This document shows positions 1 to 64,000 of a stretch of DNA of 64,000 bases, piece after piece. The stretch lies in IMG/VR virus record IMGVR_UViG_3300042691_012617, positions 62,001-126,000 of that record. One strand, given 5' to 3'. Within the stretch, counting starts at the first letter, position 1, and every line of letters starts with the position of its first letter. The position numbers and the translations under genes are program-made. This DNA comes from a virus. The notes beneath the pieces are model-generated. The model worked only from the letters and a program-made list of their open reading frames with translations, searched no databases and was not told the origin of the DNA.

Positions 1-1176
1 TTTAGCGGCGTTGGAAGTAAGTTGGGTCTTTTCGGAGAAGGGATTGCCAAGGTTTTTCCATTCATTGGACGATTGGGAACCGCTTTCAAATTTGGCTTCC
101 AAATCCTAGGAAAGGCATTCTTCTACATCCAACTTGTAGTAGATGCCATCTTTGGTGCATACAAGGGTTTCCAACAGTTGGGCAATATCAAAGGTTTGAT
201 CATGGGTGCAATCGCTCAGATCATCAGCGGGCTTACATTTGGACTGCTCGACTTCCAAAGCATCTTCGATTTCTTCAACACAACCATGAGCGGTGTATTC
301 GATGGAATCGCGGGTGTGTTTGAACCAATCGTTGAGTTTTTCGGAAAGGCATATGACAACTTGACGAATGCCTTCTCGCGTGTGATGGCAGTTTTTCAAG
401 GAGAGGGGTCTATCTTCACCAAGATATTCAAAGTCATTCAGATCGGCATCACAACAACAGTCAAGAACCTCGTCGCGTTCATAGGAGCGGCAATAAAGAC
501 TGTTTTCAATGCTGTTGTTGTATTGCCTTTCAAGATTGGTGAGTTTATCGGTGAGATGCTTGTCAAGTTGGCAGAATTGACATATGACGCTTTTGTATCT
601 CTGTGGGATTGGATCTCTAGTGGTCGAATCTTGGCAGATGTCGCAAACTTTGGTACTTGGCTTTATGACGAACTAATCGGATTCTTCGCAGGAATCATCA
701 ATGCAATCGCTGACGGCTTGGGTGAAATCCCAATCGTTGGTGGCTACATCAAGGAAGCATTGGGCGGCGGTGCGGGTGGAGATGGTCTACAGACTGCGGT
801 TGAGAAGAGTGCTGAAGTTGTAAAAGAGGCACAGCAAAGCGCAGACACTATGGCGACAAACGCTACCACACCAACTCAAAGTAGTGCCGTGCAGTTTGTA
901 AACACTCCTATAACGCCGATTGCAACTCCAAGCGGTAAAGTACAATTTGCTGCTCCCTCTTATAATGCTAATACTGTCAATACGGCAACGATGAACACAG
1001 CAACAGCAAGAATGGAAGCCACAAACCAAGGTGGCACCGCTGTCATCAACACCCCGACTACAAACAATGTCATGAGTGGCGGTGGTGGCGAGAGCAATGT
1101 GCTGATGCCGACAAACAACAGAAACACGGAACCGACATTCCGCGCCCTGCTGTTTCAGGATTGTCCTGCCCTATAA
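1..1176 (+). CDS. Tail tape-measure-like protein, C-terminal part
   Basis: The reading frame is open from the first base, so the gene starts outside the window and only about 391 residues are visible. The first two thirds are a long series of hydrophobic, glycine-rich helical stretches (for example around residues 30-90 and 140-200 of the visible part). The tail is low complexity, rich in Thr, Asn and Ala. This composition is typical of phage tail tape-measure or hub proteins, which span the tail lumen and touch the host membrane. No diagnostic motif was found, so a T4 gp29 equivalent is possible but not shown. It converges on gp32, with about 60 bases between them. Confidence 0.5.
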   Translation, partial: FSGVGSKLGLFGEGIAKVFPFIGRLGTAFKFGFQILGKAFFYIQLVVDAIFGAYKGFQQLGNIKGLIMGAIAQIISGLTFGLLDFQSIFDFFNTTMSGVFDGIAGVFEPIVEFFGKAYDNLTNAFSRVMAVFQGEGSIFTKIFKVIQIGITTTVKNLVAFIGAAIKTVFNAVVVLPFKIGEFIGEMLVKLAELTYDAFVSLWDWISSGRILADVANFGTWLYDELIGFFAGIINAIADGLGEIPIVGGYIKEALGGGAGGDGLQTAVEKSAEVVKEAQQSADTMATNATTPTQSSAVQFVNTPITPIATPSGKVQFAAPSYNANTVNTATMNTATARMEATNQGGTAVINTPTTNNVMSGGGGESNVLMPTNNRNTEPTFRALLFQDCPAL

Positions 1177-1238
1177 CACAACAGCCGCCCATTTCTGAGC
1201 GGCAGTCGTGCGCCTCCACGGCATGGGTTGATTAAGAC

Positions 1239-2162
1239 TCACTCATCGTCATCTGCCAACTTCTTAAAGTAGGCAAACGCATCCTCGTCCTCATCCTCAG
1301 TCTTTGCTGCCTTCGCAGGAGCCTTCTTGGGAGCCTTCTCCTCGGAGACGGGAGCCGCGGCCTTCATCTTGCTACGGAAATCCTCAGGCTCTGCCTCCTC
1401 GGCACGGGCAGCGGAACCCTCGCTCGTACCGCCCTTGAGAACCTGATCCATGCGACCCTTCAGTTCCTCGTAGGACTTGAACTGATCGGCACCGACGAAC
1501 GCCTGTAGCGGATACTGCATCTTCCACAGGGTTTCCAGTTGCTTGTCGTTGCCATCGAAGAGTTCCGATGCGGGTTGGAACGCGCTCTTCTCGTAGGACA
1601 CATAACCGTCCACCATAGCCGCCTTCAACTTGAAGTTAGCACCCTGCCAAAAGTCAAAGGGATTGATCTTCGGCTCGTCATCGGTTGGGTTCATGGCATC
1701 CTGCAACTTGTCGAAGATCTTCTTACCGAACTTGAACAGGAAGACCTTGCCTTCGTTGTCGCGGTTGGTTGGATCGTTGACAACAAGAATGTTGGCGATG
1801 TACGACAACTTGCGCTTCCGATCACGGGCGATGCCCTTGTTCGACTCAAGTCCGCTGTTCCAAAGTTCGTTGTTCGCCTCGCAGATCGGGCACTTCTTCC
1901 CAATCGTGGTTGGGCAGTTGTCGATGAGCCAACCACCCTTGCCTTGGAAGCCGTGGCTAAAGAGCCGCACCCAAGGAATGTCCTCGCCTTCGACGGGCGG
2001 TAGGAAGCGGATCACCGCGTAGCCGTTACCCGCCTTGTCGCGCTCAAGCGTCCAAAAGCGATCATCGTCGTAGTTCTTCTTCTCGCTGACCTTGCTCATC
2101 TCCTTAGACAATTTGTCGATAGCAGACTGAGCGTTCTTCTTCATGCTTGCGAATCCTGACAT
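1239..2162 (-). CDS. 32: gp32 single-stranded DNA-binding protein
   Basis: Single-stranded DNA-binding protein that coats replication and recombination intermediates and recruits gp41/gp59, UvsX and UvsY in T4. The N-terminal basic segment (residues 8-29) matches the cooperative-binding region. The core carries a zinc site like T4's: H70, C83, C91 and C94, with CPIC at 91-94. The C-terminus is strongly acidic (runs of Asp/Glu before the final Ala-Asp-Asp-Asp-Glu), as expected for the partner-binding tail. Length is 307 residues against 301 in T4. The ATG has a good AGGAG site. The gene has its own sigma70-like promoter at 2211-2238 and lies next to gp33. Confidence 0.95.
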   Translation of the reverse strand: MSGFASMKKNAQSAIDKLSKEMSKVSEKKNYDDDRFWTLERDKAGNGYAVIRFLPPVEGEDIPWVRLFSHGFQGKGGWLIDNCPTTIGKKCPICEANNELWNSGLESNKGIARDRKRKLSYIANILVVNDPTNRDNEGKVFLFKFGKKIFDKLQDAMNPTDDEPKINPFDFWQGANFKLKAAMVDGYVSYEKSAFQPASELFDGNDKQLETLWKMQYPLQAFVGADQFKSYEELKGRMDQVLKGGTSEGSAARAEEAEPEDFRSKMKAAAPVSEEKAPKKAPAKAAKTEDEDEDAFAYFKKLADDDE

Positions 2163-2210
2163 GTGTGTATCTCCTGTGTGTTTGTGTGCTGTGTGTGAAA
2201 CGATCTGACA

Positions 2211-2238
2211 AGTATAGCGTGATGTGTGTCTCAGTCAA
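2211..2238 (-). promoter_or_regulatory. sigma70-like promoter of gp32
   Basis: On the minus strand TTGACT (2233-2238) and TATACT (2211-2216) are separated by 16 bases. The leader down to the gp32 start is C/A-rich and looks unstructured. Confidence 0.7.
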
Positions 2239-2470
2239 GGGGCAACTTAGATGTTTTCTTTGTTCCTCTCAACATGTTTCGATCCTCAAACTCTGCCTTC
2301 AACTTCTCCCGAATCGGTTTCGTAACCAACTTGGCTACTGACTCAGGTTCGATTCCATGCTTATCACAGAGTTCAAGAATCGCGTCGATGTACTTTCCCT
2401 CCTTGCGGTTCTTGCATAGTTCTTCGATCTCTTTGCTGAATGTCTCTTCGATATTAATGATCGATCCCAT
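2231..2470 (-). CDS. 33: gp33 late transcription coactivator
   Basis: 79-residue acidic/basic helical protein recognised as the marine-phage form of T4 gp33. gp33 bridges host RNA polymerase and the sliding clamp so that gp55 can open late promoters. Recognisable segments are EIEELCKNR, YIDAILELCDKHGIE, and ESVAKLV...IREKLKAE. It is shorter than T4 gp33 (112 residues), as is usual in T4-like marine phages. It lies directly upstream of gp32, as in T4. Its ATG overlaps the stop codon of the preceding gene by one base (TAATG), so translation is probably coupled. The gp32 promoter -35 element lies inside its 3' end. Confidence 0.8.
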   Translation of the reverse strand: MGSIINIEETFSKEIEELCKNRKEGKYIDAILELCDKHGIEPESVAKLVTKPIREKLKAEFEDRNMLRGTKKTSKLPLD

Positions 2471-2712
2471 TACGGAATCCTTTCGTCTTCTGTAGGGTTC
2501 GCCATTTCAATCGGCATTTCCTCAATAGTATCAACCCAACGGCGAATACCCGTTTCGAATTCGTCGCTTGTCAGTAGGATACCGATCTGCTCTCCCTTGT
2601 CTGTCATGAAACGAATGCAATGGTACTTCTCCTGCTCGGGAGCAACTACCATTTCATCGGTGCGGGTGAGAGACCACCCGAAATACTCAAGCAGCCTTTT
2701 GAGCCAGTTCAT
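2470..2712 (-). CDS. small conserved hypothetical protein
   Basis: 80 residues starting with MNWLKRLLEYFGW. I do not recognise a family. The N-terminus is amphipathic and the C-terminus acidic, with many Glu. A longer reading frame exists, but the ATG at 2712 is preferred because the upstream part overlaps the nuclease gene in another frame. The gene overlaps the end of the RecB-like nuclease by 26 bases and touches gp33, so these three are probably one transcript. T4 has gp59 (helicase loader) near here, but this protein is far too short for gp59. Confidence 0.6.
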   Translation of the reverse strand: MNWLKRLLEYFGWSLTRTDEMVVAPEQEKYHCIRFMTDKGEQIGILLTSDEFETGIRRWVDTIEEMPIEMANPTEDERIP

Positions 2713-3367
2713 TGGCGATTTCCTGCACTTTCTTGAAATTGTTCTTTGCCCAATAGGAACGGATGACCTTTGCCAATCCTTCCCTGAAGTCGTTGCGATG
2801 CTCAACAAACTCCTGAGCCGTGCCCTCGTCGGTGGCAATCAGCACGACAAGCCGTTCGATGCGCTTGCCCGTTCGCTCTTCCCACATGTACGAGTATGCA
2901 GCCGCTTGGTGGAAGTAGTTCGTGATCCACGAACGCTTCTTCTCCTTGGATGCAGTCTTGAAATCGATGATGGCGGGTTCGCCACAGTATTCACCGATGC
3001 AGTCTGTCCGTCCTGCAAGCATGAGAGTATCCGACCATAGACCGTTTTCAATTGCATAGATCTCACCGATGTTCTGCAACAGCGGAAGAATCGGATCGAA
3101 ATGCCAACGATCACCGATCTCCGCAGGAACGGAGCGATTGGTCAGATACTCCTCAACCAAGGAGTGTAACTTGTTTCCGCGATTGATCGCCATCTGCGAC
3201 TTCTTCGCGTTCTCGGGATCCTCTCGCCACTTCTTCCACTTGTCGGCATCTTCATGGTTCACCACGGTGGTAACCGATGGATACCACTTGCCGTTTGTTG
3301 GCGATTGATAGTAGCGTCCCATCCCTTCCGCTTCCACGGAAACGAGTCTTGTTTCGTTTGTATTCAT
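2687..3367 (-). CDS. PD-(D/E)XK nuclease, RecB/MGME1-like
   Basis: Predicted single-strand or end-processing exonuclease of the PD-(D/E)XK superfamily. The protein has 226 residues. The N-terminal part has RGNKLHSLVEEYL, resembling the G-x-x-H...E helix of RecB/MGME1-type nucleases. The catalytic core is AGRTDCIGEYCGEPAIIDFKT, giving the D...(D)xK arrangement (GRTD, then IDFKT), followed by Q in the helix FHQAAAYSYMW (motif QxxxY). The ATG at 3367 is chosen over a TTG at 3373 that overlaps the previous stop codon. It sits in the gp32 replication operon, so a role in DNA repair or host DNA degradation is likely. The substrate is unknown. Confidence 0.75.
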   Translation of the reverse strand: MNTNETRLVSVEAEGMGRYYQSPTNGKWYPSVTTVVNHEDADKWKKWREDPENAKKSQMAINRGNKLHSLVEEYLTNRSVPAEIGDRWHFDPILPLLQNIGEIYAIENGLWSDTLMLAGRTDCIGEYCGEPAIIDFKTASKEKKRSWITNYFHQAAAYSYMWEERTGKRIERLVVLIATDEGTAQEFVEHRNDFREGLAKVIRSYWAKNNFKKVQEIANELAQKAA

Positions 3368-3369
3368 AT

Positions 3370-3624
3370 TCAATAGTCTCTCATTCCGTGACGGGGGTGC
3401 GCCGACTTGATCTTGGAAATGACTTCCTTGAAACCGCTGTCGGGTTTACGAATGCCCAAGCGAACAGGATCGATCACGGGCGGGGCAGATGCGATGTACT
3501 GCTCAACCTGTTTCTTGCCACACTTTGGGCATGGCTTCTTGCATGGCTTCGCCCGATCCTTGATCATGAAGAACTCTTCGAATCGGTGGTCACATGCACG
3601 GCATAGATAATCGTAATTTGGCAT
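3370..3624 (-). CDS. FmdB-type zinc ribbon protein
   Basis: 84 residues. The N-terminus PNYDYLCRAC with C8-x2-C11, followed by C32-x2-C35 (CPKC), forms the zinc ribbon typical of the FmdB regulatory-protein family. The C-terminal half (RKPDSGFKEVISKIK) is commonly kept in phage versions. The function is not established; the fold suggests binding to nucleic acid or protein. A perfect T4-consensus late promoter TATAAATA lies 11 bases upstream and uses the stop codon of the preceding gene. Confidence 0.75.
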   Translation of the reverse strand: MPNYDYLCRACDHRFEEFFMIKDRAKPCKKPCPKCGKKQVEQYIASAPPVIDPVRLGIRKPDSGFKEVISKIKSAHPRHGMRDY

Positions 3625-3635
3625 AGCGAGTCTTC

Positions 3636-3643
3636 TATTTATA
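3636..3643 (-). promoter_or_regulatory. late promoter TATAAATA
   Basis: Perfect T4 late consensus on the minus strand, 11 bases upstream of the zinc ribbon gene. The TAA stop codon of the upstream gene (3639-3641) is part of the motif. Confidence 0.75.
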
Positions 3644-4178
3644 CGGCTTCGCTAGCAAACCACGATGGGACGGGGGTCTTCGCCCACTTGGCGAAACGCT
3701 TCTTTTCACCGATGTAGTACTTACGATAAGCCGTGACGGCATCTTCGCAGCGGTACTGTTCGGGCATTGCTTGAGCAAACGGAGTGAGTGGTCCATCCTT
3801 GATGTTGTTAGGACACCCTGCGAGGATGCCCATCAGATCATGCATGGAGTGCTTCTTGCCATATCGCTTGGTGTACTCAAACATCAGACCCCATGCATGG
3901 TGCCAAAGCCAATCGTAGTTGGACGAAGTCTCCATTGCCCATCGTGTGCATGGGTGATTGACCATTGTCGCAAGACAAAGGACATCATCGTACTCGGAGT
4001 GAATCCAATGCTTGATCTTGCGACCGTTTTTGGATAGACGGATAGTAGGTTCGCCGTCAAGCACACGGTGTGCCGTAGAAAGCATCTGTGCGCTTTCAAC
4101 GATCATCTTTACGACATGCTTGTCACAAAGATCCCGCGCCGCTTCATGCGGTGAGGATTGCACTACGAAGATGTTCAT
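3639..4178 (-). CDS. conserved phage protein, DKHVVKM family
   Basis: 179 residues. The N-terminal MNIFVVQSSPHEAARDLCDKH block and the following VVKMIVESAQMLSTAHRVLDG are characteristic of a widespread but uncharacterised family in T4-like marine phages and some other large viruses. It is rich in His, Trp and Tyr in the middle (HPCTRWAMETSSNYDWLWHHAWGL by position 75-100), which suggests an enzyme or nucleotide-binding role, but no catalytic signature is known to me. It lies four bases downstream of a small basic protein gene, and its stop codon forms part of the next late promoter. Confidence 0.6.
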   Translation of the reverse strand: MNIFVVQSSPHEAARDLCDKHVVKMIVESAQMLSTAHRVLDGEPTIRLSKNGRKIKHWIHSEYDDVLCLATMVNHPCTRWAMETSSNYDWLWHHAWGLMFEYTKRYGKKHSMHDLMGILAGCPNNIKDGPLTPFAQAMPEQYRCEDAVTAYRKYYIGEKKRFAKWAKTPVPSWFASEAV

Positions 4179-4181
4179 GTA

Positions 4182-4442
4182 TCAGTCCTTGAAGGAGCCA
4201 TCGTTCCAAAGATGCCACAGACGGTGTGTGAGGATTGCCCAACCAAGTCCAAGCCAAGACTCAGCGTGGTACACGCCTGCTTCACATTCCATGATATAGG
4301 ACGGTGCAATCTTGATCTTGTCGTACATGCTAATGTCGATGGGCTTGGCATCGGGTGACAATTCTGCCTCGCGCACGGGCGCGGGTGCGGGTGCGACCTT
4401 TTTGACGGTCTTGATTTCACGCTTCTTAGTTGACTTAGCCAT
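4182..4442 (-). CDS. small hypothetical protein
   Basis: 86 residues from the ATG at 4442 (MAKSTKKREIK). A Lys-rich and Ala-Pro-rich N-terminal 30 residues precedes a more ordered C-terminus containing CEAGVYHAESWLGLGWAI. The upstream codons of the longer frame fall inside the preceding gene. It overlaps that gene by 8 bases, indicating coupled translation. No family recognised. Confidence 0.55.
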   Translation of the reverse strand: MAKSTKKREIKTVKKVAPAPAPVREAELSPDAKPIDISMYDKIKIAPSYIMECEAGVYHAESWLGLGWAILTHRLWHLWNDGSFKD

Positions 4443-4647
4443 TGCGGTGCGCTCCCATCGGCTCGACATTCTCTTCCTTAACCCAATAGGTCTCGGAACC
4501 CCACTCGTTGCTGTGGGTGGTGACTAGGTACTGCTTGCCCCAATTGGGGTGCATCTCTACCCGCCGAACAACGGCGGTCTTCTGCTCGTCCCGCAGCCAA
4601 ACCTTCTGCTGCGGTGCCTTCTTCTGTACTGTTTCGTTGCTTTCCAT
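4435..4647 (-). CDS. small hypothetical protein
   Basis: 70 residues starting MESNETVQKK. The C-terminal half is rich in Trp and charged residues (VEMHPNWGKQYLVTTHSNEWG). I prefer the ATG at 4647 because the longer frame would start upstream of the predicted transcription start. It is the first gene of a short minus-strand operon driven by the strong promoter at 4689-4717. No family recognised. Confidence 0.55.
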   Translation of the reverse strand: MESNETVQKKAPQQKVWLRDEQKTAVVRRVEMHPNWGKQYLVTTHSNEWGSETYWVKEENVEPMGAHRNG

Positions 4648-4688
4648 GTGTTTGAACCCTTTTTGATTTAAGGTTGCGATTGGGATAA

Positions 4689-4717
4689 GTATAGACCATG
4701 ATTGGGTCGGTGTCAAG
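4689..4717 (-). promoter_or_regulatory. sigma70-like promoter
   Basis: Minus-strand TTGACA and TATACT elements separated by 17 bases, a near-consensus host-type promoter reading into the 4435-4647 gene. It is back-to-back with a plus-strand late promoter at 4727-4733. Confidence 0.7.
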
Positions 4718-4726
4718 TCCCGACTG

Positions 4727-4733
4727 CTAAATA
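4727..4733 (+). promoter_or_regulatory. late promoter CTAAATA
   Basis: Late-type core 18 bases upstream of the ATG of the 4752-5189 gene, followed by a purine-rich ribosome site. Confidence 0.65.
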
Positions 4734-4751
4734 AGGGTGAGGTACATCATC

Positions 4752-5189
4752 ATGCCAACTACCCTGACCATTCCTGAAGTTCTGAAGAAAATCTCGCAAA
4801 CCGCAAAGAGCCGCGAGGACACCATCCGTCTTCTCCGTGAGAACGGAAGCCACACGCTGAAGCAGTTGCTTCACTACGCCTTCTTTGATAGCGCAAAGTG
4901 GTACCGCAACGATCTCCCCGAATACACGCCTGACCAAGCCCCCGAAGGCTTGACCATGTCGAGTCTCTTTCAGGAGAGCAAGCGGCTGTACATCTTCAAG
5001 GAGTCCTATAACCTTCCGAAGAATCGCAAGGACATCCTGATGATTCAGATCCTTGAGTCTGTTCACCCCGACGAGGCAAAACTGCTGAAGGAACTTATCA
5101 GCGGTACCTTCGGATACGGTTACGGATTGTCCAAGCCGATTGTTCAAGAGGCGTTTCCCGACATTGCTAATGTTGTGGTTGCTTCCTGA
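4752..5189 (+). CDS. conserved T4-like marine phage protein, DUF6433-like
   Basis: 145 residues. The pattern IPEVLKKISQ, then LKQLLHYAFF, then LFQESKRLYIFKE and IQILESVHPDEAKLLKEL, ending ...VQEAFPDIA, matches a conserved uncharacterised protein of T4-like cyanophages and relatives (DUF6433 as I remember the name). It is all-helical with no known activity. ATG 4752 is chosen over an upstream GTG because of the ribosome site and late promoter spacing. The 3' end overlaps the convergent RuvC-like gene by 23 bases. Confidence 0.65.
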   Translation: MPTTLTIPEVLKKISQTAKSREDTIRLLRENGSHTLKQLLHYAFFDSAKWYRNDLPEYTPDQAPEGLTMSSLFQESKRLYIFKESYNLPKNRKDILMIQILESVHPDEAKLLKELISGTFGYGYGLSKPIVQEAFPDIANVVVAS

Positions 5190-5715
5190 GAGCATATCGC
5201 GCAAGGAAGTAGGAGTCAACTATATCTGAGACAGGACTTCCACAGTCCTTGCTCTCTTTCTCCATGGACTTCATGAGATCGATCCCCGTCTGATCCTTGA
5301 ATGCAGCATGCATGACGCATTTGTCTGCGTTTCCCTTCCCTGCCGCAAATTTCTTGAGTGCGGTGGGGGCAACGGTTTCGAATCGAATGCCGTCCTTCCA
5401 CAACTTATGCTTCAACAGACCGCAGTTCTCACCGATATGAAAGACCTTGCCCTTGGCACCCATCGCGTAGTCCTCTATGACGAGCGCATCGGGATTGACT
5501 CTGCACTTGGATACCGCCCAATTCGAAATCAAATCGTATCTTTCCTCGGGCGAAAGGAAGTCGGGGTAGGTGTCACCGATACAGGTGAGGAATCCAAAAG
5601 TATGAGTTACTTGGTTTCGCTTGACCGATGTGAGAAACCAACAAGTGGCTCTGTCCCCGTCGATCAGCGTGACGGCGGGTGATGTCATAGAGTAGTCAAT
5701 GCCAAGGACTTTCAC
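5167..5715 (-). CDS. RuvC-like Holliday junction resolvase
   Basis: 182 residues with the RNase H fold signature of RuvC. D7 lies in VLGIDYSM, E81 in LVIEDYAM, and D164/D167 in VSDIVDSYFLA, which reproduces the D-E-DxxD catalytic set of E. coli RuvC (D7, E66, D138, D141). The likely role is cleaving branched recombination or replication intermediates before packaging, a job done by gp49 endonuclease VII in T4. The GTG at 5715 gives the canonical N-terminus; a longer upstream frame would overlap uvsY. It is convergent with the preceding gene and shares an intergenic region with the uvsY promoter. Confidence 0.75.
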   Translation of the reverse strand: MKVLGIDYSMTSPAVTLIDGDRATCWFLTSVKRNQVTHTFGFLTCIGDTYPDFLSPEERYDLISNWAVSKCRVNPDALVIEDYAMGAKGKVFHIGENCGLLKHKLWKDGIRFETVAPTALKKFAAGKGNADKCVMHAAFKDQTGIDLMKSMEKESKDCGSPVSDIVDSYFLARYALRKQPQH

Positions 5716-5726
5716 GCAAGTATGTA

Positions 5727-5754
5727 TTGCATCCCTTGAAACCTGTGCTAGAAT
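5727..5754 (+). promoter_or_regulatory. sigma70-like promoter of uvsY
   Basis: TTGCAT (5727-5732) and TAGAAT (5749-5754) with a 16-base spacer, seven bases before the uvsY ATG. The predicted leader is therefore very short. Confidence 0.5.
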
Positions 5755-5761
5755 CTGACAA

Positions 5762-6199
5762 ATGAACATCGAACGAATCAAGGAAATGGTCGAAGCCGAC
5801 CTCAAGATCGACGGAACCGAATTAGGTGACGAGTCGATCCGCATTCCACAACTGCACGGCAAGTACCTTAACATCTATCACGATGAGTGCCTGATCCTTC
5901 GCAAGTTGGATGCAGATTTCAGCATCCTCCGCAAGAAGAAGTGGGAGTACTACAACGGCAAGATGTCCCAACAGGAACTTGCCCAACTTGGGTGGGAGCC
6001 TTTCGGACATCGCATCCTGCGCCAAGACATGGATACCTACATGAGCGCAGACGAAGATCTTGTTCGTCTCGGCTCAAAGATCGATCTACAGAAGGCGAAG
6101 GTTGAGTATCTTGACAGCGTGATCAAGGGAATCAACAACCGCCAATGGGTGATCCGCAATGCCATCGAATGGCGCAAGTTCATGAGCGGGGTGACCTAA
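5762..6199 (+). CDS. uvsY: UvsY recombination mediator
   Basis: 145 residues (T4: 137). UvsY helps UvsX displace gp32 and nucleate filaments on single-stranded DNA. Recognisable features are the N-terminal helix MNIERIKEMVEADLKID, the KYLNIYHDE segment, the basic coil with KKKWEYYNGK, the LSADKD-like block (here YMSADEDLVRLGSKI), and the helix LDSVIKGINNRQWVIRNAIEW. It heads a plus-strand recombination cluster with uvsW downstream. Its TAA stop is part of the late promoter in front of uvsW. Confidence 0.9.
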   Translation: MNIERIKEMVEADLKIDGTELGDESIRIPQLHGKYLNIYHDECLILRKLDADFSILRKKKWEYYNGKMSQQELAQLGWEPFGHRILRQDMDTYMSADEDLVRLGSKIDLQKAKVEYLDSVIKGINNRQWVIRNAIEWRKFMSGVT

Positions 6200-6202
6200 A
6201 TA
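6196..6202 (+). promoter_or_regulatory. late promoter CTAAATA before uvsW
   Basis: Core motif built on the uvsY stop codon (TAA at 6197-6199). The uvsW ATG follows after only six bases, so a transcript from here would be leaderless or nearly so. Confidence 0.6.
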
Positions 6203-6208
6203 CCTTGA

Positions 6209-7750
6209 ATGAGCGTGATTGAAGTTCGTAGCATGAATACCGCTTATCTTCGTGTCATCGCGGAGAATGGCGTTTCATACGAACTTCAAGACTACTTCAC
6301 ATTCGAAGTCCCTGGTGCGAAGTACACCCCCGCGTACAAGCGGCGTGTGTGGGATGGGAAGATACGACTCTTCAATGCATACTCGGGGCTGTTGCCCTCG
6401 GGTCTTATGGACTACCTTGCGACATTCGCAAAGGATCGAAACTATGAGTTGCGAGTCGATTCGTCGGTAGCCCAACCTGAGATCAAGTTCGACTGTGAAA
6501 AAGTCAGAGGTTTCATCAAGTCACTAAACCCGACTGCCGATGGCAAGCCTTTGGATCCCCACGACCACCAAGTCGATGCGGTGTGTCATGCCCTGAACCA
6601 ATCACGATGTGTACTCCTGTCGCCAACTGCTAGCGGCAAGAGCCTCGCCATCTATTCGATGGTCAGGTACTACCAAAACGCAATTGCTCCAAACAGAAAG
6701 ATACTGATCATCGTACCGACCATCTCGTTGGTCGCGCAGTTGTATTCCGACTTCAAGGATTACTCGGGCACGACGAACTGGAACGCTGACAAGAACTGCC
6801 ACCGCATCGTGGGCGGCGAAGCCAAGTTGACCGACAAGCAGATTGTCATTTCGACATGGCAGAGCATCTACAAGTTGCCTCGGGCATGGTTCGATAACTT
6901 CGAAGTGGTTATCGGAGACGAAGCACATCTGTTCAAGGCACAAAGCCTGAACACGATCATGAACAAGTTGATCGACTGTCCCTATCGCATCGCGCTGACA
7001 GGTACGCTTGATGGAAGCAAGATTCACAAGTTGGCTATCGAAGGATTGTTCGGTCCAGTTCACCGCGTGATCACCACGAAGGAACTGATGGAGCGGAACC
7101 TTCTGACCAACCTGAGAATCGAATGCATCATGCTTCGTTATCCACCTGAGATACGCAAGGGCGTGTGTGGATTGGATTATCACAGCGAGATCGATTGGTT
7201 GGTCAACTGCGAGAAGCGAAACGAGTTCATCGCGTTCTTGGCATCTGCGACCCGTGGCAATACCCTTGTCTTGTTCAACTATGTCGAGAAGCATGGAAAG
7301 CCTCTGTACGAATTGATCAAGAAGACTGCCATGACAGTCATCGAAGGGCGCAAGGTGTTCTTCGTCGCGGGAGAAACAGAACTTGAACAGCGCGAGGGAA
7401 TTCGATCCATCGTGGAGAAAGAAGAGAATGCAATTATCGTTGCGTCCTACGGTACATTCTCCACGGGCATCAACATTCGCAGTCTGAAGAATGTCATCTT
7501 TGCTAGCCCCTCAAAGAGTCGTATTCGAATCCTTCAGAGCATCGGTCGCCAACTACGCAAATGCGAAGGAAAGCATATTGCAAAGTTATACGACATCGCT
7601 GATGATCTCCACCATGGCGACAATCTGAACTACACGCTACAGCACTTCCTGAAGCGAGTGAAGATCTACGAGTCCGAACAGTTCCGCTACAAGTTGGTCA
7701 AGTTGCCAATCGACATGCGGATACAAAGACCAAAGGGAGACGGCAAATGA
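6209..7750 (+). CDS. uvsW: UvsW RNA/DNA helicase
   Basis: 513 residues, superfamily 2 helicase. T4 UvsW unwinds R-loops and branched DNA and switches replication from origin to recombination mode. Visible motifs are Walker A SPTASGKS (138-145), DEAH box GDEAHL (about 236-241), motif III ALTGT, and C-terminal helicase motifs VASYGTFSTGINI and QSIGRQLRK. The N-terminus with FTFEVPGAKY...WDGKIRL matches the UvsW-specific N-terminal domain, which supports this start. The following gene starts within its stop codon (ATGA). Confidence 0.95.
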   Translation: MSVIEVRSMNTAYLRVIAENGVSYELQDYFTFEVPGAKYTPAYKRRVWDGKIRLFNAYSGLLPSGLMDYLATFAKDRNYELRVDSSVAQPEIKFDCEKVRGFIKSLNPTADGKPLDPHDHQVDAVCHALNQSRCVLLSPTASGKSLAIYSMVRYYQNAIAPNRKILIIVPTISLVAQLYSDFKDYSGTTNWNADKNCHRIVGGEAKLTDKQIVISTWQSIYKLPRAWFDNFEVVIGDEAHLFKAQSLNTIMNKLIDCPYRIALTGTLDGSKIHKLAIEGLFGPVHRVITTKELMERNLLTNLRIECIMLRYPPEIRKGVCGLDYHSEIDWLVNCEKRNEFIAFLASATRGNTLVLFNYVEKHGKPLYELIKKTAMTVIEGRKVFFVAGETELEQREGIRSIVEKEENAIIVASYGTFSTGINIRSLKNVIFASPSKSRIRILQSIGRQLRKCEGKHIAKLYDIADDLHHGDNLNYTLQHFLKRVKIYESEQFRYKLVKLPIDMRIQRPKGDGK

Positions 7751-8199
7751 CGCAGTACTACCCAATCAAACTAGTGCGAATGATGACAGGTGAAATGATC
7801 GTCACGGGAATCTCCAATGGTGGAAAGGAATCGTACATCTTCGAAAAACCCATGGTTCTTGTTGCGGTGGCATTGCCCAATCAAAAGCCTAATGTGCCGC
7901 AAGAAGTCTCCGTCATGCTTCGTGATTGGATGGAGTTCAGCGACGATGAATACTACATCATCCCGAAGAAGGCTGTCATGTGCATCATGAAACCCAATAG
8001 AGACATCGTTGCCGATTACTCTCAGGCGAAGATCCAATCAGACATCATGAGCGACATGATTGAGAATGGAATGGTAAACGGCACCAAGACCGTGGAAGAC
8101 CTAGAGAAAGAGATTGAAGACAATGAGGATGATGATGCCGAATACGAAGAGGGGCACGACGAGTTCCCTGGTTGGGGCGGCGATCCTCGGCTCGGCTAG
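7747..8199 (+). CDS. Sm-like small protein, paralogue 1
   Basis: 150 residues. The N-terminal KLVRMMTGEMIVTGI, YIFEKPMVLVAV and the segment IPKKAVMCIMKPNRDIVADY form an all-beta pattern resembling the Sm/Hfq-like barrel. They align well with the protein at 12022-12342. Similar proteins are common and uncharacterised in T4-like marine phages. The C-terminus is a long acidic tail (EKEIEDNEDDDAEYEEG). It is translationally coupled to uvsW by ATGA. An RNA-binding or polymerase-binding role is only inferred. Confidence 0.6.
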   Translation: MTQYYPIKLVRMMTGEMIVTGISNGGKESYIFEKPMVLVAVALPNQKPNVPQEVSVMLRDWMEFSDDEYYIIPKKAVMCIMKPNRDIVADYSQAKIQSDIMSDMIENGMVNGTKTVEDLEKEIEDNEDDDAEYEEGHDEFPGWGGDPRLG

Positions 8200-8214
8200 G
8201 TACTAAAGGGTACT

Positions 8215-8263
8215 AGTAGTACTCTATGTACTCTCTAAAGAGGTTACTTAAGTAGTACTCTAT
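8215..8263. repeat. direct repeat pair in the gp55 upstream region
   Basis: The 13-base unit AGTAGTACTCTAT occurs at 8215-8227 and 8251-8263. It is embedded in a stretch dense in GTAC, ACTAGT and AGTACT palindromic words. The whole gap 8200-8416 holds this repeat cluster and the promoter before gp55; I see no gene in it. Confidence 0.6.
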
Positions 8264-8364
8264 AGGTACTAGTTCCCTCTTGAACCTCAAGAGTATCTAG
8301 TAGCGGCAAGAAGTAAATTGCCTTTGATTCAACCAAGTCTGTAAAGATTCTGCTGACAATCTTC

Positions 8365-8393
8365 TTTACTCCAACACAAGTCGGTGTTATAGT
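8365..8393 (+). promoter_or_regulatory. sigma70-like promoter of gp55
   Basis: TTTACT (8365-8370) and TATAGT (8388-8393) with a 17-base spacer, 23 bases upstream of the gp55 ATG, which has a GGAGAG ribosome site. Confidence 0.6.
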
Positions 8394-8416
8394 TCCCTCA
8401 ACAACACGGAGAGATA

Positions 8417-8995
8417 ATGGCTAAGAAAAGAGCAGGAAACCACTACATCGACAACGAACGGTTCCTAGAGGAACTGGTAACACACAAGAAGGCTGTAGCC
8501 AAGGCGAAGAAGGAAGGCATCAAGCCACCTGGTGTGACAAACTACATCGGTCAATGCTTTCTCGACATCGCTAACAACTTGGCGAAGAAGCCCAACTTCG
8601 CAAACTACACCTACAAGGACGAGATGGTATCGGACTCGGTGGAGAACTGCATCATGTATGCGACCAACTTCGATCCGAAGAAGTCCCGCAATCCATTTGC
8701 ATTCTTCACGCAGATCATCTACTACGCATTCCTCAGGCGCATTCAGAAGGAAAAGAAGCAACTCTACATCAAGATGAAGTGCTTTGAGGAGAACGATCCC
8801 ACGGGTCGTTTTCGAAACTGGATGGAGGAACAGCACAGCAAGTACGAGGACGGCAATCAAAGTCCATATGTGGAATTCATTTCGGATACCACCCTCACAT
8901 CGGAATCACTCAAGCCCAAGAAAAAGAAGAAGCGCAAGAAGAAGACTACCAACGATTCAAAGCATACCTTGGATGATGTGATGGAAGATCTATGA
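8417..8995 (+). CDS. 55: gp55 late sigma factor
   Basis: 192 residues (T4: 185). gp55 replaces the host sigma and recognises the late promoter core. The centre of the protein is diagnostic: NYIGQCFLDIANNLAKKPNF, YKDEMVSDSVENC, and NPFAFFTQIIYYAFLRRIQK, corresponding to sigma region 2. The C-terminus has a run of Lys (KPKKKKKRKKK) and ends with an acidic-hydrophobic tail (TLDDVMEDL), the place where T4 gp55 contacts the sliding clamp. It is expressed from its own promoter and coupled to gp47 by ATGA. Confidence 0.9.
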   Translation: MAKKRAGNHYIDNERFLEELVTHKKAVAKAKKEGIKPPGVTNYIGQCFLDIANNLAKKPNFANYTYKDEMVSDSVENCIMYATNFDPKKSRNPFAFFTQIIYYAFLRRIQKEKKQLYIKMKCFEENDPTGRFRNWMEEQHSKYEDGNQSPYVEFISDTTLTSESLKPKKKKKRKKKTTNDSKHTLDDVMEDL

Positions 8996-10035
8996 TTGCA
9001 ATTATCAACGACACGCACTTTGGTGCCCGTAACGACAGCCCGATCTTCCTTGAACACTTCATGGAGTTTTGGGAGAAGGTGTTCTTTCCCACACTAGAAG
9101 ATCGTGGCATCAAGAGGATCATTCACTTGGGCGACTTCCTAGATCGCCGCAAGTATGTGAACTTCTACACCCTACAACAGGTTCGGACACGGTTCTTGGA
9201 GCCGCTGAAGAACATGGGTGTTGAGATGGACATCACTCTCGGAAACCATGATGTCTTCTTCAAGAACACGAACCGACTCAACTCGGTCATCGAACTGTTC
9301 CGCAACTACCCCAACATTAGAATCCACGAACAGCCGACCGTGATTGACTTGGGAGAAACAAAGGTAGGATTGGTGCCTTGGATCACCAAGGACAATTCGG
9401 AGGAGTGCCTGAAGTTCATCGCGTCCGCGCCCGTGCGCGTACTCATGGGACACTTTGAGGTAAGCGGCTACGAGGTGCTTCGCGGTGTCGAACACCACGA
9501 TGGTATGGATCCCGCCCTCTTCAAGAGTTATGAGGCAGTCTACAGCGGTCACTTCCATTGCCGCCACAGCAGGGCAAACATCCACTACTTGGGCACTCAG
9601 TATCAGATGACATTCGCTGACCTGAACGAGCGGAAGGGATTCAGCATCTTCCACCCACGCACGGGCGAGATGGAGTTCGTTGAGAACCCGATTCAGATCT
9701 TTCATCAGATCGAATACGATGACACTAAGGAAGACTACAACATCCTGAACTGCAAGCAGTACAGGAATACATTCGTTCGGCTCTTGGTCAAGAACAAGAC
9801 TCGCCCGATCATGTTTGACAACCTGTTGGATCGCCTGAACGATGCCCCTGCACATTCCGTGAGTGTGACCGATCAGACCGAAAAGGAAATAAACAGCAAC
9901 ACGGATGTCGTGGACATGTCCAAGGATACCCTCACCCTGATCTGCGACGAGATCGATACCCTACAGGGGGTGCAGGATCCAGTACGCCTCAAGACCCTGA
10001 TTCGGGAGATTTACAGCGAGTCGCTGCAAGGCTAA
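8992..10035 (+). CDS. 47: gp47 recombination nuclease subunit (SbcD/Mre11-like)
   Basis: 347 residues (T4: 339). Mre11/SbcD-type metallophosphoesterase that pairs with gp46 to resect double-strand ends and feed UvsX/UvsY recombination. Motifs are DTHFG (7-11), GDFLDRRK (about 45), GNHDVFF (about 83) and GHFHCRH (about 186), giving the two-metal active site. It overlaps gp55 by four bases. Its partner gp46 is not downstream in the same operon as in T4 but lies 2.3 kb away on the opposite strand. Confidence 0.95.
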   Translation: MIAIINDTHFGARNDSPIFLEHFMEFWEKVFFPTLEDRGIKRIIHLGDFLDRRKYVNFYTLQQVRTRFLEPLKNMGVEMDITLGNHDVFFKNTNRLNSVIELFRNYPNIRIHEQPTVIDLGETKVGLVPWITKDNSEECLKFIASAPVRVLMGHFEVSGYEVLRGVEHHDGMDPALFKSYEAVYSGHFHCRHSRANIHYLGTQYQMTFADLNERKGFSIFHPRTGEMEFVENPIQIFHQIEYDDTKEDYNILNCKQYRNTFVRLLVKNKTRPIMFDNLLDRLNDAPAHSVSVTDQTEKEINSNTDVVDMSKDTLTLICDEIDTLQGVQDPVRLKTLIREIYSESLQG

Positions 10036-10038
10036 ATA
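10032..10038 (+). promoter_or_regulatory. late promoter CTAAATA
   Basis: Built on the gp47 stop codon (TAA 10033-10035), seven bases before the next ATG, again implying a leaderless late transcript. Confidence 0.55.
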
Positions 10039-10045
10039 TGATGAA

Positions 10046-10264
10046 ATGCCTAAGCACTACGACACGCTGATTCGGGATATCAAGGAGTGGAGTACCGTTC
10101 CTACAAGTGGTAGCGGAGATGCCACCACACGGATATCCCTTAGGACAGGCAAGGCTGACAAGGCAAAGAAGCCGTCTGTAATCCAACTGAAGAACAAGTC
10201 TCCTTCGCGGGTAGAGATCGGTAAACTAAAGAACGCAAACTGGAGTTCGGGGGGTATCACATGA
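10046..10264 (+). CDS. small basic hypothetical protein
   Basis: 72 residues, Lys/Ser-rich, starting MPKHYDTLIRDIKEW. No family recognised. It has a late promoter directly in front and overlaps the next gene by ATGA, so it is probably expressed with the trypsin-fold protein and may be virion-associated. Confidence 0.55.
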   Translation: MPKHYDTLIRDIKEWSTVPTSGSGDATTRISLRTGKADKAKKPSVIQLKNKSPSRVEIGKLKNANWSSGGIT

Positions 10265-11988
10265 TCTTCGGATATGACTGCAAGGCAACTGTCATTGCGG
10301 CGGGGAACATGTTTGGATACGACATCTTTACGGGTGAAGACTTCGTGAAGCCGTTCGTTGAGGGTGAGACTCTACAGTTACTCTACCCGCCAGACCACGG
10401 AAACAGCGGTTCCAACTTTGAGTTCGACTCTCATCTTGGATCGACCGTTCTTGGCATCTTCGCGCAAGAGCGAGGAAGATCAACTGTCTATCATCCCGAA
10501 ACTGCGGGGCTGATCATCAATCCCGACTCTGTGTATCCATATCAGAGCGAGATCGATATCACCACTCTTCCGACATTCAATTCGGGGCTGAGACCGATTT
10601 CGGATAGAGATGTTACAGCCGACAATGGAATTGATTCATTCCTTCTGAAAGGATCGGTGATTGTTGGTTCTGTCAGCGGTGCTAAGAGATTCTATGCAGG
10701 CCCGTTCAAAGGATTCACCAAGGAAATAGAGTGTGTCTGTGAGGGGGCAACCGCAGTAAACGAGTTGGACGGAATGGATTGCAAGGGCAATCTCAAGGGT
10801 TCTTACTACGAGGATGGGTTCTCTCCTGTTCTGTGCAACCTTTTCAACTACTCAGACCAACCACGAACAATCATCGATGTAGCAACACCGTTCAATCCCC
10901 TGTTCATGAGCAATACACCATACAGCGAGTTGGATTACACATGGATCAATACACGAAATCGCTTCAAGAGACCCGTTCCATACAGTATGGAAAGCGACAG
11001 CGGCAAGGGAGTCTCTGCTGTACTGATCAGCAGCAGACATGCAATTGTGTCGGCATCCACAGACATCGACAATTTGAACCTTCGCTTCTATTCGGCGGTT
11101 AGCGGATTCATAACTCCTACCGTTTCATCCTCTGTCAATACATTCAAGCAGATGTGGGATGTGATTGGCTTTGTCGATGAAAACAGCAGCGCAGAGGTCT
11201 TAGCAAAGTACAATGAGATGGCTGCTTACTTCGATGATATCAAGGTCATCACATTCACAGGGAATCTTCCGAGCGACATCCAACCCATTCAATTGATCGA
11301 CGCTTACGGAAGCAGCCCCGTCTTCTATGGATTGGCAATCGGTCAAGAAGCAAGAGGACATCATGGAACATTCTGCCCACCATTCACAGGAAGTTCATTC
11401 AATCCCTCTGTTCTCCCGACCTTGCTATTCAAGGGATCTGATGCATGTGTAAACATACCATCATCTGAATTGCATGAGATGGGAAATACTGTAAGAACCA
11501 CCGCCGTTGTGCGTGGTGACAATGGCTCTCCCGTTATTACCTATTATCGTGGGAAGCCCGTGTTCCTTGGATTGGTAACAGGAGCAGGGTACACCTATTA
11601 TTCAGACCCGAAAAAGTTGGTTGCGTTTGCATCGCTTCATGGAACGGGAATTGGGTCAAGCAAGCCAATCACATTCCCTTGGGGCACGACATGGACACCT
11701 ATTTCATTCCTCAATCAGTATCTTTCTCTTTCGGGTGTATCCGCAAAGAGCGTGGTGCTGACTAGAGAGACTGTGGATACAAATCAGACATACCCATATC
11801 CTTCAGTTGCCTTTGGAACTGTTGCGCCTACATCAAAATCAAGACGGGCGCAATTGAGAAACACCGATCCTAGCGTGGGCGTGAAGATCAGCGAAGGTGG
11901 ACTTGATAAGTTTGTAAACAAACCATATCTACAGCCCGAATCAAACGGTGAAATCGGAACCACCGTCACAATCGACTTCACGGCATAA
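10261..11988 (+). CDS. trypsin-fold protein with Ser-to-Asn active site
   Basis: 575 residues. A chymotrypsin-like arrangement is visible: H260 in VLISSRHAIVSAS, D326 in FDDIKVITF, and the oxyanion block VRGDNGSPVI, where the nucleophile of GDSG is N421. The His-Asp and Asp-nucleophile spacings (66 and 95 residues) suit the family (45 and 93 in chymotrypsin). The N-terminal 250 residues are unassigned and the end (about 490-575) is another small domain. It follows a late promoter and is coupled to the small gene before it, so a virion or adhesin role is plausible. If the fold is right, the protein is probably catalytically dead. A generic structural protein is the alternative. Confidence 0.5.
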   Translation: MIFGYDCKATVIAAGNMFGYDIFTGEDFVKPFVEGETLQLLYPPDHGNSGSNFEFDSHLGSTVLGIFAQERGRSTVYHPETAGLIINPDSVYPYQSEIDITTLPTFNSGLRPISDRDVTADNGIDSFLLKGSVIVGSVSGAKRFYAGPFKGFTKEIECVCEGATAVNELDGMDCKGNLKGSYYEDGFSPVLCNLFNYSDQPRTIIDVATPFNPLFMSNTPYSELDYTWINTRNRFKRPVPYSMESDSGKGVSAVLISSRHAIVSASTDIDNLNLRFYSAVSGFITPTVSSSVNTFKQMWDVIGFVDENSSAEVLAKYNEMAAYFDDIKVITFTGNLPSDIQPIQLIDAYGSSPVFYGLAIGQEARGHHGTFCPPFTGSSFNPSVLPTLLFKGSDACVNIPSSELHEMGNTVRTTAVVRGDNGSPVITYYRGKPVFLGLVTGAGYTYYSDPKKLVAFASLHGTGIGSSKPITFPWGTTWTPISFLNQYLSLSGVSAKSVVLTRETVDTNQTYPYPSVAFGTVAPTSKSRRAQLRNTDPSVGVKISEGGLDKFVNKPYLQPESNGEIGTTVTIDFTA

Positions 11989-12021
11989 CGCCTACATACT
12001 GAACCAAAGGAGAGATACATT

Positions 12022-12342
12022 ATGAGTACTGTGAAACTGTTTAGATTGAATTCGGGCGAAGAAGTGATCAGCAAGGTGTTGGACAATTCCCACACCCATG
12101 CGGGATCTTGGCTACTCAAGTCCCCTGCCATCATCCTCCCTGTCGGCAACGGCAAGTTGGGCATGGCACCTTGGCTCCCATACTGCGAAACCGACAGCAT
12201 GGAACTGCCCGAGAAGGCGGTAGCATTCGTCGCTACTCCAAAGACTCAGTTGGTAAACGACTACAACGAGAACTTCGGTTCAGGTCTCGTCGTTCCTGAC
12301 AAGAGTGTTGAAGCACCGCCTCTGCGTCTGATTACAGAGTGA
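12022..12342 (+). CDS. Sm-like small protein, paralogue 2
   Basis: 106 residues. KLFRLNSGEEVISKV, WLLKSPAIILPV, and LPEKAVAFVATPKTQLVNDYNE align with the protein at 7747-8199, so the two are paralogues. The beta-rich GE...I pattern resembles Sm/Hfq-like barrels. AGGAGAG lies ahead of the ATG. The TGA stop abuts the gp46 stop in the palindrome TGATCA. Relatives near gp46/gp47 are common in T4-like marine phages; their function is unknown. Confidence 0.65.
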   Translation: MSTVKLFRLNSGEEVISKVLDNSHTHAGSWLLKSPAIILPVGNGKLGMAPWLPYCETDSMELPEKAVAFVATPKTQLVNDYNENFGSGLVVPDKSVEAPPLRLITE

Positions 12343-14040
12343 TCAGAACGCTCTGCTGAAGTTCCCACGCTTGGCGAACTGAATGCAGCGGTCGAACTTG
12401 TCCTGCAATACTTCCTTAGGCTTATGGCTAATCACGAAGGTATTCGTACCCGCCTTCGTATTAGCCATAATGTCTAAGAAGGCTTCGATTGCAGAATCGT
12501 CCAAACTACCGTCCAAGATCTCGTCTAGGATCAACAGGTTTGTGGTGATGGAGTTCTTCATCGACGCGATAGCCCTCCATGCAAAGAGAAGGGCTAGATC
12601 GATCTTCTTTTTCTCACCCTCGCTGAACGATGCATATGTGAACACATCACGGTGGCGAGACTTGATGGTCTCGTTGAACTCTTCGTCCAAGTGGAAGTTT
12701 ACAAAGAAAGTCATCTGAGTCAGATACTTGTTGATTGTGTCGTTGATCACGGGAATGTAGTTCTTGATGATGCGGCTCTTGATTCCCGAATCCTTCAGCA
12801 GCGTTCCTGCTAGCGAAAGATAATGTTGCTCTTCGATGAGTTCACGCTTGTTATCAATCGCATCTTCTTCCGATGACAAAGCAGCGGATAGATCGTCCAA
12901 GACATTTCCGACCTTCACCGACTTCTTGGAAGTGATGGTCTTGATGTGCTTTTCCGTGGCTTCGATCTGATTCGTCTTCTTCATGATGATGGAATTCAGG
13001 TCGCTGATCTCAAGCATCACGACTTCGATTGCCTCAATCCGCTTCTCTGCGATCTCGCTCTCCTTGACGATGTCCTTGATCGCCTTCTCCATCTCCGCAG
13101 TCTTTCCCCTGCCCTTGTCAATAGCATCGCGCTTGAAGTCATCCGCGATCTTCTGAGAGCATGTAGGACAGGAATCGTTCTTCTCGTAGAAGGCGATCTC
13201 CTTGTTCAGGGTCTGCATCTTCTTTTGAATCTGTGACCGCAGTTCGGTGTACTTGTCGAAGTTTTTCTTCACCTTGCTGCCATCCACTATCGTTGCCGAA
13301 ATGGCTTCGATCCTCTCCAACGAAGACTTGACTGCGGCACGGGCTTCTTCGATGGTTGCGTTTGCTGCCGCCACCTGTTCAGTCTCCCAAGCCTCGTCCA
13401 TCTCGCTGCGCTTCTTCTCGTCCTCGCACATGCGCTTGAGTACGCTCACGCGCTCCCGCGCGACCGCGAGGGCAGATTCGGCATGCTGCAACTCCTCCTT
13501 GTTCGCGCTGACTCGCTCTTTGAGGTATGCATTCATGGACGAGAATACGCCGATGTCAAGAATGGTCTCCACGACAGCCCTGCGCTCCGCTGCGGTAAGG
13601 CGCATGAATGGGATGTAGTTTGCCGACCCAAGGATGACCACTTGGCAGAACGACTTGTAGTTCATGCCGAGGATGATTTCCTCAAGCATCTTTTGCCCGT
13701 CCCGAGTCTTGGAGTCTTGGTCAAGTTGCTTGCCATCCTTCCAAATCTCAAAGACTTTGGGAGCCTGACCGCGCACGATCTTGTACTCAGACTTGGTGTC
13801 TGAGAACTCAATCTCCACCACACAGTCCTTCTCGTTTACCGAGGAGACAAGTTGCGGAAGATTGATGCTCCGATAAGGCTTGTTGAAAAGGACAAAGGTA
13901 AGAGCATCTAGAAGAGTACTCTTACCCGCCCCGTTTTCACCCAAGATTAGGGTCGTGTCAGTTTTGTCAAACTGGATCTCCGTGAAGTTGTTTCCCGTGC
14001 TGAGAAAGTTCTTCCAACGGATCTTCTTGAACTTGATCAT
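12343..14040 (-). CDS. 46: gp46 recombination nuclease subunit (SbcC/Rad50-like)
   Basis: 565 residues (T4: 560). ATPase subunit of the gp46/gp47 end-processing complex. Walker A is GENGAGKST (34-42), the zinc hook CPTC is near residue 291 between two coiled coils, the ABC signature is FSEGEKKKID, and Walker B is NLLILDEILDG. It is on the strand opposite gp47 and has a perfect-consensus sigma70 promoter (14073-14101), so the two subunits must be coordinated from separate transcripts. Confidence 0.95.
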   Translation of the reverse strand: MIKFKKIRWKNFLSTGNNFTEIQFDKTDTTLILGENGAGKSTLLDALTFVLFNKPYRSINLPQLVSSVNEKDCVVEIEFSDTKSEYKIVRGQAPKVFEIWKDGKQLDQDSKTRDGQKMLEEIILGMNYKSFCQVVILGSANYIPFMRLTAAERRAVVETILDIGVFSSMNAYLKERVSANKEELQHAESALAVARERVSVLKRMCEDEKKRSEMDEAWETEQVAAANATIEEARAAVKSSLERIEAISATIVDGSKVKKNFDKYTELRSQIQKKMQTLNKEIAFYEKNDSCPTCSQKIADDFKRDAIDKGRGKTAEMEKAIKDIVKESEIAEKRIEAIEVVMLEISDLNSIIMKKTNQIEATEKHIKTITSKKSVKVGNVLDDLSAALSSEEDAIDNKRELIEEQHYLSLAGTLLKDSGIKSRIIKNYIPVINDTINKYLTQMTFFVNFHLDEEFNETIKSRHRDVFTYASFSEGEKKKIDLALLFAWRAIASMKNSITTNLLILDEILDGSLDDSAIEAFLDIMANTKAGTNTFVISHKPKEVLQDKFDRCIQFAKRGNFSRAF

Positions 14041-14072
14041 CGTGGTGTAGTCACTCCAAGTAGCATTCCGAA

Positions 14073-14101
14073 ATTATACACCACAAAAAGGGTGATGTCA
14101 A
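14073..14101 (-). promoter_or_regulatory. consensus sigma70 promoter of gp46
   Basis: Minus-strand TTGACA (14096-14101) and TATAAT (14073-14078) with exactly 17 bases between them. The -35 starts right after the stop codon of the small gene upstream. Confidence 0.8.
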
Positions 14102-14102
14102 G

Positions 14103-14216
14103 TCACTTGTTCCACGGCATCTTGGTAGATAGCCACTTCCAAAGCGGTGCGCCGATGAGGGCACCCGCTACGAACATGAGGACGCTCCACCATGCTGTTC
14201 CTAGAATGTGTTCCAT
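14103..14216 (-). CDS. 37-residue single-pass membrane protein
   Basis: Short gene starting MEHILGTAWWSVLMFVAG, followed by a hydrophobic stretch of about 20 residues and a basic end (PLWKWLSTKMPWNK). The ribosome site AAAGGAGAAC and a late promoter at 14238-14244 support expression. The layout, one membrane helix with a short positive C-terminus, could fit a holin-like or other inner-membrane protein, but no function can be assigned. Confidence 0.6.
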   Translation of the reverse strand: MEHILGTAWWSVLMFVAGALIGAPLWKWLSTKMPWNK

Positions 14217-14237
14217 TTGTGTTCTCCTTTCTACCTG

Positions 14238-14244
14238 TATTTAG
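14238..14244 (-). promoter_or_regulatory. late promoter CTAAATA
   Basis: Includes the TAA stop of the 745-residue virion protein (14241-14243); drives the small membrane protein 22 bases downstream. Confidence 0.65.
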
Positions 14245-16478
14245 GTCGTGAAGTACTGATTGGGCAGATGCCGCAGCACTTCCTTATTTGATTGTGTTCG
14301 CAGAGCAGCGGCAGAGACTGTTGGTTTAAGAATCGTATCTCCTGCTTGAATAAATGCAGAGTACCGCGACCGCATCAGTATGCCCTCGTATATGGCACTC
14401 CAATTTGAATACTTTTCGCCGCTGTCTCTGACAAGTAAGAAGGTTCTTGTATCAAATGACGATCTCTTGTAGGTTCTCATGTCCAGTATGAGAGCGTAAT
14501 CGATCTCTTTCCAAGTGCTTTCAGCACCTTCAGTAACTGTAAACTGAAAACCGCCACATGGTTGTGTAACGGTAAACTCGTTGGTGTGGGCACAGATACA
14601 AGCAAGACCTGTCGATGTGCCTTCGTTAAGTCCACCAGGTGGATTGAATAGAGTGACACAATTACAACCATTGATAACATTAACTTGTCTCTTACAAGTA
14701 CTTCCTGCACAGTCATTGTTGACTATGCTTGTCACATCTATTTGATATGGTGTGCATGGACAAGTTGGGGGTGCTGAGTCGTTGCAGGCAGGGCTATTTA
14801 CTGGCGTTGATGTGATCCTGATGTTTGGGCATTCGCAGTTGTTATCAATACCCCCTTGGTCAGTTTCAACCTGAATGCAACAACATCCCAATGCCCCACC
14901 TTGCGTCGAATATGGATTGTTGGTTCCATCGCATGGGCCGCCACCGCCGCAATCACAATCCACACCGCCCAATACCTTCTGAGTCCAATACTGCTCACCA
15001 TATGTCAAATCGCTAGATGATCTGTTTGTTGTATCTGTGATGTCGTATGTTGTGCTAGTTTGAATTGGTTTTGTTGCACCCCGTATCCATCCATTACCAT
15101 TTCCTTGGTCGGGATTTCCATAACCCGCTAGGTTAACGCTTTCGCGGATGTCGTCTAAGTATCCAACGGTCCTCTTTGAAGTGAACCGAAGCAGTTCTAC
15201 CTTCACGCAGGGATCTGCGTATCCGCTTCCTGATGGCACATATCCATCCTCGTATGTTCCTCCGTACATCATCGAAGAGAACATATTTCGTGCGCGGATC
15301 TGTGCATCGTAGCCAGTTGCACCCACGCTAATATCTCCCGTGCATGCGATTTCAACTACTGATGGCATCGGGTCAAAGAAGATGAACCCATCAGAGTTTC
15401 CGTCGATTGCTGCCTGAAGCATGTCGTATCGATATGTCAATGAAGAGTAGTAACCCTCAGATGCATTTGCAGTTACTCCCTCATACGAAGACCCATCGAT
15501 GTCAATGTACTCATTTCCTGCGACTTGCTCGGTAACCGTGTATTGGGATTCGGGATCGTCATACCGAGTCAACGGTCGGGAAGGATACATCGTTGACAGC
15601 AACGGATAATTCCGCACCAACAGACTTCGTGCTTTTGCAGATGACAGTTCACACAGTTTCTTGTTTCTGTTGTAGTTCGAATCGGAATCGTTTCCATACT
15701 CGTAGAAAGGCAGCGAGTCTGTATAGGGGACACGAATATCGGGGCACAGCCAATCAACCGCGCAGTTGTCGAATACCATCTCCTGAATTCCATCGGTGAC
15801 AACCTTTTGATAGAACTCGCGCAATTCTTGTGGAGCATTCATCCAACTGTAGAAATCCGCCGCGCTGCTTCCTGTCGGATGCTCAGGATCCCACCATGCG
15901 GGTGCGGTGTACCCTCCGCTGTTCGTCAGCGAGGCATCCCACACAGGCGACTGTCCAACAGGCGGGGCATATGCCATGACATATGGAATATGGGGAAGAC
16001 CCGCGATAGCCCAATCGATGTTCGGATATTGATTCTTTAGGACTCCAAAGACTGCTTTGATTCCGTTCACATACTGAGTCGCGTTTGCTCCCGCCACCGA
16101 TCCCGTGGAACCGCGAGTCGGGCCAACGATTCCATCTCCAACAATCTTTGTCCAATCAGGGGAGCCTCTGAGGTCGATTAGACCGAGTCCTGTCGTGGAG
16201 GCAGTCACGGGGAAGCGACCCTGTACATAGCCCGTAATCGCCGCTGTAGCCCCGAGGGAGTGAGTATAGAAGGTCAGCCCCTTGTCCGAGACAAACCACA
16301 CAGCGAGGCTCCCTGTGGCTCCTGCGTTGCGGCTAATCGTGTTGAAGAAGGCATCGACATGCTGACCGTAGATGCCGTAGTCGTTCTGTGGTAGGGAGTA
16401 GGTGAGACCGCCCGAGTTCACCGTACTGGACGAGAACGAATAGGCATGATTGTAGATCTGATAATAGTCGTTTGCCAT
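14241..16478 (-). CDS. large virion-type protein with Cys-rich domain
   Basis: 745 residues, not recognised. The first 450 residues contain segments such as AVFGVLKNQYPNIDWAIAGL and YQKVVTDGIQEMVFDNC, which read like alternating helix-strand units of a barrel, perhaps glycosidase-like, but I see no clear catalytic pair. Residues about 505-640 hold about 18 cysteines in CxC and CCC clusters with little secondary structure. The last 100 residues are ordered again (EIDYALILDMRTY). A late promoter at 16506-16512 marks it as a late, probably structural, protein. Confidence 0.6.
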   Translation of the reverse strand: MANDYYQIYNHAYSFSSSTVNSGGLTYSLPQNDYGIYGQHVDAFFNTISRNAGATGSLAVWFVSDKGLTFYTHSLGATAAITGYVQGRFPVTASTTGLGLIDLRGSPDWTKIVGDGIVGPTRGSTGSVAGANATQYVNGIKAVFGVLKNQYPNIDWAIAGLPHIPYVMAYAPPVGQSPVWDASLTNSGGYTAPAWWDPEHPTGSSAADFYSWMNAPQELREFYQKVVTDGIQEMVFDNCAVDWLCPDIRVPYTDSLPFYEYGNDSDSNYNRNKKLCELSSAKARSLLVRNYPLLSTMYPSRPLTRYDDPESQYTVTEQVAGNEYIDIDGSSYEGVTANASEGYYSSLTYRYDMLQAAIDGNSDGFIFFDPMPSVVEIACTGDISVGATGYDAQIRARNMFSSMMYGGTYEDGYVPSGSGYADPCVKVELLRFTSKRTVGYLDDIRESVNLAGYGNPDQGNGNGWIRGATKPIQTSTTYDITDTTNRSSSDLTYGEQYWTQKVLGGVDCDCGGGGPCDGTNNPYSTQGGALGCCCIQVETDQGGIDNNCECPNIRITSTPVNSPACNDSAPPTCPCTPYQIDVTSIVNNDCAGSTCKRQVNVINGCNCVTLFNPPGGLNEGTSTGLACICAHTNEFTVTQPCGGFQFTVTEGAESTWKEIDYALILDMRTYKRSSFDTRTFLLVRDSGEKYSNWSAIYEGILMRSRYSAFIQAGDTILKPTVSAAALRTQSNKEVLRHLPNQYFTT

Positions 16479-16505
16479 GGTACAGGTTCTTGGAAAGGTT
16501 ACCTG

Positions 16506-16512
16506 TATTTAG
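16506..16512 (-). promoter_or_regulatory. late promoter CTAAATA
   Basis: 27 bases upstream of the 745-residue gene start. Confidence 0.65.
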
Positions 16513-16527
16513 CCCAACGGATATCGA

Positions 16528-17001
16528 TCACTTTTTCTTCGGGGGGATTCGCTTTTTCATATCCTCAACCAAGAGCCGACCGAAGTTGGTGACGCTTTCC
16601 ACCGTCTTGCCGACACATTGGCTGTTGTAGATTACTTCAGCGAGTTCGCGTTCTTTAGCCTGTTCATTTCTGAATCGAATGATTTCTTTCTTCGGGACAG
16701 GCTTCTCATCATGCTTGAAGGTGATGTTCTTGAGGCTGACCAAATCCTCCAAGTCATCGACATCCTCCAAGTCCTTATTTACGAACTCTTCGTAGTCAAG
16801 GATGGGCAGGGTGAATGCCTCTGCCATCATCGACCAACATTGGAGGATTTCTGTGGCGTTCTCGCCAAACGGCTCGACGGGTCTTTCGGTGATTCCGTTC
16901 GGTTCGCCCTTTTGGTTGTAGTAAGTTTCGTGGATCCCGTAGGTGACATAGTCGTTCAACCCTACGCGCTGCACACGCTTTACGAGGCGGTAATTCCACA
17001 T
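16528..17001 (-). CDS. conserved phage protein, MWNYR family
   Basis: 157 residues from the ATG at 17001, chosen because of the strong CAGGAGGTG ribosome site; a longer frame runs 45 bases upstream. The start MWNYRLVKR with GIHETYYNQKGEPNGITERPVEPFG resembles a common small phage protein family (MWNYR...GLHEVYYD...) of unknown function. The C-terminal half is highly charged and Lys-rich. Confidence 0.6.
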   Translation of the reverse strand: MWNYRLVKRVQRVGLNDYVTYGIHETYYNQKGEPNGITERPVEPFGENATEILQCWSMMAEAFTLPILDYEEFVNKDLEDVDDLEDLVSLKNITFKHDEKPVPKKEIIRFRNEQAKERELAEVIYNSQCVGKTVESVTNFGRLLVEDMKKRIPPKKK

Positions 17002-17068
17002 GGCACACCTCCTGTGAACATCGGATTTGATGCACGGAAGCATCACAGAAACGAACCGATGTCGAAGG

Positions 17069-17075
17069 TATTTAG
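17069..17075 (-). promoter_or_regulatory. late promoter CTAAATA
   Basis: Reads toward the MWNYR-family gene, with an unusually long leader of about 60 bases. Confidence 0.55.
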
Positions 17076-17082
17076 ACTTGGG

Positions 17083-17685
17083 TTACACGCACTTCTTAAA
17101 GATATCTTCCACCTTTTTCGGTAGGGTGGAATGGCTCTGCTGTCTGAAAGATGAGGGCATTTTGCGGATGTAATAGGGAACCATGGGATCCTTCTTGAAA
17201 TTGTCCAGTTCCTTTCGATGGATCTCCATAAGATGGTGAATATAGACATAGCAGTTTGCTTCCTGCTTGTATCTTTCGATGTCTATATTCAATTGATACT
17301 CTTTCATGACTTCGACTGCGATCATCTCACACTCACGCTCCATGGCACGAACGGCATCAAACGCCTTGTGTACGCGCCGCGTCTCATACTTCTTGCCACG
17401 AAGCCAATCCTCTTGAATGGTTGCGTAGTCGCCCATCGGTCCAAAGCAGAGAGAGTACAGTCTGCTGCCCGACAGCCATTGAATGAAGTGAGAGTATTCG
17501 TGCGCGAGGACTTCAATCCAACGCGGGTTTCCCTTCGCCACGCGGATCTGCTTTTCATCAAAGAACCCAAAGCACTTCACACCATCCACTCGCACAAACT
17601 TACCACGACTGAATACGAGTTTCATTCCGTATTCATTCAGGTCATGTCTTACCGCCTTGACAAAATCTCTCTCGGCGGTAGTCAC
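17083..17685 (-). CDS. predicted zinc metallopeptidase-like protein
   Basis: 200 residues with a HExxH motif: VLAHEYSHFIQW places H62, E63 and H66 in a helix. A later helix MERECEMIAVEVM (about 115-126) can supply the third, glutamate, zinc ligand as in gluzincins. This is consistent with a small metallopeptidase; the substrate is unknown. It is tightly spaced (2 bases) behind a 97-residue gene and is part of the 16.5-18.3 kb minus-strand cluster. A prohead or lysis function cannot be told from the sequence. Confidence 0.55.
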   Translation of the reverse strand: MTTAERDFVKAVRHDLNEYGMKLVFSRGKFVRVDGVKCFGFFDEKQIRVAKGNPRWIEVLAHEYSHFIQWLSGSRLYSLCFGPMGDYATIQEDWLRGKKYETRRVHKAFDAVRAMERECEMIAVEVMKEYQLNIDIERYKQEANCYVYIHHLMEIHRKELDNFKKDPMVPYYIRKMPSSFRQQSHSTLPKKVEDIFKKCV

Positions 17686-17687
17686 GG

Positions 17688-17981
17688 TTAGAACCTCACA
17701 ATTTCTGTTCCATTTTCTTTGACGATGACTGTCTTGTTATCGAACATAACCTTGGAGTTTGAAAGGACTTCTCCCGTCATTCCCGACAAGGATCTACATG
17801 CAGACATGATATTGTTGAGAGCGGCTTTGCCCTTCTTACATTGACATGCGTTTGGATTTGTATAGACTGCCATCAGCGCATAGAAATTGCCCATCACGCC
17901 ATGGGCAGCGGAATTGGCCCCACCCCGCGAGTGAATGTGGTTGAATAATGATTGCATGCTATCGAATGTAATTTCACTCAT
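17688..17981 (-). CDS. small hypothetical protein
   Basis: 97 residues, not recognised. Contains CQCKKGKAALNNIMSACRSL in the middle and a short beta-rich end (NKTVIVKENGTEIVRF). It overlaps the membrane protein gene upstream by 8 bases, so the two are probably co-translated. Confidence 0.55.
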   Translation of the reverse strand: MSEITFDSMQSLFNHIHSRGGANSAAHGVMGNFYALMAVYTNPNACQCKKGKAALNNIMSACRSLSGMTGEVLSNSKVMFDNKTVIVKENGTEIVRF

Positions 17982-18345
17982 CGGAGTTTTCTCCCACCTT
18001 GAAAAGAACCTTCTCTATTGCGCGGAATCCCGAGTATCCCAATTGAGACACAAAGTAGATAGGTGCGCCATATTGAAGTCCACAGAACCATGATGCCGCC
18101 AAAGCCAACCAAAATCCGAGGCAGTATCTGCATAGGAGGAGATCCAACAGGAACCCTCCATGATTGAGTTGCATGAACAAAGAGTACGAGAGCGACCAGT
18201 TGTCTTTCCGTTCGCGCTCGTACTCTAAGATGTGCGTGATGAAGTTCAGGAAAGGAAGTCTGCTCAGGTATGAGTACACCACACTTGTCTCGTAGACCAA
18301 GTAGAGAGCCAATGCGACCCAAAGTGATGCAAGAAGGACTTCCAT
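17974..18345 (-). CDS. membrane protein, DUF1360-like
   Basis: 123 residues with a hydrophobic N-terminus (LLASLWVALALYLVYE) and two further membrane stretches around GGFLLDLLLCRYCLGFWLAL and AASWFCGLQYGAPIYF. The C-x-x-C...FW pattern at the start of a helix recalls DUF1360-type phage membrane proteins. It probably sits in the host inner membrane late in infection, judging by the late promoter 14 bases upstream. Confidence 0.55.
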   Translation of the reverse strand: MEVLLASLWVALALYLVYETSVVYSYLSRLPFLNFITHILEYERERKDNWSLSYSLFMQLNHGGFLLDLLLCRYCLGFWLALAASWFCGLQYGAPIYFVSQLGYSGFRAIEKVLFKVGENSDE

Positions 18346-18358
18346 GACGAACTCATTG

Positions 18359-18365
18359 TATTTAG
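18359..18365 (-). promoter_or_regulatory. late promoter CTAAATA
   Basis: Contains the nrdJ stop codon TAA (18362-18364); 13 bases upstream of the membrane protein ATG. Confidence 0.65.
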
Positions 18366-20326
18366 CCTGTCCGAGTCAGGTCAACTACCTCACACTTGTC
18401 GCCCGAGCAAGCAAATGTTTGGTTTCCGACCGTGTTATCTTCCTTTTCATAATTGGAAAGCAGACTCCAATTTGCATCCTTTGGCATCTTGGCAAGGAGG
18501 GCTTCGTATTCTTCCTTTGTGCAGTCCTGATAAGGTGCCTGACGGTACGAGTGATCGGCAAAGGGAAGGAACGAGATTCCCGACACCTCATCGAAATGCT
18601 TGTACACCCATGCCCCGACATCCATCCATTCGTTCTCCTTGACGGTGACCGTGATGGACGGCTTGTGTTCACACCAATTGCGTTGATAGACGAGCCACAG
18701 GTTCAAGTGTTCAATTGCAGTCATGTCCTTGCGGAATACCGAACCGTCAGGAGACTTCATCGGAAACGAGAAGACCGTGGTGTGTTCAGGCTTCATGACA
18801 TCGGCTTCGTTCGGGAAGCCCATCTCCTTCATCATCTGACACAGCGGATCCTTGTTGTCTGCACGGACGGTGCGGATGTAATAGGGCGCGTGGCGGGCGT
18901 GGATGCCCGAGGCAGCGTCCGTCAACTGAGACACGGTTCCCGATGGCTTGACACAGGTGATCGCTGCCGATTGACTGATACCAATCCGATCTGCCCACTC
19001 CGAGTTGGTGATGACAGCCAACTGACGGAGATTGGAAAGAAGCAGAGACAGACCAAGTTCATCGTGGACCCCACTTCCCGATTGTCCATTCGTCAACTTG
19101 CAATCAAGGATTCCCGTAAGCGATACGCCGAGAAGTGCTTCCTCGCGGCAGTTCTTCGCCCACTCTGAAGAGATGTATTGGAAGTTCGTCAGCGAGGCTT
19201 GCATCGTGCCGAGAATGGTGGCAAGGCGAACCTTGCGCTTCAGGCTCTCTTCCGTATCGTTTTCACGAACAACTACTTCCGTCAGATTGCAGAACTCGCG
19301 GTCACGCAGGATGATCTCGCTGCACGGATTGGTTCCGAATGCATGTGTTGGATCGCGGCGGTCTCCCAACTTCGCTACCGTCTTCTGCGCTGCGGCACGA
19401 TTGAAGATACCGCGCTCACCACTCTTAGACTTGTAGAGAGAGACCCACTCCTCCATGAAGGTACCGATCTCAGGCTTTTCCTTGTAGGCAACGCTGTTGT
19501 TTGCGAGTGCCCGTTGTGCATTGGCTTCCCACCACGCACCACTCTTGGCATCGCGCATGCGCTCGTCCGTGAGATTGGACAGGCTGATGAGTGCCGAGCG
19601 ACGAACACCACCAACCACGACGATCTCAGCGATCTTGCAGACGATGTCGTGGCATTCGATGGAGGTCAACTTGCGACCCGCTGCCCTCTTGAATGTGTCC
19701 ACCGTAAATTGGAAGAGATCATTCAGCGGACGCGGACCACTTGCCCGACCACCGAACACCTTGAGTCGCGCACCCGCAGGACGAACCTTGGAGGTGTCCC
19801 ACTTCGGTACTTGACCAACGATCAGGAGTGAAACGAGTTCGCGGTACGCCTTTGCCCACCCCTGCTTGGAGTCAGCAACGATGATCGTGGTGTCGGTGTC
19901 GGAGAACTCTTCTGCGATGGTTGGCAACTTGTCAACGAACTCGCGTTCAACAGAGAAGCCCACGCCTGTGCCGCACATGAGGACATACAGGATCTCATCG
20001 AATGCGCGGACACGATTGACATGTGCATACGAGCAGTTGTATCCCGCGATGTTGTCACGCTCAAGTGCCTCTCCCGCCGTCATCAAGCAGCGCATGGACG
20101 GAAGCACTTCAAGGTTGAGGACTGCCGTGCGAAGTTCCTCTCGGACTTCCTTGGGCAACTTGAAGTTCTGATTGTCCTTCAGGTGCTTGTCGAAGAAGTT
20201 GAAGTAGCGGTCAACCGTCTCCGTCCAAGTCTCACGCCGACCCATGTCAGGTAGCCACCGACTGTATCTGCTAAGGTGAATGAACTGCTGATACGCTGTC
20301 GGAAGGCTATGTGGATCGTTGCTCAT
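18362..20326 (-). CDS. nrdJ: class II monomeric ribonucleotide reductase (B12-dependent)
   Basis: 654 residues. Adenosylcobalamin-dependent ribonucleoside-triphosphate reductase of the Lactobacillus leichmannii type, making dNTPs for phage DNA. Active-site elements are C98 in GYNCSY and N333-P-C335-S-E337 (the N, radical Cys and Glu set). C346 in EFCNL is the second redox Cys, and the C-terminal shuttle pair is C640/C645 in ACSGDKC. The GTGVGF and VVGGVRRSAL segments are typical. It is shorter than the Lactobacillus enzyme (about 739). It needs no NrdB subunit but depends on host B12. It lies inside the late structural region with a late promoter and an upstream hairpin. Confidence 0.92.
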   Translation of the reverse strand: MSNDPHSLPTAYQQFIHLSRYSRWLPDMGRRETWTETVDRYFNFFDKHLKDNQNFKLPKEVREELRTAVLNLEVLPSMRCLMTAGEALERDNIAGYNCSYAHVNRVRAFDEILYVLMCGTGVGFSVEREFVDKLPTIAEEFSDTDTTIIVADSKQGWAKAYRELVSLLIVGQVPKWDTSKVRPAGARLKVFGGRASGPRPLNDLFQFTVDTFKRAAGRKLTSIECHDIVCKIAEIVVVGGVRRSALISLSNLTDERMRDAKSGAWWEANAQRALANNSVAYKEKPEIGTFMEEWVSLYKSKSGERGIFNRAAAQKTVAKLGDRRDPTHAFGTNPCSEIILRDREFCNLTEVVVRENDTEESLKRKVRLATILGTMQASLTNFQYISSEWAKNCREEALLGVSLTGILDCKLTNGQSGSGVHDELGLSLLLSNLRQLAVITNSEWADRIGISQSAAITCVKPSGTVSQLTDAASGIHARHAPYYIRTVRADNKDPLCQMMKEMGFPNEADVMKPEHTTVFSFPMKSPDGSVFRKDMTAIEHLNLWLVYQRNWCEHKPSITVTVKENEWMDVGAWVYKHFDEVSGISFLPFADHSYRQAPYQDCTKEEYEALLAKMPKDANWSLLSNYEKEDNTVGNQTFACSGDKCEVVDLTRTG

Positions 20327-20356
20327 TGTGTACTCCTGAAAGTTAAGATGCGAGGA

Positions 20357-20363
20357 TATTTAG
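20357..20363 (-). promoter_or_regulatory. late promoter CTAAATA before nrdJ
   Basis: 30 bases upstream of the nrdJ ATG, which has an AGGAG site. It follows the hairpin at 20366-20394 almost directly. Confidence 0.6.
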
Positions 20364-20365
20364 AG

Positions 20366-20394
20366 GAACACCCGCTTGTTCGCAGCGGGTGTTC
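20366..20394 (-). terminator. strong hairpin between fibre region and nrdJ
   Basis: Perfect 10-base stem GAACACCCGC / GCGGGTGTTC with a 9-base loop, placed after the 20465-21991 gene on its strand. No U-run follows, so termination may be partial. The gap 20395-20464 contains nothing else recognisable. Confidence 0.6.
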
Positions 20395-20464
20395 TTGTCA
20401 GTCGAACAGATTTGTTCTGTGAACTACACAGGATGTTTTGATCTAAGTCAAGACACTCAGCCGA

Positions 20465-21991
20465 TTATCCATTTAATGGATTATATGGGCATAGGGGTCT
20501 ATAACCGCGATATTCACATTCCATCTGCTGCACATTTACATTACCGCCCTGCCCCTCATTCTGACAATCCGAGCAGTAAATTGGTTGTGGGACACCCTTG
20601 GAATTTGTGGGCACACAATCCATGGTGTTCATTTCGGTATACGCAACGGATCCTGCGTTACCGCCATTATCTGGATCACATCCAAACCATTGAATCAATC
20701 TAGCATTTCCCGTGCTTCCATATTCGGGGTCGTGTGATACCTCATCAAGGTGAACTACATGACCGAATTTCACGATTGGATCACTTGGATCAGATTGATT
20801 GTTTGTGCATTGAGTGTCGAAAAGCACATTTGCATTTCCGATCACATAAATGTGCTTCCACTTGTCGGGATTGTTTCCTGCCGCTTGGAATGCATCCTTA
20901 TCCCACATGAACACATTCGGATAAATGAATGTGTACCCAACTGCTCCCAAGTTGGTTGCTAGGTTTTCAAGATAGTACCTGACATTTTGTTTACCGCTAG
21001 GAGACTGCACACCACTCGGATCGGCAGAAAACAAAGATGTGATTGCAGTTTTCAGATCAGGATAATTTGAATCAGCATCGGGTTCGTTTCCACCATGAAC
21101 TTGGTACCATATTGCATGAACCAAAGACCAAACCGAGCATGTCGGGACGGGAATAAAACCGCTACTAGGGTTTACATACGACTGTGGATTGAAGCATTGG
21201 AACGAGTAGTAACCACTTCCATTCCCTGGGTTTCCTACAGGTGTAGAGTAGTGACCTATTCCCGAATTGCTGCGAACCGTAAAGCACGATTGATCTTGGC
21301 AAGCACCATATGAGCATGGATTTGTGCTAGGCGAATTCAACGATGTGTCTGCACCGAAAAGAGGAAGATTCAACACGCTGTTTGCCGAAGGCCATGCTCG
21401 ACCTGAAATTGACAATTCGTTTTGTTTGATTCCACTTCCACCCGCCGAATCCCAAAATGTGGGTATTGTTCCATTGCATGATGGATCAGCACCCCAACCG
21501 AAATACTTGTACCTATTTCTTCCGCTAATCACCATGGCACGATCAGGCACGGAAAGTGCGTTGTATTTGAAGCAGATTGAACCACCTGTGATTTGCGTTG
21601 GTTCTGTTGACGGGCTATTTGGAGTTCTATAATAATAGTTGTGTTTTCTTCCCGTTCTCTCTTCAAAATCACAGATTCCGCTATACACAACAGGCGTTGA
21701 ATCGTTTGTTGTATAGCAGTAAAGGGGAGAATTAATTCTGTATTCAACAGGTTTGCCTGGATTTGTGATCTCGCCGCCAATCAAAATTGGCTGACCACCG
21801 CATGGCGGGCCACCGATCACAATATCCTCGCAGTCAAAAACTACACATGGATTTATTCCACCATCGGGATCGGGTGGACACACACCCACGCATATCGAAG
21901 AAACATCATCGGCTTCATTACAAATCGGAGGTGGGGGACATTCTGCTGTTCCGACCTTGCGAGGAAGAAGTTTATGCCATGCGAATCCCAT
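20465..21991 (-). CDS. Cys-rich virion-type protein
   Basis: 508 residues, not recognised. About 23 cysteines are spread along it, densest in the first 70 residues (ECPPPPICNE, CVGVCPPDPDG, CVVFDCED, GGPPCGG), with Pro- and Gly-rich linkers. There is no signal peptide. It ends the fibre gene series and is followed by a hairpin. Like the protein at 14241-16478 it looks like an extracellular, possibly metal-binding or disulfide-stabilised, virion protein, made in a reducing cytoplasm. Similar Cys-rich C-terminal segments in both suggest a shared tail-tip role, as inference only. Confidence 0.55.
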   Translation of the reverse strand: MGFAWHKLLPRKVGTAECPPPPICNEADDVSSICVGVCPPDPDGGINPCVVFDCEDIVIGGPPCGGQPILIGGEITNPGKPVEYRINSPLYCYTTNDSTPVVYSGICDFEERTGRKHNYYYRTPNSPSTEPTQITGGSICFKYNALSVPDRAMVISGRNRYKYFGWGADPSCNGTIPTFWDSAGGSGIKQNELSISGRAWPSANSVLNLPLFGADTSLNSPSTNPCSYGACQDQSCFTVRSNSGIGHYSTPVGNPGNGSGYYSFQCFNPQSYVNPSSGFIPVPTCSVWSLVHAIWYQVHGGNEPDADSNYPDLKTAITSLFSADPSGVQSPSGKQNVRYYLENLATNLGAVGYTFIYPNVFMWDKDAFQAAGNNPDKWKHIYVIGNANVLFDTQCTNNQSDPSDPIVKFGHVVHLDEVSHDPEYGSTGNARLIQWFGCDPDNGGNAGSVAYTEMNTMDCVPTNSKGVPQPIYCSDCQNEGQGGNVNVQQMECEYRGYRPLCPYNPLNG

Positions 21992-22006
21992 TACAATTCC
22001 TCTTTC

Positions 22007-23593
22007 TCAACTGATTGAAATACCCGCGCCTGTAATTCCTGATGCGATCACGAATCCCATTGTCAATCCTTCACCGACCGAGTTTTTGTTGACTCGCATG
22101 AGGGTCAGCATTGCAACAGATCCCGTCACCGCACCATTTGTGATTGTATCGGGAGAGAAGAAAATAGGTCGAGTCAATCCATCTGTCAAGATGCTTGGAT
22201 CAAACTGTCCCGTGTATCCATTAACGCTGTTTTGCTTGATGATTACAGCAATAGTTTCTACTGCTGTGTTCAAGGCATGCCAATTTGACCCTGCCTTGAT
22301 CGTCACCGTGCCGTTTGGTGTGATGTTATAACGCTGAATACTTCCCGACATGCCGTTGATGACAACTTCATTTGTACCCGAGTTTAGCGTATAGACCGTG
22401 GCTGCTTCAGTTGGATTTCGATAGATGCCGCCTGTGATATTTGTGTTTGCACCAAATGCCATGTTCGAACCAGTAATCGTGAATTTACTTCCCGATGCAG
22501 TTCCAAATGTAAGCGATGTGCCGTCGAAGACAAAGTTGTTGCTGGCCGTCATTCCGCCGACAGAACGGTATAGATTGCTGATGAAGGCGATTCCATGTTG
22601 TCCACCCGTGACAGCAACTGCGCCTGTTGCTCCGTTGAAAGAAGTTACACCAACATTGATAATGGTCTTTCCTGCACCAAGGACGATTGCTGATCCTGCC
22701 TGTACTGTGTCACCTGTGACTTGATATGCACCCGTCAGTACTAGGTGACCAGTAGAACCGATACCAAAGAATCGCGGGTCGAAAGACGCAGAACCTGTGG
22801 CAGCATAAGTGCCAAACGGAATTCTGAATACAACTGGCCCCGTCAATCCATTGAAGGAGGTGACACCGATGTTGTAGATCGTGTCAGTTCTGCCCGTTGT
22901 TGCAATACCAATACCCGACCCTGCAACGGTGATTACGGTGTCGCCTGTGACTTGATACGCAGAGGCTAGGTTGACTTCACCAGTTGCAGAGATAGTGAAG
23001 TGGGTCGAGTCGAAGAAAGCCATACCAATCTTAGAATTGGTGGCAGTCAGACCTTCGATTTGATAGTTGCCTTTCGATACCTTTGTAAAGGCTACTCCTG
23101 TTGCACCTTCGATGCTAATAGTGCTACCAAAAGTATAATCTTCGCCACCCTTGGTTTGATCAGTAAGAGAAAGCATTCTTCCTGTGATCTTTGCATGTCC
23201 TGTTGTGGTCACGCTAAAGTACACGGGGTCGAATGATGCAATTCCTGTAAGAGATGTCGTTGCAAACTTGTGACTGACAATACCCCCCGCGACATCAAAG
23301 CGGTCGTTGAAACCCGCAACGCCCGTCACAGCAACAGCACTCAAACGAACCGTGCCAAAACCATCTAGAACGCGGAAAGCACCACCGTCTCCTGTGGCTC
23401 CTGCTCCAGTTGGTCCCGTGTTTCCAGTTGCGCCTGCGGGGCCTGCGTCTCCCTGATCCCCCTTCGGTCCTTGGGAACCGACAACGCTACCGTCAACGAT
23501 GTTCCAAACACCACTAGCGGCATCGTATTCCCACACGATGTTACCGTATTTGTACTCTGCGCCGTTTGTTACGCCTATAGGAGGATTAAACAT
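22007..23593 (-). CDS. tail fibre-like repeat protein
   Basis: 528 residues. A short N-terminal domain (MFNPPIGVTNGAEYKYGNIVWEYD, by position) is followed by a collagen-like patch (GPKGDQGDAGPAGATGNTGP). Several copies of the repeat module with YQVTGDTV, IYNIGVTSFNGLTG and ASFDPRFFG follow, the same module as in the larger fibre proteins at 30217-38917. The C-terminus, with hydrophobic residues and SGITGAGISIS, is distinct. Likely a trimeric fibre subunit. A late promoter (CATAAATA) stands 26 bases ahead. Confidence 0.7.
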   Translation of the reverse strand: MFNPPIGVTNGAEYKYGNIVWEYDAASGVWNIVDGSVVGSQGPKGDQGDAGPAGATGNTGPTGAGATGDGGAFRVLDGFGTVRLSAVAVTGVAGFNDRFDVAGGIVSHKFATTSLTGIASFDPVYFSVTTTGHAKITGRMLSLTDQTKGGEDYTFGSTISIEGATGVAFTKVSKGNYQIEGLTATNSKIGMAFFDSTHFTISATGEVNLASAYQVTGDTVITVAGSGIGIATTGRTDTIYNIGVTSFNGLTGPVVFRIPFGTYAATGSASFDPRFFGIGSTGHLVLTGAYQVTGDTVQAGSAIVLGAGKTIINVGVTSFNGATGAVAVTGGQHGIAFISNLYRSVGGMTASNNFVFDGTSLTFGTASGSKFTITGSNMAFGANTNITGGIYRNPTEAATVYTLNSGTNEVVINGMSGSIQRYNITPNGTVTIKAGSNWHALNTAVETIAVIIKQNSVNGYTGQFDPSILTDGLTRPIFFSPDTITNGAVTGSVAMLTLMRVNKNSVGEGLTMGFVIASGITGAGISIS

Positions 23594-23618
23594 GTCAGTC
23601 GGTTCCTTTGCTTTCCGC

Positions 23619-23625
23619 TATTTAT
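23619..23625 (-). promoter_or_regulatory. late promoter ATAAATA
   Basis: Uses the TAA stop (23622-23624) of the upstream short fibre gene. Confidence 0.65.
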
Positions 23626-24017
23626 GAGAAGGTTCCACCGTCGATCTTGCCGCTGCGAAGCAGGGGCTTCCAACCATTTGTCGAGTCGTATTGGTAAAAT
23701 GATTCGGTTCTTTTGTCATAGACGATTCCGAATGAGGTCTCGCCGTTTCCAACGCTTTTGTGTATCTCCCAATCCAATCCGTTGTACCGCACAATGTCAT
23801 TATTGTTTAGGTTTGGAATAGAGATGGGAGAGGAACTTGCATTTCTGATGATGTACTTGACATTCGCAACTGCGGAGATTGTCTCGCTAGAGTTCTCCAG
23901 TATCTTGTCAACAGAAAAATCAATATCAGAACTGTTCATCAGATGATAGAACGCCGAAGTCAGAACAGAGTTTTCTCTGTTGTTTTGAACAATGATGTCA
24001 GCAAATTTAATCGGCAT
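23622..24017 (-). CDS. short fibre protein sharing N-terminus with its neighbour
   Basis: 131 residues. The first 45 residues (MPIKFADIIVQNNREN..., YHLMNSSDIDFSVD) match the N-terminus of the 950-residue protein encoded just upstream (MPIQFSDIIEQLNREE..., FHLMHSANIDFTVD). The rest is a short beta-rich part ending SGKIDGGTFS, a C-terminal motif seen on other fibre proteins here. It looks like a mini-version of the neighbour and could act as an alternative or connector subunit. Confidence 0.6.
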   Translation of the reverse strand: MPIKFADIIVQNNRENSVLTSAFYHLMNSSDIDFSVDKILENSSETISAVANVKYIIRNASSSPISIPNLNNNDIVRYNGLDWEIHKSVGNGETSFGIVYDKRTESFYQYDSTNGWKPLLRSGKIDGGTFS

Positions 24018-24023
24018 AGTTCA

Positions 24024-26876
24024 TCACAACTGTCCTGAGTTCTCTCCAGTATCGACTTTGATGACTCCGAGGTTTGGGTTATTTGTTCTGTAGATGTAGT
24101 AATCCTCAGCAAATCCATTCAAGTTTGCGTAAGAGTGAGAACTTGATCCTGGAATTCCTGCAAACCCTTGTGGGTCGAAACCACCGATGGGGGCATCATC
24201 GATGGAGAAGAAGACCGCCGCACCCAACCTCTTTGGATATGCGAAGTATCCAAAGAGATCTCCATCAGAGGTGTTTGCAGTCAAAGAAAGATTGAATGTT
24301 TGATCAAGGCTGTTGGTCAATGTGCGAACGAATCCAACTCCCGTAAGCGCAGAACCGCTAGCCAACGAAGATGCATTTGTAACGCCCCATACGAGGTGGT
24401 TATAGAAGTTGTAGGTCGGACCTACGATTGAAGAAGCCGCATTTCCTGTCCCGCGCAAACGAAGTGTCACGGAACCACCAATACCCGATGTTAGGGATAC
24501 TCCTGATGGTACAGTTCCCGACAAAGTTTGCTTATCTGCTGTTGTGCTGAAGGTAATTGGGAATCCCACTCCTTCGTTTGCGGCTTCCACATAAATGTGT
24601 GCCGTAAGTGCAGGGCCCGAGATAAGTGTTGATGTATAGGAAACTCCTGCGATTGAGTAGTTTGAGTTTCCCTTCAACACATTCTTCGATTGAGCCGAAC
24701 TTACACTATCAAACACGAATGTTGAGAAGGAGAAAGTAAAGTCTGTTGGCTTGAATACATCGTAGTTTCGAATGAAGTCGAAGGTAAGACTGCCATCATC
24801 CATCAAGAATGCAACCTTACGGGCCTGACCAAGATCCGTTCCTAGGGTGTTGTTCGAAGCGTGACTTATGCCCGAGTTGGTTTCGAACAGAGTTGCACCG
24901 ATGTCAAGGCTACCCTCATCGCCCTTCGGGATGAAGTTGACAGATATTTGAGTGTTTGATGCAAACGCCGAAGCACCTGTCATTCCTACAAGCAAAGTGC
25001 CGACAAATTCAATATGGTTTGTGAAATCATGTGCAGTTCCAACTCGGAAGATAACACTTCCCGTGGATCCTGCCTCATTCACAGCCCGAACAATAATTGT
25101 TCCCTTTACCGTCGATGTGCTGTCATCCCAAGTCGCAAGATATCCCTGTTGACCATATCCAAATCTATCTGTTTTGCTAATTATGAATCCAGTTCCGCTC
25201 GGAACAATTCCGAGAAGACCATTAACAGTTCCCCACGGCTGACCCGAAGGATTGCTTGACAGCCAGTTGTATTGGAGTCCTGCTGCCTGACCAGTTGATC
25301 CTTTGATGCCAGTTGCACCAGTTGGACCTCTGACATAACCGATGTCTAGAAGATCAGATTGAGAACCATCGGCAAGTTGATACCTACCCTGCAACCAACC
25401 ACTTGCGTTTACAGCAAGAGCCGTAAGACCGCTACCTGTGGCACCCGTGTTGCCTGTTCCACCGACAGCCCCTGTCGGACCTGTGCTGCCTGTTGGACCT
25501 AGAACAACGCCAACAATGAATTCGGATGTGGTTCCATCAGAGAAGATGTACTGCGCTACAAGTTCTCTGCCACCTGAAATTCCAAGACCCGTGATACCTT
25601 GACCAGTTGCACCTGTGGCACCTGTACTGCCTCTGACATAACCGATGTCAAAGAGAGCAGACTGAGATCCATCTGCAAGTTGATATCTTCCTTGCAACCA
25701 ACCATTTGCTGCTACAGCAAGAGCCGTAAGACCACCACCCGTGTTGCCTGTATTACCTCTGACATAACCGATGTCAAAGAGTGCAGACTCAGAACCATCA
25801 GCAAGTTGATACTTGCCTTGCAACCAACCGCTTGTGTTTACAGCAAGGGCTGTAAGACCGCTACCCGTTGAACCCGTGCTGCCTGTCGTTCCTGCGGCAC
25901 CCGTATTACCCGTATTACCTCTGACATATCCAATGTCAAAATATCCCGAGGTAGTGCCGTTGGCAAATAGCCATTGACCTCTCAGGATGCCTGTGATGTC
26001 ATCTACGCTAAGTGATGTAAGTCCAGTACCCGTGGCACCCGTGGAACCCGTGTTACCAGTTGTGCCTACTGCGCCAGTTGGGCCTGTGTTGCCTGTTGCA
26101 CCCATCGGGCCAGCAGGGCCTTGACCAACGCCTGCCACACCCGTCTGAACCCATGCGTTTCCGAAACGGACATAGTTACGGAAAGGGTCGCTAGACGGTC
26201 CTGTAGCAATGATCAGTCTATCGCCTGTAAAGCCTGCGCCTGAGAGACCATAAGGAAATTGAAATCCAGTTGTTCCTGTCAGTCCAAAAAAGTTGCGAGG
26301 CGTGGAAACTGTCGCGCCGTCAGCAAACTTTATTGCTGTGTCTGTTCCAAGTACAAGTTGCTTGGTCGTATTGTTGAACAGGAGCAACGCAGAACCCGAA
26401 AGCGACCCGTCTGCTTGCTTGAACTGAACCGACCACTCTTCGCCCGCGCCGCCTGTAAGAGAACCCGATCCAATAGCAACCCACTCTGTGCCGTTGTAAT
26501 AATAGATCTTACTGTCGTACTTGTTGAATACGACGATACCAGTATTTGTTTTTGCGTTCGTTACATCGGTGTAGAGTTCATACGCAGTTGTTCCGCGCAT
26601 GAAGATATCGTTGTTTGCCGCACCACTAGGAGTCGCATTTGCCCCCGATCCACCGCCCCATGACACCCAAGTAGCCGTACTTGTAACGACATACTTGGTT
26701 CCATATGAGGTTGATGGACTTCCGCCGCTGTTGTAGCGGGTTATGTCTGTTCCAACAATTCCATCGACAGTAAAGTCGATGTTTGCCGAGTGCATCAGAT
26801 GGAAGTAACCTACCGAAGAAGAAACATTCTCCTCACGATTAAGTTGCTCAATGATGTCTGAGAATTGAATAGGCAT
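24024..26876 (-). CDS. collagen-like tail fibre protein
   Basis: 950 residues. The N-terminal attachment-like domain (1-160) is followed by several Gly-x-Thr collagen-like patches (GPTGAVGTTGNTGSTGATG type). These alternate with a 40-residue unit containing LTALAVNASGWLQGRYQLADGSQSALFDIGYVRG in pieces, present about four times. The C-terminal 250 residues share a domain with the proteins at 26897-27871 and 27880-28818 (features: KGNSNYSIAG, WGVTNAS, GYFAYPKRLGA, NPNLG). Likely a long trimeric fibre whose end domain is a receptor-binding or folding module. Confidence 0.7.
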   Translation of the reverse strand: MPIQFSDIIEQLNREENVSSSVGYFHLMHSANIDFTVDGIVGTDITRYNSGGSPSTSYGTKYVVTSTATWVSWGGGSGANATPSGAANNDIFMRGTTAYELYTDVTNAKTNTGIVVFNKYDSKIYYYNGTEWVAIGSGSLTGGAGEEWSVQFKQADGSLSGSALLLFNNTTKQLVLGTDTAIKFADGATVSTPRNFFGLTGTTGFQFPYGLSGAGFTGDRLIIATGPSSDPFRNYVRFGNAWVQTGVAGVGQGPAGPMGATGNTGPTGAVGTTGNTGSTGATGTGLTSLSVDDITGILRGQWLFANGTTSGYFDIGYVRGNTGNTGAAGTTGSTGSTGSGLTALAVNTSGWLQGKYQLADGSESALFDIGYVRGNTGNTGGGLTALAVAANGWLQGRYQLADGSQSALFDIGYVRGSTGATGATGQGITGLGISGGRELVAQYIFSDGTTSEFIVGVVLGPTGSTGPTGAVGGTGNTGATGSGLTALAVNASGWLQGRYQLADGSQSDLLDIGYVRGPTGATGIKGSTGQAAGLQYNWLSSNPSGQPWGTVNGLLGIVPSGTGFIISKTDRFGYGQQGYLATWDDSTSTVKGTIIVRAVNEAGSTGSVIFRVGTAHDFTNHIEFVGTLLVGMTGASAFASNTQISVNFIPKGDEGSLDIGATLFETNSGISHASNNTLGTDLGQARKVAFLMDDGSLTFDFIRNYDVFKPTDFTFSFSTFVFDSVSSAQSKNVLKGNSNYSIAGVSYTSTLISGPALTAHIYVEAANEGVGFPITFSTTADKQTLSGTVPSGVSLTSGIGGSVTLRLRGTGNAASSIVGPTYNFYNHLVWGVTNASSLASGSALTGVGFVRTLTNSLDQTFNLSLTANTSDGDLFGYFAYPKRLGAAVFFSIDDAPIGGFDPQGFAGIPGSSSHSYANLNGFAEDYYIYRTNNPNLGVIKVDTGENSGQL

Positions 26877-26896
26877 GGATGCTCCAGTTTTCTACC

Positions 26897-27871
26897 TTAT
26901 GTTGCGACCGTTCTTACCTCAATCAACGACCCAAAGTTTGGATTTCGGCTCCTCGTCACATAGAAAGGTTCCGTGAAGCCCAAAGAGTTGGAACTTGTCA
27001 CAGACGCATCACCTGGGATGTCGAACTGACCCTGTAAATACATCCCGCCATATGGACTGTTATTTATGCTCTGTTTTATGCTGCCCAATCTTGTGGGGAA
27101 TGCATAGTACATGTACTCTTCGTATTCTGTAGTTATGTTTACTGTATGTGGAAATGCGGTCGAAACCTCAGTTGTTAAGAGCGCATTCGTCAGGATAGAC
27201 TGTATTTGAGTTCCGTTCAGATTGCTCTGTGTACTCTTTCCCCACCGCACTTCGTTTCCAATCCCTACGGTGAATTCATGACTGTCTCCTGCACCCCCGT
27301 TACCTGTCACCACCAACTTGAGAGTCACGGAATCACCAACCCCCGCTGTGATGGTTTCTGATGTGAATGTTATCGAATCCATCGCAGAAGTTGGAAAATA
27401 GACAGGAAACCCAGTTCCCTGCGTTGGGTCTGTTAAGTAGATCGCTCCTGTAACAGGAACAACCCCACCCGCATAGGTGACCGAAATGCTCTCTCCTGCC
27501 AAACTGTGATTCGTGTTGCCCTTCATCACGATGTCATCTATCGTCGTGGTGAAAGTATCGATGAGAAGAAGTGTGGTCCCCGCCGCACCTGTCGGACCTG
27601 TCGGACCTTGAGGACCGAGACCACTTGGTGTGAACAGAACCCAATCAGAGTCCGATGTTCCGCCGACCAATGCATAGTATGAATCGACATTCTGAACATA
27701 CACCATCATGCCTTCTTCGCGGCGTTCTTGCGCGATGGCATTTCTTTGTGCAGTCGTACCGACAGAGCGAAGACCGCCCAATCCATACTGTGGATCAGTT
27801 ACTGCATAGGTAGCCAACTCCGATGTCGGAGCGATGATACCCGTGATTGGAACTGTTCCCGTGATTGGCAT
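26897..27871 (-). CDS. fibre-associated protein with shared C-terminal domain
   Basis: 324 residues. A small N-terminal domain (to about 80, EREEGMMVYVQNVDSYYAL) and one short collagen-like patch (GPQGPTGPTGAAG) precede a 200-residue domain with KGNTNHSLAG, EVRWGKSTQSN, YYAFPTRLG and NPNFGS. That domain is homologous to the ends of the two flanking fibre genes. Probably a tail-fibre or tip subunit. Confidence 0.65.
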   Translation of the reverse strand: MPITGTVPITGIIAPTSELATYAVTDPQYGLGGLRSVGTTAQRNAIAQERREEGMMVYVQNVDSYYALVGGTSDSDWVLFTPSGLGPQGPTGPTGAAGTTLLLIDTFTTTIDDIVMKGNTNHSLAGESISVTYAGGVVPVTGAIYLTDPTQGTGFPVYFPTSAMDSITFTSETITAGVGDSVTLKLVVTGNGGAGDSHEFTVGIGNEVRWGKSTQSNLNGTQIQSILTNALLTTEVSTAFPHTVNITTEYEEYMYYAFPTRLGSIKQSINNSPYGGMYLQGQFDIPGDASVTSSNSLGFTEPFYVTRSRNPNFGSLIEVRTVAT

Positions 27872-27879
27872 GATCTATA

Positions 27880-28818
27880 TCAAGCGTTTGAGTAGGTGAT
27901 GTCCATTGAAAGTGCCCCAGGGAGTTGGTTGAAACTACGATAGATCTTGTAGTTCGTTGCAAAACCTTGGGCATTGGTCACGGAAGCAGTAACAACAGGA
28001 GATCTCATGGCAACATCAAACCCCGCCAGTTTGATCGTGTCTAATTCATAATAGTCGTGAATGAACAGGTAGAAATAGCCGCCCGTATCCGTTGTTGTGA
28101 CGGTTCCGCTCCCCGTTGATGTGGTTGTGATCGATGTCTCGCTGCCGTTTGACAGCGATGTTCTGTCAGTCAACGAAGGATCAGTTGACTTGCCCCAATA
28201 CATCTTCGACCACCAACGAGTAGACGCACTCCGAGAAACGGGGTTGCTTCCCTCTTGCTGCTGTCCCGTGAGTTGAAATGTCTGTGTGTTGGAGCCAATT
28301 GCCGTGGCTCTGAAAGCGGGATAGGAGACCGATGCAGAGTTGGCAGTCGGACTTCCTGCGGTCAGCCCAACGCCTGTGACCAATCCGCTGTATCTGAAGT
28401 ACGCGCTGTTGGCAATCCAGTTTCCTGTTGGTCCTGACCTATTCCACGATACCCCGAAGGAGCCATTTCCCGCAGTCTGACCCAACTCATATGTCGGTGC
28501 AAGTCCTGTGGTGAGACTCGTAAACGCGACTTCTTGATATGGGTAGAGGATCTGTTCCAAGATTTCGATTGCCGTGGATCCGACATCGATTGTCGTTCCC
28601 TGCGGTATTCCTGCTATGTCGGTTGCGGTTGTTGGTTCTGTGGATGTCCATGTACTCTCAGCAGATCCCCCGCTACCACCAAGGATCTCAATCGAATTGT
28701 TTGCCGTACCACCGACATACAGTTTCCTGTCGGTAAGGTTGACCGCCATTTCGCCGTAGGTAAGTCCTGCGGGAATTACGCCTGGTTTGATGGTTCGTCT
28801 GACCTTGAATAGTGCCAT
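27880..28818 (-). CDS. fibre-associated protein with shared N- and C-terminal domains
   Basis: 312 residues. The N-terminus (LTYGEMAVNLTDRKLYVGG) is the same short attachment domain found on the 573-, 797- and 1491-residue fibre proteins. The C-terminal two thirds have WWSKMYWGKSTDPS and a YFYLFIHDYYELDTIKLAG segment similar to the neighbouring genes. No ribosome site is visible; the late promoter core lies only 6 bases upstream of the ATG. Confidence 0.65.
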   Translation of the reverse strand: MALFKVRRTIKPGVIPAGLTYGEMAVNLTDRKLYVGGTANNSIEILGGSGGSAESTWTSTEPTTATDIAGIPQGTTIDVGSTAIEILEQILYPYQEVAFTSLTTGLAPTYELGQTAGNGSFGVSWNRSGPTGNWIANSAYFRYSGLVTGVGLTAGSPTANSASVSYPAFRATAIGSNTQTFQLTGQQQEGSNPVSRSASTRWWSKMYWGKSTDPSLTDRTSLSNGSETSITTTSTGSGTVTTTDTGGYFYLFIHDYYELDTIKLAGFDVAMRSPVVTASVTNAQGFATNYKIYRSFNQLPGALSMDITYSNA

Positions 28819-28824
28819 ACAGCA

Positions 28825-28831
28825 TATTTAG
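28825..28831 (-). promoter_or_regulatory. late promoter CTAAATA
   Basis: Six bases from the ATG at 28818, so transcription would start at or next to the start codon. Confidence 0.6.
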
Positions 28832-28860
28832 TGAGGGGTTTTCCAAACGAAACAACATCA

Positions 28861-28883
28861 TTTCCAACCGATCAAGTTGGAAA
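28861..28883 (-). terminator. hairpin at the end of the methyltransferase gene
   Basis: Perfect 8-base stem TTTCCAAC / GTTGGAAA with a 7-base loop that contains the TGA stop codon of the methyltransferase gene; a moderately T-rich stretch follows on the minus strand. Confidence 0.5.
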
Positions 28884-29438
28884 CTCAGGACTCCAAACCC
28901 CGATCTCCTTGCAATAAGGGGCGAACCTGTTTTGTATGAATGTTGCATACTCATCGGGACGCATCGGGTTGTTGTTGATCCAACTGTCAAACCACCCGTA
29001 GTCCCAATATGATCCTTCAGGAGGAATCCAAGTTTCCATGTCGGCGTGAACCAATGTGAATCGGGAGTCCTTGGGGCAATGCTGCCACACCAAGTCGATG
29101 ACCTCTTGGTTCTTTTCCACGATGGTGACCGAAGTCACATTTGGATTGTCCATCAACTTTTGGTTGACAAATCCAATTCCTAGACCGCCGATCAGCACAT
29201 TCCCTGTGGCACCTTGCCAAAGAGGCTCATGCTGAAGGTACTCCAAAGTTGTATCTAACATCACGATCCCGCTCGGATTGTGCAAGAGGAATGTGTATTT
29301 GCCATATGGCTCCTCCCGCAGAGATGTAGCAGGAGTTCCAAGTGCATCTGTAAAGATTGTCGATGAATCTCCAGTTACAACTTTGATCGACCAATCGTTG
29401 ATTGATCCTTCGGGAATGTTCACTTGTACTCTTGTCAT
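28872..29438 (-). CDS. spermidine synthase-like SAM methyltransferase
   Basis: 188 residues. The Rossmann SAM-binding signature VLIGGLGIGFVNQKL (about 80-95) is followed by an acidic strand end VTIVEKNQEVIDLV and VHADMETW, then WDYGWFDSWIN as motif IV. The order matches spermidine-synthase-type class I methyltransferases, but the aminopropyl-transfer residues cannot be confirmed. It lies in the middle of the fibre operon and overlaps the adhesin gene by four bases. Modification of a fibre protein or of the host receptor is possible. Confidence 0.6.
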   Translation of the reverse strand: MTRVQVNIPEGSINDWSIKVVTGDSSTIFTDALGTPATSLREEPYGKYTFLLHNPSGIVMLDTTLEYLQHEPLWQGATGNVLIGGLGIGFVNQKLMDNPNVTSVTIVEKNQEVIDLVWQHCPKDSRFTLVHADMETWIPPEGSYWDYGWFDSWINNNPMRPDEYATFIQNRFAPYCKEIGVWSPEFPT

Positions 29439-30220
29439 CCGTATGCCCTGATTCGAATTCCGCCTGTTCCGCCAGTTGCTCCAATGATCTCTGCTGCAAC
29501 GGCGAGTGCTTTATTGAAGCCACCACCACCACCGCCTGCACCCGCCAACTCAGTCAAAGCCCCACCCCCGATGCCTGCGCGAGTATTGGTGGAGAAGAGT
29601 CCACCCGCACCACCGTTGACCAAGATGATGAAGTTTGCAACATTATCGTCGTTGTTTCCACCCGCACCGCCGTTACCGCCGTTTGCACCCGATGTCGAGG
29701 TGAGACCGCCGTTGCTTCCGTTTGATGCAGACCTGTTGCTCTTGTTTCCACCCAAAGCCTGACCGCCAGTTCCCCCTCTTGCTATACCATTAATTAGAGT
29801 GGAGCGACCACCACCGAAGCCACCATATGCGATGATGCCGCTGAATGTAGTTACGGTGTTTCCGTTTCGTGTCAGGCTTGTGAGTGATGTGTTGCCGCCC
29901 GATGCACCTGTTGCAGAGGCAATTCCTGTTCCACCCGATCCGATGGTGAAATTCAATACATCGCCGCCAAAGGCTCCTGTATAACCATGTCGGACATACC
30001 CACCACCCCCACCACCTCCACCACCAACATAATAACTCGTTCTGCTGACAACCACCGCGTTTGCGGCACCGCCGCCACCACCGCCGCCATACAGTTCAAC
30101 ATCGATGTATTGGGTTCCCGCAGGAATCGTATATGACTGCGCTCCCGCAGTAATTCCGATCTTGGCATCAGCGAGGAGTTGCAGTTGTCGATTCTGTGCT
30201 GCGCGTACTACACCGATCAT
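29435..30220 (-). CDS. glycine-rich tail adhesin, gp38-like arrangement
   Basis: 261 residues from the ATG at 30220, which overlaps the stop of the large fibre gene (ATGA). The protein has many poly-Gly runs (YGGGGGGGAA, VGGGGGGGGGY, GAGGGGGGFN) separated by short variable loops. This is the design of T-even gp38 tip adhesins, where Gly-rich motifs frame hypervariable receptor-contact loops. The position directly downstream of a long fibre gene also mirrors gp37-gp38. The N-terminus (MIGVVRAAQNRQLQLLADAKIG) may bind the fibre. Similarity to gp38 is architectural, not proven by sequence. Confidence 0.65.
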   Translation of the reverse strand: MIGVVRAAQNRQLQLLADAKIGITAGAQSYTIPAGTQYIDVELYGGGGGGGAANAVVVSRTSYYVGGGGGGGGGYVRHGYTGAFGGDVLNFTIGSGGTGIASATGASGGNTSLTSLTRNGNTVTTFSGIIAYGGFGGGRSTLINGIARGGTGGQALGGNKSNRSASNGSNGGLTSTSGANGGNGGAGGNNDDNVANFIILVNGGAGGLFSTNTRAGIGGGALTELAGAGGGGGGFNKALAVAAEIIGATGGTGGIRIRAYG

Positions 30221-32610
30221 GAGAAGCCCAAGCCTCCGACGAATCCATAAATCGTAGTTCCCGCATCGGGAGTCACAAAGGAGACTACATCCACTCCGCT
30301 GCTCGTCAGCACGGGTTTGATCCCACCCGCCCACTTGATGTTTCCGCCCCACGCAGTCATGCCCGTGCCCGTCATCAGACCACCGTTGGTAATGATCATC
30401 GTGACCGAGGCAGCACCTGATGAAGGGGGATTGGTGAAGTAGATCGCGGTCGCGCCTGTCGCGCCCGTGCCTACGCCCGTGAGGGTCTGCACCTGACCGT
30501 TTGCAAAACTGATGTTTGCAGTACGCAAAGAGCCGTTGGCATATACGCCTTCGTTGACGATCTTTGTTCCGTAGATCGTCGTGGTGTCGGTGGCTGCATT
30601 GCCTAGAGTTGCATTGCCATTTACATCAAGATTGCTGTTGAATGTCGCACCCGAGGAAACATAAAGAGAACTTGCAGAAAGACCAAACCCAATAGAAACA
30701 GCCGAATCAAGCGACATACTTGCCGCATTCATGTAAATGTTGGAATTGACATCATCGACTTGAATGTATGTGTTGTTTCCCCCATAGTTTCCGTCAAAAT
30801 CGCCAATCGTAATTGGATTGCCCGCTGCTTGGACTAGGCGCAAGTTAGAGCCACCAAACGCTTGAACAAAATTATCGACACCAGGTGTTAGTTCAAGGTG
30901 CCGTACTGCGGAACCGATTCTCAGCGTTTCGGTTGACGAATCGAATTGGAGACCATCGTCCGCAGAGAGAGATCCGTTCGAATTGAATTGGACATATGTG
31001 TTTGCTCCTGCCGCAGTCACATTGATCGTGACGGTGTTGCCCGATGTGGTGGTGGAGATGTTGTTCCCCGCGACAATGGTCTGTCCCGTGACTTGATAGG
31101 AAGCCGCAAGATCAACAGCACCCGCAGCAGATACGCTGAAACGAGTTGCGTTGAATGATGCAACACCCGTTACGCTTGAGGTAGCAACACGATTGTCAAT
31201 CGTTACCGTGTTGCCCGAAGTCGATATAAGTTGAGAAGAACCACCCGAGACAACTGTTTGACCCGTGACTTGATAGGCAGATCCGAGTTTGACATGTCCC
31301 GTAGTATCAACCGTAAAGTGGACATTGTTGAAAGATGCAACACCCGTGGCGGCTGTGGTTGCAAGACGATTGGTTACAACAGTATTGCCTAGGACAAGGC
31401 TAGAGCCGCCGTCTCCCGTAAGGCTGATGTTTCCTGTCAGACCGTTGAACGAAGTGACACCGATGTTGTAAAGGGTATCTGTTCTTCCTGAAGTAACGAG
31501 ACCAATGCCCGATCCCGCTACTGTAATGACTGTGTCACCTGTAACAGAAAATGAAGCGTTTAGACCCACTTTTCCTTGGGCATCAACATTGAAGATCAGA
31601 CCATCGAAAGATGCGACTCCTGTGACCGATGCAGACGCAACTGGAAAAGCCGCACTTACGGTTTTGCTCTTGCCGTTTGTCACAACGACAATATTCGTTC
31701 CTTGGATTACCGTATCTCCTGTTGCCTGAAACGCAGCAACAAGATCTACATTACCTGTTAGTGATACTGTAAACCGCGATGGATTAAAAGAGGCTGTGCC
31801 CGTAAGAGAGTTGGTGGCAAGAGGAACAGAATATGTAATTGCACCCGTGAGACCATTGAAGGTCTGAACACCAATATTGTTGATGGTCTTTCCTGCACCG
31901 ATGTTGATGAAGGAACCCGCTTGCACAGTATCTCCAGTTGCTTGATACGCAGACCCGAGTTTGACATGCCCCGTGGTGTCCACCGTGAAGTGAACATTGT
32001 TGAATGAAGCAACTCCCGTAAGGGATGTCGATGCGAATCTTGCCGTGACTCTGTTGTTGTCTTTGCCCTGTACTGCGGCACCATCTCCCGTGAGCGAAAC
32101 AGTTCCTGTCAGACCATTGAACGAAGTGACACCGATGTTGTAAAGGGTATCTGTTCTTCCTGAAGTAACGAGACCAATGCCCGATCCCGCTACTGTAATG
32201 ACTGTGTCACCCGTGACTTGATATGGAGCAGCAAGTTTCACATGTCCAGTACCATCAACGGTGAAGTGAGTGTTGTTGAATGAAGCGACACCTGTGGCTG
32301 AGGTGGAAGCAAGACGGGCACCAAAAGTGGTGGTTGTTCCCGATACGGTTTGCAGGATCGCGCCTGATCCTGTGATCTGTACGGCACCAGTTGTGCCATT
32401 TACAGACGACACTACCTTGGATAAACCTGCAAAAGCACCCGACAGATCCTTTGTCTGTGACAAATACAGTACAGAGCCATTGATGTTCTTCAGGAAAATC
32501 CGCTCATCGGCGGTGTTGATTGCCAATTCACCAGTTGCAAGATCAACAGCAGCAGGGGTGTTTCCTGTCGTAGACGAAGTGTAGTGCTGAATTGTGCTTT
32601 CTTTGGGCAT
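30217..32610 (-). CDS. long tail fibre protein with repeat modules
   Basis: 797 residues. The N-terminal attachment domain (LATGELAINTADERIFLKN) is followed by about six copies of the fibre module (TGVASFNNVHFTVD, GHVKLGSAYQVTGDTV, SGIGLV, IYNIGVTSFNGLTG variants). A C-terminal region with QTLTGVGTGATGATAIYF and TIYGFVGGLGFS follows. The repeats share long identical DNA stretches (see the repeat features). It precedes the Gly-rich adhesin gene, so it is the most likely distal fibre shaft. Confidence 0.75.
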   Translation of the reverse strand: MPKESTIQHYTSSTTGNTPAAVDLATGELAINTADERIFLKNINGSVLYLSQTKDLSGAFAGLSKVVSSVNGTTGAVQITGSGAILQTVSGTTTTFGARLASTSATGVASFNNTHFTVDGTGHVKLAAPYQVTGDTVITVAGSGIGLVTSGRTDTLYNIGVTSFNGLTGTVSLTGDGAAVQGKDNNRVTARFASTSLTGVASFNNVHFTVDTTGHVKLGSAYQATGDTVQAGSFINIGAGKTINNIGVQTFNGLTGAITYSVPLATNSLTGTASFNPSRFTVSLTGNVDLVAAFQATGDTVIQGTNIVVVTNGKSKTVSAAFPVASASVTGVASFDGLIFNVDAQGKVGLNASFSVTGDTVITVAGSGIGLVTSGRTDTLYNIGVTSFNGLTGNISLTGDGGSSLVLGNTVVTNRLATTAATGVASFNNVHFTVDTTGHVKLGSAYQVTGQTVVSGGSSQLISTSGNTVTIDNRVATSSVTGVASFNATRFSVSAAGAVDLAASYQVTGQTIVAGNNISTTTSGNTVTINVTAAGANTYVQFNSNGSLSADDGLQFDSSTETLRIGSAVRHLELTPGVDNFVQAFGGSNLRLVQAAGNPITIGDFDGNYGGNNTYIQVDDVNSNIYMNAASMSLDSAVSIGFGLSASSLYVSSGATFNSNLDVNGNATLGNAATDTTTIYGTKIVNEGVYANGSLRTANISFANGQVQTLTGVGTGATGATAIYFTNPPSSGAASVTMIITNGGLMTGTGMTAWGGNIKWAGGIKPVLTSSGVDVVSFVTPDAGTTIYGFVGGLGFS
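31445..31539 (-). repeat. 95-base identical intragenic repeat, copy 1
   Basis: Identical to 32117-32211, 672 bases away in the same fibre gene, including silent positions. Confidence 0.75.
32117..32211 (-). repeat. 95-base identical intragenic repeat, copy 2
   Basis: Identical to 31445-31539. Confidence 0.75.
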
Positions 32611-32628
32611 AACGATTACCTGTATCCC

Positions 32629-32635
32629 TATTTAG
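32629..32635 (-). promoter_or_regulatory. late promoter CTAAATA
   Basis: 18 bases upstream of the 797-residue fibre gene. Confidence 0.65.
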
Positions 32636-35600
32636 AAGTTCCCACCCGAGACAATACCGATGAAGCGTGTTGCAGTTACAGTTTGTGTAAATGTTGCCCC
32701 TGTACCCGAAAGATAGGGAATGTTCACATTGTCGGGCAATCCGATTGTGATGTTTGGGCAGGAGTTGGAAACTACCACTTCATTCGTAGTTCCTGTGATG
32801 ACGATGGCACCCGTACATCCATTGATATTTCCAACTACTGTAACATCACCTGTCACGCCGTTAAGGCTTTTGACTGTATTTTGTGCGATGTATGTGAAAG
32901 CGTCTCCGCTCTTGAGCAACTTTGTCTCGTTTGCCGTGACGGGAGCGGTAAGAACCTCAAACTCAATGTTCGTGGAGGACTTGGACTTTACGAACTGAGA
33001 AGACTTGCTGTTGAAGATCGTATCGTTGTCGAGAAGAATTCTCTCAGACTTCATCCGCTTGGTCTTGACCAAACCAGTTTCGCTTGCATCATAGAAAAGG
33101 ATGAAGTCATTTGTTGGGTCGAGCGTGGTTGCGGAGTTGAATGTCAGGTTGCCGACATCAAAATACAGGTAGGATAGAGAACCATCCGAGGAAGATGATG
33201 CGCCCAATCCTGTGAACTGCTTAGAAAATGATCCATTTTCTCCACCACCAACAAAACCCTGAGATCTAAGTTGCACCAAACCATATTGCGGTTTTACGAC
33301 AAAATGCGCGATGTCGAAGTAACCAACACCCGTAAGACCATGTTCGACATTTCCTTCACTATATCCCTCATAAGTGGATAGCGATGTACCTGCACCTGGT
33401 TGTCCTGATGGTATTCCGTTGTTAGTCACGATCACACTTGATGTGTGTCTTGCCGTGACCCTTTTTGTGTTCCCACTTACAGTAGAAACCCATATTGCTC
33501 CGCTTGTTGCACCATTCGCACCATCGGGAAGTATCGTATCTCCTGTTGCACCACCACCCGCAGAAGAGGCAATTGTGATCGTGTTTCCTGATCGGGTGAA
33601 TGTAATGTTGGTTCCTGCGGTGATATTCACTTTGCCCGTAAGTCCAACATCCGTACTGCCTAGACCAATTCCAGTAACACCGACATTATAAATGATCTTT
33701 CCAGTACCTACGGCAATTCCCGAACCCGCTTGAACCGTATCACCCGTGACTGCGTAGGATCCCGTGAGGACTAGATGTCCTGTGGAACCGATGCCAAAGA
33801 AACGGGGATCGAATGATGCAATTCCTGTCAGCGTGTACGACCCAAGTCTTGTTGTGATTCTGTTGTTGTCTTTGCCTTGTACTGCGCCACCATCACCTGT
33901 GAGCGAAACATTTCCCGTCAGACCATTGAATGATGTGACACCGATGTTGTACAGAGTTTCTGTATTTCCCGAAGTGACAATACCAATTCCCGAACCCGAA
34001 ACAGTAACCACCGTGTCGCCCGTGACTGCGTAGGATCCCGTGAGGACTAGATGTCCTGTGGAACCGATGCCAAAGAAACGGGGGTCAAAAGATGCAACGC
34101 CAGTAAGAGTGTATGATGCGCGACGAGCAGCAATCGTATCGTTTGATACCCCATAGACCGCACCACCGTCACCTGTTAGAGTTACTACTGAGGCAAGACC
34201 ATTTACTGTCAACACACCTGTGTTTGATATGTTGATGTACGGGTCTAGGAGGGTCGGTTCATTGTCCCAAGCAGCAACAACACTAATTCCGCTACTGGAA
34301 CGAATTTGCGGGCCTTTTTGGTACCAAGTCGGGGTAGTAACAGCCGTATATCCCTGAACAGTAAGTGCGCGAACCCCCGTATTCTCAATAACGATATTTC
34401 CCGTTAGCGAACTTACACGAATTCCATTAACGCCTGCTTGACCGTATGAAAGGGTTCCTGTTGTAACACCTGTCACTCCTGAATTCGTAATGACTTTGCC
34501 TGTACCGATTACGATTCCCGATCCTGCCTGTACGGTATCTCCCGTGACCTGATACGCGCCCGTGAGGACGAGATGTCCCGTTGAGCCGATGCCAAAGAAG
34601 CGAGGATCATAAGATGCAACACCTGTCAGCGTATAAGACGATAGTCTTGCGGTGATGAAAGCATCAAACTCACCTTGAATTGCACCACCATCACCCGTGA
34701 CAACAGTAGCCGCAGCAACCGTAAAGTTTCCGTTCGCATCGGGTGCTTGACTGTTGATGGTGATGACACCCTTGCTGCGGACATGACCCGAAGATCCTAC
34801 AGCAAAATGAGATGCGTCAAAAGACGCAACACCCGTCATGGCATTATCGCCAACGACTCGTACTGTAATAGAGTTGTTCAGTTTGCCTTGGACAGCACCG
34901 CCGTCACCCGTGAGACTCACATTTCCTGTCAGCCCGTTGAACGCGGTGACACCGATGTTGTTGATTGTCTTGGTCGTTCCCGACTGCGAGAAGTTGATTG
35001 CTGAACCCGCAACTATTGTGTCGCCCGTGACCTGATATGGAGATGTTAGCGCAACTCTTCCATCACCACGAACAAAGAAATGGCTATCGTTAAACCAAGA
35101 AACCCCCAAAGTTCCCGCTGTGTCGGCTTGTTGAGCAAAAACACTAACAACTGGAGGATTGCCATTTGGTTGTGTTGCCACCACGGAGACAGCAGTTCCA
35201 CCCGTAATCACTACTAGACCACCACCGATCAAGTCTTTTGTATCGGTGCCATATTGATCTCTTATCGAAAGAGTTCCTCCCGCAATCTGAATCAAATTCC
35301 CCGCTGATCTGAACAGGGTGATGTTTGATCCTGAGGTGATGTTGATCTTACCTGTGAGACCCGCATCGTTGTTTCCAAAACCGATACCTGTGACACCGAT
35401 GTTGTAAAGAGTATCTGTTCTTCCATTTGTAACGATACCGATACCTGAACCCACAACCGTGATGACGGTATCGCCCGTGGCTTGATAGGCAGCAGCAAGT
35501 TGAACATGCCCTGTCGCATCAACTAGGAAATGAGTATCACGGAAAGATGCGAGACCTGTTGCTCCCGCTGCCGTAGTCAACCTTGTGGTAATTGTATTGT

Positions 35601-37107
35601 TCAGTTTGCCTTGGACAGCACCGCCGTCACCCGTGAGACTCACATTCCCCGTCAGCCCGTTGAAACTTGTCACACCAATGTTGTACAAAGTATCTGTTTT
35701 GCCCGATGTGACAATGCCGATACCCGATCCCGCAACGGTGATGACTGTGTCGCCCGTGGCTTGATAGGCAGCAGCAAGTTGAACATGCCCTGTTGCATCG
35801 ACTAGGAAATGAGTGTCACGGAAAGAAGCAAGGCCTGTTGCCCCTGCCGCCGTGGTCAACCTTGTCGTAATTGTATTGTTCAGTTTGCCTTGGACAGCAC
35901 CACCGTCACCCGTGAGCGAGACACTTCCTGTCAATCCATTGAATGCGGTGACACCGATGTTGTTGATGACCTTGCCAGTTCCGATGTTGATTGCAGAACC
36001 CGCCTGAATCGTGTCTCCCGTGACTTGATACGAACCCGTAAGGACAAGATGTCCCGAGGTGCCGATACCAAAGTGACGAGGATCAAACGATGCAACACCC
36101 GTCAGCGTGTAAGAACCAAATCTTGCACCAATAGTGTTGTTCGTTGCACCATAGATTGCGCCGCCATCACCTGTAAGCGTCACGGCACCCGTCAATCCAT
36201 TGAACGCTGTGACACCAATGTTGTTGATTGTCTTGCCAGTTCCAATATTGATTGCAGAACCCGCTTGAACCGTGTCACCTGTGACTTGATATGCGCCTGT
36301 AAGTACTACATGCCCCGAGGCACCGATACCAAAGAAGCGTGAATCAAAAGATGCAACACCTGTGAGAGTGTAAGATCCGAGCCTAGCACCAATTCTGTTG
36401 TTTCCATAACCAAATACACCACCACCATCACCTGTTAGTGATACTGCACCCGTCAATCCATTGAATGCCGTGACACCAATGTTATTGATAACCTTGCCAG
36501 TTCCGATGTTGATAGCAGAACCAGCCTGAATGGTGTCGCCCGTGACTTGATACGCGCCCGTGAGAACAAGGTGACCTGAAGTGCCGATGCCGAAGAAGCG
36601 CGGGTCGAACGATGCGATACCTGTCAGCGTGTAAGAACCAAGTCTTGTCGTGATAAATGCGTCTGCTTTGCCCTGAACTGCTCCACCGTCACCCGTAACA
36701 ACAGTAGCAGCGGCAATGCTAAAGTTTCCGTTCGCATCGGGTGCTTGACTGTTGATGGTGATGACACCCTTGCTGCGGACATGACCCGAAGATCCTACAG
36801 CAAAATGAGATGCGTCAAAAGACGCAACACCCGTCATGGCATTATCGCCAACGACTCGTACTGTAATAGAGTTGTTCAGTTTGCCTTGGACAGCACCGCC
36901 GTCACCCGTGATCGAAACATTTCCTGTCAGCCCGTTTACACCAGTAACGCTATACGAGTCAGTTGTAAATTGGATAAGTGAGCCATTGGTTCCACCAATG
37001 AACAACTTGCCATCTACAAGATTTGCAGCGATTTCGCCCGATGTCAGAGAGGGGGTAGCACCCGCGACATCTGATCTGTATATCCGAATGTATTCTTCAC
37101 GCGCCAT
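32632..37107 (-). CDS. giant tail fibre protein with tandem modules
   Basis: 1491 residues. Starts with the shared attachment domain (LTSGEIAANLVDGKLFIGG). Residues about 50-1160 are tandem copies, roughly 70-95 residues each, of a module with TGDGGAVQGK, TGVASFDPRFFG, GHLVLTGAYQVTGDTV, AINIGTGK and NNIGVTAFNGLTG. A more divergent region follows near residues 1160-1380. The C-terminus has NGCTGAIVITGTTNEVVVSN and ends with SGGNF, related to the DGGTF ends of neighbours. Several modules are identical over 60 or more residues, evidence of recent duplication or conversion. It is likely a very long trimeric fibre. Confidence 0.75.
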   Translation of the reverse strand: MAREEYIRIYRSDVAGATPSLTSGEIAANLVDGKLFIGGTNGSLIQFTTDSYSVTGVNGLTGNVSITGDGGAVQGKLNNSITVRVVGDNAMTGVASFDASHFAVGSSGHVRSKGVITINSQAPDANGNFSIAAATVVTGDGGAVQGKADAFITTRLGSYTLTGIASFDPRFFGIGTSGHLVLTGAYQVTGDTIQAGSAINIGTGKVINNIGVTAFNGLTGAVSLTGDGGGVFGYGNNRIGARLGSYTLTGVASFDSRFFGIGASGHVVLTGAYQVTGDTVQAGSAINIGTGKTINNIGVTAFNGLTGAVTLTGDGGAIYGATNNTIGARFGSYTLTGVASFDPRHFGIGTSGHLVLTGSYQVTGDTIQAGSAINIGTGKVINNIGVTAFNGLTGSVSLTGDGGAVQGKLNNTITTRLTTAAGATGLASFRDTHFLVDATGHVQLAAAYQATGDTVITVAGSGIGIVTSGKTDTLYNIGVTSFNGLTGNVSLTGDGGAVQGKLNNTITTRLTTAAGATGLASFRDTHFLVDATGHVQLAAAYQATGDTVITVVGSGIGIVTNGRTDTLYNIGVTGIGFGNNDAGLTGKINITSGSNITLFRSAGNLIQIAGGTLSIRDQYGTDTKDLIGGGLVVITGGTAVSVVATQPNGNPPVVSVFAQQADTAGTLGVSWFNDSHFFVRGDGRVALTSPYQVTGDTIVAGSAINFSQSGTTKTINNIGVTAFNGLTGNVSLTGDGGAVQGKLNNSITVRVVGDNAMTGVASFDASHFAVGSSGHVRSKGVITINSQAPDANGNFTVAAATVVTGDGGAIQGEFDAFITARLSSYTLTGVASYDPRFFGIGSTGHLVLTGAYQVTGDTVQAGSGIVIGTGKVITNSGVTGVTTGTLSYGQAGVNGIRVSSLTGNIVIENTGVRALTVQGYTAVTTPTWYQKGPQIRSSSGISVVAAWDNEPTLLDPYINISNTGVLTVNGLASVVTLTGDGGAVYGVSNDTIAARRASYTLTGVASFDPRFFGIGSTGHLVLTGSYAVTGDTVVTVSGSGIGIVTSGNTETLYNIGVTSFNGLTGNVSLTGDGGAVQGKDNNRITTRLGSYTLTGIASFDPRFFGIGSTGHLVLTGSYAVTGDTVQAGSGIAVGTGKIIYNVGVTGIGLGSTDVGLTGKVNITAGTNITFTRSGNTITIASSAGGGATGDTILPDGANGATSGAIWVSTVSGNTKRVTARHTSSVIVTNNGIPSGQPGAGTSLSTYEGYSEGNVEHGLTGVGYFDIAHFVVKPQYGLVQLRSQGFVGGGENGSFSKQFTGLGASSSSDGSLSYLYFDVGNLTFNSATTLDPTNDFILFYDASETGLVKTKRMKSERILLDNDTIFNSKSSQFVKSKSSTNIEFEVLTAPVTANETKLLKSGDAFTYIAQNTVKSLNGVTGDVTVVGNINGCTGAIVITGTTNEVVVSNSCPNITIGLPDNVNIPYLSGTGATFTQTVTATRFIGIVSGGNF
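34722..34913 (-). repeat. 192-base perfect repeat, copy 1
   Basis: Base-for-base identical to 36720-36911, 1998 bases away in the same gene; the sequence diverges immediately outside. Confidence 0.85.
36720..36911 (-). repeat. 192-base perfect repeat, copy 2
   Basis: Identical to 34722-34913. Confidence 0.85.
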
Positions 37108-37149
37108 GGTCGATCATACCTTCGCAGAACATTTGATACAGTATGTAGA

Positions 37150-37174
37150 CAGCCTCCCCACAAGGAGGAGGCTG
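37150..37174 (-). terminator. hairpin between two fibre genes
   Basis: Stem CAGCCTCC / GGAGGCTG with a 9-base loop in the 88-base gap between fibre genes, next to a second small hairpin (GATCG / CGATC, 37181-37197) over the stop codon of the upstream gene. No late promoter is visible in this gap, so the 1491-residue gene may rely on read-through, or the hairpin may be a processing site. Confidence 0.5.
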
Positions 37175-37195
37175 CTCAAAGATCGTCTTTTGCGA

Positions 37196-38917
37196 TCAGA
37201 AGGTGCCGCCATCGATCTTAGCAACGACCGTGGCAACTGAGTATCCCGATCCTGCATCGTTGACGAAGGTGGTGGGTTCGACACCACCCGACAGCCCCGT
37301 AAAGAATTTGAACTTGCCGCTGTCGGAGGCATCCCTGAAGATACCCGCAAACCGCTTACCGCTGCTTGTGTACTGTCCATAGAAACCGAGGTCAACGCTG
37401 TCGGCTGCGTTACCTGTTCCCAACATGATCAGGGGGTCTTCAACAACGAATGAATCAACATTTGCTGTAACTACCGTTCCGTTGACTGTTAGGTTTCCTG
37501 GAATTGTTACATCATTTGGAAGACCAATTGTAAAGGTGGTTGTCGATCTGCTTACATCGATCTGATTTGCTGCACCCGTGATAGTGATCGAACCGCCAAG
37601 CGCAACAGTAGATCCGCTGTCTGCGCTACTTGCCTTGAGTCCAATTGTGTTTGAGGAAAGTGTAACAAGCCCCGCTGTGCTGACATTAAAGTTTGAAGAC
37701 GAGAACGAAGCAACACCAGTAACGCTTGCGGATGCAATACGATTGTCAATAGTTACTGTGTTTCCCGAAGTGGAGACCAACAGGGATGGACCGCCCGAAA
37801 CAACAGTTTGACCTGTGACTTGGAATGGGGCGGTAGGGGTTACAAGACCCGCTGCACTTACTGAGTAGTAAGTCGAATTAAAAGCAGCAACACCTGTCAG
37901 GGTCGCAGTAGCCACTCTGTTTGTGATCGTGTTGTTTCCAACCACCGACTGAGAACCACCATCGCCCGTGATGGTGATTGCACCTGTGAGACCATTAAAA
38001 GTCTGCACACCGATGTTGTTGATGGTCTTGCCTGCACCGATGTTGATGAACGAACCCGCTTGTACCGTGTCGCCCGTGACCTGATATGCAGCAGCAAGAT
38101 CAACTAATCCCGCAGCAGAAACCGTGAATCGTGTTCCGTTGAAAGATGCAACGCCAGTAACGCTAGAGGTTGCAATACGGTTGTCAATCGTTACCGTATT
38201 GCCCGAGGTCGATACTAGTTGTGAGGAACCGCCCGAAACAACTGTCTGTCCCGTGACTTGGAACGCAGCAAGCAGATCGACATTTCCCGTAAGAGAAACT
38301 TGGAATCTGTTAGGATTGAACGATGCGGTACCTGTCAGCGATGTTGTGGCAAGGGGTACAGTAAAAGAGACTGCCCCCGTCAAACCATTGAATGTCTGAA
38401 CGCCGATGTTGTTGATCGTCTTTCCTGCACCAATGTTGATGAAGGAACCCGCTTGAACCGTATCGCCCGTGACCTGATATGCAGCAGCAAGTTTGACATG
38501 TCCAGTTGTGTCTACCGTGAAATGGGTATTGCTGAAAGAGGCGACACCTGTAACGCTTGTGGAAGCAAATCTTGCACCAAATGTTGTGGTGGTTCCCGAT
38601 ACAGTTTGTGTGATCGCACCCGATCCCGTGACAGTAAGATTGCCACCCGTACCGTTCAGGGAGTTGACAACGCTGCCACCACCGACTATACCATCGACAT
38701 ATGTCTTGACAGCGGATTGCGTGGGGATAGCGTACTGACTGTTTGTAGAGAGACTTCCGCTAGTGACTTGGGCACCGACCCAAATCGAATTCCCCGCAGC
38801 ATCACCAACGAACAACTTTTCGTTTACATCTGAATAGGCAAGTTCACCGAATGTCAGACCTGTTGGAGTGTCTGTTCCAGTTGAACGAAGAATTTGAATC
38901 GTACTCTCGCGGGGCAT
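37196..38917 (-). CDS. tail fibre protein with DGGTF end
   Basis: 573 residues from the ATG at 38917 (MPRESTIQILRS); a TTG six bases upstream is too close to the AGGAG site. It carries the shared N-terminal attachment domain (LTFGELAYSDVNEKLFVG), then about four fibre modules. The C-terminal domain (VNGTVVTANVDSFVVEDPLI, GFYGQYTSSGKRFAGIFRD, by position) ends in VVAKIDGGTF. That C-terminal type is common at the tips of marine phage fibres and may act in trimer folding or tip attachment. Confidence 0.75.
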   Translation of the reverse strand: MPRESTIQILRSTGTDTPTGLTFGELAYSDVNEKLFVGDAAGNSIWVGAQVTSGSLSTNSQYAIPTQSAVKTYVDGIVGGGSVVNSLNGTGGNLTVTGSGAITQTVSGTTTTFGARFASTSVTGVASFSNTHFTVDTTGHVKLAAAYQVTGDTVQAGSFINIGAGKTINNIGVQTFNGLTGAVSFTVPLATTSLTGTASFNPNRFQVSLTGNVDLLAAFQVTGQTVVSGGSSQLVSTSGNTVTIDNRIATSSVTGVASFNGTRFTVSAAGLVDLAAAYQVTGDTVQAGSFINIGAGKTINNIGVQTFNGLTGAITITGDGGSQSVVGNNTITNRVATATLTGVAAFNSTYYSVSAAGLVTPTAPFQVTGQTVVSGGPSLLVSTSGNTVTIDNRIASASVTGVASFSSSNFNVSTAGLVTLSSNTIGLKASSADSGSTVALGGSITITGAANQIDVSRSTTTFTIGLPNDVTIPGNLTVNGTVVTANVDSFVVEDPLIMLGTGNAADSVDLGFYGQYTSSGKRFAGIFRDASDSGKFKFFTGLSGGVEPTTFVNDAGSGYSVATVVAKIDGGTF

Positions 38918-38939
38918 TGTCAATTTCTCCTAGGGTAGG

Positions 38940-38946
38940 TATTTAG
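38940..38946 (-). promoter_or_regulatory. late promoter CTAAATA
   Basis: 22 bases upstream of the 573-residue fibre gene, just after the end of the collagen-like gene. Confidence 0.65.
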
Positions 38947-38950
38947 TGTC

Positions 38951-41385
<2,435 letters not shown>

Positions 41386-41386
<1 letters not shown>

Positions 41387-41413
41387 CGTAAACCCAAGGG
41401 GGGCAGTTTACGA
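41386..41413 (-). promoter_or_regulatory. leader hairpin at the collagen-like fibre start
   Basis: Perfect 8-base inverted repeat TCGTAAAC / GTTTACGA with a 12-base loop, lying between the late promoter and the ATG and including the first base of the start codon. No usual ribosome site is visible in the leader. Confidence 0.5.
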
Positions 41414-41415
41414 GG

Positions 41416-41422
41416 TATTTAG
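41416..41422 (-). promoter_or_regulatory. late promoter CTAAATA
   Basis: 29 bases upstream of the collagen-like fibre ATG. Confidence 0.65.
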
Positions 41423-41429
41423 GGGTGCC

Positions 41430-42110
41430 TCATTTGGCAGTCAATGCCTTCCACGAAACAGGAAACAAAGGTTCAATAAGAGTGGAAATGGCATCGGCGT
41501 ATTGCCGAACTTCCCATTGTGCATGGGGATCCGAACGCAAGGCGTACACACGGGCATACGCAGCGAGACTGCCTGTCCACCACCATTCCGTGTAAGTCCC
41601 CTGTGGAAGGATGAACCGTGCCTGCTCAGGTGCGACCCCCGAGCCGATCAGGAAGTTGTAATACCCGTGGGCTTTTGCTATCGATTCTTCGTAGATCTGT
41701 GTCAGGTGTTCCGTCATCGCATCGTGGTCGATGAAGTCCTCGCTGCCCTGCTTGGCACCATTCGTGGGCTTTGATCGCCATTGTGGGATGTAGAACTCAG
41801 GCTCGTTCGTCACATAGCGACGAGACACTTCGTTCTCCACGAACCCCTGCTTGTGCTTGAAGAGTTGTGTGCGGATGGAGATCGGTGCCTTGATACGCAG
41901 GGTGATCTGCGGATGTGCGAAAGGAGTCCAATGGTTGTGCTTGGCAAGATAGTTGATGAGTTTTTCGTCTCGCTCACCGAACTCTTCGCTTTCCTTGCTG
42001 AATGATACACGGGCAGCATTGACAACCGTTAGGTCATCACCCATGTGAGAGACATATTGAACAAATCCCACCCCGTCCAAAACGGGGATCGATTCACGAA
42101 CTGCTTCCAT
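41430..42110 (-). CDS. thyX: flavin-dependent thymidylate synthase ThyX
   Basis: 226 residues. Makes dTMP from dUMP with FAD, NADPH and methylene-folate. The ThyX signature appears as KHKQGFVENEVSRRY (85-99): K85-H86-K87 replaces the usual RHR, and NExSRRY is intact. FILPQGTYTEWWWTGSLAAY gives the dUMP-binding C-terminal part. It follows the small acidic gene by 3 bases and would be transcribed with it. Together with nrdJ it supplies nucleotides for phage DNA. Confidence 0.92.
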   Translation of the reverse strand: MEAVRESIPVLDGVGFVQYVSHMGDDLTVVNAARVSFSKESEEFGERDEKLINYLAKHNHWTPFAHPQITLRIKAPISIRTQLFKHKQGFVENEVSRRYVTNEPEFYIPQWRSKPTNGAKQGSEDFIDHDAMTEHLTQIYEESIAKAHGYYNFLIGSGVAPEQARFILPQGTYTEWWWTGSLAAYARVYALRSDPHAQWEVRQYADAISTLIEPLFPVSWKALTAK

Positions 42111-42113
42111 TGT

Positions 42114-42356
42114 TTACTCCTGCTCTTGTGGTTCCTGAGTCGTATTGATGGCTCCGCGAATCTCAGGCTTGATCGCGTCGATTCGCTCTCCTACCTTTTG
42201 GTAGAGGGAAGCATAGATTGCTTCCTTGGCTTCGCTTGCCTTGCCATCCATGACTAGGTCGATGATCGTGGGGACATCACCAATGATCTCATCGGTATCG
42301 GTCTCAGCCACATCAACTTCGTTTTCCATGATCTCGTCATTCTCTTCGGGGTTCAT
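42114..42356 (-). CDS. small acidic protein, prohead-core-like
   Basis: 80 residues. The N-terminal 28 residues are almost all acidic. The rest (IIDLVMDGKASEAKEAIYASLYQKVGERIDAIKPEI, by position) resembles the short helical motif of T4-like prohead core and internal proteins (gp67/gp68 region). It has its own late promoter. A scaffold role is a guess based on that motif and on the late expression. Confidence 0.5.
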   Translation of the reverse strand: MNPEENDEIMENEVDVAETDTDEIIGDVPTIIDLVMDGKASEAKEAIYASLYQKVGERIDAIKPEIRGAINTTQEPQEQE

Positions 42357-42372
42357 TCAGAGTCCTCCATGG

Positions 42373-43404
42373 CTATTTAGCCCACCTCTTCATGGCAATA
42401 TGTCCCGCAAGTCCTGAAAATGCATTTCTTATGATGTCATGTTGGATGTTTGTCCTGCCGTTCCCTGCAAGAACCATGTCATTGATATCCTTCAACCCAC
42501 GGAATCTCTCAGACCAAACACATACCTTATGACCGTCCTCCAAAAGACGCTCCATCGCTTCGGCAACTTGCTTGTTGCGAGGCTCATTGTCCAATGCATA
42601 GATTAGGTCTGAATCCTTCAGTTCATCGGGAATATTCGTGGCATCCGACAATCCGACCATGGCTACGCAGTTGTCCAAGAACAGACTGTCCAATGGACCT
42701 TCGACTACGATGACTTGCTTCTTGGGATCGCATCTGTCCAAGCCATACCATGTCTTTCCCGCGTCCTTGTCTGCCTTGACTGTCAGATATCGAATGGTGC
42801 TTCGATCAGGCTTACCATTCCCAATGATACGACCCTGTGCGCCAACCACCTTGCCATCTGTATCCAAGATCGGAATGACGATTCGTTCATCATCCCCTGC
42901 CTGTACATCGGGGTCAATGTTCTTAGCCCACTCGCCATAATCCTCTGAGTAATAGAGCCGACTCAGACTTTCCTTTGGCAAGCGTCTCTTGTGTGCCCAC
43001 TTGACGGCGGGGTGATCGTCAGGCAGGGAATCCAATCGGGGAAGAAGGGCGAGGATCTTATCCTCTCTACGCACGGGCGCGTGTGGGAGCGCGTCCGCGT
43101 GTGTGCGCGTGTGCCCGTGCGAGACCCCCGTTTCCTTGAGTACTTCGAAGATGTACTGCTTGTATAGATTGGGATCTAGCATCTTCAACAGCCAACCTAT
43201 GCTTGCGCTATAGTCGCAGTTGTGACACTTGCAGGAAAAGGATCCCTTCTTCTCGTACAGATAGAACCGAGCCTTGCTCTTGCTCTTCTGACTGTCACCA
43301 CACATGGGACATCGACACACCGCAAGACTCTGCTTCTTCCATTGAAAGCGGTCTAGGCGTGGTGATAGCAAGTTGATGTACTTCGTGTCGATGTGGATCG
43401 GCAT
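42373..43404 (-). CDS. 61: gp61 DNA primase
   Basis: 343 residues from the ATG at 43404 (MPIHIDTKYINLL). A GTG 24 bases upstream overlaps the promoter -10 and is rejected. Primase for lagging-strand RNA primers, working with gp41. N-terminal zinc ribbon: C32-x2-C35 (CPMC) and C60-x2-C63 (CHNC). The Toprim domain shows VIVVEGPLDSLFLDN and LIYALDNEPRN. The C-terminal part (GLKDINDMVLAG) matches T4-like primases. The promoter has a perfect inverted repeat in its spacer. Confidence 0.9.
   Translation of the reverse strand: MPIHIDTKYINLLSPRLDRFQWKKQSLAVCRCPMCGDSQKSKSKARFYLYEKKGSFSCKCHNCDYSASIGWLLKMLDPNLYKQYIFEVLKETGVSHGHTRTHADALPHAPVRREDKILALLPRLDSLPDDHPAVKWAHKRRLPKESLSRLYYSEDYGEWAKNIDPDVQAGDDERIVIPILDTDGKVVGAQGRIIGNGKPDRSTIRYLTVKADKDAGKTWYGLDRCDPKKQVIVVEGPLDSLFLDNCVAMVGLSDATNIPDELKDSDLIYALDNEPRNKQVAEAMERLLEDGHKVCVWSERFRGLKDINDMVLAGNGRTNIQHDIIRNAFSGLAGHIAMKRWAK
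42374..42380 (-). promoter_or_regulatory. late promoter CTAAATA
   Basis: At the very end of the primase gene (its TAG stop overlaps the motif), 17 bases upstream of the small acidic gene. Confidence 0.6.
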
Positions 43405-43416
43405 TAGATTTGGAAT

Positions 43417-43445
43417 ACTGTACCCCACGATCTGTGGGGTGTCAA
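43417..43445 (-). promoter_or_regulatory. primase promoter with palindromic spacer
   Basis: Minus-strand TTGACA (43440-43445) and TACAGT (43417-43422) with a 17-base spacer. The whole spacer is the inverted repeat CCCCAC-5 bases-GTGGGG, a likely operator. The rest of the gap, 43446-43575, is A/T-rich with one more small hairpin (CGATTT TGG AAATCG) and no gene. Confidence 0.65.
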
Positions 43446-43575
43446 GTAAAATCGCCCATGATGAGCAAAGTTATAGGATGTTATGACTTGACGATTTTGG
43501 AAATCGACAAATACAAAATCTTATCAATCTACTTAAAAGTCAGCAGATTCTTATTGACATGCTTATAGATAGCCG

Positions 43576-44175
43576 TCAAAGTTTGCGCTTCAACTTCTTG
43601 TTAAGGTCTTTGGTCTTCTTCAGGTTACGAGCGAAGTACATGCCACGCTTGCCTGGTGGTTCTTGTCCTGGAGACACACCCGCGATGTTCCCACCCCCGA
43701 CATTGTTGACGGGAGCATCTTCGCGCTGAACAGATTCGATGGTGAAGACTTTTCCTTCATGCTTGTAGATCGGATGTCCCAAGAACTCATCCGATGGAAG
43801 AAGTTCTTCCTCTAGCACGATGGACATTGCGATTCCATGGATAGAAATCGTTCCCGCAGGAATCGCAACTGGCTCTGCATTTTCCATGATCGTGCGGTGA
43901 GTCAATCCACGCTTGGTCAGTTCCTCAAGCATTAGTCTTTCGATTGCGCTTTCGGGCATGTCATCGCTGCAATACTCTTGGATCTTATATCCATACTCTG
44001 CGACTGCATGTGGGGTGTACGGCTGCGACCAAATGGTAAACGGTTCACCCGCCTCCATGACTTGGCGCAGTTTATAGATGTACGATTCAAACCTATTCTT
44101 GCGCTCAGGGAAGTCCCTCCAAGGGCAATTCATGAGATGCTTGAAACGCTCTGTGATCAGGTGTTGAATGTCCAT
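43576..44175 (-). CDS. conserved hypothetical, late operon
   Basis: 199 residues, not recognised. The middle is beta-rich (EPVAIPAGTISIHGIAMSIV, FLGHPIYKHEGKVFTIES). The C-terminus PVNNVGGGNIAGVSPGQEPPGK followed by a Lys-rich tail looks like the flexible ends of phage head or packaging proteins. Its ATG overlaps the stop of the previous gene by one base, in a four-gene late operon starting at 45874. Confidence 0.55.
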   Translation of the reverse strand: MDIQHLITERFKHLMNCPWRDFPERKNRFESYIYKLRQVMEAGEPFTIWSQPYTPHAVAEYGYKIQEYCSDDMPESAIERLMLEELTKRGLTHRTIMENAEPVAIPAGTISIHGIAMSIVLEEELLPSDEFLGHPIYKHEGKVFTIESVQREDAPVNNVGGGNIAGVSPGQEPPGKRGMYFARNLKKTKDLNKKLKRKL

Positions 44176-44567
44176 CAGATGCTCCGCAGTTTCTTTATGA
44201 TGTCCTTGTCCATTGGAATCTTGACGAGGTCAATGCTCAGGTGAAACCGAGTCGGTTGGCTGTCGGGCAAGTACTCCAAGAAGACCAAGAATGTCTTCAG
44301 TATGTAGTGCAAATCCTCGTCTATCTTGAAGAACAGGAGTTGCGTCCCTGCCTCCACCCCGAAGACATTGCAGAATGTGATTATGTGATTGAGGATCAGA
44401 CGATCCCGAAGGACACCCGACTTCTTGTAGCGTCGAAAGAGACGCTTCAGGTAGACGATACGGGCAAGATCTTCTTCGAACTCTTTGACCCCCATGCATT
44501 GGGGATTGTCGTAGTTCCGCATCGCGTATCGGACATAGTTTTCATCGGTCAGGCTGTCGCCTTTCAT
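44175..44567 (-). CDS. conserved T4-like marine phage protein
   Basis: 130 residues. The pattern LTDENYVRYAMRNYDNP, VYLKRLFRRYKKSGVLRDRLILNH by position, and FGVEAGTQLLFFKID is a widely conserved but uncharacterised family of cyano- and pelagiphage-type T4-like viruses. All-helical. It is co-transcribed with structural genes and coupled to the next gene. Confidence 0.65.
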   Translation of the reverse strand: MKGDSLTDENYVRYAMRNYDNPQCMGVKEFEEDLARIVYLKRLFRRYKKSGVLRDRLILNHIITFCNVFGVEAGTQLLFFKIDEDLHYILKTFLVFLEYLPDSQPTRFHLSIDLVKIPMDKDIIKKLRSI

Positions 44568-44585
44568 TACGAAGAGCCATGGCTA

Positions 44586-45077
44586 TTAGCCGTTGGGCAC
44601 GATCATCGCATGGACTTGAGTCAATCCATTTGGCAACTTGTTGGTCTCAACACGGAGTGCGAGACCATGACCGAGCATGGGGGTGATTCCGTCATCGTGA
44701 TTTGTTCCGTAGGTCGTGCCGTCAGAACCAAACACGCCACCGAAACGAACAAGAGGAAGAAGTTCCTCTGTCTGTGTTGAGAGACGCATGGCACAGTCAC
44801 GATCCATATGGAAATCTAGACCGACCATCTGAAGCCGACCCTGTGCCTGTTTTAGGGCAGACACAGGGTCGATGTATGGCTTCGCAGATAGCGCACCGAG
44901 ATAGGTGTTGATACGAGCAATCGCTGCATTCGAAAGAGAGGACAGGTTGATGTCGGTGCCATCAAGTGCGTTGTCGCCATCCTGTGGACCTACCCGACCA
45001 CGAATGCCCACCATGTCATATGCGGCATGGGCAGCGGTTTCGTTGATTGTCTTTCTCAGTTCTTTGAACGATCTCAT
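44586..45077 (-). CDS. predicted internal head protein with capsid-targeting N-terminus
   Basis: 163 residues from the ATG at 45077, which has a TAGGAG site. The N-terminus MRSFKELRKTINE resembles the T4 capsid-targeting sequence (MKTYQEFIAE) and ends in I-x-E, the cleavage motif of the prohead protease. The rest contains LDGTDINLSSLSNAAIARINTYLG by position and a His/Gly-rich C-terminal domain not recognised. It lies 11 bases downstream of the late structural gene at 45089. Confidence 0.55.
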   Translation of the reverse strand: MRSFKELRKTINETAAHAAYDMVGIRGRVGPQDGDNALDGTDINLSSLSNAAIARINTYLGALSAKPYIDPVSALKQAQGRLQMVGLDFHMDRDCAMRLSTQTEELLPLVRFGGVFGSDGTTYGTNHDDGITPMLGHGLALRVETNKLPNGLTQVHAMIVPNG

Positions 45078-45088
45078 GTTAACTCCTA

Positions 45089-45874
45089 TCAAGCGGTTGT
45101 ACCAAAGGACACATAGAAGGTAGTGGCAGCAGTCAGTCCACCCGCACCATTATCGGTGACAAGAAGAGTTACTGTGCGAGGTCCGCTGTTTGCAGTTGCA
45201 CCAACCTTGTTGATCTTGAACACGGCGATGTTGTTGTTGATGTCCGAAGTGGGGCCAAAGAAGGTTTCATAGATCGCGGAGGGAACACCAGTTAGGAGAG
45301 TGCTTCCTGAGATGATGTTACCCGCTGCGCCGAACTGATCGGTTACTTCAGAGAAAGAAAGATTCTGCGTGAAGTTAGCGTCATTTGCAACAACCTTGAT
45401 GTAAGCGGTCTGACCACCACCAAACTGCAAGGTAGAGACTCCGTAACCATTTACGGCATAACTTCCATAATTGGCACCACTTCCAGTAGCAGAGTTGGCG
45501 AAAGAGAGACCAAGCCCATCAACACCACCCGCAGTTGCGCTGTCGCCGCTGAACGGACATGTAAAGTACGGACGAGTGTTTGCCGCTTCTCCCGATGCAG
45601 CCGCGCCACCCGTAGCCGAAATGCGACCCGCATAGGATGAACTCGTAACGCCCGTGATCGATGGATCGATTGGCATTGCAACGAGAAGTTCCATAAACGG
45701 AGTACTGAATGTCAGGGAGGTCGCACCTCGGACACCCATCAACTGACCGCCAAGCGAAGTGCCGTCAAGTGGAAGTTCCCAACCCGCAACTGTGCGGATG
45801 CAGCGAATCTTTTGCGATGCGTTGAGCCATGTAGGCTTAGATTCCTCGCGGTCGTTTGCGTTCCAGTAAGACAT
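45089..45874 (-). CDS. virion structural protein
   Basis: 261 residues, beta-rich, Gly/Ser/Thr-rich, with a conserved-looking start MSYWNANDREES...WLNASQKIRCIRTVAGWELPL. This layout (short acidic start, then a Trp-containing anchor) is common in marine T4-like virion proteins. A strong ribosome site (GAGGAGAAC) and a late promoter suggest high late expression. It could be a decoration or neck protein; not assignable. Confidence 0.6.
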   Translation of the reverse strand: MSYWNANDREESKPTWLNASQKIRCIRTVAGWELPLDGTSLGGQLMGVRGATSLTFSTPFMELLVAMPIDPSITGVTSSSYAGRISATGGAAASGEAANTRPYFTCPFSGDSATAGGVDGLGLSFANSATGSGANYGSYAVNGYGVSTLQFGGGQTAYIKVVANDANFTQNLSFSEVTDQFGAAGNIISGSTLLTGVPSAIYETFFGPTSDINNNIAVFKINKVGATANSGPRTVTLLVTDNGAGGLTAATTFYVSFGTTA

Positions 45875-45899
45875 TTTTGTGGTTCTCCTCTGTGCTTTC

Positions 45900-45906
45900 T
45901 ATTTAT
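45900..45906 (-). promoter_or_regulatory. late promoter ATAAATA
   Basis: Includes the TAA stop (45903-45905) of the upstream gene; 25 bases before the structural protein ATG. Confidence 0.7.
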
Positions 45907-46340
45907 CCGCCGATTTTCGGTGGGTTCTTGCCCTTGCCTGCTAGACCGTCATTGGTACCGAGACTCGACTTGGAAGTCGGCTTGGCAGTCTTGCTAGCAA
46001 CAGAGGCGGGGGTTTCTAGTTCATTTGCCTTATGCGAAGGGTTCGAAACCTTTCCTGCGGGAACGACTGCTGTCTTTCCCTCAAGGTGCAGTTGAACTGC
46101 CTTGGCAAAGTCATTGGCTTCCTTGGTGGTACCACGGCAACCACAATCCTTCACAGCCTCATTGAAGAGATTGACAAGGGTGTTGCGACGATCCTCAAGG
46201 ACGGTCTTTTCTGCAACGATCTTGGCGGCTTCAGCAGCCTTCTCTCCCAAGCAAGGGAGGATGTCTACATCGTTGCGATGTTCGTTTAGGAACTTGGTGA
46301 TGTCAGCGACCACCTTAGAGTTGAATGGATTGTGGAACAT
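45903..46340 (-). CDS. late hypothetical protein with low-complexity tail
   Basis: 145 residues. The first 90 are helical with three cysteines (LPCLGEK, DCGC); the last 50 are a Lys/Ser/Pro/Gly-rich linker ending GKNPPKIGG. No family recognised. A perfect TATAAATA late promoter indicates a structural or assembly role. Confidence 0.55.
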   Translation of the reverse strand: MFHNPFNSKVVADITKFLNEHRNDVDILPCLGEKAAEAAKIVAEKTVLEDRRNTLVNLFNEAVKDCGCRGTTKEANDFAKAVQLHLEGKTAVVPAGKVSNPSHKANELETPASVASKTAKPTSKSSLGTNDGLAGKGKNPPKIGG

Positions 46341-46362
46341 GGTGTCTCCTGTTGATACTGGT

Positions 46363-46370
46363 TATTTATA
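46363..46370 (-). promoter_or_regulatory. late promoter TATAAATA
   Basis: Exact T4 consensus 22 bases before the ATG at 46340. Confidence 0.75.
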
Positions 46371-46378
46371 GATGCGCG

Positions 46379-46639
46379 TTATCCGCCCTTTGCTTTCTTC
46401 CAAAGATCGGCATCAGCAGTCTTGCGGGTCTTGCCACCCACAATGAAAGAGTTCACACGGGCGAATGCCCATTGATGGCTTGTAGCACCAGGACGGTGTC
46501 CCCCCTTCCATGCAGCCATGCCCCTGTCATACACTTTCTTGAGGATGCCGTATGAAATGCCGCTAGCCTTTGCTTTTTTTTCCAAAGCGGCGATGCGAGC
46601 CTCTGTAATGTCTTGTTTCAGGGACTTGTAGTTTTTCAT
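46379..46639 (-). CDS. DUF5824-type predicted internal head protein
   Basis: 86 residues from the ATG at 46639, overlapping the stop of the big gene (ATGA). The N-terminus MKNYKSLKQDITEA is capsid-targeting-like, with a cleavage motif I-T-E before Ala at 13/14. The remainder, with SGISYGILKKVYDRGMAAW, HRPGATSHQWAFARVNSF and a Lys-rich end, matches the DUF5824 family of phage proteins. Basic and small, it could be a DNA-bound internal protein. Confidence 0.65.
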   Translation of the reverse strand: MKNYKSLKQDITEARIAALEKKAKASGISYGILKKVYDRGMAAWKGGHRPGATSHQWAFARVNSFIVGGKTRKTADADLWKKAKGG

Positions 46640-49600
46640 GACTTCTTCTCGGGGTTGTAGCCCCATACCTTGAGTGCGAGCAACTTGCGTGTTGGGCGAC
46701 CCTTCTCGTCACGCATGCCGCCCTTGGCACCCTTCATGCGGTTGATGAAGTTAACTTGCTTACCCGCCCATTTCCAATCGTTTGGTGTCCACTTTTCCTT
46801 GGGGGTGTCAAGCATGCGGATGATGGCACGGGCAGAGTCACGACCACTTGTGATCTTCTTGCCTCCTGCTCCTGCCTTTCCTGCCTCCTTGCGAGACAGA
46901 CCCGCTTCCTTGCCCTCGTCAGAATCAAGGAACGACTGAATCTCCTTGCCCGACATGTTTACGAGTTTCTGCCACTCCTTGTAGAGAGCCGACTTTTCCT
47001 CTTCCGACTTCTCTTCGCCAAGCCGCTCACGCTCTCCTGGAGTGTCCTTCTTATATGTCTTGACGATCTCGTCGCTGCCGACCAACAGCGGGCCTCTCTT
47101 GCCCATTGCAGTCCATTGCAGGACAGCATTGATCTTCTTCGATTCGTTCAGCCAGTTCTCTGTGGTATCGGTTTCCTCGCCGTGCATCTTCCACGCAGTA
47201 GCATAGAAGACTTCCTTCCAACGCTTGCCATATCGCTTTTGGAACTCCTTCTTGATCTTCTCTTTCTTGGAGAAGCGACGAGCAGGGCCGCTTGGAGGAC
47301 TGACTTCGACCAAGAGGTAGTCAAAGTCTTCGTTGATGTCGGTCTTGGGCAATTCGCTGCCCATCTCGCTATCGCGGATTTCCTTCAGCAAATCAATGTA
47401 TGAACGAGTCAATTGGGCAGCCTCCTGCATGTTACGAGTCAAGCAACGCTCCTCGTAGGCAATTGCCATACGAAGTTTGATTGCGTTTCTTTCATCAGAT
47501 TCATCGATCTTGGACAGACGCTCCATTGCATCGTCGTGTTCGTAGCCATTCTTGAGAGCCTTCAACTTACCCTTCTTGGCGAGTTTCTTGTACAGGGTGC
47601 TGTACTTCGATGGCTTGGTCTTGATGTCTTTCTCATCGGGATTGACAAACTCCCATGTCTGTGGATCGTCATCAGACATTGTCTTGCGCTTTTCAAGACG
47701 CTTCTTGCGAAGTTCGGCTTCTTTCTTGCTCAGACCCGCGACATACTTCTTGGGTAGACCCGAACCCTTGTCCTTTGGGCTTTCCTTTGTTTTACCTGTC
47801 TTGGTCTTGAACTCCTTGCCCTTCGTGACATCTGCTTCAATAAGGGGATTGCCTTCCATCTCATCGCCCATACCGAGCATGCTGAGGAAACTCATGGCAC
47901 CCGACACCAACTTAGTGGCGTAGACACCAATATCAATACCACCCGATTCCATGAACTTGTGGAATAGTTTGGCAATGATCTTGCCAATCTTGTTGTCTTG
48001 GGCAAACATTGAAAGGGTAACCCCTGCGCCCGAAGCCTTGTATGCCTGAAGCATGACTTCATCGCGGACACGCATGACTTCTCGCTTGAAATCTGCGGGT
48101 GGAATCTTGCCTTTCTTGTTCACCAAAGTGAAGACCTTTGCGCTGACTGCGGGAGTCTTCATGATCTCCGCAACAGCCTTCGCAGCATCTTTGACTGCGG
48201 TCTTTTCAACAAGTTCTTCCTCTTCTTCCTCGTCGCCCTTGCGCTTGGAGTTGATATCGGGCTGTGGGTAGATCGCTTCTGCGGGATCGACAACCATGCC
48301 TGTCTTACTGAGGAACTGCAATCCAATCAGCACCTTTGTGGACATGTGACTGCGGTCGCCAAGGCTGAACTTGATGTTGGGATATTTCTTGCCATGGAAC
48401 TCAATGTCCATGAGAACCACAAGACGCTTCTTCTCACCGATACCGCTCTTGACGGTGATGCGACTGACGATCTTTTTAGTGACCTTCTTGCCATTGGGCA
48501 ACTTGAAGGTGACTGTGTGATCGCCGTTGTCCTTGATGTCCTCGGCATGGATCATGTTGTAGCCGCTGTTGCCCGTGTCGATCTTGGCGGTGTACTCCGC
48601 ACCATCGATCTTCACTTCTTCACGCACGGCTAGGTTGGAGAACAACTTCCAATGTGCCTTGTTGAGGATGTAATCGACCAAGTCCTCTACAAGTTCCTCC
48701 CCCTTGACATTGTTCTTGCCCTTGCCATCCTCGTAGTAGCGGTAGTAAATGTTTCCGCTACCTGGGCTTGCATTCATCTCAATGATGTATGGCTTGCCCT
48801 GATTGATGACATGGTCGATACCGACATAGTAGCACTTGCTTACCCTTGCAGCCCGCTCCACCAACTTTATTTCCTCGTCAGAAAGTTGGAAAGACCCGCC
48901 CTTTGAACCACGGGCGATATTCGTGCGGAAGTCCTTGGGTGCCTTGTCTCTCTTGGCACACGCAAAGATCTTTCCGTTCAGCACGATGCTGCGGACATCG
49001 TTCTTGAAGTCAGGTAGGAACTCCTGAATGATGACTTCTGCCTTGTACTTCCATAGCGTCTGAAGCACCGACTTCAGGCTCTCCATGCTTTCGATCTTGG
49101 AGACACCGATGCCTTCCGCGCCCGTGAGAGTCTTCACAATGATCGGGAACTTGCCACCGACTTCCTTGACCGCAGTTTCAATGTTCTCCTCGTTGGCAAC
49201 GAATGCCGTGCGGGGGTGGGGCAACTCATGCTTCTTCAGGGCGATTGCCGTCTCCAACTTGTTGGCGCACAGTTCCATGCCACCACGCTCGTTGACCATG
49301 AACACGCCATTGTTCTGTAGGATGGTCATGATTGCGACTCCGATGTCGCTATTCATCACGCCACCGCGAACAATAGCAACCGTGTCGCTTGGATTGATGG
49401 TGCAGTCCTTGCCTTCACCGTCATAGTTCTTGATGACGATCTTCTTCGATGCAACGCTAGAAATGTCAACCTGAGCCTTGCTCGTCTTCACGGCATAGAA
49501 CTCAATCTTTCGTCGCTTGCAGATCGCTTCCATCTTCTCAATGGTGTCGCTCAGATCCTTCTCCGACGATGTGAGGGCTAGGATGGTTACCTTGTCCTCT

Positions 49601-50241
49601 CCATCCTTGGCTTCGAAGATGTACTCTTCCTTGAGGTTCAATCCTTTTCGGACATCGTTGTACATCTTCTTCTTGAGAGCCATGTCGGTTCCCGCGACAC
49701 CTGTGGCAAACTTCTTGAAGTCGCCATCAAATGCTGCTGCTCTCATCTTGGAGGCAGACATGCCCTGAACGCCCTGTGCATCATCGTCACGGGCTTCCCC
49801 TGCCTGTACGACTTCGAAGTTGTCGAATGAGTACTTGCGCTTCTTTGGATCGCGCTCGGCGGTTCTGCCCTTGTACTTTGCGATGTTCTTGAAATTCTCG
49901 ACCTGATCGCTGCCTGCAATCATCACGATGTTCTTGTAGCCCAAGTCACAGACATGCAGAACCGCAGAGTATGGATCTCCCGCCTTGTTCAGAGGGAACT
50001 TCGCCTTGGGGAAGAACTTCTTCAAGTACTCCACCTTCTGCTTATGTGTCAGGGGATTCTTTTTGGGATCCTGTGAGGTAGAGGCAAAGATGAAGTGATC
50101 GGCATTCCGCTTGGATGCCTCGGAGAGAACTTTGTCAACAAGCACACCGTGACCGATTGTCGGTGGGTTCATGCGACCGAATGCAATGACTACCGTGTCT
50201 TTCTTCGGTGCTTCCGTGAGGTGCTGTGCAAAGTTCTTCAC
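46636..50241 (-). CDS. NTase / RimK-type ATP-grasp / RimB-type retropepsin fusion
   Basis: 1201 residues. Residues 1-10 (MKNFAQHLTE) look like a capsid-targeting peptide. Residues 15-205 are a HIGH-type nucleotidyltransferase (FGRMNPPTIGHG at 21-32; GMSASKMR at 160-167). Residues 215-535 are a RimK-like ATP-grasp ligase (KTLTGAEGIGVSK at 370-382, VIIQEFLPD, VGIDHVIN, YIIEMNASPGSGN). Residues 545-660 are a RimB-like aspartic protease (AKIDTGNSGYN at 552-562; STKVLIGLQFLSKTG). A hydrophobic stretch lies near 775-790, and residues 803-1201 are a Lys-rich unknown part. [LI]-x-E|A sites occur at 10, 41, 210 and 802, three of them at domain borders. It is coupled to the ligase-like gene upstream. 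Confidence 0.75.
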   Translation of the reverse strand: MKNFAQHLTEAPKKDTVVIAFGRMNPPTIGHGVLVDKVLSEASKRNADHFIFASTSQDPKKNPLTHKQKVEYLKKFFPKAKFPLNKAGDPYSAVLHVCDLGYKNIVMIAGSDQVENFKNIAKYKGRTAERDPKKRKYSFDNFEVVQAGEARDDDAQGVQGMSASKMRAAAFDGDFKKFATGVAGTDMALKKKMYNDVRKGLNLKEEYIFEAKDGEDKVTILALTSSEKDLSDTIEKMEAICKRRKIEFYAVKTSKAQVDISSVASKKIVIKNYDGEGKDCTINPSDTVAIVRGGVMNSDIGVAIMTILQNNGVFMVNERGGMELCANKLETAIALKKHELPHPRTAFVANEENIETAVKEVGGKFPIIVKTLTGAEGIGVSKIESMESLKSVLQTLWKYKAEVIIQEFLPDFKNDVRSIVLNGKIFACAKRDKAPKDFRTNIARGSKGGSFQLSDEEIKLVERAARVSKCYYVGIDHVINQGKPYIIEMNASPGSGNIYYRYYEDGKGKNNVKGEELVEDLVDYILNKAHWKLFSNLAVREEVKIDGAEYTAKIDTGNSGYNMIHAEDIKDNGDHTVTFKLPNGKKVTKKIVSRITVKSGIGEKKRLVVLMDIEFHGKKYPNIKFSLGDRSHMSTKVLIGLQFLSKTGMVVDPAEAIYPQPDINSKRKGDEEEEEELVEKTAVKDAAKAVAEIMKTPAVSAKVFTLVNKKGKIPPADFKREVMRVRDEVMLQAYKASGAGVTLSMFAQDNKIGKIIAKLFHKFMESGGIDIGVYATKLVSGAMSFLSMLGMGDEMEGNPLIEADVTKGKEFKTKTGKTKESPKDKGSGLPKKYVAGLSKKEAELRKKRLEKRKTMSDDDPQTWEFVNPDEKDIKTKPSKYSTLYKKLAKKGKLKALKNGYEHDDAMERLSKIDESDERNAIKLRMAIAYEERCLTRNMQEAAQLTRSYIDLLKEIRDSEMGSELPKTDINEDFDYLLVEVSPPSGPARRFSKKEKIKKEFQKRYGKRWKEVFYATAWKMHGEETDTTENWLNESKKINAVLQWTAMGKRGPLLVGSDEIVKTYKKDTPGERERLGEEKSEEEKSALYKEWQKLVNMSGKEIQSFLDSDEGKEAGLSRKEAGKAGAGGKKITSGRDSARAIIRMLDTPKEKWTPNDWKWAGKQVNFINRMKGAKGGMRDEKGRPTRKLLALKVWGYNPEKKS

Positions 50242-51440
50242 GACTCGTTTACCTTTCTATTCTGTCTGCTGAACCGCAGACGATTGACCAACTTGACCGC
50301 CGTACCCGTTCTGACGATCACGATTCCTTCGGGGTCGGTGGGACGAATACCATCAGCATCCATGAAGAAGTGACCAAGGGCAGAGACCGCATACAACTTT
50401 CCAAGGATCATCTCCTTGACCTTTGCGATCTTGTTATGCAGTTCAAACATAGCATTGAACTGATCCTCGTAAGCATCGATGAAAGCGAGGATGTCGTTCA
50501 TGGCGGTTTCCTTCGCCTGTCTCCCCTTCTCGGTCTTCAACTTATTTAGTTCCTTTTCCAACTTAGTCTTTACATACAGTTTCAGACCACTTGCGCTGAA
50601 ACTGGTCAGACCGCCGTTGATCGTGCTGTTGATGTAGGGGAGCATCAGCGGCATGAGGTCTTTACGGGCAAGCAGGGGCTTCAGGAAAGGCTTTACCTTC
50701 TTGGCTAGCGTCTCGCACTCGGTGATGCCCCGAAGCGCGGTATCGCCTTCCCCGCCCTTCAGGAGGGCAGGGGTGAGGTCGTAGATGTTCGGATCGGTGA
50801 ACCAAACATCAGGATGCTGCTTGAGTTTGCTAGCGTTGAAGTTGAAGGTGGTTGCCTTCAAATCGGCAAGGGTCTTGCCTGAATACTCGGTGTGGAATGT
50901 AATTCCAATCTTTGCGGCTGCAATCCGCTTGCCGATTTCGCTGTCAGACGGGACGGTGTATAGAATCGTATTTGGTTGGAATCCAATATGTGGCTTTCCG
51001 CCAATCGTCAGACTCTTCTTACCATCAGCGGTGAACATCAGGTCGCCCTGAAGCACACCCTTGATTCCTACCTTTGGCAAATACTTCAGGCATTGAACCA
51101 ACTTGTCTGCCAAGTCCTTGATGTCAAATCCCTTGCGAATCTCTTCTTCGGTATGAAACACCTTCTGCACTTGCTTGCCGAAGACACCCTTGATAGCGAC
51201 GAAAAACTTCTTGTTCTCGGGATTGATGCCGCAGATAACAGCAGGCTTTCCATCCCATTTTGTGGACATTCCTAGCGATGTGTTGCCCGTCTTGAGACTC
51301 TGAACGATGTCCTTCATGAAGGCAATCGCATTGTCCAAGCCACTCCCACCCTTGAGGAGCATGAGATCTTCGATGTGATCTAGGTGCTTGTTCTGCTCAG
51401 TTTGCTCCATGAGAGGGAGCATTTGCTTAAATGACAGCAT
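50238..51440 (-). CDS. covalent nucleotidyltransferase (ligase-like), DUF6267-type
   Basis: 400 residues. Motif I of DNA/RNA ligases and capping enzymes is visible as STKWDGKPAV with K61. GVLQGDLMF (about 128-136), DPEGIVIV (E371) and AVKLV (K383) look like motifs III/IIIa, IV and V. The N-terminus MLSFKQMLPLME fits the capsid-targeting pattern with L-x-E at 10-12. The family is widespread in T4-like marine phages (DUF6267 as I recall). It is coupled by ATGA to the fusion gene. Substrate unknown; RNA or DNA end joining or repair after injection is a guess. Confidence 0.6.
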   Translation of the reverse strand: MLSFKQMLPLMEQTEQNKHLDHIEDLMLLKGGSGLDNAIAFMKDIVQSLKTGNTSLGMSTKWDGKPAVICGINPENKKFFVAIKGVFGKQVQKVFHTEEEIRKGFDIKDLADKLVQCLKYLPKVGIKGVLQGDLMFTADGKKSLTIGGKPHIGFQPNTILYTVPSDSEIGKRIAAAKIGITFHTEYSGKTLADLKATTFNFNASKLKQHPDVWFTDPNIYDLTPALLKGGEGDTALRGITECETLAKKVKPFLKPLLARKDLMPLMLPYINSTINGGLTSFSASGLKLYVKTKLEKELNKLKTEKGRQAKETAMNDILAFIDAYEDQFNAMFELHNKIAKVKEMILGKLYAVSALGHFFMDADGIRPTDPEGIVIVRTGTAVKLVNRLRFSRQNRKVNES

Positions 51441-51459
51441 AGGGTGTCTCCTGTGCGGT

Positions 51460-51466
51460 TATTTAG
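51460..51466 (-). promoter_or_regulatory. late promoter CTAAATA
   Basis: 19 bases upstream of the ligase-like gene, just after the tRNA. Confidence 0.65.
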
Positions 51467-51478
51467 GCTCATATGAAA

Positions 51479-51553
51479 TAGGCGGGGCGGGAGTCGAACC
51501 CGCATGAGGGCGATTATAAGTCACCACCTTTTACCACTATCAGGCACCCGCCC
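51479..51553 (-). tRNA. tRNA-Ile (anticodon UAU)
   Basis: A cloverleaf can be drawn on the minus strand. Acceptor GGGCGGG pairs with CCCGCCU (one G-U at 1-72), a D arm with GUGGUAA follows, and anticodon stem GGUGA/UCGCC holds loop CUUAUAA (anticodon UAU, reading AUA). The T arm is GCGGG-UUCGACU-CCCGC and the discriminator is A. CCA is not encoded. It is the only tRNA seen and lies between gp41 and the ligase-like gene. Confidence 0.85.
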
Positions 51554-51558
51554 GTAGT

Positions 51559-52992
51559 TTAAGACCAACCCTTTATGGTTGGCTTCTCGCGCCCGTACCC
51601 GCCCGTGCGCCTGTGTGCGCCCCCGCCCCCGTGCGCGTGAGGGGCATCGTCTTCGTCTTGGTCATCGGCACCGTTGCCTTGAATCAACTGCTGTTGCGAT
51701 TCGTCCACATCAAACAACTTCATCTTGGCACGGTCGATCCCGATCACGAACTTGCGATTCGTGGCGACATCGTTGTAGCGGTTCTTCAACTGCTTGACCA
51801 TGACCTGTCCCAACTCGTCCAACTGTTCCGTGGCGATGAGGGCGAACATGAAGTCTGCGGTGGCGGGTAGACCAAAAGATTCCGATGTGTCAGTCAGTTC
51901 CACATCGGTATTGCCGAAGCCCGAACGATTGGTCTGTGTTGCGGTGAAGATCGGCACCCCAACCTCCACAGCCAAGCCGCGAAGTTCCTCTGCAATTGCC
52001 TTGACATAGGTGTACGAATTGACATTTCCGTTCGCCTTGAAGCGAGACGATGCACAAATGTTCAGGTAATCGATGAAGATAACATCGGGCTTGAAGTTCT
52101 TCTTCAGGCGCAGTTCATCCAACAAGTGACGGAAGTGATTGGCATTCGCAGATGCCGTGGGGTACTCCTTGATCAGAAGTTTGCCTGTGATGCCCATGGT
52201 CACCTTGGCAAGCCGCTTGGCATAGATCTCCATTGGCAACTTCTTGAGATCGTCTAATGTGATATCCATAAGGTTAGCATCGATTCGCTCTGCAATCCGC
52301 TCCTCTGCCATCTCACAGGTGATGTACAGGACATTCTTGCTCTGTGACAAGCAGTTAGCGGCATGGTGGCACATGAACAGGGACTTGCCCACGCCTGTAC
52401 CCGCGAGGATGACATTCAGAGTCTTGTCGGGCACACCGCCGTTGGTGATCTTATTGAAGTAGTCTAGGTCGAATGGTGTCTTCTTTTCTACGCGGTGGTA
52501 GAAGTCGTACCGCTTCTCGGCATCCTCAATGAAATCGTGACCGATGTGTTCATCGAACGACACGCTGAGTGCCTTGGTCAGGATCTCGGGGATGGCGTTC
52601 TTCGACCGACCCTTCGCCTTCTTCTCGTCAAGGAGTTCGATGGACTCCATCAGGGCGTTGTAGACCGCCTTGTCCTTGCAGAACTTCTCGGTCTGATCAA
52701 CAAGCCACTCCTCATCAGGCTCCTCGGTGCCTTTGTCCATCGTCTCTACCAACTTGACACACTCATCAAACTCACCCTGAGATAGACCGTCCTGTTGATT
52801 CAGGATGATCTTCAGGGCTTCGCGGGTGGGAGCGGTGGAGTACTTTTCGATGAACTCAGACACCGTGTTGAACAGCCGCTTCTCACAGGAGTCGTGAAAG
52901 TACTCCTGCTTGAGAAATGGTTGGACGCGGCGTGTGAACTCGGGTCTGTGAAGAAGACTGCGTAGGATGATGAGTTCAATCTTGTCGCTCAT
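51559..52992 (-). CDS. 41: gp41 replicative DNA helicase
   Basis: 477 residues (T4: 475). DnaB-type hexameric helicase that unwinds ahead of the fork and activates gp61. Walker A LAGTGVGKSLF is near residue 200, Walker B VIFIDYLN near 305, and the sensor region ATQTNRSGFGNTDVELTDTSES is typical of the family. The C-terminus is an Asp/Gly/His-rich tail. The N-terminal helical domain (LRSLLHRPEFTRRV) matches the primase-binding domain. Its gene follows the sugar cassette and has a probable promoter at 53005-53032. Confidence 0.93.
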   Translation of the reverse strand: MSDKIELIILRSLLHRPEFTRRVQPFLKQEYFHDSCEKRLFNTVSEFIEKYSTAPTREALKIILNQQDGLSQGEFDECVKLVETMDKGTEEPDEEWLVDQTEKFCKDKAVYNALMESIELLDEKKAKGRSKNAIPEILTKALSVSFDEHIGHDFIEDAEKRYDFYHRVEKKTPFDLDYFNKITNGGVPDKTLNVILAGTGVGKSLFMCHHAANCLSQSKNVLYITCEMAEERIAERIDANLMDITLDDLKKLPMEIYAKRLAKVTMGITGKLLIKEYPTASANANHFRHLLDELRLKKNFKPDVIFIDYLNICASSRFKANGNVNSYTYVKAIAEELRGLAVEVGVPIFTATQTNRSGFGNTDVELTDTSESFGLPATADFMFALIATEQLDELGQVMVKQLKNRYNDVATNRKFVIGIDRAKMKLFDVDESQQQLIQGNGADDQDEDDAPHAHGGGGAHRRTGGYGREKPTIKGWS

Positions 52993-53004
52993 ATGTTAAT
53001 GCAG

Positions 53005-53032
53005 ATCATAACATACCTTCTTCAGAAGGCAA
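53005..53032 (-). promoter_or_regulatory. sigma70-like promoter of gp41
   Basis: TTGCCT and TATGAT on the minus strand with a 16-base spacer, 12 bases upstream of the gp41 ATG. Confidence 0.45.
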
Positions 53033-53038
53033 TAGAAA

Positions 53039-53668
53039 TCATTTCTGAAGAACAAAGATTCCACACCCATTCCACCAACCACTTGAATCGTCTGAGCCGT
53101 AAAACTCTTGCTTATGAAGCGTTTTAAGTTTTAGTTCGTTTATGGCACGATATGTTCCATTTTGAACTTTAGACCATGACCAATCATCAACCATGAAGAT
53201 GAAGGTTTCTGCCATCGAATCGTAGTAATGTTGAAGTGCGCGGTACTGATTGATCTCTTGATGCTCACCATCGTAGAAGTAAACATCAATATTTGAGATG
53301 CCTCTTTCTATTGGATTGAATGAGAAGCAATCCTGATCGATCAAGTTTGGCTCTCCTCCGATCAATCGCTTCCAATTATCAACAAACTCTTGACGAGGTC
53401 CACCAAATTCAGAGAAGTCATCGATAACTGTGTAGTTGAGTCTGCTGTGGTTTCCACGGAGGGCTGCAATTGCAGTAGATCCCTTCCACACCCCAATCTC
53501 CAAGTAGTTCTTTACGATTTCCTTAGAAAGCAGTCTGTTTGCAAACCTCTTGTATTTCGCTCCCGAAAATCCCTGAATAGAAAGGATATCGTCAGTTACA
53601 TTTGACGGCTGCGTGTCATCTAGAGACTCTTGTAGGGAAGTAATGAGTTGTTCTACTCTGTTTGTCAT
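53039..53668 (-). CDS. SAM-dependent methyltransferase, TylF/Methyltransf_24-like
   Basis: 209 residues. The SAM site NYLEIGVWKGSTAIAAL (about 55-71), an Asp-rich NIDVYFYDGEH (about 125-135) and MVDDWSWSKV are typical of TylF-like sugar O-methyltransferases. It overlaps the epimerase gene upstream by ATGA and ends the cassette, so O-methylation of a sugar is the likely step. Confidence 0.7.
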   Translation of the reverse strand: MTNRVEQLITSLQESLDDTQPSNVTDDILSIQGFSGAKYKRFANRLLSKEIVKNYLEIGVWKGSTAIAALRGNHSRLNYTVIDDFSEFGGPRQEFVDNWKRLIGGEPNLIDQDCFSFNPIERGISNIDVYFYDGEHQEINQYRALQHYYDSMAETFIFMVDDWSWSKVQNGTYRAINELKLKTLHKQEFYGSDDSSGWWNGCGIFVLQK

Positions 53669-54594
53669 TGTGTTGCCTCTGTTGTACGAATGTTCTCACC
53701 TAGCCATGCCATGAGTTTTACCTTTGGTGTCCAATCAAGAAGTTCCCGTGCTTTTGTATTGTTGCAAAGAGTATGTCGGGCTTCACCTTGTCTAGGAGGA
53801 AGGAATTTGATCGTACCATCCTCTCCTGCAATGGTTCTAGCGATATGAATTACAGAATGAGATTGTCCTGTTCCGATGTTGATGATTCCACCATTGAAGA
53901 ATTTGGTAGAGGTTCCTGCTAGTATGTTTGCTGACACAATATCGGACACATGTATGTAATCCCGTGTTTGCATCCCATCTCCAACAACTGTAAGAGGCTT
54001 ACCCTCTTCCTTCTGCCGCTTGAAGACAGCGACCACGGGACAGTACTGCCCCTTGTTTGACTGCCCCTCCCCGTACACATTGAAGTATCGAAGACAAACA
54101 GTATCCATGAACCGTGGCTCGGCATACAGTTTGCACAGTTGCTCACACATCAACTTGCTTGTTGCGTAGATGTTCAGACAATCGACAGGCTCGTTTTCGT
54201 CCTGTCCACCGCCATAGCCACCCTTACCGCCGTTACCATAAATTGCGGATGTGGAAGAGAAGACAAATCGATTGACTCCACCCTTCTTTGCACAGTCCAA
54301 GATATTGAATGTCCCTGTGACATTCGATGCAAATGTCTTGGCGGGATCAGCAATGCAACGCTGAATGCTAACCTCCGCTGCCATGTGAAACACAGTATCA
54401 ACTCCCTCAAAATCCGAAGGGACTAGGTCATTGATGTCTGAATTGATGTTGATGGCACGATCATTCCACTTGAAAGATTCATGCCCTTCCGAACTTTCGT
54501 TGTCCACACAGATGACTGTGTGTCCTTGTTCGATGAGTGTGTTGACTAGGTGTGAGCCGATGAAGCCCGCACCGCCAGTAACCATGTATTTCAT
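53665..54594 (-). CDS. NAD-dependent sugar epimerase/dehydratase
   Basis: 309 residues, extended short-chain dehydrogenase. TGGAGFIGSH (6-15) is the NAD-binding loop, VFHMAAEVSI follows, the catalytic S is in VFSSTSAIYG, and the Y-x3-K pair is in IYATSKLMCEQL. DYIHVSDI and IINIGTGQSHSVIHIA support a UDP-sugar epimerase-like enzyme (UDP-glucose 4-epimerase family). The exact sugar is unknown. Confidence 0.8.
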   Translation of the reverse strand: MKYMVTGGAGFIGSHLVNTLIEQGHTVICVDNESSEGHESFKWNDRAININSDINDLVPSDFEGVDTVFHMAAEVSIQRCIADPAKTFASNVTGTFNILDCAKKGGVNRFVFSSTSAIYGNGGKGGYGGGQDENEPVDCLNIYATSKLMCEQLCKLYAEPRFMDTVCLRYFNVYGEGQSNKGQYCPVVAVFKRQKEEGKPLTVVGDGMQTRDYIHVSDIVSANILAGTSTKFFNGGIINIGTGQSHSVIHIARTIAGEDGTIKFLPPRQGEARHTLCNNTKARELLDWTPKVKLMAWLGENIRTTEATQ

Positions 54595-54604
54595 TGTGCA
54601 TACC

Positions 54605-55522
54605 TCATGATGTAAATTTCTTCAATTGCTTGCTGTGGATATGTAGGCTGAGAATTTTGGCTCTATCTCCCGTTCTGCGATCTACCACGGAGAAATACCG
54701 TTTTCCTTGCTTGTCCCGCATCTCCTCGAATCCCCACTTTTTCGTTGCCAACATTCTTCCAATGTAATGATGACCAAAGATAGTGCCAGGTGGATTTCCA
54801 TTGTTACATCCACCAAAGAACTGACCGATGCTGATCGGATCAAAGATGCCTCCGATGAAAGACCAAAACTTTGAGAAGTCGCCTTCGACCCAAACGGGAA
54901 GAGTATTCACATACACATCTCCCAACTCTCTCTGAACACGCTTCCACAAGTACATGTCATACGCTGCTTGTGGATTGTCCTTCTCGTTCATCATCTCCCA
55001 AAACTTGTCATTGATGTCCATCAAAGACCTGTAATCCTTGATGTACACCATTCCAAAGATCAGGGCATTTTCATGCTCGGCAGTCATGGCGGTTCTGTTG
55101 TACAGACGCTTCACTTTTTCGGCTACCTCATCCATATTACAATAGATCATGACATCGTTGTCGAACGAGAATGTGTTCTTCAAGTTGTGCTTTTTCATGA
55201 CCTCTTCAATATAGAAGGGGCGCATCAAGCAAGCCTTCCAAAGAGGATCCCGATCTCCTGCCCAATGCCCCGTCGAGTCAACATCATACCTAGGCTTCAG
55301 ATCAGAGATTTTTTCCCACTTGACATTCAGCCGTTCGAAGTTTTCTTTGTTGGAAACATTCTCATCGTCCAAGATAACGACGATATCGCTGTTAGGCGAC
55401 CACTTTCTCGCTTGCTCTAGAGATGTCCAAATGTGGTTTTCCCACGGATCGTAGTGGGTGTTCGTCTTGGGATCGTATGACTTGTTTCCCATTTGAAAAA
55501 TGACAATAGATGATTCTGACAT
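54605..55522 (-). CDS. predicted glycosyltransferase
   Basis: 305 residues. An acidic pair in FSFDNDVMIYC (about 120) resembles the DXD metal site of GT-A enzymes. Flanking segments DIVVILDDENVSN and VYVNTLPVWVEGDFSKFW are compatible with a GT-A fold. Its position inside the sugar cassette supports this. No specific family assigned. Confidence 0.6.
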   Translation of the reverse strand: MSESSIVIFQMGNKSYDPKTNTHYDPWENHIWTSLEQARKWSPNSDIVVILDDENVSNKENFERLNVKWEKISDLKPRYDVDSTGHWAGDRDPLWKACLMRPFYIEEVMKKHNLKNTFSFDNDVMIYCNMDEVAEKVKRLYNRTAMTAEHENALIFGMVYIKDYRSLMDINDKFWEMMNEKDNPQAAYDMYLWKRVQRELGDVYVNTLPVWVEGDFSKFWSFIGGIFDPISIGQFFGGCNNGNPPGTIFGHHYIGRMLATKKWGFEEMRDKQGKRYFSVVDRRTGDRAKILSLHIHSKQLKKFTS

Positions 55523-55534
55523 GATGATTACCTT

Positions 55535-56245
55535 TCAGGATGGATTTCTTGTGTGAATGATGCAGGGGTCTACTGGATTGCTGTATTGAGTTATGTCCTT
55601 TTCCGAGTAGACAAATGTGTTGTGCTTCCATGAGAGCAGGCTCATGATGCTTTGGTCGTGTCTGTGATCCTTGAACTCTTCGTAGTTGGGCAACCGCTGT
55701 GTGTTGGGCAAGTCTGTGAGAATCCTAGGATCTTTCGCGTACTCCAACCACTCCTTGACAAAGGACATGCTGCCCTCCGTCTTCTTGCATACGAAGATGC
55801 TAGCCATTCGCTGATCTGCTCTTCGCATTTCCTCTGTGTCCATGCCCATCAGGACAAAGCAGTCTCGTTTTGTGAACATGCCGTTGGTCCCACACCAACC
55901 GAATGTGAGGATGCCCATGCTGCCGATGCGATCTTCTATAGCATCTATGTCAAGCCATTTCCATGGATTACTTTGGAAGTACATTCCTGCGTCCGTGTAC
56001 ATGAGCCAATCGTTGGTGTTCATTTGCTCCAAGTGACGGAGAATCAGGTATGGCTTCCAAAGCCAGTATCCCGCACCTCTTGTCTGAGAAAGCGTATACG
56101 CATTCTCTTCTCTGAAGCGATCATCCAAGTCTTCAAGACCATATCCGATGCTCTTGTCGAATCCACCGTGAGATAGTGCGGTATCGCAACACAGTTTCTG
56201 TGATGCTTTGTATCTACCGTGGGCGTAGTTGATGTGAATTTTCAT
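55535..56245 (-). CDS. predicted glycosyltransferase (capsule-type)
   Basis: 236 residues. The segment RGAGYWLWKPYLILRHLEQM with MYTDAGMYF, and the C-terminal HDQSIMSLL, resemble capsular-polysaccharide and FkbM-adjacent glycosyltransferases that read YWLWKP...YxDxG. It overlaps the RfbH-type gene by four bases (ATGA). Confidence 0.6.
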   Translation of the reverse strand: MKIHINYAHGRYKASQKLCCDTALSHGGFDKSIGYGLEDLDDRFREENAYTLSQTRGAGYWLWKPYLILRHLEQMNTNDWLMYTDAGMYFQSNPWKWLDIDAIEDRIGSMGILTFGWCGTNGMFTKRDCFVLMGMDTEEMRRADQRMASIFVCKKTEGSMSFVKEWLEYAKDPRILTDLPNTQRLPNYEEFKDHRHDQSIMSLLSWKHNTFVYSEKDITQYSNPVDPCIIHTRNPS

Positions 56246-57591
56246 GCAGTTGCAGAAAGATTATTAAAGAACTGATCCACAATCTTGGAGATGTATGAAA
56301 TCTGTTCCTCTGTGATAACGGGGCTTGTCCCCAAGAAGAAGGTGTCTTTGGTCACCTTGGTTGCCACGGGGAAGTCATTCTTGGCATCCATATCAACTGC
56401 TAGATGCTCATATCCAGGCTGTAGCAGAATGTTGCCACCGAAATAGTTCCTTGTTTGAATCTTGTTGTCTTCCAAGAACATCGTGAGATCGGTTCTCTTG
56501 AAGGGTGCCCCATCTCTGATTGTAAGTGGAAATGCAAACCAAGCAGGATCGGCCTTTGGTGTGGGGATCGGCAAGTGGAAGTACTGCCCGTACTTGGAGA
56601 ACACATTCAAGAGCAGGGAGTAGTTTCGCTTTCTGATGTCGATGATGTTGTCCAACCGATCAAGTTGAACAAGTCCCATCGCTGCTTGCAGATCAAGAGG
56701 CTTTAGGTTGTAGCCAATCTCCTCATAGACATACTTGTGATCGAAGATCTCATCAGGCATGCTTGGAAGCCAGTTGCTGAACCGCTTCTTGCACATACCG
56801 TTCTTAAGACAGGACGCAGCCTTGCCCGAGCAATAACAGCCTCGCCCCCACTCCCTCAGACTCTTGATCAGCATTTCCTGCTCTTTAGTTCTAGTGGCAA
56901 TGAAACCACCTTCGCCCATCGTTATGTGGTGGGCAGGATAGAATGAACAACTAGCCATCTCACCGAACGAGCCTAGCATCTTGCCATCGTAGGTGCTTCC
57001 CAAGGCATCGCAGCAGTCCTCAATCAAGATGAGGTCATACTTTTTCACGATGTCCATCACGGCATCCATGTTGGGAGGATTGCCTAGGACATGTGCAAAC
57101 ATCAATGCCCGTGCCCCGTTCTTGGCGGCTTCCTCCAACTTGACCACATCCAAATTCAGAGTATCGACTTCAATGTCGATGAATACTGGCGTGAATCCGT
57201 TCTGAATGATGGGGTTCACAGTAGTCGGAAATCCTGCAACAGGGGTGATGATCTTGGACCCCTTCGGAAGATTCCAAATCTTCCGCGATGTGAGAGCAGA
57301 CACCATCAGGAGGTTTGCGCTAGAACCGCTGTTTGTGAGACAGCCGTGATCCTTTCCAAGCCGCTTGGGGAACTTGTTTTCAAACCTAGTACCGTTCTCT
57401 CCTAGGCAGAGCCAACCACCCAAGAGGCATTCAATGACTGCGATGTACTCCTTCTCGTCCATGAACGAGCCTGAATACTGCACCCAATCAGTTCCTTCCT
57501 GCCAAGTCTTTTTCTTGGAAGAAACAATTTCGGTGACCAGTTTGTTGATCAACTGCTGCTTGTCTTCAAGACGAATGTTTAGTTCCACCAC
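56242..57591 (-). CDS. RfbH-type CDP-6-deoxyhexose 3-dehydrase
   Basis: 449 residues from a GTG at 57591 (start uncertain; a TTG 33 bases upstream is also open). DegT/StrS-fold enzyme in which the PLP-binding Lys is replaced by His: FYPAHHITMGEGG (about 219-229). A Cys cluster GRGCYCSGKAASCLKNGMC (about 262-280) fits the 2Fe-2S site of E1 (RfbH/DdhC). That enzyme removes the 3-hydroxyl from CDP-4-keto-6-deoxyglucose and needs an E3 reductase, which is not seen here. HKYVYEEIGYNLKPLDLQAA completes the match. Confidence 0.85.
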   Translation of the reverse strand: MVELNIRLEDKQQLINKLVTEIVSSKKKTWQEGTDWVQYSGSFMDEKEYIAVIECLLGGWLCLGENGTRFENKFPKRLGKDHGCLTNSGSSANLLMVSALTSRKIWNLPKGSKIITPVAGFPTTVNPIIQNGFTPVFIDIEVDTLNLDVVKLEEAAKNGARALMFAHVLGNPPNMDAVMDIVKKYDLILIEDCCDALGSTYDGKMLGSFGEMASCSFYPAHHITMGEGGFIATRTKEQEMLIKSLREWGRGCYCSGKAASCLKNGMCKKRFSNWLPSMPDEIFDHKYVYEEIGYNLKPLDLQAAMGLVQLDRLDNIIDIRKRNYSLLLNVFSKYGQYFHLPIPTPKADPAWFAFPLTIRDGAPFKRTDLTMFLEDNKIQTRNYFGGNILLQPGYEHLAVDMDAKNDFPVATKVTKDTFFLGTSPVITEEQISYISKIVDQFFNNLSATA

Positions 57592-58472
57592 TTGTAGATA
57601 CCTCTTGCTTGCTTTGGTGTCCAACCTATGTTGCGAATTTTACTGGTGTTCAGCGAGTAGCGCAAGTCTTGTCCCCACCGATTCGGAACAAATTGTATCT
57701 CGTCTCTTGTTTTTCCAAAGACATTCAAAAGCGTTTCAACCACCTCAAGATTGGTCATGTGGTTGTCTGCACCGATATTGAAGGTATCGTTCTTGACACC
57801 GTTCGCAATCAGGGTGTAGATTCCATCTGCATTGTCCTTCACATAAATCCAATCTCGCACATAGGAACCGTCTCCGTGGAGAGGAATCTTCTTTCCAGTT
57901 TCAAGGCAGCGAATCGACTTGGGGATCAACTTTTCATAATATTGCCGCTGACCATAGTTGTTCGAACTGCGGGTAATCAGGTAGTTGATTCCGTAGGTGC
58001 GATGATAGGAAAGAACAAGCATTTCCGCTGCTGCCTTGGACGCGGAATACGGGTTGCTAGGAGTCAGTTTGTCAGACTCGCTGAAAGACCCATTTGGTCT
58101 ATCTCCATAAACCTCATCTGTGCTGATCTGTACAAATAGAGGTCTCTCATGTGGTGGCTTGCCACGGATGATCTCAAGTAGATTGTGAACCCCAATGATG
58201 TTGCTTCTGATGAAGGGGTTTGTATCGTTGATTGAGTTGTCAACATGAGTTTCGGCAGCAAAGTTGACAAGAACATCACAAGAAGGGAGATGCTTTATCT
58301 CGCAGATATCTGCCTTGTGGTGCTTGTAGTTTGGATTGCCATCGAAAGGCAGTTCCTCATTTGAGCAGTAGGTCATGCAGTCGAAATCAACGACCTTATG
58401 CCCCTCTGCAAGAGCCTTTTCGACAAAGTGACTACCAATAAAGCCACGCCCGCCTGTCACAACTAGTTCCAT
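57579..58472 (-). CDS. NDP-glucose 4,6-dehydratase, RmlB/RfbG-like
   Basis: 297 residues from the ATG at 58472 (MELVVTGGRGFIG; AAAGG site). Extended SDR fold: TGGRGFIGSH, AAETHVDNSI, catalytic block STDEVYG, Y-x3-K in NPYSASKAAAE, and SSNNYGQRQYYEKLIP. The set of motifs is closest to dTDP-glucose 4,6-dehydratase; it may supply the 4-keto-6-deoxy substrate used by the next enzyme. Its end overlaps the RfbH-type gene. Confidence 0.85.
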   Translation of the reverse strand: MELVVTGGRGFIGSHFVEKALAEGHKVVDFDCMTYCSNEELPFDGNPNYKHHKADICEIKHLPSCDVLVNFAAETHVDNSINDTNPFIRSNIIGVHNLLEIIRGKPPHERPLFVQISTDEVYGDRPNGSFSESDKLTPSNPYSASKAAAEMLVLSYHRTYGINYLITRSSNNYGQRQYYEKLIPKSIRCLETGKKIPLHGDGSYVRDWIYVKDNADGIYTLIANGVKNDTFNIGADNHMTNLEVVETLLNVFGKTRDEIQFVPNRWGQDLRYSLNTSKIRNIGWTPKQARGIYKWWN

Positions 58473-58489
58473 GATAAACCTTTCAGATG

Positions 58490-59317
58490 TCAAATGCCTA
58501 GAATTTTGTCAACCGCTTGCATCGTATTTATGGATGGTCTGTATCCATAGGATCGAAGTTTGTCGTTGTTGAGACAAACATCTTTCACCTGTACAACCCG
58601 ATGAAAATGCGGAGTTTCAATCGACACCAACTCCGATGATGAGTTCAGTTTGTCCTTGCTATATCGTATGATGTCGCCAATCTTGCTTGGCTCAGAGTTG
58701 CTTATGTTTATGATCTCGCCCACGGGGGCGCGAGTCACGGATGTGTTGATAGCCCTACATGCATCTTCAACATCCATGAAATCTCTGATGTTGGAACCCC
58801 CGTCATAGAGTTTAACTGGCTCGTCTGCTCTCAAGAGGTTGATCATGTTTTGCAGAGCGTTCTTCTTGGGGGAAACACCCCTATCACCGCTGCCAATGAT
58901 GTTGGTTAAGCGAAGTATTCGGTACTTCATCCCCATCGTTTCACAGTAGCAAATCAGCATCTGCTCTGCCGCTCTTTTTGTGATGGAATAGAATCCTCTA
59001 GGATCGCAGGGATCAGATTCCTTTGTGTCTAGAGTGCAGTTCATCCCATATACAAACCAAGAACTCACAAAATTGAAAGTGGCAGTTGGATACTTCTTTC
59101 GTGAAGATTCCAACACATCAATCAACTTGCTGAGATTGGTGTCGATGTCCTTGTGCGGTTCTGTAAAGATGTGATAGTTGTGAGTCGTACTGATGAAGTA
59201 CAAAATGCTGTCGGACAGCGGCTCGTCTTGATCCCGAGGAACCAACACAGTATCACCGCCATACATCTTCGCGTATGTTCCACCAACAAATCCTGTGCCA
59301 CCATATACAGAGATCAT
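58490..59317 (-). CDS. NAD-dependent epimerase/dehydratase
   Basis: 275 residues from the ATG at 59317 (MISVYGGTGFVGG). SDR features are GGTGFVG, SSWFVYG, and Y-x3-K in GFYSITKRAAEQM; RDFMDVEDACRAI is the usual sugar-epimerase signature. A reductase or epimerase for deoxysugars is likely. Confidence 0.75.
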   Translation of the reverse strand: MISVYGGTGFVGGTYAKMYGGDTVLVPRDQDEPLSDSILYFISTTHNYHIFTEPHKDIDTNLSKLIDVLESSRKKYPTATFNFVSSWFVYGMNCTLDTKESDPCDPRGFYSITKRAAEQMLICYCETMGMKYRILRLTNIIGSGDRGVSPKKNALQNMINLLRADEPVKLYDGGSNIRDFMDVEDACRAINTSVTRAPVGEIINISNSEPSKIGDIIRYSKDKLNSSSELVSIETPHFHRVVQVKDVCLNNDKLRSYGYRPSINTMQAVDKILGI

Positions 59318-59321
59318 GATG

Positions 59322-60206
59322 TTAGGCCCCAATCTTCATCTGTTCAATCCACCAAGAAGACTTCAACATATTCATATTCCATGTTGTCTTACTGAACTCT
59401 TCGTATGTCTTGTTTAGAAGGTCTTCAGTCACATCTTGGTACGAATTTACGAACAGAATCGGTAGATTTCTCTCTAGCGAGGAGTGAACATGATTCCTCT
59501 GAACAATAGGAATCACACCACAATAAAGAGACTCCCACATTCGATGTGTATCAACTCCATTACCACGCGGGCAAAGCATGAACTTGTGATCAAGAAGTTC
59601 TTCTTTGTATGACCCCAATTGACCACCCTCTACGGGCTGACGAACAGTAGCCCACGGCTTGTCCGAGAACATTGGATACAGAGGCTCACGAACATCAGGT
59701 CGAGTCCATGTACGATGGTTCACATAAAGAAGACGGTTGCCTTTTGTTTTGGCAGCATCAAGCCCCCTCTTAGCGGTTAGACCCAACACACAGAAGTCAT
59801 CCGCGATTCCTAGGGGGACACCGTGTGCCCTACTGCACTCATTATTACATCCCCACCATGTGACTGAAAGTTTTGACTGCATCGCGTCAAAGATAGAGTC
59901 GGTGATTGCGTAATCACTTTGTCCCGTCAGTAGAATGAAAGGAGTGCTACATCTGTTGTTGTTCAGGTACGCAACTAGATGTCGCAAGTAGTCGAACTTA
60001 CAGTAGACTACGGATTTTGGAGTTAGGGCAGCAAAGTTAAACAGATTGATATAATCGCCGTGATGATTGCTTCTACGGGCAACTTGCTGTGCTGTTGGGG
60101 GAATTCGATATGCGCCATCCAATGCAGATATGGCAAACCAAAAATCACATTTGGATATTAGGTTTTGAGAACTTAGTACCTCTGTTGGCTCAATTTGCAG
60201 ATTCAT
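59322..60206 (-). CDS. exostosin-like (GT47) glycosyltransferase
   Basis: 294 residues from the ATG at 60206, which overlaps the previous stop (ATGA). The C-terminal KFMLCPRGNGVDTHRMWESL and YCGVIPIVQ are the hallmark of exostosin-family transferases (GT-B). It starts MNLQIEP. Confidence 0.75.
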   Translation of the reverse strand: MNLQIEPTEVLSSQNLISKCDFWFAISALDGAYRIPPTAQQVARRSNHHGDYINLFNFAALTPKSVVYCKFDYLRHLVAYLNNNRCSTPFILLTGQSDYAITDSIFDAMQSKLSVTWWGCNNECSRAHGVPLGIADDFCVLGLTAKRGLDAAKTKGNRLLYVNHRTWTRPDVREPLYPMFSDKPWATVRQPVEGGQLGSYKEELLDHKFMLCPRGNGVDTHRMWESLYCGVIPIVQRNHVHSSLERNLPILFVNSYQDVTEDLLNKTYEEFSKTTWNMNMLKSSWWIEQMKIGA

Positions 60207-60994
60207 AGTTCGTGTCGATTCTCCCTGAACCATGTCTCCCCTGGGTACATGTGAGGAGTTTCCATGCCCGTTCTAGTCTTGAAGGGCGTAGCCATGCAGC
60301 CACATGCTTTGTTAGTTCCTGTCGGATCCTCTTCCATCTTCATCCCAAACATGAAGTGAGTATTGTAAGCGGTGTACTTACTGTTTGGCTTGGTCTTGGT
60401 GTTCTTTCCAGGCAAGCACTTTTCGTCGCAGTTGTAGAGCAGATTTGGTGTGAGATAGTTTCGCATGTGGCGACCAAAACGATTCTCAAATCGCCACATC
60501 CAATCGCCATCCTCCTCACCAAAGCCAATCAGTCTCTCGTCAAAGTATCCAACTCTTGATGGATCCGTCATGTCCTTTCGATACACACAGAAATGACCCC
60601 AATGGTAGTTGATTCGGAAGGACTCGTCGCTCTGAGTCCGATTTTCAACAAGCATCTTCTCAAAGTCATCGAAGAACCCATCCTTGAAAATGGTGTCATC
60701 GCTGAGGATCAGGGTGTAGTCATGGCTTGTGAAGTTCACGGAGGTGTTCCACATGAAAGAACAACCACGCATAAATGGCGACATCACAAGGTAGGTGTTT
60801 GGGAAGTTGGAGGCATAGTTAAGCATGCCCCTTCGATAGTCTTCACTAAACGGCTCGTTGTTTTGACCGTTAACAAAGATCACCTTCTCAACGCTCGGTC
60901 TCTGACGGTGAAGGTTCGCAAGAAGAACCTTGAAGTACGAATCGAATCTATAGACATATGTCTGAACTGCGATGCTGTAAGTTGGTTTTTCCAT
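60203..60994 (-). CDS. GT2-like glycosyltransferase
   Basis: 263 residues from the ATG at 60994 (MEKPTYSIAVQTYVYRFD). GT-A fold: the DXD-like ILSDDT (about 95), FDERLIGFGEEDGDWMWR in the acceptor region, and a Cys-rich end. It overlaps the exostosin-like gene. Confidence 0.7.
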   Translation of the reverse strand: MEKPTYSIAVQTYVYRFDSYFKVLLANLHRQRPSVEKVIFVNGQNNEPFSEDYRRGMLNYASNFPNTYLVMSPFMRGCSFMWNTSVNFTSHDYTLILSDDTIFKDGFFDDFEKMLVENRTQSDESFRINYHWGHFCVYRKDMTDPSRVGYFDERLIGFGEEDGDWMWRFENRFGRHMRNYLTPNLLYNCDEKCLPGKNTKTKPNSKYTAYNTHFMFGMKMEEDPTGTNKACGCMATPFKTRTGMETPHMYPGETWFRENRHEL

Positions 60995-61005
60995 GTTGTA
61001 GTCTT

Positions 61006-61653
61006 TCAAATCTTAACTCGTTGAATTTGATCGTGTGGGATCGGCTGAAATGGTGCTTGCGAAACAGTCGAAGACCATTGATACTTGCACATCACCTTGT
61101 CGATTACCAATTCTGTCTTCGCTTTTGAGATTGCGTCCATGACAAAGATGGTGTCCTCTTGAGTGTTTGAATCGCCAAAAGGAATGTTTCTTGCAAACGC
61201 AGTCTTCCATGCACACCAATGCCAAGGCGGTCGATTACAAGGAATGGGATTGCCGCGATCATCTGTGGCTAGTTGATCGAAAGGAAACTTACAGTTGTGC
61301 TTGAGACTTGTGCGGATAGTCCACGACTTGCCATCGATGTTTGCATCTTGGTTATAGCAAATGACATCCACATCCAAATCGTTGATAATAGCCTTCCGCA
61401 TGGTTTCAACGAAGTCAGGGGTCACATCGTCATCATCATCAATGATGCATGTGTACTTGCCTTGAGCGATGTGAAACAGGCACGACCTCTTTCTGCCAAT
61501 GCTCATGACCCTGTTGTCCATGATAGTCAGCACTTCAATGTCCTTCTGATCACCGATCTGTGACAGAAGCCTAGCATAAAGAGGCTCCAAATGCATTCGT
61601 GTTCTGTTCGGAAGGCTCGGAATACCGATTGTAAGTTTGATGTTCTTGTTCAT
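61006..61653 (-). CDS. family 2 glycosyltransferase, paralogue A
   Basis: 215 residues starting MNKNIKLTIGIPSLPNR. NRVMSIGRKRSCLF and the DXD run CIIDDDDDVTPDF mark a GT2 enzyme. It is clearly paralogous to the next upstream gene (SDNRQMSIGQKRN..., FVDDDDTVSPDY). Its start overlaps that gene's stop (ATGA). Confidence 0.8.
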   Translation of the reverse strand: MNKNIKLTIGIPSLPNRTRMHLEPLYARLLSQIGDQKDIEVLTIMDNRVMSIGRKRSCLFHIAQGKYTCIIDDDDDVTPDFVETMRKAIINDLDVDVICYNQDANIDGKSWTIRTSLKHNCKFPFDQLATDDRGNPIPCNRPPWHWCAWKTAFARNIPFGDSNTQEDTIFVMDAISKAKTELVIDKVMCKYQWSSTVSQAPFQPIPHDQIQRVKI

Positions 61654-62231
61654 CGTGCCACCTGATGGTTGTGCGTCTCTTCGAAAGTCTTGCTGCACTT
61701 GTAGTTGTAGATCACTCCCTCAATCCACTCCTCTTTCTTGAGGTAATGGCGAATACCCATGCTGAACGAACGGTCCTCCCCGCTGTTCCATGGTGGAAAC
61801 CCAACCTGTACAGCAATTGCCCTACGAACAGCATTGAGGTGGTTCGGGGGTCGATAGTACACCTTGCCCTCATGATCATCAATCCATTGAGTATAGCGAA
61901 GCGAGTGAATGAACGGTCGGCTATAACCATCTGAGAAGACGATCTCGCCCGTGAGGGACGAGCAGTCGGGGTTCTTCGTCAGAGCATTCAGAACCTTTTC
62001 GATATAGTCGGGGCTGACCGTGTCATCGTCATCAACAAAGGCAACATACTCGCCTGTTGATTGGGTGAGCAGCATGTTGCGCTTCTGCCCGATGCTCATC
62101 TGCCTGTTGTCAGACAGGGACAGCACTTCGACATTTCGCTTGCCGATCTGATTTGCCAGTTCGGCTTTCAGTTGCTCAAGTTTGGGCTTCCGCTCCTCTA
62201 GGCTAGGAATCAGAATAGAAAGTTTATGCAT
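61650..62231 (-). CDS. family 2 glycosyltransferase, paralogue B
   Basis: 193 residues starting MHKLSILIPSLEER. GT2 features are LSDNRQMSIGQKRN and AFVDDDDTVSPDY; NSGEDRSFSMGIR is the ED-containing acceptor loop. A tandem duplication with the gene downstream is evident. Confidence 0.8.
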   Translation of the reverse strand: MHKLSILIPSLEERKPKLEQLKAELANQIGKRNVEVLSLSDNRQMSIGQKRNMLLTQSTGEYVAFVDDDDTVSPDYIEKVLNALTKNPDCSSLTGEIVFSDGYSRPFIHSLRYTQWIDDHEGKVYYRPPNHLNAVRRAIAVQVGFPPWNSGEDRSFSMGIRHYLKKEEWIEGVIYNYKCSKTFEETHNHQVAR

Positions 62232-62952
62232 TGGTCGCCAAGACATTCTTGATCTCCTCGGGCTTTAGGTCAAAGTTTCTTGCAAGACGCTCCTCAAAAA
62301 GCGGCTTGTCGTGTGCATACATTTCGGGAGACTCGTTCCGCGCATGGAGTGCATCGGGAGTCGTAGCCCCAACCCATTGGTGCTGAATGATGACATGATC
62401 AATGAACACGACCTTGCCAAGCATCTTCGCAACTTCCGTGAACTCATTGTCGCAGAATACGGACTTATACCCAGGGTAGTAAAGGTACCCAAAGCGTTCG
62501 AAATACTTGCGCCCCAAGATGGATAGTGTGATCAACTTGTTGCCTCCTGAGAATCCATCGTTAAACCACAGGACACCATCCGTGTCGGGGAAGAACTTCG
62601 CCATCGCCCGTGCAATGACATCGTCGTAACCTCCGTGGATAGGAATCATATCATCGGATGCAAGCAGGATGACATCGGGATTCAGGCGACGAACCACATC
62701 CAAGTCAGCGTTGATGGCAGAGATCTTGCCCGTGGACTTGCCACATACGGGATGGATACGCCCCTCAAGTTGTGAATTCAAACGACTGAACAGCGACCAC
62801 ATGTTGTCATTGTTCATGCTCGGATCGTCGTGATCAAACGAAACAACGAAATGTACCTCATGCATCCCCGAAAGGAAGTTGATGTACTTGTTCAATACTC
62901 CCACAAACTTTTCAGGTCGCCCCCGCGTGGGGAACTTAATCACCATTCTCAT
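62224..62952 (-). CDS. glycosyltransferase-like protein
   Basis: 242 residues starting [30 protein letters not shown] and ILLASDDMIPIH supply acidic pairs typical of GT-A enzymes; CDNEFTEVAKML resembles the acceptor-side motif. It is the first gene of the cassette and overlaps the small conserved gene upstream by 17 bases. Confidence 0.7.
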   Translation of the reverse strand: MRMVIKFPTRGRPEKFVGVLNKYINFLSGMHEVHFVVSFDHDDPSMNNDNMWSLFSRLNSQLEGRIHPVCGKSTGKISAINADLDVVRRLNPDVILLASDDMIPIHGGYDDVIARAMAKFFPDTDGVLWFNDGFSGGNKLITLSILGRKYFERFGYLYYPGYKSVFCDNEFTEVAKMLGKVVFIDHVIIQHQWVGATTPDALHARNESPEMYAHDKPLFEERLARNFDLKPEEIKNVLATNA

Positions 62953-63448
62953 CGGTCTCTCCCTTGTCATCATCGATGAACTCTACGACAGCATTCCCCG
63001 AATAATCGGCGGCATACTGCTTGGCTCGGCTGTAAAGAGATGAATCAACCTCACGGACATACTTGATGAAGTTGAGTGCGAAGTTCTGAATCGCATCATC
63101 AACCATCTGCTGCTCCTCTTCAGTCATCTCCTCGTCTTCCTCAGGATGCTCGTCGCCGTAGTCGCGGTCATCGTTTGGTAGATTGATGCCACACTCCTCG
63201 GCAAGTTCCCGCATAGAGCAACCGAAGACCATGGCGGGTGTTCCCTCTCCAAGCCAACCGCCCAAGCAGTTGTGTTCAATCCATTCAACTGCCTCGTCTT
63301 CCTCCATGTTGTCTCGCTTGATCAGAATGTCAATACAGCGACCATAGTCATAGACCGCGATTGCGCTCTTCTGACCGAATCGGCGCAGGACACCGATGAA
63401 TGCGGGTTCAAAGCCGTCCCATAGGAGCGGCGGTGTATCATTCGACAT
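62936..63448 (-). CDS. conserved phage protein
   Basis: 170 residues from the ATG at 63448 ([20 protein letters not shown]). [25 protein letters not shown] and [15 protein letters not shown] match a common small phage family of unknown role. The C-terminal half is a long acidic segment ([14 protein letters not shown]). It overlaps uvsX by 11 bases. Confidence 0.65.
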
Positions 63449-64000
63449 CCTTGACCTCCTCCATGTCCTCATCCTGTCCGTACTTGAACTCCTTGGCAGC
63501 AGCCTCATCAAGAGCCTTGATCACATCCTCTGTGAACCACTTCTCAGGATTCTTGATGATCTTGGATTCAAAGTCAGACTTGCCATCAGGGAATTGAACC
63601 TTGTTTGCAACCTTCTTGAAGATTGCATGCTTGATGCCTAGATCGATCAGACCGTAATACCGATCAAGACCGCTATCGAAGTTCAGGAGGACATCAACCA
63701 CGCGGTTCTCCTTGGTGAGGCGGCTCTTGTAAGCCTTGCAATGAATGATGTTGCCGATGATCTGTCCGTCACCGTCCTTGTGCTTCTTCTTGGACAGGTA
63801 GATGATCGTAGTTGCGGCGTACTTGAGACCGCTGCCGCCACCCATCTCCTTGGTCGGGACATATGCACCCACAACATCGTAGGTGTGGTTCGTCACAATC
63901 ATGGGAATGTTATGCTTGCCCAACTTGAGGGTCACGGTGCGGAAGACAGACTTGATGACCTGACTGCGGGTCATGTCGCGGACTTCCTTGCCTTCTGTGC
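63438..64000 (-). CDS. uvsX: UvsX recombinase, C-terminal part
   Basis: The frame is open to the window edge, so only the last 187 residues are present. RecA-family strand-exchange protein. Visible are [20 protein letters not shown], the L2-like region [25 protein letters not shown] in parts, and [13 protein letters not shown], followed by the acidic C-terminus. This matches UvsX of T4-like marine phages. It is the partner of uvsY, uvsW and gp46/47 elsewhere in the window. Confidence 0.92.

What the first reader, a model, noticed from the sequence alone, without database searches (positions are those of the whole stretch)
44586..51440. Set of proteins with a shared capsid-targeting N-terminus, predicted to be packaged and injected
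Four genes in one region encode N-termini of one pattern: MKNFAQHLTE|A, MKNYKSLKQDITE|A, MRSFKELRKTINE|T and MLSFKQMLPLME|Q. Each has M-x-x-[FY] and ends in [LI]-x-E. T4 internal proteins and Alt begin with a capsid-targeting sequence (MKTYQEFIAE) that the gp21 prohead protease cuts after [LI]-x-E. The sequences show the pattern; packaging and injection are inferred. Two of the four look like enzymes, which would make this an early-acting injected effector set.
Basis: partly seen in the sequence, partly recalled or inferred. Interest (0 to 1): 0.85.

Follow-up and report, generated by a model that had tools for sequence, protein, structure and literature searches.

The report
Capsid-tagged effector set and polyprotein
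A T4-like freshwater phage marks about nineteen of its proteins, including a 1201-residue multi-enzyme chain, with the short N-terminal tag that T4 uses to load proteins into its head; tagged relatives have been found in purified virions of other phages, and the long chain carries the same protease-site pattern between its enzyme modules, so it is probably a polyprotein cut up inside the head.

Summary
The window is part of a 168-kb T4-like virus record with an intact gp21-type prohead protease. A strict T4 tag (aromatic at 4, hydrophobic at 7-8, E at 10) opens 8 of 184 genes against 0.3 expected. With relaxed spacing about 19 genes look tagged, most of them outside the window.

Packaging is supported by published virion proteomes. 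The relatives of the 1201-aa gene found in S-SM1, S-SZBM1 and S-CREM2 virions start MKKFSAFLNE|A, MRFRQFIIE|A and MKNFSSFLTE|A. In S-CREM2 all three strictly tagged proteins are in the virion.

The tag is conserved in divergent relatives (31 of 37 distinct DUF6267 N-termini), and the tagged operon starts with a T4-type late promoter.

Where modules are separate genes the tag's cut site lies there; where they are fused, an [LI]-x-E site does (DUF5824: 35 of 42 distinct sequences, 8% in control windows).

Cleavage and injection are inferred, not shown. The window's gene A (44586-45077) has no informative relatives. Best reading: a T4 capsid-targeting system carrying enzymes and an effector polyprotein matured by the prohead protease.

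The parts
51460..51466 (-). CTAAATA, T4-type late promoter element heading the F-E-D operon
   Evidence: 15 copies in the window, 2.8 expected in shuffles; 45 of 184 genes in the record, including major capsid, scaffold, tail tube and sheath genes, have [CA]TAAATA within 100 nt upstream; read directly
51405..51440 (-). F tag MLSFKQMLPLME (predicted capsid-targeting propeptide, cut before Q13)
   Evidence: residues 1-14 are the only stretch below pLDDT 50 in a model of mean 88; 31 of 37 distinct relatives are tagged at this place
50238..51404 (-). F body, DUF6267; probably a ligase-type covalent nucleotidyltransferase (KWDG motif)
   Evidence: PF19782 E=3e-94; invariant K61, D63, G64, G132, D133, E371, G372, K383 in 30 relatives; Foldseek finds nothing significant in PDB, best-ranked folds are DNA ligases and capping enzymes, RNA ligase of Atu_ph07 in BFVD E=0.007
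50212..50241 (-). E tag V/MKNFAQHLTE (strict T4 geometry, GTG start), cut before A11
   Evidence: relatives read HLTE|A, HITE|A, RLTE|A, HINE|Q, HISE|A
49612..50211 (-). E module 1 (residues 11-210): HIGH-type nucleotidyltransferase (cytidyl/NMN adenylyltransferase-like)
   Evidence: phrog_3041 E=1e-52, phrog_395 E=7e-38; relatives in virions of S-SM1, S-SZBM1 and S-CREM2
48205..49611 (-). E module 2 (residues 211-679): RimK-like ATP-grasp plus RimB-like retropepsin-type protease, after junction EEYIFE|AKD
   Evidence: PF08443 E=5e-30, PF05618 E=3e-9; PDB alpha-L-glutamate ligase / S6-glutamate ligase E to 1e-25; separate gene with its own tag in phage Mosig and in L274, L276, L277
47836..48204 (-). 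E module 3 (residues 680-802): variable helical segment between sites ELVE|K and PLIE|A
   Evidence: absent as a unit in L106, L107, L109; L097 carries a further ~49-residue segment ending TVVE|AD
47305..47835 (-). E module 4 (residues 803-979), between PLIE|AD and LLVE|V
   Evidence: a related 'SDDDPxxYKPAPGD..TKPSKYT' segment occurs in other fusion proteins, followed by [LI]xE sites
47143..47304 (-). E module 5 (residues 980-1033), between LLVE|V and WLNE|S
   Evidence: WLxE|S kept in most relatives
46636..47142 (-). E module 6 (residues 1034-1201): DUF3140/DUF6321-like
   Evidence: PF11338 E=7.5e-7; PF19846 below its cut-off
46601..46639 (-). D tag MKNYKSLKQDITE, cut before A14
   Evidence: close relatives start MKDYKNLINCIQE|A and MKRFKDLVLNIQE|A
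46379..46600 (-). D body, DUF5824
   Evidence: PF19141 E=7.5e-19; fused behind cytidyltransferases elsewhere with [LI]xE at the join in 35 of 42
45039..45077 (-). A putative tag MRSFKELRKTINE (relaxed spacing), cut before T14
   Evidence: no comparative support
44586..45038 (-). A body, no known family
   Evidence: no hits

Best explanation
The four genes belong to a genome-wide set of about 19 late genes whose products carry a T4-type capsid-targeting sequence. Proposed course: (1) a late promoter drives the F-E-D operon together with the head genes; (2) residues 1-10/13, with an aromatic at 4 and a hydrophobic near 7, bind the products to the prohead scaffold core; (3) the phage's S77 protease cuts after [LI]-x-E, removes the tag and frees each protein in the head; (4) the same protease cuts the 1201-aa E chain at [LIV]-x-E sites between its modules, so E is loaded with one tag and becomes several separate proteins; (5) these leave with the DNA and act before phage genes are expressed: a HIGH-type nucleotidyltransferase (NMN/cytidyl type), a RimK-like glutamate ligase with a RimB-like protease (candidate ribosome modifier), and a ligase-type nucleotidyltransferase (DUF6267). 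Shown here: tags, operon, promoter, protease gene, motif and junction conservation, virion presence of tagged relatives in other phages (published). Inferred: cleavage, internal processing, injection, the activities.
For: Strict tag 8/184 vs 0.3 expected. S77 protease present; the record's major capsid protein has a plausible site LRE|S near residue 47, and S-CREM2 has LLTE|A. Virion-detected cytidylyltransferases of S-SM1, S-SZBM1 and S-CREM2 are tagged (89, 40). S-CREM2: 3/3 strictly tagged proteins in the virion; p=3e-4 leaving out the head/tail block. T4 mutagenesis places targeting at residues 4 and 7 and processing at 8 and 10 (PMC9026906). Tag in 31/37 distinct DUF6267 relatives. Fused/free equivalence: DUF5824 35/42 vs 8% control; ATP-grasp, 38 distinct fused junctions, E kept, I/V/L/F at P3, 12 different P2 residues, A at P1' in 30, and tagged free forms; DUF6267 fused in L092 behind LINE|D. 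Nucleotidase family: site before the domain in about 15 of 21 distinct sequences. Late promoter at 51460-51466.
Against: No cleavage, packaging or injection data for this phage. S-CREM2 authors note that such proteins may be co-purified contaminants. S-CREM2 statistics rest on three to six proteins. Untagged relatives exist: DUF6267 of S-SM1, S-SZBM1, Syn9 and Syn1, the cytidyltransferase of Syn1, both genes in L075. Some internal sites have V, F or M at P3, not the strict T4 [LI]. The DUF6267-cytidyltransferase fusions L076/L080 have no clear site at the join. Internal-site enrichment in tagged proteins as a whole is modest (13 vs 6.9 +/- 2.7). AlphaFold of E is too poor to confirm linkers.
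Confidence: 0.8

Rival explanations
1. The tagged proteins are packaged and trimmed, but E is not cut between modules: it works as one multi-domain 'polyvalent' protein, and the conserved [LIV]xE positions are helix caps or linker composition.
For: Acidic linkers make xE pairs common; P3 is often V, F or M internally; L076/L080 lack a site at the join; enrichment over all tagged proteins is modest.
Against: DUF5824 joins have [LI]xE in 35/42 against 8% upstream; the site coincides with the tag's cut site in free versions of three modules; P2 varies freely while P1 and P3 are kept.
Confidence: 0.25
2. The retropepsin-type (RimB-like) domain inside E, not gp21, processes the chain, as proposed for metallopeptidase domains of P1 DdrB-type polyvalent proteins.
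For: E carries a PF05618 domain with an invariant DTGNS motif; autoproteolysis is proposed for other injected multidomain proteins (PMC5512222).
Against: The junctions match the gp21 consensus and the N-terminal tags; DUF5824 fusions show the same junctions, and the cytidyltransferase-DUF5824 fusion proteins of Melnitz and HTVC008M, read in full, show no such protease domain; RimB domains are known as partners of RimK.
Confidence: 0.08
3. The tag loads the proteins into the prohead core only as assembly or filling components, and they are not delivered as early-acting effectors.
For: T4 IPIII also influences head shape (PMC9026906); no injection data here.
Against: Cargo includes enzymes with no obvious assembly role; T4 Alt and IPI act inside the host (PMC9026906, PMC9391042).
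Confidence: 0.12
4. The N-terminal likeness is chance or an unrelated leader; the proteins are ordinary intracellular enzymes and their virion detection in relatives is contamination.
For: S-CREM2 authors raise contamination; loose motif has a background of about 3.6 genes.
Against: Strict motif 27-fold over expectation; independent detections in three phages; no strictly tagged protein among 167 undetected S-CREM2 proteins; the tag is kept although its letters vary.
Confidence: 0.05

Closest known systems
Bacteriophage T4 capsid-targeting sequence of IPI, IPII and IPIII with the gp21 prohead protease
   Same: About ten N-terminal residues, aromatic at 4, hydrophobic at 7-8, E at 10; gp21-type protease in the same genome; late promoter; tagged relatives found in virions
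   Different: Cargo is unrelated to T4 IPs, mostly larger and enzymatic; about 19 genes instead of a handful; some tags carry 2-3 extra residues; internal sites split a multi-enzyme chain
T4 Alt (packaged and injected ADP-ribosyltransferase trimmed by gp21)
   Same: Packaged enzyme, trimmed by the prohead protease, predicted to act on the host at once
   Different: No ADP-ribosyltransferase domain; proposed activities are nucleotidyl transfer and glutamate ligation
Polyvalent proteins of phages and plasmids (PMC5512222)
   Same: One chain combining unrelated enzyme domains, predicted to enter the host with the DNA
   Different: Carries a T4-type tag and gp21-type sites at module borders; none of the signature domains (MuF, ART, metallopeptidase) in the Pfam hits
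Virion-associated cytidylyltransferase/NMNAT of T4-like cyanophages (T4-GC190)
   Same: Homologous nucleotidyltransferase, same neighbourhood between gp41 and gp61, N-terminal tag, found in virions
   Different: Here fused to RimK/RimB and other modules; the cited papers do not mention the tag in the parts read
Prohead-protease-processed ejection proteins of SPN3US and phiKZ
   Same: Large set of head-packaged proteins matured by a gp21-related protease
   Different: T4-type head genes and T4-type short tag here

Membership tests
T4-type capsid-targeting sequence (CTS) | Short N-terminal propeptide with aromatic at 4 and hydrophobic at 7 | tested here: met
   E strict; A, D, F aromatic at 4 with relaxed spacing; 8/184 strict genome-wide vs 0.3 expected
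T4-type capsid-targeting sequence (CTS) | [LI]-x-E processing site at the end of the propeptide | tested here: met
   All four; kept in relatives
T4-type capsid-targeting sequence (CTS) | Gp21-type (S77) protease in the same phage | tested here: met
   PF03420 E=1e-33, 214 aa, no stops
T4-type capsid-targeting sequence (CTS) | Late expression with head genes | tested here: met
   CTAAATA heads the F-E-D operon; sequence evidence only
T4-type capsid-targeting sequence (CTS) | Protein present in the virion | not testable with these tools
   No isolate; tagged relatives present in S-SM1, S-SZBM1 and S-CREM2 virions
T4-type capsid-targeting sequence (CTS) | Propeptide removed by gp21 in the head | not testable with these tools
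   Needs N-terminal peptide mapping
T4 internal proteins IPI-III / Alt | Sequence homology of the mature protein | tested here: not met
   Pfam and PHROG hits are other families or none; not filed as IP or Alt members
Polyvalent proteins | Several unrelated enzyme domains in one phage chain | tested here: met
   E: nucleotidyltransferase, RimK ATP-grasp, RimB-like protease
Polyvalent proteins | Signature domains or fusion to MuF/portal | tested here: not met
   None in Pfam/PHROG scans
ATP-dependent nucleic-acid ligase / capping superfamily (for DUF6267) | KxDG motif and nucleotidyltransferase fold | tested here: inconclusive
   KWDG and EG motifs invariant; no significant PDB fold match, ligases rank first at E about 0.4

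The most novel reading that the evidence does not exclude
T4-like phages of aquatic bacteria use the prohead protease as a polyprotein maturase for injected effectors: modules are carried as chains with one N-terminal capsid tag and gp21 sites between them, modules move freely between fused and separate genes at those sites, and the tag plus sites is a code from which the virion's effector load can be read off a genome.
Probability: 0.55. Interest if true: 0.85.

Novelty: new variant of a known kind. Interest (0 to 1): 0.74.

Why it matters
It turns a T4 mechanism known from a few coliphage proteins into a rule that can be tested on sequence data alone: it explains why a cytidylyltransferase, a SAM hydrolase, a kinase and a Cas9-like protein keep turning up in cyanophage virions, and predicts further packaged proteins in uncultured phages. 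If the internal sites are used, the head protease has a second job, cutting a multi-enzyme chain into effectors, a logic better known from viral polyproteins. The predicted cargo (RimK/RimB, nucleotidyltransferase, deoxynucleotidase, kinase-like proteins, and a weakly tagged SAM-lyase-like protein) would act on the host before phage gene expression and is a short list of candidate early takeover or counter-defence factors.

Tried and rejected
Chance: rejected by shuffles and strict geometry. Near-identical annotated phages: none. AlphaFold of E with 13 sequences: mean pLDDT 49; all five junctions and the tag fall in low-confidence stretches, but more than half of the protein does, so not used. 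General enrichment of internal [LI]xE[AS] in tagged proteins: only modest, not used as main support. Pure motif statistics on S-CREM2 with the loose rule: weak (p=0.013); the strict rule outside the structural block is better. PDB sequence search with the DUF6267 profile: nothing. PADLOC: no known defence-system match. gp21 across twelve contigs of relatives: found in 5, absent from 7, which are fragments, so uninformative. A claim that both tag and protease are lost together was not testable. In the nucleotidase count one of the 16 hits (L340) matched only LPE inside the domain start, so 15 of 21 is given.
Full report
Setting. The window is positions 62001-126000 of a 168,426-base virus record; near-identical annotated phages are not held. 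The record has T4-type head genes: major capsid, scaffold and an S77 (gp21-type) prohead protease with no stops. In the window the genes of the finding lie between the gp41-type helicase (51559-52992) and the gp61-type primase (42373-43428). S-SZBM1 and S-SM1 hold DUF6267 and the cytidyltransferase in the same interval.

Observation. All four N-termini are real. T4 mutagenesis places targeting at residues 4 and 7 and processing at residues 8 and 10 of the capsid-targeting sequence, with cleavage after L/I-x-E (PMC9026906). With that geometry 8 of 184 predicted genes match against 0.30 expected, p about 1e-9. The loose form of the rule gives 19 against 3.6 +/- 1.9. Most tagged genes lie outside the window, at 143-166 kb of the record: for example MKSFSQHITE|AK, MQSFLAHITE|AK, MKSFKQYIHE|S, MKSYKDYISE|S and, after correcting a start, MKSFLHHINE|A. 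Only E among the four has the strict spacing; A, D and F have 2-3 extra residues.

Late expression. CTAAATA occurs 15 times in the window against 2.8 expected. Across the record, 45 of 184 genes have [CA]TAAATA within 100 nt upstream on the right strand, among them the capsid, scaffold, tail tube and sheath genes. One copy, 51460-51466, heads the overlapping F-E-D operon. Calling it a late promoter rests on its likeness to the T4 late promoter (own knowledge) and on the genes it precedes.

Virion evidence from relatives. The cytidylyltransferase of S-SM1 (T4-GC190) was found in virions (PMC3037559) and starts MKKFSAFLNE|A. That of S-SZBM1 (SSZBM1_140) was found (PMC9146016) and starts MRFRQFIIE|A. 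That of S-CREM2 (gp154) was found (PMC10665884) and starts MKNFSSFLTE|A. In S-CREM2 all three strictly tagged proteins (SAM hydrolase, kinase, cytidylyltransferase) are in the virion and none of the 167 undetected proteins is strictly tagged; leaving out the head/tail block, p = 3e-4. Neighbours gp13 (MKDLHSFLTE|Q) and gp12 (Cas9-like, RFASFMAE|A after a longer leader) fit a relaxed rule, which also picks up a few undetected proteins. The S-CREM2 authors note possible contamination. In S-SZBM1 the untagged DUF6267 neighbour is not in the parts of the proteome table read.

Conservation of the tag. In 37 distinct DUF6267 N-termini from IMG/VR, 31 have a tag directly before the conserved H-x-E-H start, with freely varying letters (MKTFKQYLTE|A, MHSFRQFINE|E, MITFAEYLAE|G, MKSFNTFLLNE|S). 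In the AlphaFold model of F (mean pLDDT 88) the tag, residues 1-14, is the only stretch below 50. Gene E relatives keep H[LI]xE|[AQ]. A fourth family, the deoxynucleotidase tagged in this genome, has a site just before the domain in about 15 of 21 distinct sequences. Untagged exceptions: Syn1, L075 and the DUF6267 of several marine cyanophages.

A polyprotein. Gene E joins a HIGH-type nucleotidyltransferase, a RimK-like ATP-grasp, a RimB-like protease and three further segments. Sites of the type [LIV]xE (one [LM]xE) lie at residues 210, 679, 802, 979 and 1033; relatives lose the 680-800 segment as a unit (L106, L107, L109) or gain a segment of about 49 residues ending TVVE|AD (L097). The decisive comparison is between fused and free versions. 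DUF5824 is a tagged gene here (ITE|A) but is fused elsewhere; in 42 distinct sequences the join carries [LI]xE in 35 (83%), against 8% in windows 20-120 residues upstream. The ATP-grasp module follows a [LIVF]xE site in 38 distinct fused regions, with A next in 30 and P2 variable; the site was sought by pattern, so the independent facts are its invariant E-A in the alignment and the free versions, which start with tags: Mosig MQVQPFKNYLEE|A, L274 MERFNEFLIE|K, L277 MKSMSEYRLPLSE|D. DUF6267 is fused in L092 behind ELINE|D, the chain itself starting MKFSTFLTE|Q. Against: the fusions L076 and L080 have no clear site, and general enrichment of sites is modest.

Likely activities. RimK/RimB suggests modification of ribosomal protein S6 or another target (for RimK; the link to RimB is own knowledge). 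DUF6267 has KWDG and EG motifs of ligase-type nucleotidyltransferases; fold search gives only weak support. Other cargo outside the window: deoxynucleotidase (PF06941), AAA_33 kinase-like, P-loop protein (phrog_5268), polysaccharide deacetylase. A SAM-lyase-like gene (PF23780) lies among them with a poor tag.

Novelty. The capsid-targeting sequence and the idea that T4-like phages use it for varied cargo are in the literature (PMC9026906); injected multi-domain proteins are too (PMC5512222). In the papers searched I found no report of the tag on cyanophage virion enzymes, nor of gp21-type sites between modules of an effector chain; the library holds open-licence papers only. I call it a new variant of a known kind.

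What is shown and what is not. Shown: sequence facts, statistics, conservation, presence of the protease gene, published virion detection of tagged relatives. Inferred: packaging in this phage, cleavage, polyprotein processing, injection, activities. Confidence: packaging of E and F about 0.85, D about 0.75, A about 0.5; internal processing of E about 0.6; delivery to the host about 0.7.

Noticed in passing
window 51479-51553 (-): tRNA-Ile gene with anticodon tat directly upstream of the late promoter of the F-E-D operon.
   Followed up: no
window 45903-46340 and record 139056-139460: Two genes with related N-termini (MFHNPFNSKVVADITKFLNE|H and MKDPFNNPLVNDIRNMLNE|Q), both behind late-promoter-like elements; possible further tag variant.
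   Followed up: partly
record 148487-151690 (outside the window, L008:4487-7690): 1067-aa protein with tag MMNEFQRRILAE|A and repeated EEVEVxE|-type sites between segments; looks like a second, more extreme polyprotein.
   Followed up: partly
record 142539-143141 (L007:17539-18141): SAM-lyase-like protein (PF23780) next to tagged genes, with only a poor tag; S-CREM2 packages a tagged SAM hydrolase, so SAM breakdown may be a recurrent cargo.
   Followed up: partly
window 53039-63974: Cluster resembling sugar-nucleotide epimerase and glycan-synthesis genes by eye, followed outside the window by a tagged polysaccharide deacetylase (record 126518-127291, PF01522).
   Followed up: no
S-CREM2 gp12 (L010:7704-10313): Cas9-like protein detected in virions with a tag-like RFASFMAE|A after an 18-residue leader; a packaged Cas9-like nuclease would be unusual.
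   Followed up: no
window 38951-41386: Tail-fibre-like protein with long collagen-type repeats.
   Followed up: no
phage C48C1 CDS0089 (L119): Annotated start of the cytidyltransferase is too late; the open frame upstream reads VIKNFSQYLLE|EEREVYFTFGR, a tag missed by annotation.
   Followed up: yes
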